Origin: a virus
Direction: 5' to 3' (one strand)
DNA: 39,568 nt
IMG/VR virus record: IMGVR_UViG_3300009551_000080
Location: 1 to 39,568 of that record
Positions within the stretch are counted from its first letter, which is position 1. Every line of letters starts with the position of its first letter. This document shows, piece after piece, positions 1 to 39,568 of the stretch. The translations under genes and the position numbers were made by a program. The notes below the pieces were generated by a model. The model searched no databases. It was given only the letters and a program-made list of their open reading frames with translations, and was not told the DNA's origin.

Positions 1-53
1 ATAACACTTAGACACCCAAATCTTTGCCCAACCAAATCAATCTTCTTAGTCAT
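1..53 (-). CDS. Partial CDCG-type zinc-binding protein (N-terminus only)
   Basis: An ATG at 53 opens a frame that runs off the left edge after 17 codons. It encodes a lysine-rich start followed by DLVGQRFGCLSV. That block matches the opening of the repeated CxC/SCGC module in the neighbouring 305-residue gene, for example LEGKKFNNYTV and VSGKRFEKLVA. It is therefore probably a tandem paralogue whose body is not in the window. The last bases of the window, read on the - strand, begin Asp-Cys-Gly, as in the module's CDCG motif. However, that frame would run antisense into the last tail gene, so continuity across the ends is unproven. Confidence 0.5.
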   Translation of the reverse strand, partial: MTKKIDLVGQRFGCLSV

Positions 54-55
54 AC

Positions 56-973
56 CTATTCGGATTCCCTATAGGATTTCCCACGCGTGATGTTCCAAAT
101 CGACTTAGTGCAAATATTAAACATATTTGCAAGAACGTTTAAGGAAAAACCAGATTTAGATTTATATAGCTTTCTAATCAAGTCAGCCTCTTTATTTGTA
201 AGCAACGAATTTTTAACCCTTTCACCTGAGATACCGATTTCTAAGCAGCCACATGACTTTACAATTCCCCACTTTCCTTTATCAATAATATGAATTTTTC
301 CACACTTGCACTTACATTTTAATTTTATTTTATTCAATTCAGGTACATAAAAATGACTTAAGCATTTTAGATAAAATGTCTTTTTCCCAACCAGATCATC
401 CGCATTAGATTTTGCTAAAGTCAATCTAAGGCATCCACAAGACTTATTATATCCTTTTAACAAAGATCGTCCTCGAGCCCAACACTCATTGCCACAATCA
501 CACTTACATAGCCATTTCTGTTTTTCTTTGTCCCATGAAATAGCAACCAATTTTTCAAACCTTTTTCCAGAGACATCTTTAAGCGGATTGTAATTATTAC
601 CTTGTTTAATAACATTTATACATCCGCAAGATTTTGTTACTCCCCACTTATATGGGCTTATTTTTGTTTCATTTCCGCAGCTGCAAATACATAATATTTT
701 TGCTGTTATACGAGTGCCATGAAAGTAATCAATGCATTTAAGTTTGCAATATTCTTTTCCAATTATTTTTTTATTTTTTTCTATCATTCTGTTTATAACA
801 GCACATCCACAGGATTTGATAAGTCCTTTCTTCAATTCATTTGAAGAGATCAATGAAATCGTGCCGCAGTCGCATCTGCATTTCCATCTTCCTTTTTCTC
901 TATTCCATTCCAAAACTGTATAATTATTAAACTTCTTCCCTTCCAGAAGATCTCCTGTCATTTTATAAATCAA
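56..973 (-). CDS. Four-repeat CDCG/SCGC zinc-binding protein with C-terminal HTH
   Basis: This 305-residue protein consists of four copies of a roughly 47-residue module (about 12-57, 72-118, 136-181 and 195-243). Each has CxCxCG near the middle and ends in KSCGC, a spacing suggesting one zinc site per module. Residues 257-300 form a helix-turn-helix (LTNKEADLIRKLY followed by LANMFNICTKSIWNITRGK), like the DNA-recognition tail of HNH homing endonucleases. In phages such modules usually flank an HNH or similar nuclease domain. None is visible here, so this may be a DNA-binding protein or a nuclease-less homing relic. The TTG at 973 is preferred because AGAGGA lies 9 bases upstream and it overlaps the stop of the ParB-like gene. 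An ATG at 961 is the alternative. Function is inferred. Confidence 0.6.
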   Translation of the reverse strand: MIYKMTGDLLEGKKFNNYTVLEWNREKGRWKCRCDCGTISLISSNELKKGLIKSCGCAVINRMIEKNKKIIGKEYCKLKCIDYFHGTRITAKILCICSCGNETKISPYKWGVTKSCGCINVIKQGNNYNPLKDVSGKRFEKLVAISWDKEKQKWLCKCDCGNECWARGRSLLKGYNKSCGCLRLTLAKSNADDLVGKKTFYLKCLSHFYVPELNKIKLKCKCKCGKIHIIDKGKWGIVKSCGCLEIGISGERVKNSLLTNKEADLIRKLYKSKSGFSLNVLANMFNICTKSIWNITRGKSYRESE

Positions 974-1725
974 AATACAATATCCTCTGGAATTGGTTGA
1001 TGGTTTTTAAAATTATAAATATTAAGGAGGAGCATGGTCCATTCTTTAGAATTTAACTGAGGGCGGATCTCGAACCATTTCTGGTCTAATTTCCGATAAA
1101 AAACTTCCTCATTGAAGGCATCCAAGATGAAAAGATTCCTAAATCCTATGGTAAATCCATTACCAACGAACATAACTAAGGGAGTAATCTTTTTATGGTG
1201 GCAATAATCGAAAAATCTCAAATACCCATCGACAATTTTTTCTATCTTTTCATTTGTCTTAGGCATAAGAAATTTGCCTTGTCTTAGTAAATCAGACATT
1301 CCTCGATCTGAATTCCCAAATAAAAGACCAAGTAGAGATTTGATCGATAACCTAGTTCTCGTCATGTATTTTTGCAATATGATGTAATCTTCCTTTTTGT
1401 CCTTCTTGGCCCAGAACTCCACGACCTCTTTAAGGGAATTGGATTTTTGCACCGAGTTATCATTTAAGATGAACTCATAACTTACGTTTGGGTCTCTAAT
1501 GTAATACACATCAAGACCAAGCTCCTTAGCAGCCTCTAATCTATGCTGACCGGAGATGACTTCCATAGCTCCATTGCAAATGATTGGTTTTAAATGAAGA
1601 TTGTTTTCTCTTTGCAATTCTTTTTTCAACTTTTTTACGTGGTTCTTATCTACATCTCTGTTCAAATTGACCTTTTTGAATATTTCATAATCAGCTGTTT
1701 TTTGTATGTTAGGAGTATCTGACAC
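970..1725 (-). CDS. ParB/Srx-fold protein
   Basis: The N-terminal 100 residues of this 251-residue protein look like the ParB N-terminal (ParB/sulfiredoxin) domain. A KxVNLNRDVDKNHVKKL region is followed by LKPIICNG and then the signature ISGQHRLEAAKELG at about 58-71, equivalent to the GxxRxxA box that binds CTP in ParB proteins. The C-terminal half is not recognised and no KorB-type HTH is obvious. The start is a GTG with AGAGGT five bases upstream. Phage ParB-like proteins may act in partition, as nucleases or as transcription regulators. No ParA ATPase is present in the window, so a classical partition system is not shown. It is transcribed away from the ejection genes and overlaps the downstream zinc-module gene by a few bases. 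Confidence 0.75.
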   Translation of the reverse strand: MSDTPNIQKTADYEIFKKVNLNRDVDKNHVKKLKKELQRENNLHLKPIICNGAMEVISGQHRLEAAKELGLDVYYIRDPNVSYEFILNDNSVQKSNSLKEVVEFWAKKDKKEDYIILQKYMTRTRLSIKSLLGLLFGNSDRGMSDLLRQGKFLMPKTNEKIEKIVDGYLRFFDYCHHKKITPLVMFVGNGFTIGFRNLFILDAFNEEVFYRKLDQKWFEIRPQLNSKEWTMLLLNIYNFKNHQPIPEDIVF

Positions 1726-1805
1726 AATTTACCTCTGTGAATTTTGCTTTATTTCTCAATGCATACTAGATGAAATTTACTTTTACAAAAAGATAGATTC
1801 TTTCC

Positions 1806-1834
1806 TTGAAATTCAAATAAAATGTTACTATGAA
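1806..1834 (+). promoter_or_regulatory. Putative sigma70-type promoter for the ejection-gene operon
   Basis: TTGAAA at 1806-1811 and TATGAA at 1829-1834 are separated by 17 bases, 24 bases ahead of the first + strand start at 1858. The match to consensus is 5/6 and 4/6. Confidence 0.5.
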
Positions 1835-1857
1835 AAAAAACTAAATAAGGAGCCTAT

Positions 1858-2355
1858 ATGGTCAAGGGCTATAACATCATTTCAACTCTGAATCCTCAGC
1901 AACAACAGATCTTTAAACGGCAATCCAAAGGCGTTCTAGGAGGGCCACAAAGTTATCAAGAATCCCCTCTTTACCAAGCTGGATCTAACTATCTTCAAAA
2001 TGCCCTATCCAATGATCCCCAAGCTTATCAAGCCTATGAAGCTCCGCAATTGCGACAATTTCAGCAACAAGTAGGAGGCCTTGCAGAGCGCTTCGGAGGC
2101 CTTGGAGCTACCTCCTCTTCGGGATTCCAACAAGCCCTTTCAGGAGCAACTACTGACCTTCAGGAACGTTTGGCTGCATTGCGAGCTGGCATTCAAGAAA
2201 GAGCGCTACCACAAGCACTACAATATGCTGGGGCACCTTTAGAGCACGGCCAAAGCTTGATCAACACACAAACTCAAGCAGCTCTTCCAAAATCCAGACC
2301 TTGGTGGCAGGAAGCATTAGCGGGACTTACTAGTAAAATTGGAAACATTTTTTAA
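1858..2355 (+). CDS. Putative virion internal/ejection protein 1
   Basis: This 165-residue protein is rich in Gln, Ala and Gly and is probably largely helical (for example PQLRQFQQQVGGLAERFGG, then TTDLQERLAALRAGIQERAL). AAGGAG stands before the ATG. It is the first of three consecutive + strand genes with tight spacing that sit just before the fibre genes. In a circular map they follow the tail-hub module. P22-like phages place three ejection proteins (gp7, gp20, gp16) after tail genes, so that role is a positional inference. No catalytic motif was seen. A minor tail or assembly factor is an alternative. Confidence 0.4.
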   Translation: MVKGYNIISTLNPQQQQIFKRQSKGVLGGPQSYQESPLYQAGSNYLQNALSNDPQAYQAYEAPQLRQFQQQVGGLAERFGGLGATSSSGFQQALSGATTDLQERLAALRAGIQERALPQALQYAGAPLEHGQSLINTQTQAALPKSRPWWQEALAGLTSKIGNIF

Positions 2356-2364
2356 GGAGAATCT

Positions 2365-3108
2365 ATGCCTAACCTACAACAAATGAATCCTGGAACACCT
2401 AGCATCTCTGAGGAACTTGGACGCAATCTTGGTAATGCAGTTGGCGGTGGTCTTGCTTATAATCTTCAATCGCATTTGCAGGGTAAGAAGAACAAAAGCG
2501 CTCTATCTGCACTAAGCCCTTATCTTAAGCAAAGCGGAATGAGTGATGAGGATATAGATTCGTTTGTCAATAGCGGACTCGACCCTAAGATCGGAGCTGA
2601 GATTGTTAAATCTCAACTGAACAAAAAACAAGAAGACTTAGGAAAATTCGAAACTGGACTTCAGACAATTAATCAAATGCGAGATGTATTAAAAAGGGGT
2701 CGTCTCGGCAGAGGAACTAATATTACAAGACTATTTGGAGCTGGTGACGCAAGGGATGCTGCAGAATATGAACAACTTGGAAAATCTCTGATTCCTGTCG
2801 TGGCAGCAGGAGTTCCTATCAGAAACCAAAAGGAATTTGAAGAGTATAAAAAAGTTCTCACAGACGCAAGCGCATCACAAGCTGATATAGCTGGAGCTCT
2901 TGACGGTCTTGAAAAAATTCTGAAAGGAAAGCTTGGAGAAAAAGGTGACTCCATTGGTGAAGAAAAAGAATTTACTGAATCTAAGCAGCTTGAAAAAGGT
3001 ACAACCTTTGAATCTCTTCCAAAGGCCTCTGATCATCCAAATGCTATTCTTAAAAAGGGAAACAAGCGATACGTTTCAAATGGTAAAACTTGGAAGGAGA
3101 TGAAGTAA
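2365..3108 (+). CDS. Putative virion internal/ejection protein 2
   Basis: This 247-residue protein opens with a Gly/Ala-rich segment (residues 10-32, LGRNLGNAVGGGLAYNL), followed by helical charged segments and a lysine-rich C-terminus. It starts at an ATG nine bases after the previous stop, with AAGGAG upstream. Its stop TAA shares a base with the next gene's ATG (TAATG), indicating translational coupling. No family was recognised. Membership of an ejection-protein trio is inferred from position and composition. Confidence 0.4.
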   Translation: MPNLQQMNPGTPSISEELGRNLGNAVGGGLAYNLQSHLQGKKNKSALSALSPYLKQSGMSDEDIDSFVNSGLDPKIGAEIVKSQLNKKQEDLGKFETGLQTINQMRDVLKRGRLGRGTNITRLFGAGDARDAAEYEQLGKSLIPVVAAGVPIRNQKEFEEYKKVLTDASASQADIAGALDGLEKILKGKLGEKGDSIGEEKEFTESKQLEKGTTFESLPKASDHPNAILKKGNKRYVSNGKTWKEMK

Positions 3109-4550
3109 TGCCGTATGTCTTTGAAGGGTATGCTGAACCTGAATCAGCGGAAAAAGGTTATACCTTTGAAGGATATGCTGAACCTTCCTTTGCAGAAAAA
3201 CACGGGTTCAAAGGAATGGGCTTAAAAAAGCCATTATCAGTGATCAATGCTGGCCTTAAAGGAATTCTAGAGGGAGTAGAAAATATTAATCCTCTACAGC
3301 CCAACATTAGCGCCATTTCTGCTAAGGGACGTCAAAATCTCAGAGAACAGTTCCTTCCTTCTGAAGAGGGAACCGAAGAAAGTATCGCTCGCGTTGCAGG
3401 CCATCTGGCGCCTATACCCTTAGGCGCGGAAGGCTCTATTGCATCTAAAGGTGTCCAGACAACTAAAAACATCCTGAAGGCATCTAAGAACATCCCTAAG
3501 AACAAAGTCACGATGGCAAGCGGTCTGTCGCAGCCTAAATCGGTTGGATCTAAAGTTGCTCCTTATGCCTCCATCGGAAGCAAAACAGAAGCAGAAGCGA
3601 TACAAAAGCTGAATACAGAAGCAGGTGAACTTGCTAAAAAAAGCATTCATAAAAATCTTCCATTATCCAAAAAGATCGAAGAAGGATTTGATTTTCAAAA
3701 GAACTTTGAAACCAAGTTCGGAGAGTTGGAATCCATAGCTAAGAAAGCTAATCCAAGAATTGATATCACTCCTGTGACTGAGCTTATGCAAAAGAGCGCG
3801 GACAAATACCGTGGCATCGCTTCCCCTCACCGAGAAGCAGTTCGGATTAAAAATGAAGTGAAAGCTTTCTATAAAAAACCTCCCACTTCACTTCACGCGC
3901 TTTATAAGACCTATCGGTCTAACAACCAAAAGATCAATAATATTTATGAGACTTCTCGGCTAACAGGAAAACAAAAAGAATACGCAGACTTCCTCCTAGA
4001 TCAGAATAGAGCTATAGTTAAATCCTTTGAAAATACCCTGGGAGCACCAAAAGGTTCATGGGCAGATCAATTCAAGCAAATGAATAAACAGTTCGAAGAA
4101 TGGAAAAAAGCCGATAAGGCTCTCAAGAAATTCGATCCCTATTTCCGAGGAGCTCTCAGTCCTTCAGAACTTGAGAAATTTGCTTTTGATATTCCAAAGC
4201 ATAAAAAAATGGCCTTAGATTTAGGGAAACAAGCAACCGATGAAATTGTTCAGCTATCTAGGGATCTTAAACTAGCAACTGAAAGCATCAAAAGAATCCC
4301 TAAAGCAGAGATTAAGAAATGGGAAGCAGCATTTCCCCTATCATTCTTCATACCGATATTTGGAAAAGCTATCGCGGGCGTTCATGGAGCGAGAATCGCT
4401 AGACATAGTATGGGTTATTGGCTTAGCAAACCTGCAACTAGACGAGCTTATGGCGATGCCATGAAAGCTATTAAGAATCAGGACTTCGATGCTTACAAAG
4501 ATGCAACAGCTCTTCTCCTGAAGCATAGTCTTCAGAATGAAGATGATTAA
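3108..4550 (+). CDS. Putative virion internal/ejection protein 3
   Basis: This 480-residue, lysine-rich and mostly helical protein begins with two copies of FEGYAEP (residues 5-11 and 20-26). The duplicated tag could be a docking or assembly peptide. Near residues 410-435 a hydrophobic stretch (FPLSFFIPIFGKAIAGVHGA) could insert in a membrane, which fits a protein released into the cell envelope during DNA ejection. The ATG at 3108 is chosen over an upstream in-frame codon because AGGAG lies eight bases before it and it overlaps the previous stop as TAATG. The family was not recognised. Size and order resemble the largest member of a podovirus ejection trio. Confidence 0.4.
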   Translation: MPYVFEGYAEPESAEKGYTFEGYAEPSFAEKHGFKGMGLKKPLSVINAGLKGILEGVENINPLQPNISAISAKGRQNLREQFLPSEEGTEESIARVAGHLAPIPLGAEGSIASKGVQTTKNILKASKNIPKNKVTMASGLSQPKSVGSKVAPYASIGSKTEAEAIQKLNTEAGELAKKSIHKNLPLSKKIEEGFDFQKNFETKFGELESIAKKANPRIDITPVTELMQKSADKYRGIASPHREAVRIKNEVKAFYKKPPTSLHALYKTYRSNNQKINNIYETSRLTGKQKEYADFLLDQNRAIVKSFENTLGAPKGSWADQFKQMNKQFEEWKKADKALKKFDPYFRGALSPSELEKFAFDIPKHKKMALDLGKQATDEIVQLSRDLKLATESIKRIPKAEIKKWEAAFPLSFFIPIFGKAIAGVHGARIARHSMGYWLSKPATRRAYGDAMKAIKNQDFDAYKDATALLLKHSLQNEDD

Positions 4551-4615
4551 GATCCGATATTAAATTTGCACATCATAATGAAAATTATGATGCTGCATAT
4601 ACAGGCGATTATCAT
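4547..4615 (-). CDS. 22-residue membrane peptide
   Basis: ATG at 4615 is preceded by AAAAAGGA with seven-base spacing. It encodes a nearly uninterrupted hydrophobic helix of isoleucine, cysteine, phenylalanine and methionine. Its stop overlaps the stop of the convergent ejection gene. A perfect 9-bp inverted repeat with a GAAA loop (4571-4592) lies within it, so the stretch may alternatively act as a convergent-operon hairpin. It is third in a tight three-gene set of membrane peptides. A real product is plausible but unproven. Confidence 0.35.
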   Translation of the reverse strand: MIIACICSIIIFIMMCKFNIGS

Positions 4616-4618
4616 TTA

Positions 4619-4690
4619 TTAATCCTTTTTAAGTATTATCCAAATAGTAAAAAGTTGCAGACTGGCTATAAAAAGAAGAAATCCATTCAT
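4619..4690 (-). CDS. 23-residue membrane peptide
   Basis: ATG at 4690 begins two bases after the stop of the 57-residue gene. It encodes a short N-terminus, about 16 hydrophobic residues (FLLFIASLQLFTIWIIL) and a KKD tail, the layout of a single-span peptide with a positive-inside end. The Shine-Dalgarno match is weak (GAG six bases upstream), so coupling to the upstream gene is likely. Holin-like, antiholin-like or signalling roles are all possible. Confidence 0.35.
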   Translation of the reverse strand: MNGFLLFIASLQLFTIWIILKKD

Positions 4691-4692
4691 AT

Positions 4693-4866
4693 TTAACTCG
4701 TCTTCCTAGATTCCCAACGACCGCGCTCTTCAAAAGCACCCTCAAGCCTAGATAATCTTTGATCGATATTCCGAATATCTCTGCTCAAGCTTTTAAAGCA
4801 TCCTAATACTACACCACTAATAGCAACAATAACTCCACCGGCAGTCCAAAATAATCCCCAATCCAT
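4693..4866 (-). CDS. Small membrane protein with C-terminal coiled coil (holin-like candidate)
   Basis: This 57-residue protein has one N-terminal membrane helix (about 2-25, LFWTAGGVIVAISGVVLGCF). An amphipathic, charged helix follows (SLSRDIRNIDQRLSRLEGAFEE is heptad-like), then a basic tail. The ATG at 4866 is preferred over one at 4884 because GAGGTG lies four bases upstream. One span plus a charged cytoplasmic helix fits small phage holins or membrane regulators, but no family is certain. It is on the strand opposite to both flanking virion operons and leads two further tiny membrane ORFs. Confidence 0.5.
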   Translation of the reverse strand: MDWGLFWTAGGVIVAISGVVLGCFKSLSRDIRNIDQRLSRLEGAFEERGRWESRKTS

Positions 4867-4947
4867 TTTACACCTCATTTCCATCCAATTTACACTATGA
4901 GAACTTTGCCAACAATTCCGATACTTTTATTTAATTGAACTATTTTT

Positions 4948-4976
4948 TTGACACCCCTCTCTATAGGTGATAAAGT
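4948..4976 (+). promoter_or_regulatory. Strong sigma70-type promoter for the tail-fibre operon
   Basis: A perfect TTGACA (4948-4953), a 17-base spacer and TAAAGT (4971-4976) stand 38 bases before the fibre start at 5014. Together with the promoter near 16.9 kb it is among the best promoter matches in the window. Confidence 0.7.
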
Positions 4977-5013
4977 AAAATAATTAATATCATCACTACT
5001 TGAGGGCGTGATC

Positions 5014-7086
5014 ATGGCACAACGTAATGCACCACAGGCTGAGACACTATCTGGGTCGCCCCAGCCTAACTTCATCGGATACGCGACAGCTCCTATTAAA
5101 TCTAAAAGAGCACCTACAGCCGCAGATACAGGTTTTCCACTCGGTCAAATTTGGGTAGATAAAACATCTGGAGATGTTTACATCCTTTCCCAAGTTGCTG
5201 CGGGAGTGGCTACATGGAACCTTGCAGGAGCAGGTTCTGGAGGCCCATTAAACACTCTTTCAGATACTGCATCTACTGTGATCAATCCAGTAGCAGGTGA
5301 TATTCAAATTATTGGAACAGCCAATCAGGTTTCTTCAACGGCAGGTGTCGGCACTTTGACTCTAGCCACACCAGCAACATTTATTGCTCCAGGGAGCATC
5401 GCCTCAACAACATCAATTCAAGCAGGAACCACTTTAACCTCCGCAGGAGCTACTACTCTCGCTACAACAGGCGCATCTGTCAATACTTTTGGTAACGCGA
5501 CAGGAGCCACCTCTGTGGGAATTACAGCGGGTTCTGGAGGAATAGCTCTTACATCTACTAATTCTGCGATTGCCTTAGAGACTGGAACCGGTGCCATGAA
5601 CATCTCAACAGATGCAACGGCTAACGCAGTCAATGTAGGTACAGGGGCAGGTGCAAAAGCGGTAACCATCGGATCTACAAACACGACATCTGCACTTACA
5701 CTTCAATCTGGTTCAGGTGGCATTAGTTACAATACAGGTAACGGAGCGATCACAATCAATTCCGGAACAGGTACGATCGGAATTTCCACTGATGCAACCA
5801 CTACCACTGTCAACTTGGCCACGGGTGCTGGTGCTAAAACTGTTACCCTAGGATCGACTAATACAACATCCTCAACTGCAATTGCATCTGGATCAGGGGC
5901 TTTAACCCTCACTTCCACAAACGGAGCTATGACTTTAGCCTCTGGAACTGGAACTATAGGTATCTCAGCAGATGCCGCTGCAACGACTCTAAATATCGGT
6001 ACGGGAGCAGGTGTAAAAACTGTAACTTTAGGATCTACAAACACAACTTCTCCTACAACTGTTCAGTCCGGATCAGGTGCTCTAAACATTACCTCTACAA
6101 ACGGGGCTATGACCTTAGCATCCGGTACAGGTACAGTGGGTATCTCTGCTGATGCAGCTACTACTACAGTGAATGTGGGAACAGGAGCTGGCGTAAAGAC
6201 AGTAACCGTAGGTTCAACAAATACAACATCCCCTACAACAATCCAATCCGGTTCTGGAGCTTTGAATGTCACCTCGACAAACGGAGCTTTGACCATCAAT
6301 TCCGGAACTGGAGCCTTGGGAATTTCTACCGATGCGGCAGCGACTACGGTTTCTTTTGCAACAGGTGCTGCTGTCAAGGGAGTAACATTAGGCTCTACTA
6401 ACACAACATCAGCTACGACAGTTCAATCAGGATCTGGAGCGCTTAACATCACTTCGACAAACGGTGCGATGTCCCTGGCTTCTGGAACAGGAGCTTTAAA
6501 CATTTCTAATGACGCAGCTGCAACTACAGTTAGAGTAGGTGCCGGAGCTGCTGTCAAAAACGTGACATTGGGTTCTACAAACACCACCTCAGCTACAACC
6601 ATCAACTCAGGATCTGGAAACATCACGATGGTAGGTAACGTGCTCAAGAGCACTAATCCTGCCTTCCTTCTTTCCTATGCCGCTACTGCCAATAACGTCA
6701 CAGGTGATGGCACCGTCTATACCCTGGGTACAGGAGCTACATTTACAAAGATCTTCGATAGAGGAACGAATGCCACAACCTCCGGAGTATTTACTGCTCC
6801 TGTTACAGGGATCTACGATCTGCGCTCTTCTGTGTATCTAACCGGGGCTACAATTGCGACAACTTACATTCTTAAGATTGTAACTACAGCTAGAACGTAT
6901 GAAACAACCTTTATAAAGGCAGCTGGATCTCAAGATGAATCCATCTCGATCAGCGCTCTTTGCGACATGACAGCTACAGACACTGCAACAGTGACTATCG
7001 CTGTTAACGGGGAAGCCGGAGCCACAGTTGATGTACTTGGTGGAGCAACCATCACTACATTCTTCTGCGGGTCTCTAATCGCCTAA
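5014..7086 (+). CDS. Tail fibre with six 60-residue repeats and a C1q-like tip
   Basis: This 690-residue fibre has three parts. The N-terminal segment (to about 75) ends in LGQIWVDKTSGDVYILSQ, a motif at the capsid-proximal end of many phage fibres. The shaft (about 191-543) is six near-identical 60-residue units built on GTGxxxISxDAAxTTVNxGTG and TLGSTNTTS. The C-terminal 120 residues contain GVFTAPVTGIYDLRSSVYL, closely resembling the C1q/TNF-like trimer signature. The tip and its PAFL...NVTGDGTVYT lead-in recur in the gene at 7948, so the two fibres share a receptor-binding fold. The ATG at 5014 has GAGG eight bases upstream, so the GTG at 5008 is rejected. The role is host receptor binding, inferred from architecture. 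Confidence 0.8.
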   Translation: MAQRNAPQAETLSGSPQPNFIGYATAPIKSKRAPTAADTGFPLGQIWVDKTSGDVYILSQVAAGVATWNLAGAGSGGPLNTLSDTASTVINPVAGDIQIIGTANQVSSTAGVGTLTLATPATFIAPGSIASTTSIQAGTTLTSAGATTLATTGASVNTFGNATGATSVGITAGSGGIALTSTNSAIALETGTGAMNISTDATANAVNVGTGAGAKAVTIGSTNTTSALTLQSGSGGISYNTGNGAITINSGTGTIGISTDATTTTVNLATGAGAKTVTLGSTNTTSSTAIASGSGALTLTSTNGAMTLASGTGTIGISADAAATTLNIGTGAGVKTVTLGSTNTTSPTTVQSGSGALNITSTNGAMTLASGTGTVGISADAATTTVNVGTGAGVKTVTVGSTNTTSPTTIQSGSGALNVTSTNGALTINSGTGALGISTDAAATTVSFATGAAVKGVTLGSTNTTSATTVQSGSGALNITSTNGAMSLASGTGALNISNDAAATTVRVGAGAAVKNVTLGSTNTTSATTINSGSGNITMVGNVLKSTNPAFLLSYAATANNVTGDGTVYTLGTGATFTKIFDRGTNATTSGVFTAPVTGIYDLRSSVYLTGATIATTYILKIVTTARTYETTFIKAAGSQDESISISALCDMTATDTATVTIAVNGEAGATVDVLGGATITTFFCGSLIA
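5584..6642 (+). repeat. Six tandem 180-bp coding repeats in the fibre shaft
   Basis: Six in-frame 60-codon units begin at about 5584, 5764, 5944, 6124, 6304 and 6484, the last somewhat shortened. Protein identity is high while synonymous positions differ, so the units are not very recent copies. Confidence 0.9.
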
Positions 7087-7096
7087 TAGGAGATAT

Positions 7097-7441
7097 ATGG
7101 CCTACGGAACGCGAATAGCATTCGACGAAGTTAGAGAAGCTGCCTTTGGTTCAATCACGGGCAGCTATACTGCTATCGGGACTCCTCTCACTCGTCACGC
7201 GAGAATTGTTTATTTTGGTAATTCAACCGATGGACTTATCTACGTATCTTTAGATGGTGTAACTAACCATCTATTGATTGCTCCCAATTCTTTTCAGTTG
7301 TTTGACTTCGCCGCGAATTTGATTAGAGATGATGGTCTCTTTATTTCTCAAGAAACCCAATTCTATATCAAAAGCGCGGGAGCTTTAACTAAAGGAGAAT
7401 TCTGGATAGAGGTCATCACAGGTATAGGAGCACCAGCATAA
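7097..7441 (+). CDS. Small virion-type beta protein
   Basis: This 114-residue protein is rich in beta-forming residues, with phrases such as ARIVYFGNSTDGLIYVSLDG and TQFYIKSAGALTKGEFWIEV. They resemble small jelly-roll-like phage virion proteins. AGGAGA stands before the ATG, and the stop is directly followed by the next gene's ATG. It lies inside the fibre operon, so a fibre adaptor, fibre chaperone or head decoration role is possible. The family is not identified with certainty. Confidence 0.45.
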   Translation: MAYGTRIAFDEVREAAFGSITGSYTAIGTPLTRHARIVYFGNSTDGLIYVSLDGVTNHLLIAPNSFQLFDFAANLIRDDGLFISQETQFYIKSAGALTKGEFWIEVITGIGAPA

Positions 7442-7951
7442 ATGTCACAAGCCGGCGTTCTTTCAGTCCAGACAAGCGGTGGCCTAATTACCGAGACTCT
7501 CACAGGTAATACGGGTGGTCCAGTTGGACCAGACGGCTCATTCAACATCAATATTATTGGTGTCGGAGGAGTTACTGTAACTGGCAATCCTGGGACAAAT
7601 ACTCTTGAGATTTCAAACTCTGGATCTCTTACCTGGAATGTAATAGCAGCCTCTCAAGCCATGATAGCCAATGAAGGATACATTTGCGCAGGTGGAGGAG
7701 CCATTTCCCTGTCTCTTCCAGCTACTTCAGTTCTTGGAGACATCATTGAAATTACTTTAGATGGCTCTACAAGCTTTGTGATTACACAGGGAGCGAGTCA
7801 GCAAATACGCCTTGGGAGTACTCAAACGACATCTGGAGCATCAGGCACGATTACAACGACCGCCCAAGGCAATTCTCTTCGACTTGTCTGTCAAACAGCC
7901 GACCTCAAATGGAATGTACTTTCTAGCATGGGGAACTTTTTAATCATATGA
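7442..7951 (+). CDS. Short tail-fibre-like protein
   Basis: Residues 20-45 of this 169-residue protein hold the fibre motif TLTGNTGGPVGPDG...NINIIG, which recurs in the genes at 7948 and 9592. The C-terminal 110 residues (LTWNVI...LPATSVLGDIIEI...IRLGSTQTTSG...WNVLSSMGNFLI) are homologous to the tip of the gene at 9592. It therefore looks like a minimal fibre made of a linker plus a tip. Its TGA overlaps the following ATG (ATGA), implying coupled synthesis and possibly a hetero-fibre. Confidence 0.7.
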   Translation: MSQAGVLSVQTSGGLITETLTGNTGGPVGPDGSFNINIIGVGGVTVTGNPGTNTLEISNSGSLTWNVIAASQAMIANEGYICAGGGAISLSLPATSVLGDIIEITLDGSTSFVITQGASQQIRLGSTQTTSGASGTITTTAQGNSLRLVCQTADLKWNVLSSMGNFLII

Positions 7952-9585
7952 CAAGCTTTACAAATACCACTCTCAATTATCCTCAACTTGCAAATTCTCC
8001 TATACGAAGAGTCATCGCAAAACGCGATCCCACGGTAAATGATAAGAGAAATTTTAACCTTGGCGACGAGTGGTTGAATGAAATTGCTAACAGATGGTGG
8101 AAGCTCGCAGAGATTAATAACATAAGTGGAGCGCTTTGGATTCAGATGTCAGGATCTGGAGCAGGAATAGCTACCCTAACAGGTAACTCCGGTGGCGCAG
8201 TTTCTCCCGATATGCTCAACAACATCAACATCATCGGAACAGCGCCGATAGATGTAGTCGGAACTCCGCTAACCAACACGCTGACCATTTCCTCCGACGG
8301 CAGTTTAGCAACAACTTACATTGAAGATTCCGGAAGCGCAACTCCTTCTTCTGGAAATTTAAATGTTTTAGGTGGAACCGGAATAGCCACATCTGGCTCT
8401 GGAAATACAGTCACCATTCAGACTTCAGGAGATGTAGCTACTACATATCTAGAAGATGTTGGAAGCGCCACGCCATCTGGTGGTAACTTAAATATTTTAG
8501 GTGGATCTGGAATCGATACATTAGGTTCTGGATCGACAATTATAATCACCGCCTCAGCTTTAGTCCCCACCTCTTTCACTGAGGATGCTGGAGTGGCTGT
8601 TCCATTTGGAAACAATTTAAATATTGTAGGCGGTACAGGAATCACAACCTCAGGTGCGGGCGACACGGTCACCATTACAGCGCTAGCCCCCACCAACTTG
8701 ACCTTTACTGAGAATACGGGTACAGCAACACCAGCAGCAGCAAACCTAAATGTTATTGGAACTGCTACTAATGGAATCCATACAGCAGGTTCTGGATCAA
8801 CTGTCACCGTGGCTATGCAATCTCCTTATGCAGATGGGGACTTCGAATTTAGATCTGCTGTTTCAGGTCAGACCAGAACTCTCCTCGTGGACAATACAAG
8901 CAACACAGCCTCCTCGCAAGCAGCAGTTGTTGTAAAGGTAGCTGGAAATTCATCTGGAGATCCTTGGGTTCAATATACCAACGGATCTAATTATTCCTTC
9001 TCAATGGGAATGAGCACTTCTAATGCTAATAGCCTTCGCATAAACGGAGCTGTAGCAGGAACGGTTTCCCCATCTACAGGTACTAACGTTTGGCAAATGG
9101 ATACGAGCGGCTTTAGAACGATGCCATTCCAGCCTGCATTTTTAGCTCACCAGGTAACTCCAGTCCCCAACGTCACTGGTGACGGAACAGTTTACACGGT
9201 GATTTATACCACTGTAGATTTTGATGTGAGATCTAATTACAACCCAGCCACGGGTATATTTACCGCTCCATCAGATGGAGTTTATAAATTCTGTTTGACA
9301 ATCACCCTTACCAATGTTTCTGCCGCTCACACAACAGGCTATGCGCAATTTAGCCATAACGGAACATTCGCATATTCGATTCATAGCGGAAATCCAGCCA
9401 ATCTTAGAAATGCAAGTACTTCCTTTGGCTATGCGGGAAGTATGATTATAAAGCTTGCAGCTGGAGACACGATAGCTACGCATGTAGTTATTGCTAATGG
9501 AACTAAAACAGTTTCCATAAATGGAAATCAATTATCCCCACCTATTTCTGCAACAACCCTGTTTAGCGGAGCACTTTTATTTTAG
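7948..9585 (+). CDS. Tail fibre with about 43-residue repeats and a C1q-like tip
   Basis: The N-terminus of this 545-residue fibre (1-70) carries the virion-attachment style block FNLGDEWLNEIANRWWKLAE. TLTGNSGGAVSPD follows at 77-89. Four degenerate units of 41-43 residues (from about 122, 165, 208 and 249) repeat ED(S/V/A)G.A.P...NLN(V/I).GG.GI.T.GSG.TVTI. Residues from about 394 hold PAFLAHQ...NVTGDGTVYT and a C1q-like domain with GIFTAPSDGVYKF. The tip is homologous to that of the 5014 fibre. The start is an ATGA overlap with the preceding gene. Confidence 0.8.
   Translation: MTSFTNTTLNYPQLANSPIRRVIAKRDPTVNDKRNFNLGDEWLNEIANRWWKLAEINNISGALWIQMSGSGAGIATLTGNSGGAVSPDMLNNINIIGTAPIDVVGTPLTNTLTISSDGSLATTYIEDSGSATPSSGNLNVLGGTGIATSGSGNTVTIQTSGDVATTYLEDVGSATPSGGNLNILGGSGIDTLGSGSTIIITASALVPTSFTEDAGVAVPFGNNLNIVGGTGITTSGAGDTVTITALAPTNLTFTENTGTATPAAANLNVIGTATNGIHTAGSGSTVTVAMQSPYADGDFEFRSAVSGQTRTLLVDNTSNTASSQAAVVVKVAGNSSGDPWVQYTNGSNYSFSMGMSTSNANSLRINGAVAGTVSPSTGTNVWQMDTSGFRTMPFQPAFLAHQVTPVPNVTGDGTVYTVIYTTVDFDVRSNYNPATGIFTAPSDGVYKFCLTITLTNVSAAHTTGYAQFSHNGTFAYSIHSGNPANLRNASTSFGYAGSMIIKLAAGDTIATHVVIANGTKTVSINGNQLSPPISATTLFSGALLF
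8311..8817 (+). repeat. Four degenerate about 129-bp coding repeats
   Basis: Units encoding T(Y/F)xED.G.A.P followed by NLN(V/I) and GSG.TVTI recur at 43-, 43- and 41-residue intervals in the fibre gene. Confidence 0.75.
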
Positions 9586-9591
9586 GTAATT

Positions 9592-11511
9592 ATGTCTCTA
9601 AATAACTCAGTCGATGCAAAAGTAACAGGTTTTCAAAGCTTAAATTCTGCCAATGGAGATTGGGAAGGAAGAACATTGATTGGAGGGACTGGGGTTGTTA
9701 TCACCAATGGAAATGGAACGGCTGGAGATCCTGTTATATCAATTAATGGAGCTGTTGTTGGAGAAACAATTACTGGAAACTCCGGAGGAGCACTATCACC
9801 TACAGCCGGAAATTGGAATATTTTAGGAGCATCCACGGCAGCCGGAACCTCTCCTGTCACCACATCCGGTGCAGTAAGCACGCTGACAGTAAATGTACAA
9901 AAATCTCAAGCAATAGCTGCAACAGATGCAACTAAAGTAGGTCTTGCAAACTTCGATTCCTCCAAATTCTCAGTAGATGCAAATGGGTTTGTGACCACAT
10001 CGGGAACGGGCCTTCTAAATACTCTTACGGGAAATTCCGGTGGGGCTATCTCTCCAACCGCTGGCAACATCAATACCTTAGGAACAGGAAGTATAACCAT
10101 AGCTGGTGCTGGAAGCACTCTTACCACTCAACTTACAGGGCTTACAAACCATGCAGTCTTAGTTGGAGCGGGTACCGCAACCATAACCAAAGTAGGTCCC
10201 ACAGCCACAATTGGACAAGTTCTTCAATCTGCAGGTGCTGCAGCAGATCCAGCCTTCTCCACAGCAACCTATCCGCTTACCACTACAATAAACCAATTAC
10301 TTTACTCTAGCGCAGCTAACACAGTTACCGGACTAGCTGCAGCTAATAAAGCTGTTCTAACAAGCGGAGCTACCGGTGTTCCCGTCATGACGGCCCTTGC
10401 TACAGATGGTCAGCTTATCATTGGATCAACAGCAGGAATTCCCGCGGCTGCCACTTTGACAGCAGGAACCGGTATATCTATCACAAACGCCTCTAATTCG
10501 ATCACAGTTGCCGTAAATGGGTCTACTGTCGGTCAGACGATAACAGGGGATACCGGAGGCGCTTTAAGTCCCTCAGCTGGCAATTGGAATATTTTAGCAA
10601 ATTCGACAGCAGGATCTTCTGTAAGCTTCTCTGGATCTGGAAGCACATTAAGCTTAAATTCATCAGATGTCAGAAGCAATACCATTGTTGGGGCTGCCGC
10701 GGGAAATGGTACAATCACAGGCAATCGAAATACTTCTTTTGGGTTTAATACTCTTCACGCTCTAACCAACCAGAGTGACAACACCGCTATTGGCCATAAT
10801 TCTTCCGCTCTAATAACAACGGGAGCTAGTAATACCTCTGTTGGGTCATCCAGTTTAGCCGCTCTTACCACAACCACCTCAAATACAGCTATTGGAGCGG
10901 GTAGTTTAGGTCAACTTGTCTCTGGATCTCAGAATAGCGCTTTAGGCGTCAATGCTGGATCCTCATATACCGGATCTGAATCGAGCAACATTACCATAGG
11001 TAATACCGGAACGCTTGCAGATAACAATACAATAAGAATTGGTACACAAGGAAATGCCGGCGGACAACAAAACTTGTGCTTCATTGCTGGAATTACGGGA
11101 GTCAGTGTATCCAATCTCAATTTCGTAACTATAAATACTTCTACAGGACAACTAGGATCAGCAGCTGCAACAGGATTTATTACAACCTGGACGGATGTCA
11201 CGGGAGCTACCCAAACACTCGCTGTTAATAACGGTTATTTTACGGATAGATCCGGCGGAGTGACATACACACTTCCCGCAACAGCTACCCTCGGCGACAT
11301 CATTCGTATCGACGGCAAACTTGGTTTAGCAACTGTAGCTCAAAATGCTAATCAAGCGATCAGGTTAGGTTCATCTCTAACAACCACAGGTGTAACAGGA
11401 AGCCTGACAGCAACGAACGTCGGAGACTGCTTAGCTCTCAGATGTTCAACAGCTGGCGCTTCAACAATTTGGATAGTTGAATCTTCGATGGGTAACTGGA
11501 CTGTCGCTTAA
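9592..11511 (+). CDS. Large tail fibre with YadA-head-like NTAIG repeats
   Basis: This 639-residue protein has three (E/L/Q)T(I/L)TG(N/D)(S/T)GGA(L/I)SP.AGN blocks (near 60, 142 and 318) linked by Ala/Thr/Gly-rich shaft. From about 365 to 470 come repeats of the NTAIG, NTSVG and NSALG type. They resemble the left-handed beta-roll head of trimeric autotransporter adhesins such as YadA. The last 110 residues are the same tip domain as in the gene at 7442 (LPATATLGDIIRI...IRLGSSLTTTG...WIVESSMGNWT). It is probably a trimeric, adhesin-like host-binding fibre. AGG is found upstream of its ATG. Confidence 0.75.
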   Translation: MSLNNSVDAKVTGFQSLNSANGDWEGRTLIGGTGVVITNGNGTAGDPVISINGAVVGETITGNSGGALSPTAGNWNILGASTAAGTSPVTTSGAVSTLTVNVQKSQAIAATDATKVGLANFDSSKFSVDANGFVTTSGTGLLNTLTGNSGGAISPTAGNINTLGTGSITIAGAGSTLTTQLTGLTNHAVLVGAGTATITKVGPTATIGQVLQSAGAAADPAFSTATYPLTTTINQLLYSSAANTVTGLAAANKAVLTSGATGVPVMTALATDGQLIIGSTAGIPAAATLTAGTGISITNASNSITVAVNGSTVGQTITGDTGGALSPSAGNWNILANSTAGSSVSFSGSGSTLSLNSSDVRSNTIVGAAAGNGTITGNRNTSFGFNTLHALTNQSDNTAIGHNSSALITTGASNTSVGSSSLAALTTTTSNTAIGAGSLGQLVSGSQNSALGVNAGSSYTGSESSNITIGNTGTLADNNTIRIGTQGNAGGQQNLCFIAGITGVSVSNLNFVTINTSTGQLGSAAATGFITTWTDVTGATQTLAVNNGYFTDRSGGVTYTLPATATLGDIIRIDGKLGLATVAQNANQAIRLGSSLTTTGVTGSLTATNVGDCLALRCSTAGASTIWIVESSMGNWTVA

Positions 11512-11525
11512 AATAAGGATTTATT

Positions 11526-12272
11526 ATGGTAACCAACAATAGTTCAAACATTCCAACAGGCGCATCAGGAACAGTCCTTCAAGGCCAAGGAATAGGAACT
11601 GCTAACGCTTTTTCCACAGCTACTTATCCCGGGACAGCAACCGGAACTGGAACCATCTTAAGAGCCGACGGGACAAATTGGGCCGCAACAACTTCTACTT
11701 ACCCCAATACAAACGCTGTTAATACGCTTTTATATGCTTCATCAGCTAATGCAATGGCGGCATTAGCTACTGCTAATAGCGGAGTTCTAACGACTAGCTC
11801 TTCTGGAGTGCCTAGCATCGACACGACGAACTTTTCTGTTCTAACTACAGGAGTTCAGGTCAAGGGCAACAACACCAACACTGCTCCACCAGCAGGATTT
11901 ATTGGTCAGCAAATATCATCTGCTGCAACCTCAGTTGCTACTACCTCTTCAACGGCAAAAACAATAACAAGCATAAACCTAACGGCTGGAATTTGGGATA
12001 TATCGGCTATTTCTACCGCTGTCCCCACAGGTGGGACTGGCCTGATAGGTGCACATATATTAGGGATTAGTACTACAGATAACACTCTTATTGGAAATAT
12101 TGGAGATGATCAATTTCAAATAAATGTGAGTGCAGGAGCACTTTCAGGGTGTGTTCCTCAAAAAAGAGCCACTCTATCTGGAAACACGACTTATTATGCA
12201 GTTGTAACTAACGTTTATTCATCAACAACTTGTCCAACAAATGCAAGGATCACAGCTACAAGGGTTGGATGA
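11526..12272 (+). CDS. Tail-fibre-like protein with C-terminal beta domain
   Basis: The first 110 residues of this 248-residue protein repeat shaft phrases of the upstream fibre (FSTATYP, TLLYASSANAMAALATANSGVLT), showing a partial duplication. The C-terminal half starts at APPAGFIGQQISS and includes TSINLTAGIWDISAI and TTYYAVVTNVY, features of a small beta domain common at phage fibre ends. AAGGA precedes the ATG. It is probably a second, shorter fibre or spike variant. Confidence 0.65.
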   Translation: MVTNNSSNIPTGASGTVLQGQGIGTANAFSTATYPGTATGTGTILRADGTNWAATTSTYPNTNAVNTLLYASSANAMAALATANSGVLTTSSSGVPSIDTTNFSVLTTGVQVKGNNTNTAPPAGFIGQQISSAATSVATTSSTAKTITSINLTAGIWDISAISTAVPTGGTGLIGAHILGISTTDNTLIGNIGDDQFQINVSAGALSGCVPQKRATLSGNTTYYAVVTNVYSSTTCPTNARITATRVG

Positions 12273-12288
12273 TGATTTCCTAATCTAA

Positions 12289-12402
12289 TCCGCTCTGTCT
12301 TCACCAGGCATTGGAGCGCTAAACTTTACGTCTCAATCCGCAAGGTCTGGTGGCGCTGGAACAGCTGGCATAATTGTTATTGATGAATATGTAATCGAAT
12401 AA
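12289..12402 (+). pseudogene. Remnant of a fibre C-terminus
   Basis: In one frame the 114 bases after the last fibre read ...GALNFTSQSARSGGAGTAG then IIVIDEYVIE and stop. Gly-rich GxGxxGIIVIxEY endings are typical of phage tail-fibre C-termini. There is a stop just upstream (TAA at 12286) and no start or Shine-Dalgarno, so this is a headless fragment left by recombination in the fibre cluster. Confidence 0.55.
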
Positions 12403-12416
12403 AATAGGAGACTTAA

Positions 12417-12581
12417 ATGAAATACATTATTCCTTTATTATTGTTTATATCTTGCACAGCAAAAGAAATGAAAATAACTGACGATATTATCCAAGGTGAG
12501 ATAAAAATAGCTGAAACAGTAATGTCAGATATCGCATCTATCCAGAAACAAAAAAACAAAACTGTATTAATTGTCCCCTAA
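12417..12581 (+). CDS. Small predicted lipoprotein (o-spanin-like candidate)
   Basis: This 54-residue product has TAGGAG six bases before its ATG. A signal peptide (Lys-2, then IIPLLLFIS) ends at a lipobox-like FISC with Cys-13. A charged, probably helical, 40-residue mature part follows. Small outer-membrane lipoproteins of this size occur in phage spanin complexes, but the usual proline-rich Rz1 linker is absent. It lies at the end of the fibre operon, followed by a tiny membrane peptide. A superinfection-exclusion lipoprotein is an equal alternative. Confidence 0.5.
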   Translation: MKYIIPLLLFISCTAKEMKITDDIIQGEIKIAETVMSDIASIQKQKNKTVLIVP

Positions 12582-12608
12582 TCAATATTTAATATTTTTC
12601 ATATTTCT

Positions 12609-12643
12609 TTTCGTATGCATTTTTTGCATTTACGTATACGAAA
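12609..12643. promoter_or_regulatory. Inverted repeat, possible operator
   Basis: TTTCGTAT (12609-12616) and ATACGAAA (12636-12643) are perfect inverted arms. The right arm lies in an 8-bp palindrome CGTATACG (12633-12640), and ATGCA...TGCAT sits between them. It lies in the gap between the lipoprotein and the 29-residue membrane peptide. Confidence 0.35.
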
Positions 12644-12688
12644 TAAAAAGCGACGATTAAACTAATCCTTTCACAAGGAGATGAGTTT

Positions 12689-12778
12689 ATGTGGCCTATC
12701 ATCAACGGAATTGCATCCTGTGTAGTTATCATCGGCATCTTAATCTGGATTTACTACCTAGTAAGAAAATCCGTTTAA
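12689..12778 (+). CDS. 29-residue membrane peptide
   Basis: AAGGAG stands eight bases before the ATG. The product has a single hydrophobic helix (INGIASCVVIIGILIWIYYL) and a VRKSV end, the positive-inside layout of small phage membrane proteins. Its stop overlaps the stop of the converging 139-residue gene. A holin-like or lysis-regulating role is possible, given the adjacent lipoprotein and the lack of a recognised lysis cassette. Confidence 0.45.
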   Translation: MWPIINGIASCVVIIGILIWIYYLVRKSV

Positions 12779-13194
12779 GGTAAAAAAAGCTCCGAGTAAC
12801 TATTTTTCTGTGTAGTAACAGAAATTCCAAACTTTTTCTTCCACTCACCCGAAGCGTTCCTATCATCTCTTGCCCCCAAAACTTCGCAATATCTAAACAC
12901 CCCAGTCACAGAACCCCTAAATTCGGGCCAGGATTGACTGTAGGTATGGGGGGAGCTATACACATACTCCTCACCTGCCATTAATCGATTGTAGCTCAAA
13001 TAAAGGCTATCTGAGCCGATTGTGAATCTGAGATTAGACTTATGACCTTTAATTTTGAGCTCCCAAAAGTCTTTTAGCTTAACAGCATCCGACTTGTTGC
13101 GCTCGAAGTCAGGGTGTTGCTTTTTGCGTTCTTCTACTTCTTCGTTCTCATCATCTGAAAAACTTTTCCTTTTAAACTGCTTTAAACCCCCCAT
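12775..13194 (-). CDS. Hypothetical protein downstream of the replication initiator
   Basis: This 139-residue protein has a highly charged N-terminus (residues 5-30, Lys/Glu/Asp). A more ordered part follows with KLKDFWELKIKGHKSNLRF and SQSWPEFRGSVTGVFRYCE. No family was recognised. Its ATG lies 13 bases inside the end of the upstream initiator gene with GGTGG upstream, so it is translationally coupled and probably serves replication, for example as a partner or loader. This is inference from position only. Confidence 0.4.
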   Translation of the reverse strand: MGGLKQFKRKSFSDDENEEVEERKKQHPDFERNKSDAVKLKDFWELKIKGHKSNLRFTIGSDSLYLSYNRLMAGEEYVYSSPHTYSQSWPEFRGSVTGVFRYCEVLGARDDRNASGEWKKKFGISVTTQKNSYSELFLP

Positions 13195-14153
13195 GAGCTA
13201 CCACCCATCAAAGCATCAGCCTTAGGACCGAAGGTCCCGTCAAATGCTTCCCTAAAAGCTTTTGGATGCATGGAATTGGAAAGCTCTTTGCAGCTTTCAC
13301 ATTCGTAAACATAGTCCTGGTAGATTGATAAACTGCGGAGCTTCCAATCTTTCTTCCTTTGACGAGCATACTCGATATTGGTTATGGCATTGGAATCCGG
13401 AGGAGATTTCTTTTCTCTTAAAGCGTGGATCAAAAATCCCATCAGGTTTTCAATTTCGAACTCTGGATCTTCTAAGCAATAAGCTACGTAGGCCTCAGCA
13501 TTTCTTACCTCTTCGGCTGACAACTCTCTTGCTAGCTTATCGATCATCCTTGGGTGTATAAACTTTTCTTCATCGTCAACTTCAATTTTTATTTCTCTTA
13601 AGGCTTTCTTAGATTCTTCAAAATATTTTTTTGAAATTTCAATGCCATTGCCACCCGGCCTTGGCCGGGCTTCCTCCCCCCCAGAGGGGGGTAGGGGGGA
13701 TTTGTCTTTGGTATTGGTATTTATACACACAGAAGGGATTGGGGGATTAGGGGGATTAGTACTATCTATATTTAGTAGTGCCGGTTCTGTCGAGCTCGAC
13801 TTTGCCGAGCCTGGATTTGCCAAGTACGGTACTATTTTATTTAAATCATCTAAATTTTTCTTTGTTTCGAAGACGACTATCTCACTTCTAGAGAATTTGC
13901 CATTTTCTTTTTTCTGGTACCGATATGCATAACCATTATCAATTAATTCGTTTAAAAGATTCCAAGTTTTATCTTTTCCAATCGAGCAAGATTTGCAAAT
14001 CTCTGTGGTGTTAAATGTCCAATCATCTGGACGTGACATCAGCCTAGCCCATAGCCCAATAGCATCAAGAGATAGATTAGAATCCCAAAGAGATGTTTTG
14101 TTTAAGATAACGTAGGGATTTTCTTTGTCGTGGAAAGTGCGGACGATTGCCAT
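13182..14153 (-). CDS. Replication initiation protein with N-terminal winged helix (O/DnaD-like)
   Basis: In this 323-residue protein, residues about 25-90 (SLDAIGLWARLMSRPDDWTF, then an HTH around CSIGKDKTWNLLNELIDNG) form the winged-helix domain common to phage and plasmid replication initiators. A flexible Pro/Ser/Gly-rich linker (about 125-165) leads to a helical C-terminal region (about 175-260) comparable to DnaD-like domains. A CESC motif follows near the C-terminus. It starts at the ATG at 14153 with GAGG four bases upstream and heads a two-gene unit. It probably binds the phage origin and recruits host helicase. Its leader overlaps the structured element at 14173-14303. Confidence 0.65.
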   Translation of the reverse strand: MAIVRTFHDKENPYVILNKTSLWDSNLSLDAIGLWARLMSRPDDWTFNTTEICKSCSIGKDKTWNLLNELIDNGYAYRYQKKENGKFSRSEIVVFETKKNLDDLNKIVPYLANPGSAKSSSTEPALLNIDSTNPPNPPIPSVCINTNTKDKSPLPPSGGEEARPRPGGNGIEISKKYFEESKKALREIKIEVDDEEKFIHPRMIDKLARELSAEEVRNAEAYVAYCLEDPEFEIENLMGFLIHALREKKSPPDSNAITNIEYARQRKKDWKLRSLSIYQDYVYECESCKELSNSMHPKAFREAFDGTFGPKADALMGGSSWGV

Positions 14154-14172
14154 AGAGCCTCATAGAGTTAGG

Positions 14173-14303
14173 CCCCGTGGTACCAGAGGTTCAGAAGATT
14201 ATACTTTTCATTTTACTGTTCGAAAAGTTATAACGAGTGTTAAATTCACTCCGTTCCTAAGCAAAAAGAACGTGTTATTCTGAACCCCGTCTTGTCCACG
14301 GGG
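14173..14303. promoter_or_regulatory. Multi-stem structured RNA region (antiterminator/terminator switch or antisense RNA)
   Basis: Four nested stems can form at once: CCCCGTGG 14173-14180 with CCACGGGG 14296-14303; GGTTCAGAA 14188-14196 with TTCTGAACC 14278-14286; ACTTTTC 14203-14209 with GAAAAGT 14222-14228 (three more pairs past one bulge); and AACGAGTG 14232-14239 with CACTCCGTT 14247-14255 (one bulge). The two outer stems use the same bases as the + strand terminator at 14283-14305, so the two folds exclude each other. It is antisense to the initiator leader. Whether it acts in the + RNA, the - RNA or as DNA is unknown. Confidence 0.55.
14198..14203 (-). promoter_or_regulatory. Putative -10 box for the replication-initiator gene
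   Basis: A perfect TATAAT on the - strand lies about 45 bases before the ATG at 14153. The -35 (TTTCGA at 16-base spacing) is weak. An overlapping + strand TATACT (14200-14205) could drive an approximately 100-nt RNA ending at the terminator. Confidence 0.4.
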
Positions 14304-14315
14304 TTTCTTTTTTTT
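14283..14315 (+). terminator. Rho-independent terminator (+ strand)
   Basis: AACCCCGT (14283-14290), a seven-base loop and ACGGGGTT (14298-14305) are followed by a run of T with one C to 14315. The T run exists only for + strand transcription. The nearest + strand gene ends 1.5 kb upstream, so it more likely ends a local RNA than the fibre operon. Confidence 0.8.
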
Positions 14316-14381
14316 ATGACGACATCCTAACCGTCACTAAACTTTTGATTCCAGCGAAAAAATTCTCCACTCTATAGAAAT

Positions 14382-14410
14382 AAAAAACCCGATACCATTA
14401 CAGCATCGGG
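14382..14410 (-). terminator. Rho-independent terminator after the ssDNA-binding gene
   Basis: On the - strand, CCCGATGC and GTATCGGG form an 8-bp stem (one G-U) around a seven-base loop, followed by six T and a T-rich tail. It sits about 40 bases after the stop at 14450 and separates this gene from the initiator unit. Confidence 0.8.
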
Positions 14411-14449
14411 CCCACAATACACAAAGGATCCATATGAAAAACAACATAA

Positions 14450-15190
14450 CTATGCAGACTTTTCTTTATTATTTCCTAGCCATTTTTCATAAGCAGCAGC
14501 AAATTCTTTAGGTCTTCCCAGCCACACTTCGACAGCTTCATCGATCGGTTTAGAGATCTTAGTTTCGCAAAACTCAAGGTATTCAATCACCCTTTCTGGT
14601 TCGGCAACGACGATGGAATCAGTGAGGATCTTAGCGAGCTGATCAATAGACGGCACAGAATGGGTTTTATATTCTTCAGGTTCGTCTAAATCTCTCCAAG
14701 GGTCTCCGGAGTCGTATAACGCTTCCAAGCGAACTGGCGCGTCTTTCAGAGCCTTTTTTATCTCTTCATTCATAGGTTTAGGAGGACAAGGAGTAAGCGT
14801 ATACCGGGAGTTTATTCCAGAGCCTTCCTTTAAAACTTTAATGTCATATTGAGTGCTGTCACCCCAATCCTCTTGAGTAATGATGGCTTCAAGTTGGCTT
14901 ATCACGCCGCTTTGCGCCACTTCAAGAATGAATAGATCCTTTATTTCATAGTCCCATATGTAAAGAGACCAAAATTCTTTATGAGGTTTTTCTGGATCTA
15001 TACTTCTTTTAGGCTCATCTTCATACCTGAATCTTATGGGTTTATTGTCTTTCCAGTCCTGATAACCTCCGATTGGAGTAATAACGATTCTGAATCTATT
15101 TTCTCCTGTCTTAAACTCAGACATTTTCTTGTAATTTTTTTTCTTAGCCCTGCGGTGTTCAATACCTTTTGGCAAATTTGGATTTGTCAT
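14450..15190 (-). CDS. Phage single-stranded DNA-binding protein
   Basis: This 246-residue protein has a basic N-terminus (KGIEHRRAKKKNYKKM). The central OB-fold-like region runs about 25-135: FKTGENRFRIVITPIGGYQDW, HKEFWSLYIWDYE, KDLFILEVAQSGVISQLEAI, then WGDSTQYDIKVLKEGSG and YTLTP. That succession is characteristic of gp32-type phage SSBs. The C-terminal end is Lys/Glu rich rather than purely acidic. It probably coats ssDNA in replication and recombination with the nearby nuclease and RusA. It has its own putative promoter and terminator. Confidence 0.7.
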   Translation of the reverse strand: MTNPNLPKGIEHRRAKKKNYKKMSEFKTGENRFRIVITPIGGYQDWKDNKPIRFRYEDEPKRSIDPEKPHKEFWSLYIWDYEIKDLFILEVAQSGVISQLEAIITQEDWGDSTQYDIKVLKEGSGINSRYTLTPCPPKPMNEEIKKALKDAPVRLEALYDSGDPWRDLDEPEEYKTHSVPSIDQLAKILTDSIVVAEPERVIEYLEFCETKISKPIDEAVEVWLGRPKEFAAAYEKWLGNNKEKSA

Positions 15191-15221
15191 AATTTCTAGT
15201 TCCTAGTTAAATAATTAATGC

Positions 15222-15249
15222 TTCATATAAGTCTCTGACCCCTTATCAA
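15222..15249 (-). promoter_or_regulatory. Putative promoter for the ssDNA-binding gene
   Basis: On the - strand TTGATA (15249-15244), a 16-base spacer and TATGAA (15227-15222) precede the start at 15190. The -35 box lies within the stem of the + strand terminator at 15239-15261. Confidence 0.45.
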
Positions 15250-15270
15250 CGTGGTAAGGGGCCTTTTTTT
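15239..15270 (+). terminator. Rho-independent terminator (+ strand) inside the - strand early block
   Basis: CCCCTTATCA and TGGTAAGGGG (15239-15261) make a 10-bp stem with one G-U pair and a three-base loop, followed by CC and seven T. No + strand gene precedes it locally. Confidence 0.75.
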
Positions 15271-15892
15271 ATCGAGATTTGATGATAGTTTTCTGCTCGC
15301 TGAATATCTTTAGGCCTGGGATATTCCTAATACCTGCCTTAATTACTCCCTTGACCTTAGATTCATCGATACAGAGATATTCCCTAGGAATTAGAGATTC
15401 ATCTTCGATCTCGTAGCGCCATACAGTCTGCTCATAACTCATAGCTCCATCCCCCCGGATGTTCTTAGGAGCTGTGATCACATAAGCTGCAACTTCAATT
15501 CCAAGAGACTCTGAGAGCGCCTTGGCATCCTCTTCCTCCTGAGCCAACTTTTCCGCTTGCGCTTTCTTCCAGTTGGAAACCTTCATCTTGATAATGCTTT
15601 CAACCTGCTCAAGCTTTTCTGTAAAAACTTTGGCCACATCGTTCATCTTGTTGACGAACTTTCTAGCCGGGTCTGTGATGGTCTTTCTAGCGCTATCGAT
15701 TGACTTCGATAACTGTTTTGCCTCTCCCCCCAAGCTAATCGCTTCTTCAGCAGACCAATTGCTAACGACGACAAAATCTTTAGCGTATTTGATGATCTGA
15801 TCTATTTTTACTTCATACGATTCCAGAGCTCTTATCGCTTGGATTTCATCGATGTTTGACAAGCCGGGGCTGAATGTTTCTACAACTGCCAT
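15269..15892 (-). CDS. Coiled-coil recombination/replication accessory protein
   Basis: This 207-residue protein has a long charged helix (about 55-130, with KSIDSARKTITDPARKFVNKM and KLEQVESIIKMKV). It ends in a compact domain with WRYEIEDESLIPREYLCIDE and IKAGIRNIPGLKIFSE. That (P)REYL.(V/I)DE...(V/I)(R/K)AG.R.IPG block is widespread in small phage proteins found beside SSB, nuclease and annealing genes (the DUF1351/Gp157 neighbourhood), including Gam-like coiled coils. The exact role is unknown. GAAGGA stands five bases before the ATG, which lies inside the end of the upstream 40-residue gene. Confidence 0.5.
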   Translation of the reverse strand: MAVVETFSPGLSNIDEIQAIRALESYEVKIDQIIKYAKDFVVVSNWSAEEAISLGGEAKQLSKSIDSARKTITDPARKFVNKMNDVAKVFTEKLEQVESIIKMKVSNWKKAQAEKLAQEEEDAKALSESLGIEVAAYVITAPKNIRGDGAMSYEQTVWRYEIEDESLIPREYLCIDESKVKGVIKAGIRNIPGLKIFSEQKTIIKSR

Positions 15893-16002
15893 ATGTATCC
15901 TTCTAAGTAAACTTCTTGATTAAAATAAATTTGATATACTTCATGCATATCAATCTGTTCATCTGGATTTAAGCTTTTCCAGTACTGTAAGAAATCAGAC
16001 AT
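15880..16002 (-). CDS. 40-residue hypothetical protein
   Basis: ATG at 16002 with AAGGAG seven bases upstream encodes an acidic and aromatic peptide starting MSDFLQYWKSLNPDEQ. It overlaps the next gene's start by 13 bases and begins just after the previous stop, where the stop and the Shine-Dalgarno nearly coincide. Good signals and coupling favour a real gene. No family was recognised. Confidence 0.5.
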   Translation of the reverse strand: MSDFLQYWKSLNPDEQIDMHEVYQIYFNQEVYLEGYIWQL

Positions 16003-16016
16003 AAAGAAACTCCTTG

Positions 16017-16178
16017 TCAAAGGAATTTTTTTAACATCGATCCAGCGTTGTTTGCAATGACATTAGCTATCTCGGAATAGGCAATGGAATAAGCTTGCTT
16101 AGGAGATAAATAGAACAGTTTTAAAAGAAAGTTTTCAATTTCCTTTAATTCTGAAAGGTCTTTAAGATGATTTTGCAT
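16017..16178 (-). CDS. 53-residue hypothetical protein
   Basis: ATG at 16178 has AGGA six bases upstream. An in-frame ATG at 16196 is the alternative. The product is helical with a leucine-rich first half (KDLSELKEIENFLLKLFYL) and ends KKFL. Its TGA touches the Shine-Dalgarno of the following gene. The family is unknown. It travels with the recombination genes. Confidence 0.45.
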   Translation of the reverse strand: MQNHLKDLSELKEIENFLLKLFYLSPKQAYSIAYSEIANVIANNAGSMLKKFL

Positions 16179-16213
16179 TTGCGATCCTGATAACATTGTT
16201 AATGCTCACTTTT

Positions 16214-16248
16214 CCCCGTAGCTATTCGAGTAGCTACAGGGATTTTTT
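16214..16248 (+). terminator. Rho-independent terminator (+ strand) in the early block
   Basis: CCCCGTAGCTA and TAGCTACAGGG (16214-16241) form a stem with one C-A mismatch and a six-base loop, followed by A and six T. It is antisense to the leader of the - strand gene starting at 16178, and no + strand gene precedes it. Confidence 0.7.
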
Positions 16249-16322
16249 GTATAGAGACATTTAGGAAATATCCTTTTTGTCTGATTACACTATGGATGTT
16301 ATACCAATTTGCCTTTTTATGG

Positions 16323-16865
16323 CTAGCTATTTAACCAGCGGTAGCAATTCAGAGCAGACATGCATACGTTCATGAGTTGAGTAGAATATTGGTATTCAAA
16401 GACTTTTGCCTCTTTGCCATCTTTGTCTAGCTTTAGAAAAATTATCCTATCGCCAATAGGTACACAGTTAGTTATCGCCAGGTAGTGGTAAAAGCATGCT
16501 TGCAGCGGCCAGCTTTTAGGGCTCTCTTGCACGCTTGTTTTGTAATCGATCATAACGAACTCTTTGCGATCTTCAAACCTAACGATAGCATCGACACACC
16601 CCGTTATCTGTAGCTTGTCGCAATAAAACCTTTGCTCTGTGGTGACATTGATAGCCCCCGATTTAGACTCCCAATCTCTATACGACTCAAAATAGCCTAA
16701 ATTATCAGAAGGAGTTATTCCGTGTTTAATGTAAGCCTCTATCGATTGGTGAACCTCGGTTCCTATCCTGCACTTATTAGCGAGAACCTTGGGGTCGATA
16801 TGCCCAAACTTATCCCATTGCCCTAGTATAGAGCTTACTCTTGTGTACCCTTCCTTTATCGTCAC
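16323..16865 (-). CDS. RecB/Cas4-like PD-(D/E)XK exonuclease
   Basis: This 180-residue protein shows the ordered motifs of the PD-(D/E)XK exonuclease superfamily: GTEVH with His-39, TEQRFY with Glu-77, TGCVDAI with Asp-92, MIDYKT with Asp-107 and Lys-109, and WPLQACFYHY with Gln-122. The set resembles Cas4, RecB nuclease and phage exonucleases. The GTG at 16865 is chosen because AAGGAG lies five bases upstream and the family usually begins close to the YTRVSSIL block. An ATG at 16901 lacks a good site. It would resect DNA ends for recombination-dependent replication with the SSB and RusA. It is first in the leftward operon from the divergent promoter region. Confidence 0.8.
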   Translation of the reverse strand: MTIKEGYTRVSSILGQWDKFGHIDPKVLANKCRIGTEVHQSIEAYIKHGITPSDNLGYFESYRDWESKSGAINVTTEQRFYCDKLQITGCVDAIVRFEDRKEFVMIDYKTSVQESPKSWPLQACFYHYLAITNCVPIGDRIIFLKLDKDGKEAKVFEYQYSTQLMNVCMSALNCYRWLNS

Positions 16866-16888
16866 AAATACTCCTTGATTTGATATCA

Positions 16889-16918
16889 TTGACAATAACA
16901 TTCAATGTACTCTATAGT
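16889..16918 (+). promoter_or_regulatory. Rightward promoter of the divergent pair
   Basis: Perfect TTGACA (16889-16894), an 18-base spacer and TATAGT (16913-16918) stand 40 bases before the HTH gene start at 16959. Confidence 0.7.
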
Positions 16919-16921
16919 CAA
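16892..16921 (-). promoter_or_regulatory. Leftward promoter of the divergent pair, overlapping the rightward one
   Basis: On the - strand TTGACT (16921-16916), an 18-base spacer and TATTGT (16897-16892) point at the nuclease gene. Each -35 overlaps the other promoter's -10, inside a 9-bp inverted repeat with one mismatch (TTGACAATA / TATAGTCAA). Confidence 0.5.
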
Positions 16922-16958
16922 ACTTTCTATTCGTAAAATTGGTTTAAAGGATTTTTAG

Positions 16959-17216
16959 ATGTTCCAAGATTTAATTAAAAAATATATTGAAGATAAGAAT
17001 ATAACCGTCGCGATTTTCGCCGCGATGATCCGGGTTGACCCTCAAACCGTCTATTATTGGTACAAGACACGGGTAAAAATGAGAAAATCAACCGCTCTTA
17101 AAATAGAAAAAGCCACAAAGAAAGAAATCACATTTGAAGATTTGATGGGATACAAGAGAAAAGTTAAGGCAAAACCTCTCAAAGGTACTCAGTTAGAATT
17201 CCCATCTCTTAATTAA
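16959..17216 (+). CDS. Small HTH regulator (Cro/CI-like)
   Basis: In this 85-residue protein, residues about 15-62 (VAIFAAMIRVDPQTVYYWYKTRVKMRKSTALKIEKATK) read as a helix-turn-helix of the lambda-repressor-like class, followed by a basic tail. AAAGGA stands before the ATG. It is transcribed from a promoter that overlaps face-to-face with that of the recombination operon, so it is well placed to choose between them by binding the shared inverted repeat. The DNA target is inferred. Confidence 0.65.
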   Translation: MFQDLIKKYIEDKNITVAIFAAMIRVDPQTVYYWYKTRVKMRKSTALKIEKATKKEITFEDLMGYKRKVKAKPLKGTQLEFPSLN

Positions 17217-17228
17217 ATATTGTCTTAT

Positions 17229-17265
17229 AACCCCCACTGATTTATTTCTTTAATCAGTGAGGGTT
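17229..17265 (+). promoter_or_regulatory. Hairpin enclosing the rusA ribosome-binding site
   Basis: AACCC plus CACTGATT (17229-17242) pair with AATCAGTG plus GGGTT (17252-17265), giving 13 bp with one C-A mismatch. The 3' arm contains GTGAGGG, the only ribosome-binding site for the ATG at 17267. It could shut translation of rusA or act as a weak terminator of the HTH gene. Confidence 0.5.
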
Positions 17266-17266
17266 T

Positions 17267-17686
17267 ATGATCCAACTAGAAATTTACGGGGATCTCACTC
17301 CTTGGGCAGCACCCAGAAGAAAGGGAAACTTTTACTTCGATCCAAATTCCCTGAGAAAAGATCAAATTAAATGGCAAATCAAAGCTCAATATAAGGGCGA
17401 GATGTTAGCCGGCGCCACGATACTCGACTTCACCTTCTTTCTACCTATCCCAAAATCAACGAGCAAGATACGTCGTAAGCAGATGCTAAACGGTGTCATC
17501 GCTCCCATCGTTCACCCGGACTGCTCTAACCTCATTAAATGTTACGAAGATTGCCTAAAAGGGATCGTGATAGAAGATGACCGCATAGTTTGCGACATAA
17601 ATGCACGCCGAAGATATGCTGAATCGTCTAGCGTTTTAATACGCATATTTACCTATCAAGAGAAGTATGGAGGTATCGGATGTTAA
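17267..17686 (+). CDS. rusA: RusA-like Holliday junction resolvase
   Basis: This 139-residue protein is close to the usual RusA length. The family core is clear: HPDCSNLIKCYEDCLKGIVIEDD, with Asp-85, Asn-88, Lys-91, Asp-95, Asp-104 and Asp-105 in the positions of the metal-binding acidic residues, followed by a basic RRR. It cleaves four-way junctions, which would debranch concatemers before packaging. Its ribosome-binding site lies in a hairpin. The next gene overlaps its 3' end. Confidence 0.88.
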   Translation: MIQLEIYGDLTPWAAPRRKGNFYFDPNSLRKDQIKWQIKAQYKGEMLAGATILDFTFFLPIPKSTSKIRRKQMLNGVIAPIVHPDCSNLIKCYEDCLKGIVIEDDRIVCDINARRRYAESSSVLIRIFTYQEKYGGIGC

Positions 17687-17889
17687 TTGAAATTGAGCAG
17701 CACGACGACGAGACTTTCTTTGAGATATCACTTAGCAGACGAGAAATCGATCTGCTAAAATTAGGCGATAGCGTCTCTAAATCAAGACTGATTAATACAG
17801 CTAGAATAACCTTTTGCATAAACCCTCCCACACCAACTTTTAGGGAAATATATGGACAAGAAAACAAGCAAATTGAAAAAGAAAGCTAA
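17680..17889 (+). CDS. 69-residue hypothetical protein
   Basis: ATG at 17680 lies inside the end of rusA with GGAGG six bases upstream. The product is acidic with an N-terminal half of alternating beta and helix (MLIEIEQHDDETFFEISLSR) and a polar tail. No family was recognised. It overlaps the next gene by 38 bases in another frame. Confidence 0.45.
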   Translation: MLIEIEQHDDETFFEISLSRREIDLLKLGDSVSKSRLINTARITFCINPPTPTFREIYGQENKQIEKES

Positions 17890-18034
17890 AGTAGAAAAAG
17901 TCATGCATGAGTTTAAACACGGCGAGTTGCATTCAGGGAGCAAAAAGGGTCCTCGAGTTGAGAACCCCAAGCAAGCGATTGCGATTGCTTTAAGCGAGTC
18001 TAGGAAACTAGGGAAGCATCTTAAGAAGAAGTAG
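17852..18034 (+). CDS. DUF6496-like small basic protein
   Basis: This 60-residue protein combines a lysine-rich start, VMHEFKHGELHSGSKKGPRV and NPKQAIAIALSESRK. That is the pattern of DUF6496 proteins, widespread in phages and bacteria without known function. AGGGA stands before the ATG. Its end overlaps by 14 bases the end of a converging gene. Confidence 0.65.
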   Translation: MDKKTSKLKKKAKVEKVMHEFKHGELHSGSKKGPRVENPKQAIAIALSESRKLGKHLKKK

Positions 18035-18281
18035 CCTGTTTGTCGCGCCATTCTTTTGCTTTCACCTTTTCTTCCTCGATCTGCTTGTGCATTGCTGAGA
18101 GAGATGGAATATAGAGATGATTTTCATAATCGTTGAAAAGATCTCTAAAAATACAGAGAGCCCGGGAAGCATCCTTACCCTCGAAATGAGATTCGATCTC
18201 CCCTTCAAACGCCTCAGCAAGCGCCTGCTCACGTTCTAATGCTTCTTTTAATGCTATTTTCAAATTTTGTATTGTGCTCAT
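18021..18281 (-). CDS. 86-residue helical hypothetical protein
   Basis: ATG at 18281 has GGGGAG eight bases upstream and overlaps the preceding stop as ATGA, so an upstream ATG at 18311 is rejected. The product is almost entirely helical and acidic (KIALKEALEREQALAEAFEGE). It is the last of a chain of coupled small genes. Function is unknown. Confidence 0.45.
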   Translation of the reverse strand: MSTIQNLKIALKEALEREQALAEAFEGEIESHFEGKDASRALCIFRDLFNDYENHLYIPSLSAMHKQIEEEKVKAKEWRDKQATSS

Positions 18282-18388
18282 TGATCCGTCTCCCCGGGAA
18301 TGATGCCCCATCCATCTACGCTAACCATCTCTTCGCTATATCGACTCATCTCTTTGAGCCATTCGAACACTTTCTTTAATGTTTTCAT
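18278..18388 (-). CDS. 36-residue hypothetical protein
   Basis: ATG at 18388 overlaps the preceding gene's TGA, and its own TGA overlaps the next ATG. Both ends are therefore set by ATGA coupling. The product begins MKTLKKVFEWLKEMSRYSEE. Its family is unknown. Confidence 0.4.
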   Translation of the reverse strand: MKTLKKVFEWLKEMSRYSEEMVSVDGWGIIPGETDQ

Positions 18389-18555
18389 TCATTTGCCTCT
18401 CTTTCTTGTTGCGTTAGTTTACTTAGAAAAAATCCCCTCATAAGAGACAAGCCCCTCATAAAATGTATTCTTTCACTTGGATCAAAATACTGAGAAAACT
18501 CCTCACACAGCATTTCTAAAATGATCTCGGATTCCTCTTCAATCGTATAACTCAT
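18385..18555 (-). CDS. 56-residue hypothetical protein
   Basis: ATG at 18555 overlaps the stop of the upstream gene. The product has an acidic helical N-terminus (YTIEEESEIILEMLCEEF) and then MRGLSLMRGFFL. It is in the same coupled chain. Function is unknown. Confidence 0.45.
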   Translation of the reverse strand: MSYTIEEESEIILEMLCEEFSQYFDPSERIHFMRGLSLMRGFFLSKLTQQEREANE

Positions 18556-18710
18556 ATAAAGCCCTTAGGCAATGCGCCTGTTGTCAAATATTGAAAAGCC
18601 TCTTCTAAATCCATGGACATAATCACAGCGAAATTTACTTCTGGGCGCGGGTCCGCGAGACATTTGTCGGCCACAGCATCCCATATGATGGCGTTTTGTT
18701 CGTTACTCAT
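18552..18710 (-). CDS. 52-residue hypothetical protein
   Basis: ATG at 18710 with GGAGG seven bases upstream is preferred over an ATG at 18734. The site lies inside the end of the preceding gene. The product includes AVADKCLADPRPEVNFAVI. No family was recognised. Confidence 0.45.
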   Translation of the reverse strand: MSNEQNAIIWDAVADKCLADPRPEVNFAVIMSMDLEEAFQYLTTGALPKGFI

Positions 18711-18918
18711 TAATAAACCTCCAAATGCTGTCAAAATCTACCTGCGCGACGTCGAGCCCATCGCCCTTTAAATCAGCGGCTATAACGAAAGCCTTTAAAT
18801 CCGCCCCTGAACTGGTGGATCGTGCCATTTTATAGAGAGGCTCGTCGTTACATAGCCATAAATTTGCGTTCCAAGTGTGCCAATTGGGCCAGCCCTGGTA
18901 TGGTGTTTCTTTGTCCAT
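18703..18918 (-). CDS. DUF7249-like small protein
   Basis: This 71-residue protein starts at an ATG with AAGGA six bases upstream. YQGWPNWHTWNANLWLCNDE matches the conserved (N)xxTWNxxLWLxND signature of a small phage family, which I recall as DUF7249. Function is unknown. It heads the leftward chain of coupled small genes. Confidence 0.55.
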   Translation of the reverse strand: MDKETPYQGWPNWHTWNANLWLCNDEPLYKMARSTSSGADLKAFVIAADLKGDGLDVAQVDFDSIWRFINE

Positions 18919-18961
18919 TTGAATTCCTTCTTTATGCCAATTTATCATTCTTATAGTTGGT

Positions 18962-18990
18962 ATAATAACACGCAAATAACATTACGACAA
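18962..18990 (-). promoter_or_regulatory. Putative promoter of the leftward small-gene chain
   Basis: On the - strand TTGTCG (18990-18985), a 17-base spacer and TATTAT (18967-18962) lie about 45 bases before the ATG at 18918. Confidence 0.5.
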
Positions 18991-19057
18991 GATAGAGAAT
19001 TTCTTTTAATTAATTAAAATTACGCCTATATAAAGTTGGATTAAAAGAAGGCTAGGA

Positions 19058-19648
19058 ATGACTGCAAAAGGCGGAAGGAACTACATACCTAAGCGTCTCA
19101 AGCCCAACTTCGGACGGCCCAAGAAGCCCCCCATCCCGAAGCCTACGGGCAGGCCATCCAAGTGGAATGAAGGGCTTATCGATCAAGCCAAAACTTACGC
19201 GCAATTTGGCTTTTCAGACGTCGATATAGCTCAAAAACTACACATTTCCGTCGCCACTTATTATGAATGGCAAAAGACTTTTCCTAGGTTTTCAGAGGCA
19301 ATTCGTGAAGGAAGATTGCAATCCATTGGCGGCCTGAGCTTTAAGGCCGTTACAAAGGCTCTAGAAGGCGGAATAAAGAAAAAGACGAGACGAACCAAGG
19401 TTATCAACCCCGACGGCAGCCTACGCGAAACTAGAGAGGAAATTGAGGAACAGGAAGTATGGCCTTGTAAAGACACTGCGCTCAAGCACCTTTCAGTCAC
19501 AGACCCCCATTACAAAGGTATACAGGAAAAACTTGAGATGCCTAGCTGGGTGAAAGACCTCAAGCCATCTATTGCCACTAAGGCAGAAAACCTGCGACTT
19601 GAAGATGCCGAACAGGTAACAATCACACTACCTAAGGACGAGGAATGA
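19058..19648 (+). CDS. terS: Terminase small subunit
   Basis: This 196-residue protein has a basic, proline-rich N-terminus. An HTH follows (about 33-85, GRPSKWNEGLIDQAKTYAQF, then IAQKLHISVATYYEWQKTFPRFSEAI) of the kind found in phage small terminases that recognise pac or cos DNA. After it come an oligomerisation-type helical region with KAVTKALEGG and a charged tail. The terminase large subunit lies 0.7 kb downstream on the same strand. Tandem AT-rich DNA upstream carries a TATATA box. The family assignment rests on the HTH and the context. Confidence 0.75.
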   Translation: MTAKGGRNYIPKRLKPNFGRPKKPPIPKPTGRPSKWNEGLIDQAKTYAQFGFSDVDIAQKLHISVATYYEWQKTFPRFSEAIREGRLQSIGGLSFKAVTKALEGGIKKKTRRTKVINPDGSLRETREEIEEQEVWPCKDTALKHLSVTDPHYKGIQEKLEMPSWVKDLKPSIATKAENLRLEDAEQVTITLPKDEE

Positions 19649-19914
19649 TGAATTTCTTCGACGCAGTAAATCAGATTAATCGTGAGGCCTCGGTTCACAT
19701 GCCCGACGACGTTGCAGCATGGGGCGCCAAGTTCGAAGGGCTTGCCCAAAGAAAAGAGATTGTAGGAACGCTACAGACGCAGACACACGCCGAATATGTC
19801 AAAGAATCCAAAATCCGCCCCAGAGGCACCATATGGTATGATATGAAGGGGCGCAGGCACTACGCAGCGGATATTGCTAACGGCAATCAAACATGGTTAC
19901 CCATCGATGAGTGA
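19645..19914 (+). CDS. 89-residue hypothetical protein between terminase subunits
   Basis: It starts at ATG 19645, overlapping the terS stop as ATGATG with GAGGA just upstream (an ATG at 19648 is equivalent). The C-terminal part reads RPRGTIWYDMKGRRHYAADI, a small beta-like segment. No family was recognised. Position suggests a packaging-linked or accessory role. Confidence 0.45.
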   Translation: MMNFFDAVNQINREASVHMPDDVAAWGAKFEGLAQRKEIVGTLQTQTHAEYVKESKIRPRGTIWYDMKGRRHYAADIANGNQTWLPIDE

Positions 19915-19921
19915 GGTCAAT

Positions 19922-20140
19922 GTGGAATGGATTAACATCAAAGATAGGCTGCCAGAAACAGATGGGCGCTTGATAGTCTACGGCAGCGCATCTTGCGGCT
20001 CATGCTGCCCTGTTCCTGGGGTTAGAGAGGCTAGGCACTTTTCTCGACATGGGGAATCTACATTCGAATTCGGGGAATATGATTGCCCTATCGATGTTAC
20101 ACATTGGATGCCCCTTCCACCACGACCAGGGAATGAATGA
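19922..20140 (+). CDS. DUF551-like protein, copy 1
   Basis: The GTG at 19922 with GAGG five bases upstream gives a 72-residue protein beginning (M)EWINIKDRLPETDGRLIVY and ending VTHWMPLPPRP. DUF551 proteins are short phage and prophage proteins with this Trp-rich N-terminus and the HWMPLP(x)PP end. Their function is unknown. A Cys-rich loop (ASCGSCCPVPG) might bind metal. Its TGA overlaps the start of a second, shorter copy. Confidence 0.7.
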   Translation: MEWINIKDRLPETDGRLIVYGSASCGSCCPVPGVREARHFSRHGESTFEFGEYDCPIDVTHWMPLPPRPGNE

Positions 20141-20340
20141 ACTGGATTAGCGTCGAGGAAGAAAATAGACCGCCCGTTTTTTTAACCTGCGACTTGTTCT
20201 ACCCGCACATCGTGTGTTTTGGCGTGGATTACGACGATGGCGATGGGCCCATTATAATTAACGCATCCATCACTGAAATCCCGTGTGACTATTGCGTTAC
20301 TCATTGGATGCCACTCCCCAAACCCCCGGCAGATAATTGA
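20137..20340 (+). CDS. DUF551-like protein, copy 2
   Basis: This 67-residue protein starts in an ATGA overlap. It shares MNWISVEEENRPPV at the N-terminus and CVTHWMPLPKPP at the C-terminus with the copy just upstream, but its middle is different, pointing to an old tandem duplication. Its stop overlaps the TTG start of terL. Confidence 0.65.
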   Translation: MNWISVEEENRPPVFLTCDLFYPHIVCFGVDYDDGDGPIIINASITEIPCDYCVTHWMPLPKPPADN

Positions 20341-21641
20341 ATATATCCCTTACTCGAAAACAAATCCTATCAATCGACGAGTCGACGGCCTTCATTAACA
20401 TTTGGGAAGGTTCTATCCGTAGCGGCAAAACCATAGCCGCAATCGTCGCTTTTGGTCTCTTCGCCATCACATGTCCACCGGGAGAGTTAATGATTATAGG
20501 ACCCACCTCCGAGAGTATCGAGCGCAACGTCATCAAGCCTTTCCTTGAGGTTTGGGGACGCATAGCAACATGGCACTCTGGCAAGCGCATATTAAACGTG
20601 GGCTCGAAAGAAGTATGGGTTGTGGGCGCCCCCGATAACTCCGCCTACTCAAAGATCCAAGGAGCCACTTTAATTGGTGCGTATTGCGATGAGCTCAGTT
20701 TGCTTCCTCATTCCTTTTACGAAGTGCTAGTAGGCCGTTTAAGCCTATCTGGAGCGCGTCTCTTTGCAACCACCAACCCTGACAGCCCACATCACTGGCT
20801 GAAGGCCAAGCTTGACCAGGCGGATGGCAAGTACCTCAAGAGCTTTCACTTCATACTACCGGACAACCCGCACCTTCCAGAAGATTACATCGCCAACATC
20901 AAACGGTCTTACACTGGCCTGTATTATAAAAGATATGTCGAGGGAAAATGGGTTCAGGCCGAGGGGGCGATTTATGACTTCTTTGACGAAAAGGCGCACT
21001 GTATTGACTTTCCTCCTACGCAGACGGCCGAATATATCGTTGGCGTTGACTATGGAACGACGAACCCGTGCTCTTTTGTCTTGGTGGGACACAATAAGGA
21101 ACGCTACCCTAATACATGGGTTGAGAAGGAGTATTACTATGACTCGCGCAAGAAGGGGCGTCAAAAGACGGACGCTGACTATGCGAAAGATTACGCGGAT
21201 TTCATCAAAGGCTATACTGTTCGTTCAACTTACATCGACCCCAGTGCAGCGAGCTTTAAGCTCGAACTTACTCGGTCTGGCGTCTCTAATCTCCATGACG
21301 CTGAGAATGAGGTTTTGGATGGGATCAGACAAGTTGCTGCTCTCATTAATCAGGGAAACTTGCGGATCTGTAGAACCTGCCCAAACCTTATCAAAGAGTT
21401 CCAGTCGTACGCATGGGACGACAAGTCATTTAAGAGCGGTAAGGACTGCCCTATTAAAGAAAATGACCACGCGTTAGATGCTCTGCGTTACGCTATCTAT
21501 ACCCACTTCTTTGGAAAGAGCGGCCAGCGAATGACGCCGCAGGATCTAGATCGTCACTACCTCGAGGCCATGGGCATTCAACCCAATCTGCCGTCATTCT
21601 TTCAGCAGCCTGACATGCGCGGTGGTGGCGGGTACTTCTAA
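20337..21641 (+). CDS. terL: Terminase large subunit
   Basis: This 434-residue protein packs DNA into the prohead as ATPase and nuclease. Motifs are Walker A GSIRSGKT (25-32), Walker B LIGAYCDE (112-119, Asp-118/Glu-119), the coupling motif ATTN (144-147) and nuclease acidic residues at GVDYG (Asp-238), YIDPSA (Asp-301) and ENDHALDALRYA (Asp-377, Asp-381). The domain order is the usual ATPase-then-RNase H fold. The start is TTG at 20337 in a TTGA overlap without a strong Shine-Dalgarno. The next ATG would cut off Walker A, so TTG is kept. Family resemblance is to Terminase_3/6-type phage enzymes. Confidence 0.92.
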   Translation: MNISLTRKQILSIDESTAFINIWEGSIRSGKTIAAIVAFGLFAITCPPGELMIIGPTSESIERNVIKPFLEVWGRIATWHSGKRILNVGSKEVWVVGAPDNSAYSKIQGATLIGAYCDELSLLPHSFYEVLVGRLSLSGARLFATTNPDSPHHWLKAKLDQADGKYLKSFHFILPDNPHLPEDYIANIKRSYTGLYYKRYVEGKWVQAEGAIYDFFDEKAHCIDFPPTQTAEYIVGVDYGTTNPCSFVLVGHNKERYPNTWVEKEYYYDSRKKGRQKTDADYAKDYADFIKGYTVRSTYIDPSAASFKLELTRSGVSNLHDAENEVLDGIRQVAALINQGNLRICRTCPNLIKEFQSYAWDDKSFKSGKDCPIKENDHALDALRYAIYTHFFGKSGQRMTPQDLDRHYLEAMGIQPNLPSFFQQPDMRGGGGYF

Positions 21642-21919
21642 TCCGTGTCCCCTCCGGGCGAATACTTCCCCCTTTTAACCCTGCAGCTGGGGTCTTTGGG
21701 CATCTTGACGAATTTTCCTTCTTTGAGCTCATATCCCCAATACCCCATAGGAACAGCGCCTCCCGTGATTTGATGAATCCTTCGGGCAACTGCGACGCCG
21801 GGGCATATAGTTCTATTTCGATAGTGATAAAGGGTTGTATAGCTCACGCCGATCATCTTAGACATATGATCGTTGCTGATTTCATTCGCCGTCATGTAAT
21901 CATCAAGAAGGTTCCTCAT
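21638..21919 (-). CDS. Cro/CI-like HTH protein
   Basis: In this 93-residue protein, residues about 8-55 (EISNDHMSKMIGVSYTTLYHYRN, then GVAVARRIHQITGG) form a helix-turn-helix of the lambda-repressor-like type. It is the last gene of the leftward accessory operon. Its stop overlaps the terL stop from the opposite direction and its ATG overlaps the preceding TGA (ATGA). It might autoregulate the island. Confidence 0.6.
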   Translation of the reverse strand: MRNLLDDYMTANEISNDHMSKMIGVSYTTLYHYRNRTICPGVAVARRIHQITGGAVPMGYWGYELKEGKFVKMPKDPSCRVKRGKYSPGGDTD

Positions 21920-22077
21920 TCATCTTCCTTCTTTGTGAGGCTATTAATAAGCGTCCCGAGCTCTATTAATTTGATGGCACAAGGAGTGCATATGGGTCTG
22001 GGCACCTCTGGTTTGTACCTTGGAAGCTCAAACGTACAGGGACCTATTTTATAACAGTGGATGCATTCTTTATTCAT
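21916..22077 (-). CDS. Small zinc-ribbon-like protein
   Basis: This 53-residue protein has ECIHC near the N-terminus, a lone Cys and then ICTPC, suggesting one zinc site. The ATG at 22077 is set by an ATGA overlap with the 33-residue membrane peptide gene. Upstream in-frame ATGs would run through that gene. Function is unknown. Confidence 0.5.
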   Translation of the reverse strand: MNKECIHCYKIGPCTFELPRYKPEVPRPICTPCAIKLIELGTLINSLTKKEDE

Positions 22078-22175
22078 TTCCTTCTGCTCCACCATATGGA
22101 AAAAACAATCCCTACGACGCATATGATGACTGCCAAAGCGGACATGGATGTAAAATCTGAAGCTCTATAATGCAT
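22074..22175 (-). CDS. 33-residue membrane peptide
   Basis: ATG at 22175 has AGGGA six bases upstream and begins two bases after the previous stop. The product is a short polar N-terminus, one membrane span (SALAVIICVVGIVFSIWW) and an SRRK tail, the shape of many small phage inner-membrane peptides. Its TGA overlaps the next ATG. Good signals on both sides make it likely to be real. Its role is unknown. Confidence 0.5.
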   Translation of the reverse strand: MHYRASDFTSMSALAVIICVVGIVFSIWWSRRK

Positions 22176-22177
22176 TA

Positions 22178-22684
22178 TTAATCCCTATTTGGGCCCGGAG
22201 GACACGTTCCAAGACCTGGTGTGGGACCCCAATCCCCCCATCCGCCTTTAAAACCCATATCTCTCAGGGTTTTGTCAACGAACTTTTCTGTTGCAGCGGC
22301 TCCATATTCTACGGCTGACCCGGGGTCCCCTGCGAATAAACTTCCGACGGCTAGCGCAGAGTCCTTCACTACATCAAACCCCTGCTTAGTCGAAGGATGT
22401 TCCATAAATCTGTCCCATGCAGTGCTTTCATTGTTTCCGGCTAATATCGCCCCATCGCCATAGTTTGCTGCGAGTGTACTCCATTGCCACCTTTCGTATG
22501 TTGCAGGATCGGTTAGATCAGGTAGGCTTCTAACTACGAGCATAGGGATCTCTGGAAGGTGCGCAGCGAATTCTTGGACTACGCCTGTACCCTGTTCAAT
22601 AAAATGACCAGCGCCTCTCACAACGTGGCCAAGCATTTCAGGGTTTAGGCCTCCAAGTCTCTCTCCGACTACAATGTGACTCAT
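22178..22684 (-). CDS. 168-residue hypothetical protein
   Basis: AAGGAA stands five bases before the ATG. Gly- and Ala-rich helical segments (NPEMLGHVVRGAGHFIEQGTG) precede a Trp/Tyr-containing middle (ATYERWQWSTLAANYGDGAI). The C-terminus is Gly/Pro-rich (GWGDWGPTPGLGTCPPGP). No family or catalytic motif was recognised. It heads the last four-gene coupled part of the island. An effector or cell-surface role is possible but unsupported. Confidence 0.4.
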   Translation of the reverse strand: MSHIVVGERLGGLNPEMLGHVVRGAGHFIEQGTGVVQEFAAHLPEIPMLVVRSLPDLTDPATYERWQWSTLAANYGDGAILAGNNESTAWDRFMEHPSTKQGFDVVKDSALAVGSLFAGDPGSAVEYGAAATEKFVDKTLRDMGFKGGWGDWGPTPGLGTCPPGPNRD

Positions 22685-22708
22685 GATGTTTCCTTGTGTG
22701 TTTGTGTT

Positions 22709-22891
22709 TCAATACTTTTCAAAGTGTATGCCTATGGGTGCATCTTTTGGCGCTTTCGGCCTTCTAGTTTTTTTACAGCGGGCGCACTGATACATTGGGA
22801 TTGGGATTTCAATTTTCTCATCACCCAGCACCCCGTGTATTATTAAGGTCTTCCTGTGGACCCATTCATGGCCCAAAAAGAAGCATCTCAT
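22709..22891 (-). CDS. Small Cys/His protein (DUF1660-like)
   Basis: This 60-residue protein places CFFLGHEW at the N-terminus and YQCARCKKTRR later. This is the arrangement of short prophage proteins (CxxxGHxW ... CxxC) that probably bind zinc. The start overlaps the HNH gene's stop as ATGA. Function is unknown. Confidence 0.5.
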   Translation of the reverse strand: MRCFFLGHEWVHRKTLIIHGVLGDEKIEIPIPMYQCARCKKTRRPKAPKDAPIGIHFEKY

Positions 22892-23421
22892 AATATAATC
22901 CTAATTGGCTTATTAACCGGCTCATAGTTCTCGTTGACGTGGGAGCAGTTGACGAAGGTTGTTTTATTTATCACGTTACAAATAGTTTGCTTGCAAACTC
23001 CGTATTCAGAGGCTAATTCAAGAGATGATTTTGATGGATATTTCGATCTGATTTCTGTCGCTTGTTCTTCCGTTAATTTGGAGGTTCCTACTGAAGAGCC
23101 TTTAACATTCCTACGCTTTCTAACCATGTCCAAGGTATTCTCTGAGATGGTTCCTATAGACAAATGATGGATATTACAACAGGCTCTGTTATCACATGAG
23201 TGCATAACAACTAATCCTTGGAAATCTCCCGGGTTCACAAGACCATACAAAAGTCTATGAGCTATATATGTTTTCCGCTTGATCGCGTAGTAACCATACC
23301 CATCTTTGTCCTTTCCTAAGGGCCACGGCTTACAGCCTGTATCTGAACTCTTAATGGAGTCGATTATCTCTAAAAAGGCCGTCTCGCTATTACGCCATTT
23401 GCTTCCCTTTTTACCGCTCAT
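22888..23421 (-). CDS. HNH homing-type endonuclease
   Basis: This 177-residue protein carries the HNH core: YIAHRLLYGLVNPGDFQGL, then VMHSCDNRACCNIHHLSIGT (His-74, Asn-78, His-85/86 with Cys ligands). A NUMOD-like linker and a C-terminal HTH follow (about 114-160, KLTEEQATEIRSKYPSKSSL, then YGVCKQTICNVINKTTF). The architecture is that of free-standing phage homing endonucleases. The ATG at 23421 is chosen (GGGGGA six bases upstream). The longer in-frame extension to 23556 would overlap two other frames. It starts exactly where a metallophosphoesterase remnant breaks off. Confidence 0.85.
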   Translation of the reverse strand: MSGKKGSKWRNSETAFLEIIDSIKSSDTGCKPWPLGKDKDGYGYYAIKRKTYIAHRLLYGLVNPGDFQGLVVMHSCDNRACCNIHHLSIGTISENTLDMVRKRRNVKGSSVGTSKLTEEQATEIRSKYPSKSSLELASEYGVCKQTICNVINKTTFVNCSHVNENYEPVNKPIRIIL

Positions 23422-23507
23422 ATCAAATCCCCCGCCACAATCAGAAGGTGGCCTCCCTCTAGCTTGGGGTAATGACCATGGAGGTCGCTGATACAGTCGA
23501 TTATCAC
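23418..23507 (-). pseudogene. N-terminal stub of a metallophosphoesterase, cut off by the HNH gene
   Basis: A GTG at 23507, overlapping the preceding TGA, opens 29 codons reading IIDCISDLHGHYPKLEGG, then HLLIVAGDLI and stop. This matches the first two metal motifs (D-x-H and GD) of calcineurin-like phosphoesterases of the short MPPED/YfcE-like type. The GNH and later histidine motifs are absent and were not found downstream. Its TGA overlaps the HNH ATG. Confidence 0.65.
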
Positions 23508-23698
23508 AAAGCACTCCAATGACTGACGTAAGCTTTTGAACCGCATTTATTCGCATCCTCTGTAATCATCATGAACATTCTCATATATGGGTCGTAATCG
23601 GCAATTGTTTGCAGCAGGTCGCCACTTTCTTCGTGAATTAGCACTTCACACTTGGTTTCAGCCTCTGGGTAACTATTAAGAACGCTGTACCAAATCAT
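23504..23698 (-). CDS. 64-residue hypothetical protein
   Basis: ATG at 23698 overlaps the upstream stop as TAATG with GGAAG nearby. The product starts MIWYSVLNSYPEAETKCEVL and contains ESGDLLQTIADYDPYMRMFM. Its own TGA overlaps the GTG of the metallophosphoesterase stub. No family was recognised. Confidence 0.45.
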   Translation of the reverse strand: MIWYSVLNSYPEAETKCEVLIHEESGDLLQTIADYDPYMRMFMMITEDANKCGSKAYVSHWSAL

Positions 23699-24000
23699 TA
23701 TTCTTCCCATCCTCCACCAAGCCAACTTAGAACGTCTAGCTCTCTGTTCCTTTGCCAATGTTGTCTTTGTTCTTCGGTGCATTCAATTTTACACCAGACA
23801 CTAATAACCTCATTAAGTGGGTCATACGGTCTATCGCTCGGAGTTGTAATAGTCAAATCAAAGACTCTTTGCCCTTTGGTGCCCATTTGATTGGCCCAAT
23901 CGAAGGCAAGCTTCATGCAGCGCAGAAAAGCCTCATCATTGTAGGTTTGAATAACCTGCTCGTTCATCGTTAATATTTTGTGTGGTATCCAGGTTTTCAT
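23698..24000 (-). CDS. 100-residue hypothetical protein
   Basis: ATG at 24000 has AAAGGG six bases upstream. The N-terminal half (NEQVIQTYNDEAFLRCMKLA) is helical and the middle is beta-like (QRVFDLTITTPSDRP). The C-terminus has several Trp. No family was recognised. It leads the coupled set that ends in the HNH gene. Confidence 0.4.
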   Translation of the reverse strand: MKTWIPHKILTMNEQVIQTYNDEAFLRCMKLAFDWANQMGTKGQRVFDLTITTPSDRPYDPLNEVISVWCKIECTEEQRQHWQRNRELDVLSWLGGGWEE

Positions 24001-24078
24001 TGGCATCCCTTTAAATTTGCCGTCTTTAGGATTCGAACCCGATAGCTAGCGTTGGTATTGCAACATCGAGTTGAGGGG

Positions 24079-24339
24079 TCATTGCATTTTTCCCGTTCTG
24101 AATCCTTCTCCACGCATCGATCGAGCGCATTCATCAAGGGCCTTTTTAAGATTCTCAATAGATCGCTCTTCGGCTTTGTTTTTCGTAAATATGTAAATTA
24201 CGATGCTAACGCAAGCAGAGACCGCAGCATCATCTTTCACGCCGTTTAGCTCGAATGCTTCGTGAATTATGGTCGTGGCATTTTCCGTTTCTTTAAGAAG
24301 TTGCCCAAGTCTGCTTCTATCAATACGGTCATTTGGCAT
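24079..24339 (-). CDS. Paralogous small helical protein A
   Basis: This 86-residue protein has the core HEAFELNGVKDDAAVSACVS followed by SIENLKKALDECARSM. The same layout of helix, DD.AA..A and a terminal KxAL helix recurs in the genes at 24364 and 24864, so the three look like diverged duplicates. No membership of a named family was recognised. They surround the Tad2-like gene. Confidence 0.45.
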   Translation of the reverse strand: MPNDRIDRSRLGQLLKETENATTIIHEAFELNGVKDDAAVSACVSIVIYIFTKNKAEERSIENLKKALDECARSMRGEGFRTGKMQ

Positions 24340-24363
24340 ATAAGTAGCCCCTTGAATCTTTTC

Positions 24364-24570
24364 TCAATGATTACTTTTCCAGTTTTTTTCAGAATCCTCA
24401 AGCGCCTTAAGGATAGCTTTCCTGAAGGTCTCATAAGAACGCTTTTTAGCTATATTTATACCGACAATCAAGTTAAACATGGCGTCAATAGCTATGGATC
24501 CATCGATGTTATTAACATCAAAAACTTCTGCCAAAAGCTCATAGCATCGCGCAATCTTCTGTGTTTTCAT
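24364..24570 (-). CDS. Paralogous small helical protein B
   Basis: This 68-residue protein reads YELLAEVFDVNNIDGSIAID, then ETFRKAILKALEDSEKNWK. It aligns by pattern with paralogues A and C. The ATG at 24570 is chosen, just past the preceding stop. The Shine-Dalgarno is weak (GCGGAA), and a GTG at 24585 is possible. Confidence 0.4.
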   Translation of the reverse strand: MKTQKIARCYELLAEVFDVNNIDGSIAIDAMFNLIVGINIAKKRSYETFRKAILKALEDSEKNWKSNH

Positions 24571-24574
24571 GTTA

Positions 24575-24874
24575 TTATTCCGCACAAGATGACTTCTGTA
24601 AACCCTTTGCTATTTCAGCGGCTTCGCTTTCTGTCATATCTCTTGGGCGGGTATAAACGATCCAATCTTCTGCAAAGATGTCCTCTTCGCTGAAATGCTT
24701 CGTTCCAAAAAAAGCGCCACAAAATTCACCTTTATCAAATTCTTCGACCGTCAAGTCGTCAATAGCATACCCTTCAAAATTGGGTGATCGCATGACGTAG
24801 TAAACTTTGTCTTGGGATATTCGCTTAATGGCGTGGCCCTGTTGTAGCTTAAATAACGCTTCTCTAATGTCCAA
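24575..24874 (-). CDS. Tad2/DUF2829-like protein (candidate anti-Thoeris)
   Basis: This 99-residue protein has the N-terminal IREALFKLQQGHAIKRIS and a C-terminal block EEDIFAEDWIVY. These correspond to the two best conserved parts of DUF2829 (EAL..L..GK...R and .DLLA.DW.vv). Some DUF2829 members (Tad2) bind the signalling molecule of Thoeris defence. The middle is divergent, and the usual Trp after the N-terminal basic residue is missing. Start is TTG with GGAG seven bases upstream, inside the end of the preceding gene. Membership is likely; anti-defence activity is inference. Confidence 0.5.
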   Translation of the reverse strand: MDIREALFKLQQGHAIKRISQDKVYYVMRSPNFEGYAIDDLTVEEFDKGEFCGAFFGTKHFSEEDIFAEDWIVYTRPRDMTESEAAEIAKGLQKSSCAE

Positions 24875-25121
24875 GTCTTTGCTCCATTGACCGTCTCAGA
24901 ACGGAGACAGTCTTTTTAATTTGATCAAATACCCCATCCATTTGTAGATCGGTAATATGATAACACACAAAACACTGGCATAAGAGAGAAACCGCGACAG
25001 TAGAAACGGCGGCCGGATCATCTAAGTCTTTATGTAGAGAATTGAAGATGTCATGGCTCTGGGACATCCTTTTTCTTGCTCTTTGCTCGTCGTCTTTTGT
25101 CATTTTAGGGTTACTATCCAT
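24864..25121 (-). CDS. Paralogous small helical protein C
   Basis: This 85-residue protein reads NSLHKDLDDPAAVSTVAVSL and later QIKKTVSVLRRSMEQR, patterned like proteins A and B. It overlaps the Tad2-like gene by 11 bases and starts five bases after the SPFH gene's stop, so the three are in one coupled operon. Function is unknown. Confidence 0.4.
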   Translation of the reverse strand: MDSNPKMTKDDEQRARKRMSQSHDIFNSLHKDLDDPAAVSTVAVSLLCQCFVCYHITDLQMDGVFDQIKKTVSVLRRSMEQRLGH

Positions 25122-25125
25122 TCCT

Positions 25126-26004
25126 TTATCTCTTTTTTTCAGTTAGAAATAGATCCATGGGGATGATGGCACCGGTCCCTGTTACTATAGGCAGCTTTCC
25201 ATCCCAGTTTTGGATCGCCTGCCACATGATCAGCTCCTGCGTGATAGATGAAGACAACATCCTGTTAGCTTCTCCTTCGGCCTTAGCCTTGATCAATGCT
25301 GATTGCGCTAATCCTTGTGCCTTGGCAATTTCTTTCTCGGCCTGGGCCTTGGCTTCTCTGAGCTCATTTTCCCTTTGCTGGGCTCGCTGTGTAGCTTCAA
25401 TCTTGCTGTTAAGCGCCGCGACCACCTGACTTGGGAAGTGTAGCGTTCCAATAAGGTAAAGGCGATCAACGATGATTCCCAAGGATTCCATGTCCCTTCT
25501 AAGCAATCCCTGCACAGCGTCAACAAATCCTTCTTTTTCGGTTCCATACAGCTCCTCAACGCTCATTTTGCTAGCCACTTTGTTAATGGCATCCCTAGCG
25601 TAATTCCTAATGAATAGGTCGGTGATCTCATCGATACCTCTCCGATATTTACAGAACAAAGTATAAATCTTATCAGCCTGAAGGTGATAAGATATGCCAA
25701 TGTCTGCATTGACATTCAAACCTTCTCCAGTTTGAAAGGTAAAGCTCCTCGTCCCGTCCCAAATATGGTTCTGCTCAAATACTGGGAACGTGAACACCTT
25801 CTTCCAAGGCGCTATCCAATGCATGCCTACCGTTAGCTCTTGAGGAGCAGCCCCTTTTTCCTCTCCAAATAGATTAACAACCACTCCGACGTACCCGGGG
25901 TTGACCATTTTGAAGAAAAACATCCATGCAAAGAGCAAAATAATGCCCGATGTTATTGCATAAAATTTGATAAGGTAGGATGTCTTGGAGTTAATTTTAG
26001 TCAT
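25126..26004 (-). CDS. SPFH/Band 7 (prohibitin-like) membrane protein
   Basis: This 292-residue protein has one N-terminal membrane span (about 12-32). The SPFH domain spans about 35-210: VNPGYVGVVVNLFGEEKG, QTGEGLNVNADIGISYHL, AINKVASKMSVEELYGTEK and DMESLGIIVDRLYLIG. A long Glu/Ala/Lys coiled coil follows (210-255, with REAKAQAEKEIAKAQGLAQ). Such proteins form ring- or cage-like membrane assemblies and often control membrane proteases. In a phage it may alter host membrane proteolysis, lysis timing or superinfection. It is the first gene of the island operon. Confidence 0.85.
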   Translation of the reverse strand: MTKINSKTSYLIKFYAITSGIILLFAWMFFFKMVNPGYVGVVVNLFGEEKGAAPQELTVGMHWIAPWKKVFTFPVFEQNHIWDGTRSFTFQTGEGLNVNADIGISYHLQADKIYTLFCKYRRGIDEITDLFIRNYARDAINKVASKMSVEELYGTEKEGFVDAVQGLLRRDMESLGIIVDRLYLIGTLHFPSQVVAALNSKIEATQRAQQRENELREAKAQAEKEIAKAQGLAQSALIKAKAEGEANRMLSSSITQELIMWQAIQNWDGKLPIVTGTGAIIPMDLFLTEKKR

Positions 26005-26084
26005 ATTCTCTCTATAGTTATTTCATACAGCAAATTTCTAGACATTACCCTTTTTCTTTCTTTTGCCCAATAGCCAATCTTTTT

Positions 26085-26113
26085 TTGATCTGAATTGTGT
26101 AGTAGTTTATTGT
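26085..26113 (+). promoter_or_regulatory. Possible promoter of the portal operon
   Basis: TTGATC (26085-26090), a 17-base spacer and TATTGT (26108-26113) precede the portal ATG at 26141. Each box matches 4 of 6 consensus bases. Confidence 0.3.
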
Positions 26114-26140
26114 AAAGGAAATATTTTACTACGGCAGAAT

Positions 26141-28168
26141 ATGACATTATTTCCCCAGCTTTCAGATAACTACTATGTTGACAACGATCACAATGTCTTA
26201 AAGCTGATGGATTACACCTACAGCAAGAACATCCAAATCAATCAGAGCTTTTGGTCCGAGGCAGACACTGACGCGAGGTTTACAGCCGGGGATCAAACCC
26301 TATGGAATGACATTTACGGCAACCTACCTGCGTTTAGGCGTCGTCAGTTCAACTTCAACAGAATCATGCGCATTAAAAACATGATATCTGGTTACCAGAG
26401 ACAGCATCGCAAGTCAACGATCGTAACCGCGGTTGAAGGAGGAAGCGAGCAAACGGCTTCCCAGTTTTCAAAACTCATGTTTAATATCAATAACCGCGCA
26501 CGGGTACTCGAGACGATTTCAGATGCTTTCGAGGGCGCTGTCGTTACGGGAATGAACCTACTGTCTGTGTGGATGGATTACAGGTACGATCCCGTTAATG
26601 GTGACATCCAGGTCGACAACATCCCTTATAACGGATATTTGATTGACCCTTACTTTAAGAAAAAAGATTTGTCTGATTGCAATAGCCTATGGACAAGAAA
26701 ATATTTAAGTCGAAATCAAGCTATGGCGCTTCTTCCAGGCCGAGAAAATGATATTAAAAATATATCTGGATGGGGTAACAGAGATGGTAAGTTCCAATAC
26801 ATGCCCGAGTCTTATAACTACGGCATGCAAGACCTAATCATCTATGATGAGTTTTGGTATTTGGACTCTAGAACTTGCAAGATGCTCTGCGACGTGCGCA
26901 GCGGCGAAACAATGGAATGGAGAGGACAAGATGAAGATCTTAACGAATTTCTCGGGCTATATCCGCAGATTGTTGCTATCAATCAAGAAATCCCCACGGT
27001 CAAACTTGCTATCGTGGTTCAAGGCAAAGTAATGTACCATGGGGCTAATCCCCTTGGAATCGATCGGTACCCTTTTGTTCCTGTTTGGGCTTACTATACC
27101 CCTGAAATCCCCTATTTTCCATGGAGGGTCCAAGGCGTTGTAAGGGGCCTACGTGATGCTCAGTACTTGTATAATCGTCGTCGCATTATTGAGCTGGATA
27201 TCCTAGAGTCGCAAATGACATCAGGATTTATCTACCGAGAGGACGCTTTAGTTAATCCTAAGGATGCGTTCCTTCAGGGACAAGGTCGCGGTCTTGCAAT
27301 CAAAGCTTCTGATAGACCTCTTGCAGATTCTGTAATCCCTATTCAGGCACCTGCCATTCCCCCTTCTATGATCCAACTATCTGAAATGCTTGGAGCTGAA
27401 ATTTCTCAAATCAGCGGAGTTAATGAAGAACTACTCGGATCTGCCCAGGATGACAAAGCGGGAGTTCTTTCCATGCTGCGTCAAGGCGCGGGTCTAATCA
27501 CTCTTCAAGGCTTATTCGACAACCTTGATCAATCTCAAAAGCTTCTTGGGGACACAATTGTTCAATTGGTTCAACAGAATTGGACTCCAGGAAAAGTTGC
27601 TAGAATTCTAAATGAAGAGCCAACACCTGAATTTTATAACCGAGCATTTTTGAAATATGACGCAGTCACAGAAGAAGGACTTAACACCTCCACCCAAAGA
27701 CAAATGCAGTTCGCACAACTACTGCAACTTAGAGAGCTTGGCGTCCCTGTCCCAAGCGATATCTTGGTCAAAAACTCAACCCTCCAAGACAAAAAAGAAC
27801 TCACAGACGCAATCCAAGCGGAAGAGCAAAGAGCCCAGCAAGTCCAAATGCAGCAGCAACAAGTCGCAATGCAACTCCAGCAAGCTCAAATCAAAGACCT
27901 TGAGTCCAGGGCAATGGCCAACGAAGGACTTGGATTTGAAAGAGCTTCACGTGTTGCAGAAAATCAGGCATTGGCTGTCGAGCGAATTGCAGAAGCTGAG
28001 AAAGATCGTGAAATGGCAACGCTCGATAAGATCAAAGGGATCAAAGAACTCGCGATGATTGATCTGGACCACCTGGAGAAGGCTTTGGGTATCTTTAGAG
28101 CTATCCAGCAAGACCAGAGAGCAGAAACAGAGGCTGCGCAACAAAAAGTTGTTGAAAGGACTGCATAA
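26141..28168 (+). CDS. Portal protein, P22-type
   Basis: This 675-residue protein is typical of the P22-like portal family in length and motifs. They include DARFTAGDQTLWNDIYGNLP near the N-terminus, RRRQFNFNRIMRIKNMISGY, SDAFEGAVVTGMNLLSVWMDY and a clip/stem region. The C-terminal Gln-rich barrel-like coiled coil (about 575-660) has QQQVAMQLQQAQIKDLESRA. Twelve copies form the DNA channel that docks the terminase. The ATG at 26141 is preferred over an upstream TTG-started extension because the N-terminus then matches the usual portal start. The gene is separated from terL by the accessory island, which is unusual. Confidence 0.88.
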   Translation: MTLFPQLSDNYYVDNDHNVLKLMDYTYSKNIQINQSFWSEADTDARFTAGDQTLWNDIYGNLPAFRRRQFNFNRIMRIKNMISGYQRQHRKSTIVTAVEGGSEQTASQFSKLMFNINNRARVLETISDAFEGAVVTGMNLLSVWMDYRYDPVNGDIQVDNIPYNGYLIDPYFKKKDLSDCNSLWTRKYLSRNQAMALLPGRENDIKNISGWGNRDGKFQYMPESYNYGMQDLIIYDEFWYLDSRTCKMLCDVRSGETMEWRGQDEDLNEFLGLYPQIVAINQEIPTVKLAIVVQGKVMYHGANPLGIDRYPFVPVWAYYTPEIPYFPWRVQGVVRGLRDAQYLYNRRRIIELDILESQMTSGFIYREDALVNPKDAFLQGQGRGLAIKASDRPLADSVIPIQAPAIPPSMIQLSEMLGAEISQISGVNEELLGSAQDDKAGVLSMLRQGAGLITLQGLFDNLDQSQKLLGDTIVQLVQQNWTPGKVARILNEEPTPEFYNRAFLKYDAVTEEGLNTSTQRQMQFAQLLQLRELGVPVPSDILVKNSTLQDKKELTDAIQAEEQRAQQVQMQQQQVAMQLQQAQIKDLESRAMANEGLGFERASRVAENQALAVERIAEAEKDREMATLDKIKGIKELAMIDLDHLEKALGIFRAIQQDQRAETEAAQQKVVERTA

Positions 28169-28232
28169 TGTTTTGCAAAAATTAGTAGTAATGTAAAGTT
28201 AATTTTAAAATCAAGCCAACAAGGAGATCTTT

Positions 28233-28451
28233 ATGGCTAAGAAAGCAATGATGCATGGTAATTCTGAAAAAGAAGGAAAAAGAGTTGGAGCTGGCAAGTT
28301 TGCTGGTATGCCGACAGAAGTTCAGATGCGCGAATATCCAAAATCGCATGAATATGGTCCTACAGATCTCGATGATACCATGACAGAGATCGACAGCTGC
28401 AATAGAGCTGCTCACGTGACAGCCAGAAAGCATATGTCCAATCAACACTAA
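28233..28451 (+). CDS. 72-residue small protein with FAGMP motif
   Basis: AAGGAG stands six bases before the ATG. The product is polar with VGAGKFAGMPTEVQMREYP, and a similar GSFANMPSKPIMKPF block occurs in the next gene. The two are probably related. It is first in a row of small basic genes between portal and scaffold, so a virion or assembly role is suspected. The family is unknown. Confidence 0.45.
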   Translation: MAKKAMMHGNSEKEGKRVGAGKFAGMPTEVQMREYPKSHEYGPTDLDDTMTEIDSCNRAAHVTARKHMSNQH

Positions 28452-28460
28452 GAGGCACCC

Positions 28461-28664
28461 ATGGGCAAGAAAGTAGATTTGAACTACGACTTCGACTTCA
28501 AGGCTCCTAAGAAGCCTATGGGCTCTGGTAGCTTCGCTAATATGCCATCCAAACCGATCATGAAGCCTTTTGATAATCAGGCTTCTTATCGCATGGGCAT
28601 AACGAATAACATTGCATCTGGGATTGATTTGACATCCGAAGTCGATGAAAACGGTATGCGCTAA
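28461..28664 (+). CDS. 67-residue small protein with FANMP motif
   Basis: It shares GSGSFANMPSKPIMK with the FAGMP block of the gene before. It is lysine-rich at the N-terminus. The stop overlaps the next ATG as TAATG. No family was recognised. Confidence 0.45.
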   Translation: MGKKVDLNYDFDFKAPKKPMGSGSFANMPSKPIMKPFDNQASYRMGITNNIASGIDLTSEVDENGMR

Positions 28665-28795
28665 TGGTAATGATTAGAAAGCCTGGAAAGGCTCAGAAGA
28701 TAGCCAAGAATGTGATGAAGCAAAAAGGGATTGAAACCCCTAAAGCTTCCAACAAAGGCGATATTAAATTACAAACCCCTTACTTACAGCATTGA
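28664..28795 (+). CDS. 43-residue basic protein
   Basis: ATG at 28664 arises in a TAATG overlap. The product reads IRKPGKAQKIAKNVMKQKG, a basic helix, then a polar tail ending YLQH. It is part of the coupled small-gene row, and its small size makes the call moderate. Confidence 0.4.
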   Translation: MVMIRKPGKAQKIAKNVMKQKGIETPKASNKGDIKLQTPYLQH

Positions 28796-28806
28796 AGGTA
28801 ATGAAG

Positions 28807-28959
28807 ATGGCACACAAAAAAAAGGCTCCTGCAAAGAAGAAAATGATGCACGAAGGCCATGAAATGCATGAAAAGAAGCATCATGGAAAGCATAAAGAAG
28901 AAAAACAACACATGGAAATGAAAGCCAAAATGGGCGCTCATAAGGCGAAGACAAAGTAA
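28807..28959 (+). CDS. 50-residue Lys/His-rich protein
   Basis: ATG at 28807 has AAGG eight bases upstream, better than the ATG at 28801. About two fifths of the residues are lysine and there are many histidines and methionines (KKKMMHEGHEMHEKKHHGKH). The composition suggests nucleic-acid or metal binding. The stop overlaps the next ATG as TAATG. Confidence 0.45.
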   Translation: MAHKKKAPAKKKMMHEGHEMHEKKHHGKHKEEKQHMEMKAKMGAHKAKTK

Positions 28960-29084
28960 TGGATAAGCTCATCAAGAAAGACAAGAAGAAGATCGACAAG
29001 ATGATGAATACCCTCGTCAAAAAGGACATTCCTCGGGACAAGAAGATCGAAAAATACGACAAGATGAAAAAAGGCAAGAAGTAA
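28959..29084 (+). CDS. 41-residue Lys/Asp-rich protein
   Basis: It starts in a TAATG overlap. The product alternates lysine and aspartate (LIKKDKKKIDKMMNTLVKKD), giving an amphipathic charged helix. Its stop again forms TAATG with the next gene. Function is unknown. Confidence 0.4.
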   Translation: MDKLIKKDKKKIDKMMNTLVKKDIPRDKKIEKYDKMKKGKK

Positions 29085-29260
29085 TGGCTAAGCATTGGAT
29101 TCAGGACGCTATAAAGCATAAAGGCGCTCTTCATAAAGAATTGCATGTACCTGAGGGGAAAAAAATACCCGCTAAGAAATTAGCTGCTGCCGCTAAGAAA
29201 GGTGGCAAAGAGGGACAAAGAGCCAGCCTTGCAGAAACCCTAAAGAAGATGCACAAATGA
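29084..29260 (+). CDS. 58-residue conserved small phage protein (HWIQDAIKHKGAL type)
   Basis: The N-terminus HWIQDAIKHKGALHKEL followed by VPEGKKIPAKKLAAAAKKG is a pattern I recognise from many phage genomes. Function is unknown. It is basic throughout. It starts with TAATG and ends with ATGA overlaps, so it belongs firmly to the operon. Confidence 0.6.
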   Translation: MAKHWIQDAIKHKGALHKELHVPEGKKIPAKKLAAAAKKGGKEGQRASLAETLKKMHK

Positions 29261-29745
29261 TTTCAAAGGCTAATCTCAAGTTTGTCCAGCCGCGTTCTGA
29301 GGTTAAGTTTGAGGGCGCGAAAGTCGGACAGGCTGTCTACGATATCCTTTCTAAGTCTCATAACTCTTCTCAAGAGGTCGGCGAGACTATGTCTGCCATG
29401 ACCCCACGCTACTATGAAGAACTCATGGCTACCATTGAAGCAAACAATGATAAATATGATCAGCCATACTACATCGTCGTCCTAAGAAAGAAAGAACCTT
29501 GGGCTGTTAACGTGCTGCGCCAATGGTTCATTGCCAGACAAACTAAACCAAGTGCAAAGGTCCTTCGTGAAGACTACCCAAACCATGATTTTGATGTCTG
29601 GAATATCGATCCTAAGCAACATTCCATTAATTTTATATGGACACTACCCACAGCTCAGGATAGTCGAACCATTCTTGCTAATAAAGAATGCTACGATCCT
29701 GCGCTCGTAGAGACTATCACGAAGTTTAATGAGGGAAGGCTTTAA
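29257..29745 (+). CDS. 162-residue hypothetical virion-operon protein
   Basis: Coupled by ATGA to the preceding gene, it holds a folded-looking region with QPYYIVVLRKKEPWAVNVLR and HDFDVWNIDPKQHSINFIWT, rich in aromatic residues. It lies between portal and scaffold, where phages often keep head maturation or decoration genes. No catalytic triad of a protease was seen. The stop lies a few bases before a convergent tRNA gene. Confidence 0.4.
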   Translation: MISKANLKFVQPRSEVKFEGAKVGQAVYDILSKSHNSSQEVGETMSAMTPRYYEELMATIEANNDKYDQPYYIVVLRKKEPWAVNVLRQWFIARQTKPSAKVLREDYPNHDFDVWNIDPKQHSINFIWTLPTAQDSRTILANKECYDPALVETITKFNEGRL

Positions 29746-29748
29746 AAT

Positions 29749-29821
29749 CTGCCCAGAGAGGACTCGAACCCCTAACCAATAAATTAACAGTCTACTGCGC
29801 TACCAATTGCGCTACTGGGCA
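29749..29821 (-). tRNA. tRNA-Asn (anticodon GTT)
   Basis: A full cloverleaf is present on the - strand. The acceptor TGCCCAG pairs perfectly with CTGGGCA. The D stem is GCGC/GCGC with loop AATTGGTA. The anticodon loop is CTGTTAA on a five-pair stem with two G-U pairs, and the T arm is AGGGG-TTCGAGT-CCTCT. CCA is not encoded. It overlaps the 3' end of the 77-residue gene by 38 bases. Confidence 0.9.
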
Positions 29822-30017
29822 ATATCTTTTCATATTCATTAGCCATTGATAGGTATCTATCTACAGCCTTGTTAGCAGCCTCGATAGGGTCTTTAGCGTA
29901 AATGCGCATGTTCTTGTTTTCACCTCGATTAGACTTAATGATCACCACCCAGTCGTCATCTTCGTGAATAGAACGAAAAACAATCGCCCCAATGCCCATG
30001 ATATATATTGGTTTCAT
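29784..30017 (-). CDS. 77-residue protein whose end runs into the tRNA gene
   Basis: GGCGGGA stands six bases before the ATG. The body reads IYIMGIGAIVFRSIHEDDDW, then AKDPIEAANKAVDRYL, a small alpha/beta protein of unknown family. The last 12 residues (PSSAIGSAVDC) are a translation of the tRNA-Asn 5' half. The gene therefore either has been truncated by insertion of the tRNA or uses the tRNA to supply its stop. Confidence 0.5.
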   Translation of the reverse strand: MKPIYIMGIGAIVFRSIHEDDDWVVIIKSNRGENKNMRIYAKDPIEAANKAVDRYLSMANEYEKILPSSAIGSAVDC

Positions 30018-30212
30018 AAATAATCCCGCCTACAAAGGAAGCCTGGGAAGATAAAAGAGGCCACAAACAGCCTTGAACTTACCCCAGGATATTTCAGATA
30101 ATCCGTACGTTCTTACTACCTACTATCTTAACAAAAAAAACCTTACCACCTTGGGTCTTCAGCCTTGGGTCTTACCGGATGTAGTCTTCTTTGCAGGAAG
30201 ATGCCTTTCGGC

Positions 30213-30285
30213 GTTACATATAGGATTCGAACCTACTACCTTCGCGTTAATAGTGCGATGCTCTAACCAAATGAGCTAATGTTTT
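30213..30285 (-). tRNA. Degenerate tRNA-like gene with ATT anticodon loop
   Basis: The - strand D arm (GCTC-ATTTGGTTA-GAGC), anticodon arm (TCGCA-CTATTAA-CGCGA, one mismatch) and T arm (GTAGG-TTCGAAT-CCTAT) are all well formed. The acceptor keeps only four of seven pairs (AAAACAT against ATGTAAC). The loop would carry anticodon ATT, an Asn isoacceptor with an unusual A34. It could be a decaying tRNA, an edited tRNA or a recombination scar. Confidence 0.5.
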
Positions 30286-30333
30286 TTTGTTTTTGTATTC
30301 CTTTAATTTTTATCTCTTTGCATCGGGAAATTA

Positions 30334-30846
30334 TTAATTTTCTAGCAAATCTACGGTGCAATTAGCCATTTCTAGCGCTGCATCAATCGCAACAGGTTCG
30401 TATTTGAGCTGATCTACTTTTTTAGCCTTCTCAGCTGGGTCGTAATATCTGCGCATCTTAATCATCCCAATAGCACCTGTAGTCTGCTGGTATTGCTTAT
30501 CGCTTAATCCTTTATCTGATAGCTGGTTCCAAGCAGATAGCTCCAAAGCGCTCAATTCCCTGCGTCTTTGAATCCATTCATAGAGGGTCTTGGTTACCTG
30601 GGTATTGTTAAGTTCAATTGTCAGATTGTGCAGGCAGTTTGTCTTTTGCACACGATGCTTAAGACTACAAATTTCTTTGATGATATCTGCATGACCCTGT
30701 AGAAGCTCTGAAACTTTTCCCTTCATGTCGGGAAAGGGAGGTTGATCAAAGTCCATGTCTGCGGCATATAGAGAAATCTTCTGTCTATAGTCGGATGCTT
30801 TAGTAGTTAAATACTTTATCTTTTTTAGAGCTTCGATAATTTTCAT
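30334..30846 (-). CDS. DIP1984/septicolysin-like protein
   Basis: This 170-residue protein starts IIEALKKIKYLTTKASDYRQ and has a long helical body including LHNLTIELNNTQVTKTLYEW and RRRELSALELSAW. It ends in a region with ALEMANCTVDLLE. This order (EAL..RK.L..K...L..RI; LI..IN.TN; L...L.RRD.L; final NW..DL) is like that of the DIP1984 family, of unknown function. GAGGTG precedes the ATG. It is alone on the - strand between tRNA genes and scaffold, suggesting it was acquired. Confidence 0.55.
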   Translation of the reverse strand: MKIIEALKKIKYLTTKASDYRQKISLYAADMDFDQPPFPDMKGKVSELLQGHADIIKEICSLKHRVQKTNCLHNLTIELNNTQVTKTLYEWIQRRRELSALELSAWNQLSDKGLSDKQYQQTTGAIGMIKMRRYYDPAEKAKKVDQLKYEPVAIDAALEMANCTVDLLEN

Positions 30847-30914
30847 TTGTCACCTCAATCAGTAGAAAAAGTACTTTCTCATTCTCACTCTTCTTTTCCA
30901 AGTAAAATAATATC

Positions 30915-30944
30915 TTTACAACAAACAACCATAGAGATTATTAA
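30915..30944 (+). promoter_or_regulatory. Promoter for the scaffold/capsid operon
   Basis: TTTACA (30915-30920), an 18-base spacer and TATTAA (30939-30944) lie just upstream of a strong hairpin. The predicted transcript would begin near 30951. Confidence 0.5.
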
Positions 30945-30953
30945 TTAAATATT

Positions 30954-30988
30954 GAAGTTGATACGCAGCTCGCGTAGAGCTCAACTTC
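30954..30988 (+). promoter_or_regulatory. 5' hairpin of the scaffold/capsid mRNA
   Basis: GAAGTTGA (30954-30961) with TCAACTTC (30981-30988), and inside it TACGC (30962-30966) with GCGTA (30972-30976) around AGCTC, form 13 pairs with a four-base bulge. It would stand at the very 5' end of the capsid mRNA. Confidence 0.55.
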
Positions 30989-31033
30989 TAAAACTTGTAG
31001 GCGCTACAGCTGCTCGCCACAGCAAAGGAAGTT

Positions 31034-31744
31034 ATGACCGAAGAAGAAACTGTCAGCGTAGAAGAAGCTCCAATGGATGTCGCTGAATCCACTGAATCGG
31101 AAAGCGTTAGTTCATCTCCAGAGGCCCCAGAATCTAGACGTAAAAGAAATGACGTCGAGTACAACTGGGCAGAGGCCAGAAGGAAGATGGAGGCGTTAGA
31201 CAAACAAAATCGAGAAATGGCAGAGCAATTAAAACAGCTCCAAAAGCCACCTGTTCCTCCGGAAACCGACGAATTAGACAAGTTAGCAGATGACGACATC
31301 CTTACAAAAGGACAAGCCAGAAAGCTAAATGAAAAGATGGCTAGGCAGATCGCCAACGATGCGATCAGACAATACCAAGCGTCGACGGTAGATGAAAGGC
31401 TGCAGGCAAAGTTTCCTGATTTTAGTGACATCGTAACTCCAGAAGCTATTGAAGAACTAAAACAAACTGAGCCTGAACTTGCGTTCTCTTTATCGAATAC
31501 ACCAGATCCTTACGCTCAGGGCGTTGCTGCCTATAAGTTGCTTAAAAGAATGGGGAAAGTAGAAACCATGGCTGATTTACCCGAGAAGAAAAAAGCTCTG
31601 CAAAATAGCCAAAAACCAGTCTCCGTTAATTCTGTGGTTAAAAACAGTGCAATCGGCAATGCCCATCTCTTTGAGAATGGTTTAACAGACGATCTCAAAA
31701 AGAGCCTTTGGAAGGAAATGGAAGAAGCGAGAAAGCGGATGTAA
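31034..31744 (+). CDS. Scaffolding protein
   Basis: This 236-residue protein is highly charged, with an acidic N-terminus and a coiled coil at about 45-75 (AEARRKMEALDKQNREMAEQ). LTKGQARKLNEKMARQIAND follows. The C-terminal tail is basic and helical (LKKSLWKEMEEARKRM), as in scaffolds that contact coat through a small helix-turn-helix. It sits directly ahead of the major capsid gene. AAAGGAA stands before the ATG. The role rests on composition, length and position. Confidence 0.7.
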   Translation: MTEEETVSVEEAPMDVAESTESESVSSSPEAPESRRKRNDVEYNWAEARRKMEALDKQNREMAEQLKQLQKPPVPPETDELDKLADDDILTKGQARKLNEKMARQIANDAIRQYQASTVDERLQAKFPDFSDIVTPEAIEELKQTEPELAFSLSNTPDPYAQGVAAYKLLKRMGKVETMADLPEKKKALQNSQKPVSVNSVVKNSAIGNAHLFENGLTDDLKKSLWKEMEEARKRM

Positions 31745-31770
31745 CTCAAGCTCAAAACTAATGAGCAATC

Positions 31771-32721
31771 ATGAGTATTACAACTACCTCGATACTCCCC
31801 GCTCCGGTGCAGCAATCTTTCAGCTTTAAACTTTTGTCGGTTCCTGTTCCTTACATGATCCACAAAATCCCAGCTGACTTGAAAGCTATGCCCCGCAACG
31901 GTGGAACTACACTGCGTATGCGCCGTTATAATCCGTTAAACACCGCTCCAGTTCCTCTTGGGAATTCTGGAATCACCCCACCTCCGCAAACATTGACATC
32001 CGTCAATATCGATGCGCAGATGGATTTCTATGGAACCTATATCCTGCTCAATGAGCAAGTAACGCTCCAAAACCAAGATCCTGCTCTTAACGAAGCAGCT
32101 CAACGTTTAGGCGTTTCTCTTCGTCAAACCGAAGACCAACTTATGCGCGATATGCTTGCATCGACAAGCTCGTTCATCAATTGTGTCGGTGGTACTGACG
32201 GGGACAATCCTACTGAAATCACACGTTCAGATGTTGATACCGTTGTTCGTACGCTTCGCGGCAACAATGCTTATTCCTTCTTGACCGGTGTACAGGGCGA
32301 AGATCGCTTTGGAACTGCTCCCGTTCGTGATGCTTACTTTGGTCTTGGCCATACTAACCTCATCGGTCAGTTGGACAACGTTCAAGGGTTCATCCAGAAG
32401 TGGAACTATCCTAACCAAAACTCAACTCTCGATGCTGAATGGGGAACTGTTGCGAACGTTCGCTTCCTTCTTTCTTCTATCGGTAGCGTAACACCTAATG
32501 CATCGCTTCTCGGCGCTGATGTTTACAACATCTTTGTCTGTGGAAGGGAAGCGTTCTGTGCTATTGAGCAGGATGGATACAGCGCCCAGTTTATTTACAG
32601 ACCGCCTATTTATGATTCCCCGCTCGCCCTCAACGCAAGCGTCGGATACAAATTCGCCGAAGTGCCTAGAATCACTAACGATACTTGGGTGTTCAACTTA
32701 CGTTGCACACTTAGCACATAA
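31771..32721 (+). CDS. Major capsid protein, N4-gp56 type
   Basis: This 316-residue protein has the hallmark stretch of the N4-gp56 family: GTTLRMRRYNPLNTAPVPLG, FYGTYILLNEQVTLQNQDP, then EAAQRLGVSLRQTEDQLMRD. IFVCGREAFCAI and ITNDTWVFNLRC follow towards the end. It forms the HK97-fold shell. It follows the scaffold gene by 26 bases. The combination of a P22-type portal with an N4-type capsid protein is common in uncultured podoviruses. Confidence 0.88.
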   Translation: MSITTTSILPAPVQQSFSFKLLSVPVPYMIHKIPADLKAMPRNGGTTLRMRRYNPLNTAPVPLGNSGITPPPQTLTSVNIDAQMDFYGTYILLNEQVTLQNQDPALNEAAQRLGVSLRQTEDQLMRDMLASTSSFINCVGGTDGDNPTEITRSDVDTVVRTLRGNNAYSFLTGVQGEDRFGTAPVRDAYFGLGHTNLIGQLDNVQGFIQKWNYPNQNSTLDAEWGTVANVRFLLSSIGSVTPNASLLGADVYNIFVCGREAFCAIEQDGYSAQFIYRPPIYDSPLALNASVGYKFAEVPRITNDTWVFNLRCTLST

Positions 32722-32732
32722 GGAGAAAAATT

Positions 32733-33755
32733 ATGACAGCATCTTTTATCGCAAACTTGACCGGCTCTTTCACTGGCTCAACTGTTGCTCAGAATATTAT
32801 TCTGCCATCAGCTTACCAAAAGATTGAGCTCTTTAACTTAACAGATATGGCAACCGCTGCCACAACGTCTGTTATGACTGCAACAGGGACTAATTTGATG
32901 CCAGCTGGTAGTGCATACTACAGCGTTGGTTCAGGTGCTAGTTCAATTGCCACACCAAAGTTTACCTCTACAGGTGGCTTTACTTTTATCGCTGACTCCG
33001 GAGATCAAACTCCAGGAGTTCAATTAACCGGATCTGCAATAAGTTCTGCGGCTCCAGCTGTTGTTAGTTCTTCTGCAACAGGTGGCCTTGTAGCCGGAAA
33101 CGTTGTACGTATGTACAACACAACCGGTTTGCTCCAAATCGCTGGCATGGATTTTACTGTTGGTACAGTCACTAACAACACTAACTTTCAGCTCGCGTAT
33201 TTAGACACTACTTTGACAAATCTTACAGGTGGAAGTACTTCGAATTACAGGATCATCCCTAACAATCCGAGATACTATCCTCCAAGAAGATTCATCACAA
33301 ATATTGGGTCATCTGGAGTTAATTCGATCATTACTCTTTCGGTAACTCACACTTATACCGTGGGCCAAGCCATTAGAATTTATGTTCCAACTAACTTCGG
33401 CACAGGAACTAATCCATTTATCAGTGGTTCTGTTCCTTTCAATTCATTAACAGCAACCATCGTGGCAATCGGCGCAGCGGATGCTAGCGGATTCACCAAC
33501 ACAATCACTGTTAACGTGAACTCTTCTGCATTCACATTTGGATGGCCAACATCTGCATCTTTTGCAGCTGGTAGCCAAGTACCTTTTGTTGAGCCAGTCG
33601 GCGAAGCAGCTATCAATACGCTAGCTCTTCCTGTCGGCAACTTGCTCGATGACAGAACAAGAAACCAGTCCTTTACTGGTGTTCAAATCGGAACCACTAT
33701 CCAAACCAATGGTAAACTTTACCAATGGGTTGCGAGCGCTGGTATTTCGATCTAA
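32733..33755 (+). CDS. Virion structural protein after the capsid gene
   Basis: This 340-residue Ser/Thr/Gly-rich beta protein has a hydrophobic N-terminus. Repeated segments of the type THTYTVGQAIRIYVPTNFG and MDFTVGTVTNNTNFQLAYLD resemble the FCCH-like modules in two later genes. It ends in LPVGNLLDDRTRNQSFTGVQ. AAGGAG precedes the ATG and a terminator-like hairpin follows the stop. It is probably a capsid decoration or head-vertex protein. Confidence 0.5.
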   Translation: MTASFIANLTGSFTGSTVAQNIILPSAYQKIELFNLTDMATAATTSVMTATGTNLMPAGSAYYSVGSGASSIATPKFTSTGGFTFIADSGDQTPGVQLTGSAISSAAPAVVSSSATGGLVAGNVVRMYNTTGLLQIAGMDFTVGTVTNNTNFQLAYLDTTLTNLTGGSTSNYRIIPNNPRYYPPRRFITNIGSSGVNSIITLSVTHTYTVGQAIRIYVPTNFGTGTNPFISGSVPFNSLTATIVAIGAADASGFTNTITVNVNSSAFTFGWPTSASFAAGSQVPFVEPVGEAAINTLALPVGNLLDDRTRNQSFTGVQIGTTIQTNGKLYQWVASAGISI

Positions 33756-33764
33756 AAAACCCTT

Positions 33765-33793
33765 GGGCGCATAGAAATGTGCGCCCCTTTTAT
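33765..33793 (+). terminator. Hairpin terminator/attenuator after the capsid genes
   Basis: GGGCGCA (33765-33771) and TGCGCCC (33780-33786) form a 7-bp GC-rich stem followed by CTTTTAT. The short T run suggests partial termination, reducing expression of the genes after the capsid pair. Confidence 0.6.
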
Positions 33794-33802
33794 AGGCTAA
33801 AA

Positions 33803-34297
33803 ATGGCAAAACAAAATTTAGACATCGCAGGTTCAGTTACTCCCTTACCGACTTTTACAGAAGCTGCTCACGTATCCAAGACTAAAAAAGAACTTGGAAA
33901 AGAGAAGCTTGAACACTACATGAAAGAAGAGACTAGAACTGTAAAAGGCGTCTTTCAGCTATTTGACAATCCTGGCGCATCGCACCGTGTGATGGTCAGA
34001 AAATATCCTGGAATTCCAATGTTTGACATGGTGATGACAGATGGTATGGAGTATGAAATTCCTCTCTACGTCGCAAGGCATCTTAATGGTATCGACGTTA
34101 CAGCAGAACGAATTAATGGAAAAGTGGGCACCTGTTCTTATCCCGTCCACGGTTTTCTTTCGAAAACAGGAGACCTTAACCCAAGTTCATTAGGTGAAGC
34201 TCCCGGTTTCTCCGGTATTCCTGTTCCAATTGTAGGCGTTCAAAAGCGTATTAAACGATTTGGCTTTCAGTCCTTAGAATTTGCAGGTATGTCTTGA
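33803..34297 (+). CDS. 164-residue conserved virion protein
   Basis: ATG at 33803 is chosen. An upstream frame would pass through the hairpin. The protein has helical charged residues 25-50 (VSKTKKELGKEKLEHYMKEE). A beta core follows with MVRKYPGIPMFDMVMTDGME and YEIPLYVARHLNGIDV. I recall this block from several podovirus-like genomes next to head completion genes, without known function. The stop overlaps the next TTG start as TTGA. Confidence 0.5.
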   Translation: MAKQNLDIAGSVTPLPTFTEAAHVSKTKKELGKEKLEHYMKEETRTVKGVFQLFDNPGASHRVMVRKYPGIPMFDMVMTDGMEYEIPLYVARHLNGIDVTAERINGKVGTCSYPVHGFLSKTGDLNPSSLGEAPGFSGIPVPIVGVQKRIKRFGFQSLEFAGMS

Positions 34298-34857
34298 CAA
34301 TATCCACTTGGCGCCCTGTTTTAAGAGAAATTGCAGATATTACAAATTCTGATCCTGCGATTGTGACGACAACCGAGGCGCACGACTATGCAGACGGGCT
34401 AATTGTCCGTCTGTATGTTTTGGGAACCCCTATGCCGGTTCGAATCCAAGATACCTATGAAATTACCATTCTATCCCCTACAACTTTTTCTATACCCTTA
34501 AATACGACCAACTTTCCTATTTTTTACCCCCCAGAAACAAGCGCGATCTCTTCCATCACCAATGCAAACCCAATGGTTGTAACTGTCGGTGCTCATAATT
34601 TCTTTGTAGGTCAGCAGGTCATCATCGAGGGCGTTGTGGGAATGACATTTGAGATGGATGGCTTCTTTTCGATTGTGAACGGAAAGATCATGCATATTAT
34701 TGCAATCACTCCGACAACTATTTCTTTTAATTTAGACACCAGCGATTATAGTGCATATGTCTCAGGGGGCTCAGTTTCGACGATCTATGTGCCTCAGGTC
34801 ATACCAGTAGGCGAAGTAGCAAGAACGCTTGTGATGGCCGAGAAAAACGTTTCTTAA
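34294..34857 (+). CDS. Virion protein with two FCCH-like modules
   Basis: This 187-residue protein consists mainly of two about 75-residue beta modules. They read ITNSDPAIVTTTEAHDYADG, then FSIPLNTTNF; and ITNANPMVVTVGAHNFFVGQ, VGMTFEMDGFFSIV, then ISFNLDTSDYSAYVSGG. Such modules are annotated as ubiquitin-activating-E1 FCCH-like in many phage tail proteins. A third copy is in the hub gene at 36505. The start is TTG in a TTGA overlap. Confidence 0.6.
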   Translation: MTISTWRPVLREIADITNSDPAIVTTTEAHDYADGLIVRLYVLGTPMPVRIQDTYEITILSPTTFSIPLNTTNFPIFYPPETSAISSITNANPMVVTVGAHNFFVGQQVIIEGVVGMTFEMDGFFSIVNGKIMHIIAITPTTISFNLDTSDYSAYVSGGSVSTIYVPQVIPVGEVARTLVMAEKNVS

Positions 34858-34869
34858 TGGAAGTGGCTC

Positions 34870-35958
34870 ATGACGGTTCCAAATACACTCTCTGCAATCC
34901 AAAAGAAAGTACGTCGAATCACTGGCCGTCCTTCTGTAAATCAACTTTCAGATTCTGATCTCAATGAATATATAAACACTTTTTACATCTATGACTTCAC
35001 TCAACACTTACATCTCGAAAATCTGCGAACTACTTACCAGTTTATTACGACTGCTAATCGTCCTGTCTACGATCTCCCTACTGATCTTTATCTCGGTGGC
35101 TTACCTCCTGTATTTATCGCTGGATATCAATCTTACATGACTCAATCCCGAGAAAACTTTTTTCGCGTTAATCCGGGTCTAAATTTTCTTCAGCAGCAGG
35201 TTTACACTTCAAATGGAAGCAATGGTCCGTATACGGGACAATTCTTAACCAATACCCCAATCGTTCCAGGATTTAAACCGAATCCTCCAGGCGCTTATGT
35301 CCCGAATGCTGTTAATCAAATTGCTGCTAAATTTATTCACTGGAACGTGCTCGTCTCTGCTCTTGGCACTCCAGACCCAACCACTGGCATTGCCCCTTCT
35401 ATTTCGCTTATCGACGATGGCCAAGGAAACCTTATCGACATTAATGATCCTGGAACTACTCCCGTGACTGGTTTCGTTTATAGAGGCACGATCAATTACA
35501 TCACCGGCGCTATCAATATCAATACAACGGGCTTTACTCAGAACATACCAAATGGAAATGCAATTAACGTTCAATATATCCCCTATGTTGCATCGCGTCC
35601 TCAATCGGTTGTCTTTTATCAGGATCAATTTATCCTCTATCCAATTCCAGACCAAGCTTACACCGTTTCCTTCGAAGCTTATCAATACCCTACGGCATTT
35701 CTAGGAACAGATCTCGCGCAAACACCTCAGGTAAAAGAATGGTGGCAGTTGATAGCCATTGGAACATCTTTACTCATCTTTGAAGATAACGGAGATCTTG
35801 AGAACTACGCAAAATACCGTCAGATATTCGATGAATCCATGCGAATGGTACAGCGCCGCACAATAGTTCAACAAACTCCCGAGAGGACAGCCTCCATTTA
35901 TACCGAGCAGTCGGCTTTCTCTCAGTATCCATTTGGCAACAATTTTTCAGGGTTTTAA
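34870..35958 (+). CDS. Head-to-tail adaptor/neck protein
   Basis: This 362-residue protein starts with a helical part (AIQKKVRRITGRPSVNQLSD, then DLNEYINTFYIYDFTQHLHL), typical of connector proteins. A beta-rich middle (about 190-240) follows. The last part, VKEWWQLIAIGTSLLIFEDN then YAKYRQIFDESMRM, is helical. Position between portal/capsid genes and the hub gene supports a ring under the portal, analogous to P22 gp4. The exact family is not certain. Confidence 0.55.
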   Translation: MTVPNTLSAIQKKVRRITGRPSVNQLSDSDLNEYINTFYIYDFTQHLHLENLRTTYQFITTANRPVYDLPTDLYLGGLPPVFIAGYQSYMTQSRENFFRVNPGLNFLQQQVYTSNGSNGPYTGQFLTNTPIVPGFKPNPPGAYVPNAVNQIAAKFIHWNVLVSALGTPDPTTGIAPSISLIDDGQGNLIDINDPGTTPVTGFVYRGTINYITGAININTTGFTQNIPNGNAINVQYIPYVASRPQSVVFYQDQFILYPIPDQAYTVSFEAYQYPTAFLGTDLAQTPQVKEWWQLIAIGTSLLIFEDNGDLENYAKYRQIFDESMRMVQRRTIVQQTPERTASIYTEQSAFSQYPFGNNFSGF

Positions 35959-35961
35959 CTT

Positions 35962-36504
35962 ATGGCTCTTCCTTTTAATCCCAATACGCCTCAACCAAAC
36001 GATGTCATTGCACAGACGCAGAATCCCATTCAGCAGAATTTTGCATCGATAGATACGGCATTCAATAATAGCCCAAATAACTTCTCTCAATTTGCATTCC
36101 AGAACGTAACAGCCCCAGCGGCTCCTGTTAATCCTATAGGTATACTTCATACGGTTTTAGGAGGACAATCGCTTTCAGGACAAGCGGTTCCATTTTGGAG
36201 ACTCCCTTCTGGGGACTATCAGATGCTCCCAGATGTGTTTACCTCGGGAACTACATTTGGATTTGTATTTGGAGCAGTGAGATTCAATTGGGGTGTATTC
36301 ACCTTAAATGCGGCAAATGTCGTTGTTAATCTTCCTTTGGCGTTCCTTACTACAAACTATGCGGTCTCGGTAACTCCATCCACAGCAAGCGGAATCATAA
36401 CTCCAGGAATTATTACTTACCAAGCAGGGCTTAATACAATTACTTTTCATAAGCCGTCAACAATGGCTAATGCAGCCTGTTCGTATATTGCTATAGGTCT
36501 ATAA
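35962..36504 (+). CDS. Tail protein with gp53-like C-terminal domain
   Basis: The N-terminal part of this 180-residue protein (NPNTPQPNDVIAQTQNPIQQ NFASID) resembles attachment segments of small tail proteins. The C-terminal 85 residues include FNWGVFTLNAANVVVNLPLA and NYAVSVTPST. They match the WG...(V)xxPxxFxxxxYxVxxT pattern of gp53-like phage fibre ends. AGGG stands nine bases before the ATG. It is probably a minor fibre or receptor-contact protein close to the hub. Confidence 0.55.
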   Translation: MALPFNPNTPQPNDVIAQTQNPIQQNFASIDTAFNNSPNNFSQFAFQNVTAPAAPVNPIGILHTVLGGQSLSGQAVPFWRLPSGDYQMLPDVFTSGTTFGFVFGAVRFNWGVFTLNAANVVVNLPLAFLTTNYAVSVTPSTASGIITPGIITYQAGLNTITFHKPSTMANAACSYIAIGL

Positions 36505-39084
36505 ATGGCAGACATCCCCTTTCTTATCGCAGCACCAAGAATTGGACTTGAAAGGGACCTCGAATCCTGGTTACTCCCTAACGACGCCTACCCTCAAATC
36601 GAGGATGCGTACCTATTTAGAGGCAGAATTAAGAAGAAACAGGGCTATAAACTATTAGGTAGGTTACAGAGGCTATTTAACGATTTTAATGTTGGCCATA
36701 ATCCGGGAGGAACGGGGGGGAATAATTTATTCAAATTATATGGATCTATCATTGGGATTACGAACGCTAATCCAGCAGTAGTCACAGTTTCCGGTGCACA
36801 TAATTTGACTACGGGAGACATGGTCACCTTTTCCAATGTTTTGGGGATGACCCAAATTAATGGACAATCCGCTTCGATAATAGTTATTTCTCCAAATACT
36901 TTTTCTGTGGCAATTGACTCCTCTGCTTTTGGGGTTTATACGAGCGGTGGAATCTATTATTCAAGTAGGGATAATCCATTTGAACCTAATGCTCAGTTCA
37001 AAGTCGGCTCCCTTGTTTATACCCTTCATCCCACCCCAAATCCGGATATTGTTTTCACGGATCAAGGCAATGGCATATTGACATCACCAACTCCTGGAAA
37101 TAGTGGGACCGTCTTTTATGTCGGCGGTTTATTCACTACGACAACAACCGCTGCTCCAGGAACTCTAGCCTCGGCTCTTTTCTTCTATTTTCCCGGTCTT
37201 CCCGTAATGGGATTGCCAACATTAGATCAGCCTAGCACCAATCAATCGCCAGCGCCTGGAATCACAATGGCATTTGATACGCGCTATTCTTATTTCTTTG
37301 ATGATGGAACAAATTCTTTTGTCGATGTGACCTTTTTCAAAGGCACGACCACCATGTTTACATGGTCCGGTGATGATGCCGATTTCTTCTGGTGTTACAA
37401 TTATGCCAATGCACTATGGACGACAAATTTCGTTAAAGGATTTCAACCCAATCCCAAATTCGTTATTCCCAATCAAGGGGATGGAATTAAGTGGTTTGAT
37501 CAAGATAAAAGCGGCTGGATAAACTATCTTCCTCCTATCAACGCAGCTCACAATAGCTTCCTAGGAGGAGCTCTGATGATGGTATCCTATAAAGGACGAC
37601 TCATGGCTTTTAATACATGGGAAGGGACATCTTACGCATCATTACAAAACTTCCCCCAAAGAGCAAGGTGGTCTCAAATCGGAAGCCCCTATTACGATGC
37701 AAATACCCCTTCCGGATGGACAGGCGGCTCTGGACAGATAGATGCATGGAATTCAGATACCCCAGGTTTTGGAGGGTTTATAGATGCCCCAACTTCTGAA
37801 AACATTGTTTCATGTCAGTTCCTAAAAGATACTCTTGTCGTCTATTTTCAGAATTCTACTTGGCAACTCGCTTACACAGGAAATGAACTCCTACCCTTCC
37901 TCTGGGTCAAGATCAACACAGAACTTGGCGCTCTTTCCACATTTAGCGAGGTGCCTTTTGACAAGATCGTTCTAGGAGTAGGATCTGTAGGTATACACGC
38001 TTGCGATACGGTAAATGTTGAAAGAATTGATCAAAAGATCCCAGATGAAGTCTTTGCTATCCAAGGAACTAATTTTGGCAGAGAAAGGGTTTATGGAATC
38101 CGGGATTATTATTCTCAACTTGTCTATTGGTCAATTCCTTATGAAGGAGCTGATGTTTCAGGAGCTATCGATGATGTTAGAGCTACTCTTCCTCCCCCAG
38201 GTATTGATCTGATCTATCCGAATAGGATTTTAGCCTACAATTACATAGATCAAAGCTATGCCTTCTTTAATGATTCATTTACCGCTTTTGGTTATTACTC
38301 CAGAGGAAGTGCTGTAACTTGGGCAAATACAACAAGTCAGTGGCAAGAGACATTCTTTAAATGGGTAAGCCCAACCTCCATTCCTGCTTTCCCTTTCGTA
38401 GCTGCGGGAAATCAGCAAGGATTTGTGGAGATTTTCGACCCGGAACTCGTGACCAATAGTGAATCTCTTCTTGTTAATAACGTTGTTACTGTTGATCCCC
38501 AGACGTATACCATTACATCCCTTAGCCATAATTTATTCAGTGGGATGGTTGTTGGGATAAAAAACAACAATTCTTCATATGTTTTTGGTGTCGTTGAAGT
38601 TCTTACAGCAGATACTTTCACGTGGCTTTTAACTACTCCTGACGTATTTCCCGGAGGAACATTCGTTGGAAACGCGCTCATTCAGGTGGTGCCCATTTTC
38701 AATGTCATCACAAAGCGCTTTTCCCCTTTCATTGAAGAAGCTATGCAGAACCGAATTAGTTTTATCGACATCTACGTAGATCGAACTGCTAATGGAGAAT
38801 TTCAAGTCGCTGTGTATCAAGACGAAGATAATTCTCTTCCCACCAATGAACTGACCGTATCCACATTCCCCGAATCAACTTACACCAACTCACCCGATAC
38901 TCTTCCCTACAAGAATGCGAAACTTTGGAAACGCGTTTATATGACTCAGGTGGCTCAAGAATTTCAACTTCAATTTACTCTAAACAACGATCAGCTAAAA
39001 AATCCTGATATTGCAGCTTCAAATATCGTCATCCACGCCATCATTCTTTGGATTGCTAAAGCAGGGAGATTGACTAACTCATGA
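36505..39084 (+). CDS. Tail hub/packaged-DNA stabilisation-type protein
   Basis: This 859-residue protein is the largest in the window. The N-terminus reads PRIGLERDLESWLLPNDAYP, then QIEDAYLFRGRIKKKQGYKL. An FCCH-like module follows at about 85-155. The large central beta-propeller-like part contains LKDTLVVYFQNSTWQLAYTG and LGALSTFSEVPFDKIVLGVG, repeated short strands with W and Y. This resembles large hub proteins that close the tail channel (P22 gp10-like). The start abuts the previous stop. Its TGA overlaps the next ATG. Confidence 0.55.
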   Translation: MADIPFLIAAPRIGLERDLESWLLPNDAYPQIEDAYLFRGRIKKKQGYKLLGRLQRLFNDFNVGHNPGGTGGNNLFKLYGSIIGITNANPAVVTVSGAHNLTTGDMVTFSNVLGMTQINGQSASIIVISPNTFSVAIDSSAFGVYTSGGIYYSSRDNPFEPNAQFKVGSLVYTLHPTPNPDIVFTDQGNGILTSPTPGNSGTVFYVGGLFTTTTTAAPGTLASALFFYFPGLPVMGLPTLDQPSTNQSPAPGITMAFDTRYSYFFDDGTNSFVDVTFFKGTTTMFTWSGDDADFFWCYNYANALWTTNFVKGFQPNPKFVIPNQGDGIKWFDQDKSGWINYLPPINAAHNSFLGGALMMVSYKGRLMAFNTWEGTSYASLQNFPQRARWSQIGSPYYDANTPSGWTGGSGQIDAWNSDTPGFGGFIDAPTSENIVSCQFLKDTLVVYFQNSTWQLAYTGNELLPFLWVKINTELGALSTFSEVPFDKIVLGVGSVGIHACDTVNVERIDQKIPDEVFAIQGTNFGRERVYGIRDYYSQLVYWSIPYEGADVSGAIDDVRATLPPPGIDLIYPNRILAYNYIDQSYAFFNDSFTAFGYYSRGSAVTWANTTSQWQETFFKWVSPTSIPAFPFVAAGNQQGFVEIFDPELVTNSESLLVNNVVTVDPQTYTITSLSHNLFSGMVVGIKNNNSSYVFGVVEVLTADTFTWLLTTPDVFPGGTFVGNALIQVVPIFNVITKRFSPFIEEAMQNRISFIDIYVDRTANGEFQVAVYQDEDNSLPTNELTVSTFPESTYTNSPDTLPYKNAKLWKRVYMTQVAQEFQLQFTLNNDQLKNPDIAASNIVIHAIILWIAKAGRLTNS

Positions 39085-39542
39085 GTTCAAGCCTTCCTCC
39101 TCCCGATTTCATTTCGCAAAACACAACCTATTCTCAAGATGAATCACAAAGGCTTCTTCAGCATACAAAATTTGCAGCAGATGCCGCTAGATACATAAAC
39201 ACCCGAGAAATCGCTTTATATGACCGTGTAGAGATTCAGACGGGTCAGCAGTGGTTTAACTTGGCTAACAACCAACAGAAGCGCTATGGCTTTCGCAAAA
39301 CGTTCGCTATTTCAGATGCAGCATTAACATTTGCTCATGGGATCACTGGGATCACTCTTTGTACATACATTGGTGGCTCTTTCACCGACGGGACTAACTT
39401 CTATCCCCTTCCCTATGTGAGCACGGTTCTTGCAAATCAAATTCAAGTAGTTGTGACTGCGACACAGGTGATAATAACGAAGGGAGGAGGAGCTCCTGCG
39501 ATTTCTTCTGGCGTCCTCGTCTTGGAGTATTTGAAGCAATAG
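39081..39542 (+). CDS. Small tail protein
   Basis: This 153-residue protein starts by ATGA overlap. A helical N-terminus (about 15-50) is followed by a beta domain: QKRYGFRKTFAISDAALTFA, HGITGITLCTYIGGSFTDGT, then FYPLPYVSTVL and ending VLVLEYLKQ. I recall this ending from fibre-associated proteins in podovirus-like genomes. In a circular map the next genes would be the left-edge zinc-module genes and then the ejection proteins. The 26 bases after its stop are the end of the window and hold nothing recognisable. Confidence 0.5.
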   Translation: MSSSLPPPDFISQNTTYSQDESQRLLQHTKFAADAARYINTREIALYDRVEIQTGQQWFNLANNQQKRYGFRKTFAISDAALTFAHGITGITLCTYIGGSFTDGTNFYPLPYVSTVLANQIQVVVTATQVIITKGGGAPAISSGVLVLEYLKQ

Positions 39543-39568
39543 ATCTTTTGCTTAAATTCGCCGCAGTC

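Follow-up and report, generated by a model that had tools for sequence, protein, structure and literature searches.

Introduction

Control of an initiator gene by antisense RNA is a classic plasmid device for setting copy number. In plasmid R1, CopA blocks a leader peptide coupled to repA, and RNAI of ColE1 acts on the replication primer. The staphylococcal plasmid pSK41 encodes an RNAI of about 83 nt that is transcribed counter to rep within its leader, some 100 nt ahead of the translation start. This RNA has been proposed to bring about a hairpin in which the ribosome site is hidden; such RNA control has not been evident in RepA_N plasmids from other genera (PMC5703833). RNAI of pT181 and RNAIII of pIP501 direct an antisense-driven attenuation of rep, with a pairing logic of pre-emptor and anti-RBS (PMC5703833). 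From phages, OOP of lambda is an antisense RNA (PMC12197685), and extrachromosomal mycobacterial prophages have RNA-based origins, at which an RNA initiates replication without Rep (PMC7157519). In the open-licence literature, we found no report of an antisense RNA that controls a phage replication initiator.

In this study, we analysed a 39.6-kb viral record that encodes terminase, portal, head and tail proteins (the window, meaning the whole of this stretch), in which a folded element precedes the gene of a replication initiator (rep). Our findings indicate that the region is probably an antisense-RNA-controlled leader of this gene. The nearest described device is that of pSK41, which has an antisense RNA within the rep leader, as predicted here, and an initiator whose DnaD-like N-terminal fold the phage Rep may share. 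The present leaders differ in that they belong to tailed phages whose Rep matches HTH_36 and not Pfam RepA_N, and the likeness does not extend to any shown nucleotide similarity. A matching plan is known from plasmids, in the form of pSK41 RNAI (PMC5703833), where the original prediction had recognized no matching family. As Pfam RepA_N is unmatched, the phage system is not filed as RepA_N; by analogy it may work like the pSK41-type system while standing outside that family. CopA of R1 and RNAI of ColE1 are likewise short antisense RNAs that set copy number, but the phage leader shows no leader peptide and no primer. The mycobacterial prophages are also phage replicons with a noncoding RNA; here, however, the RNA is proposed to repress Rep.

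A folded element in front of rep

The flagged stretch lies between an ssb-like gene (15190..14450, minus strand) and rep (14153..13182, minus strand), so that, as predicted originally, the element on the plus strand is antisense to the rep leader. The features of the region are as follows; start codons are predicted.

13182..14153, minus strand: rep, replication initiator of 323 aa with an HTH_36/DnaD-like winged-helix N-terminus (PHROGs, Pfam, fold comparison)
14154..14176, minus strand: hairpin GGGGCCU/AGGCUCU in the minimum-energy fold (MFE) of the leader, which takes up the Shine-Dalgarno (SD) sequence GAGG (14158-14161) and abuts the ATG
14154..14317, minus strand: rep mRNA leader (sense), about 164 nt from the predicted start (sense TSS 14317) to the ATG
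14173..14303, minus strand: outer long-range helix, 14296-14303 with 14173-14180, incompatible with both the SD hairpin and the local hairpin
14177..14205, plus strand: candidate antisense promoter, -35 GTGGTA, 17 nt, -10 TATACT, a weak match (score 7.06) with a TSS at about 14212
14186..14288, minus strand: second long-range helix GGGGTTCAGAA/TTCTGAACCTC, 11 bp, which closes the multiloop (p=0.01 vs shuffles)
about 14198-14233, 14235-14251 and 14252-14272, no strand assigned: three inner hairpins, side by side in the multiloop (folding)
14212..14316, plus strand: predicted antisense RNA of about 105 nt, from predicted TSS to T-run end
14282..14316, plus strand: intrinsic terminator of the predicted antisense RNA, hairpin 14282-14306 then T-run, with equivalents in 9/14 homologous leaders
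14324..14353, minus strand: candidate rep promoter, -35 TGGAAT, 18 nt, -10 TAGGAT, a weak match whose position agrees with homologs
14385..14413, minus strand: terminator belonging to the ssb-like gene upstream (15190..14450)

All inverted repeats that had been described for the element were found in place, among them pairs of 8 bp (14173-14180/14296-14303) and 9 bp (14188-14196/14278-14286) and the terminator-forming pair of 8 bp (14283-14290/14298-14305), which is followed by TTTCTTTTTTTT. The outer stems and the terminator hairpin were also rightly called mutually exclusive, with bases common to both folds. The description as four nested repeats stands for the positions but not for a single nested series, as three hairpins lie alongside one another in a multiloop. 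The structure of the leader is confirmed: the MFE of the 153-nt region is -48.7 kcal/mol on the plus strand and -52.3 kcal/mol on the minus strand, with z of -6.1 and -6.5, respectively, and 0/200 shuffles were equally stable. When the whole window was scanned coarsely (1127 segments of 140 nt, 15 shuffles each), the region came out among the more strongly folded stretches, the strongest lying elsewhere. Rfam covariance models gave no family match at gathering or relaxed thresholds, only weak sub-threshold matches, and a search of the element for iterons found none. Despite the cloverleaf-like multiloop, a tRNA or tmRNA identity was rejected, as none was called at the element. Elsewhere in the window, a second Rfam tRNA match that was uncalled by ARAGORN (30216-30282, minus strand) lies near tRNA-Asn (29748-29822).

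Since the ssb-like gene has its own terminator, rep should need its own promoter, to be sought in the 80 bases before the element, where the weak candidate listed above is situated. At the other end of the leader, the SD hairpin is already part of the minimum-energy fold, and forcing the outer helix costs 1.7 kcal/mol relative to the MFE of the full leader. Two G.U pairs of this hairpin, read from the sequence, are possible on the rep-sense strand only. The systems of pT181 and pIP501 resemble the arrangement proposed here in having an antisense RNA in the rep leader and the same pairing logic; there, however, the induced hairpin is a transcription terminator, whereas no T's, and hence no U-run, follow the window hairpin before rep. 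A sense-strand Rho-independent terminator just before rep, as a pT181-type attenuator would have, was found within -220..-60 of the start codon in none of the 15 leaders compared (0/15).

On the plus strand, the candidate antisense promoter has the best score of the region, which at 7.06 is near background (median best 6.7 per 300 nt). Unconvincing alone, it is placed where the promoters of the homologs peak. The RNA predicted to start from it folds at -23.5 kcal/mol, with weak 5′ structure and the terminator hairpin. Two further plus-strand hairpins with T-runs, which resemble the one before rep, lie in the leaders of the minus-strand ssb-like gene (15239-15261) and of a 59-aa ORF (16214-16238); no strong antisense promoter was seen beside either. 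Strong divergent sigma70-like promoters at 16889-16921 (TTGACA-18-TATAGT on the plus strand and TTGACT-18-TATTGT on the minus strand), between an exonuclease and a Cro/C1-like gene, probably mark the early control region.

The initiator protein

Compared with PHROGs, Rep matched phrog_186, a DnaD-like helicase loader (2e-13), and several families named replication initiation protein; compared with Pfam, it matched HTH_36 above the cut-off. The Pfam RepA_N profile matched neither the window Rep nor any of 13 relatives, and HTH_36 was found in 12/14. Structurally, the predicted fold of residues 1-103 was nearest to the DnaB primosome protein (5wtn), RctB domain 1 (5ube) and plasmid initiators (Z 7.3-8.8), the first six rows of the comparison all being replication proteins. 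Residues 15-98 of the model aligned over 80-81 residues with 4pql, 4pt7, 5kbj and 4pta (Z 7.3-8.5, which is middling; rmsd 2.5-4.6), structures that we take to be staphylococcal plasmid Rep proteins, that is, initiators of the pSK41 type. A sequence profile search of the PDB with Rep returned no pSK41 Rep, which was found through fold comparison only. Inside rep, at 13686-13760, three copies of G-rich short direct repeats resembling GGGGGATTA form a possible iteron-type origin.

Relatives and conservation of the plan

DNA similarity of the window to GenBank phages was not found, and single-protein scans (Rep and SSB in viral contigs, Rep in genomes) gave no confirmed relatives. Relatives were reached via the terminase, RusA and exonuclease genes, and in three of the phages obtained (L044, L052 and L054), a rep homolog is immediately preceded by a large folded leader. 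An alignment (A2) of Rep N-termini of this type led to 32 viral loci, among which 14 leaders (L060, L062-L064, L066-L074 and L080) fold strongly and the others mostly do not. The closest relative found (L002), from another metagenome, has a terminase 91% identical to that of the window and matches positions 18148-28795 at about 69-82% DNA identity, with gaps; it is without the rep region and does not reach the element. The pattern GGTTCAGAA-N66..96-TTCTGAACC gave 12 matches in viral contigs, which had unrelated surrounding folds and were judged by eye to be chance. Also set aside were distant Rep homologs without a free leader or without the plan, from IMG/VR phages (L036, L038 and L040), GBSV1, phiEF-1.1, phiC2, PaV-LD, Piscirickettsia, Legionella, Leptospira and Exiguobacterium.

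The leaders of the 14 distantly related rep genes have no alignable sequence in common, and full-length Rep identity to the window is 22-30% (clade members aligned in A3); it is the plan that recurs. It comprises a rep promoter near -160, an antisense hairpin with T-run, an antisense sigma70-like promoter with its transcription start near -80 and long-range helices that reach to just before the ribosome site. The original prediction expected compensatory changes in the stems of related phages, an expectation that can be satisfied only loosely, the leaders of the homologs having diverged too far for column-wise alignment. On a tree of Rep, where we assigned the trait labels according to our work on the leaders, 13/14 members of one clade that includes the window (support 99/95) have the folded, antisense-bearing type, and the trait is strongly clustered (0/500 shuffles as low). 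An antisense promoter and a terminator are also seen in the 14th member (L077), provided that its start codon is placed 39 bases further downstream. What computation shows is thus the structure, the antisense terminator, the recurring positions of the antisense and sense promoters, the long-range helices and the conservation of this plan across the clade. Outside the main clade, the same leader trait occurs in L072, L080, L101 and L102. The rep-like gene at 4995 of L072 (143,778-base contig IMGVR_UViG_3300046526_000553) is preceded by a leader of the same plan, in which the long-range helix measures 19 bp and the SD hairpin has 13 pairs.

Antisense signals and competing explanations

Within -220..-60 of the start codon, an antisense hairpin with T-run was present in 10/15 leaders, as compared to 0.05/15 in dinucleotide shuffles; leaders of other genes on the same contigs had such terminators in 3/162 cases. 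The five without one by the strict criterion are L063, L066, L071, L072 and L074. Scored with an approximate E. coli matrix, which may not suit the host, the sigma70 profile across the 15 leaders has one outstanding peak, for an antisense TSS near -80 (z 8.4, sense strand there z 1.3); the TSS range was picked after the data had been seen, and the profile is reported whole. The best sense promoter peak is at -160 (z 3.6). A plain consensus count agrees with the profile, with 8/16 leaders at the antisense peak vs 0-3 in other bins. Individual antisense promoters scored 10.4-11.5 in L060, L062, L063, L068, L070, L073 and L074 (background 97th percentile 10.6, best per 300 nt), and L064 had none (score 4.9). 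The RNAs predicted from these signals are 49-113 nt long and mostly consist of one or two hairpins and the terminator hairpin.

Long-range helices joining the antisense-covered 5′ part of the leader to the stretch immediately before the ribosome site were longer than in shuffles in 9/15 leaders (p<=0.05; combined p 5e-10), with lengths of 16 bp in L060, 17 bp in L062 and L063 and 19 bp in L072. When the antisense region was covered, the predicted accessibility of the ribosome site fell in 12/15 leaders (mean -0.078, as compared to -0.004 at 70 control gene starts; p=0.003), most clearly in L064, L067, L070 and L071. For the window leader, the same calculation left the predicted state of the ribosome site unchanged (0.24 to 0.23), which at equilibrium shows no switch.

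Some of these results would equally suit a leader that acts purely in cis, a switch in the rep mRNA read by a ligand, by Rep or by another protein, with no antisense RNA at all. The structure is equally stable on the rep-sense strand, the SD hairpin has its sense-only G.U pairs, and the long-range helices recur. Counts of G.U vs A.C are even, at 17 v 18, so that wobble does not pick a strand overall. We nevertheless consider this explanation unlikely, as it leaves the unidirectional antisense terminators (10/15) and the antisense promoter peak (z 8.4) unexplained, and as the homologs share no sequence, unlike a ligand-binding aptamer, and Rfam gave no match for the element.

The plus-strand hairpin could also be a mere terminator against read-through from a convergent late operon, shielding the early genes, with the fold incidental. 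Such a shield would be expected at the point of convergence and not in a leader. The late genes do run towards rep, ending at 12272, and convergent genes lie downstream of rep in several homologs, but L080 and L069 have the terminator even though about 4.5 kb of sequence downstream of rep contains no convergent operon, large or small. With the promoter peak and the long-range helices also left unaccounted for, we regard this reading as quite improbable.

The antisense RNA could instead resemble OOP of lambda, which is transcribed away from the initiator gene: a short RNA that starts beside that gene, is read away from it and acts on another target or through transcription from its promoter. 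The geometry is the same (promoter by the initiator start, transcription away, intrinsic terminator). OOP, however, targets cII and not an initiator leader, whereas here the whole predicted RNA lies inside the rep leader, does not reach the upstream gene and covers a region that helices link to the ribosome site, all of which makes an OOP-like role very unlikely. A DNA-level element, whose inverted repeats serve Rep as a cruciform or single-strand origin, is barely credible: it would suit a position adjoining the initiator gene and repeats that fold on both strands, but there are no iterons, the promoter and terminator signals are fixed in strand and spacing, the SD-accessibility effect would have no place, and the G-rich repeats within rep (13686-13760) are the better origin candidate.

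Proposed control of rep

The antisense-RNA reading that we prefer retains the core of the original prediction, supported by the recurrent antisense terminator, the promoter position and the leader structure in relatives, and departs from it over the outer stems. Most likely, the antisense RNA starts near 14212 and holds the inner hairpins and the terminator but lacks the 5′ arms of both outer stems; these stems form in the leader of the rep mRNA.

From the recurrent plan we infer that the RNA is made, binds its target, blocks translation and has a role in copy number, as follows. A short plus-strand RNA (about 14212-14316) would be transcribed from the mid-leader promoter, terminate at 14282-14316, facing the beginning of the rep mRNA, and have as its complement the 5′ part of the rep leader. 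As long as the rep mRNA is free, the long-range helices would tie that 5′ part to the bases immediately before the ribosome site. Once the antisense RNA occupied the 5′ part, the 3′ sequence CCACGGGGCC would become available for pairing with the Shine-Dalgarno region, and Rep would no longer be translated. Because its level would follow the number of genome copies, the RNA could hold copy number or the timing of replication in check, and related phages could become incompatible through it. For the window itself, the SD-switch step is drawn by analogy from the relatives and would depend only on kinetics or on the gap of 1.7 kcal/mol between the two states.

More tentatively, these leaders may represent a widespread and undescribed class of phage antisense RNAs in front of DnaD-like initiators, with a shared layout and no shared sequence, owing to fast-changing pairing regions that set copy number and the terms of phage-plasmid coexistence or superinfection. 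As the layout alone is conserved, such systems escape Rfam and BLAST.

A possible link to phage-plasmids

The antisense signature across a clade of tailed phages ties phage replication control to plasmid biology and suggests that the phages of this clade may live as phage-plasmids. It also predicts RNA-based incompatibility or superinfection exclusion among them. The window phage may itself be a phage-plasmid, as it has a ParB-like gene (970-1725) and no integrase was found among about 30 window proteins scanned. Rep homologs with a long leader were also found on two bacterial replicons that look like phage-plasmids. One, in Deinococcus psychrotolerans, is a circular plasmid (NZ_CP034188) that encodes a phage tail tape-measure protein and ParA, and on which the leader has a strong antisense promoter (11.9, TSS -71) and is not unusually stable (z -1.2); the other is an 81-kb plasmid of Pseudomonas atacamensis with a terminase, NinX and an annotated integrase-type gene.

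Two tail proteins of the window stand out for other reasons. The tail-region protein encoded at 5008-7086 consists of many GSTNTTS/SGSGALN-like repeats, with more repeat-rich proteins up to 12272, and a large tail-module protein (36505-39084) clearly matches Pfam E1_FCCH (PF16190), a domain that takes its name from ubiquitin-activating enzymes.
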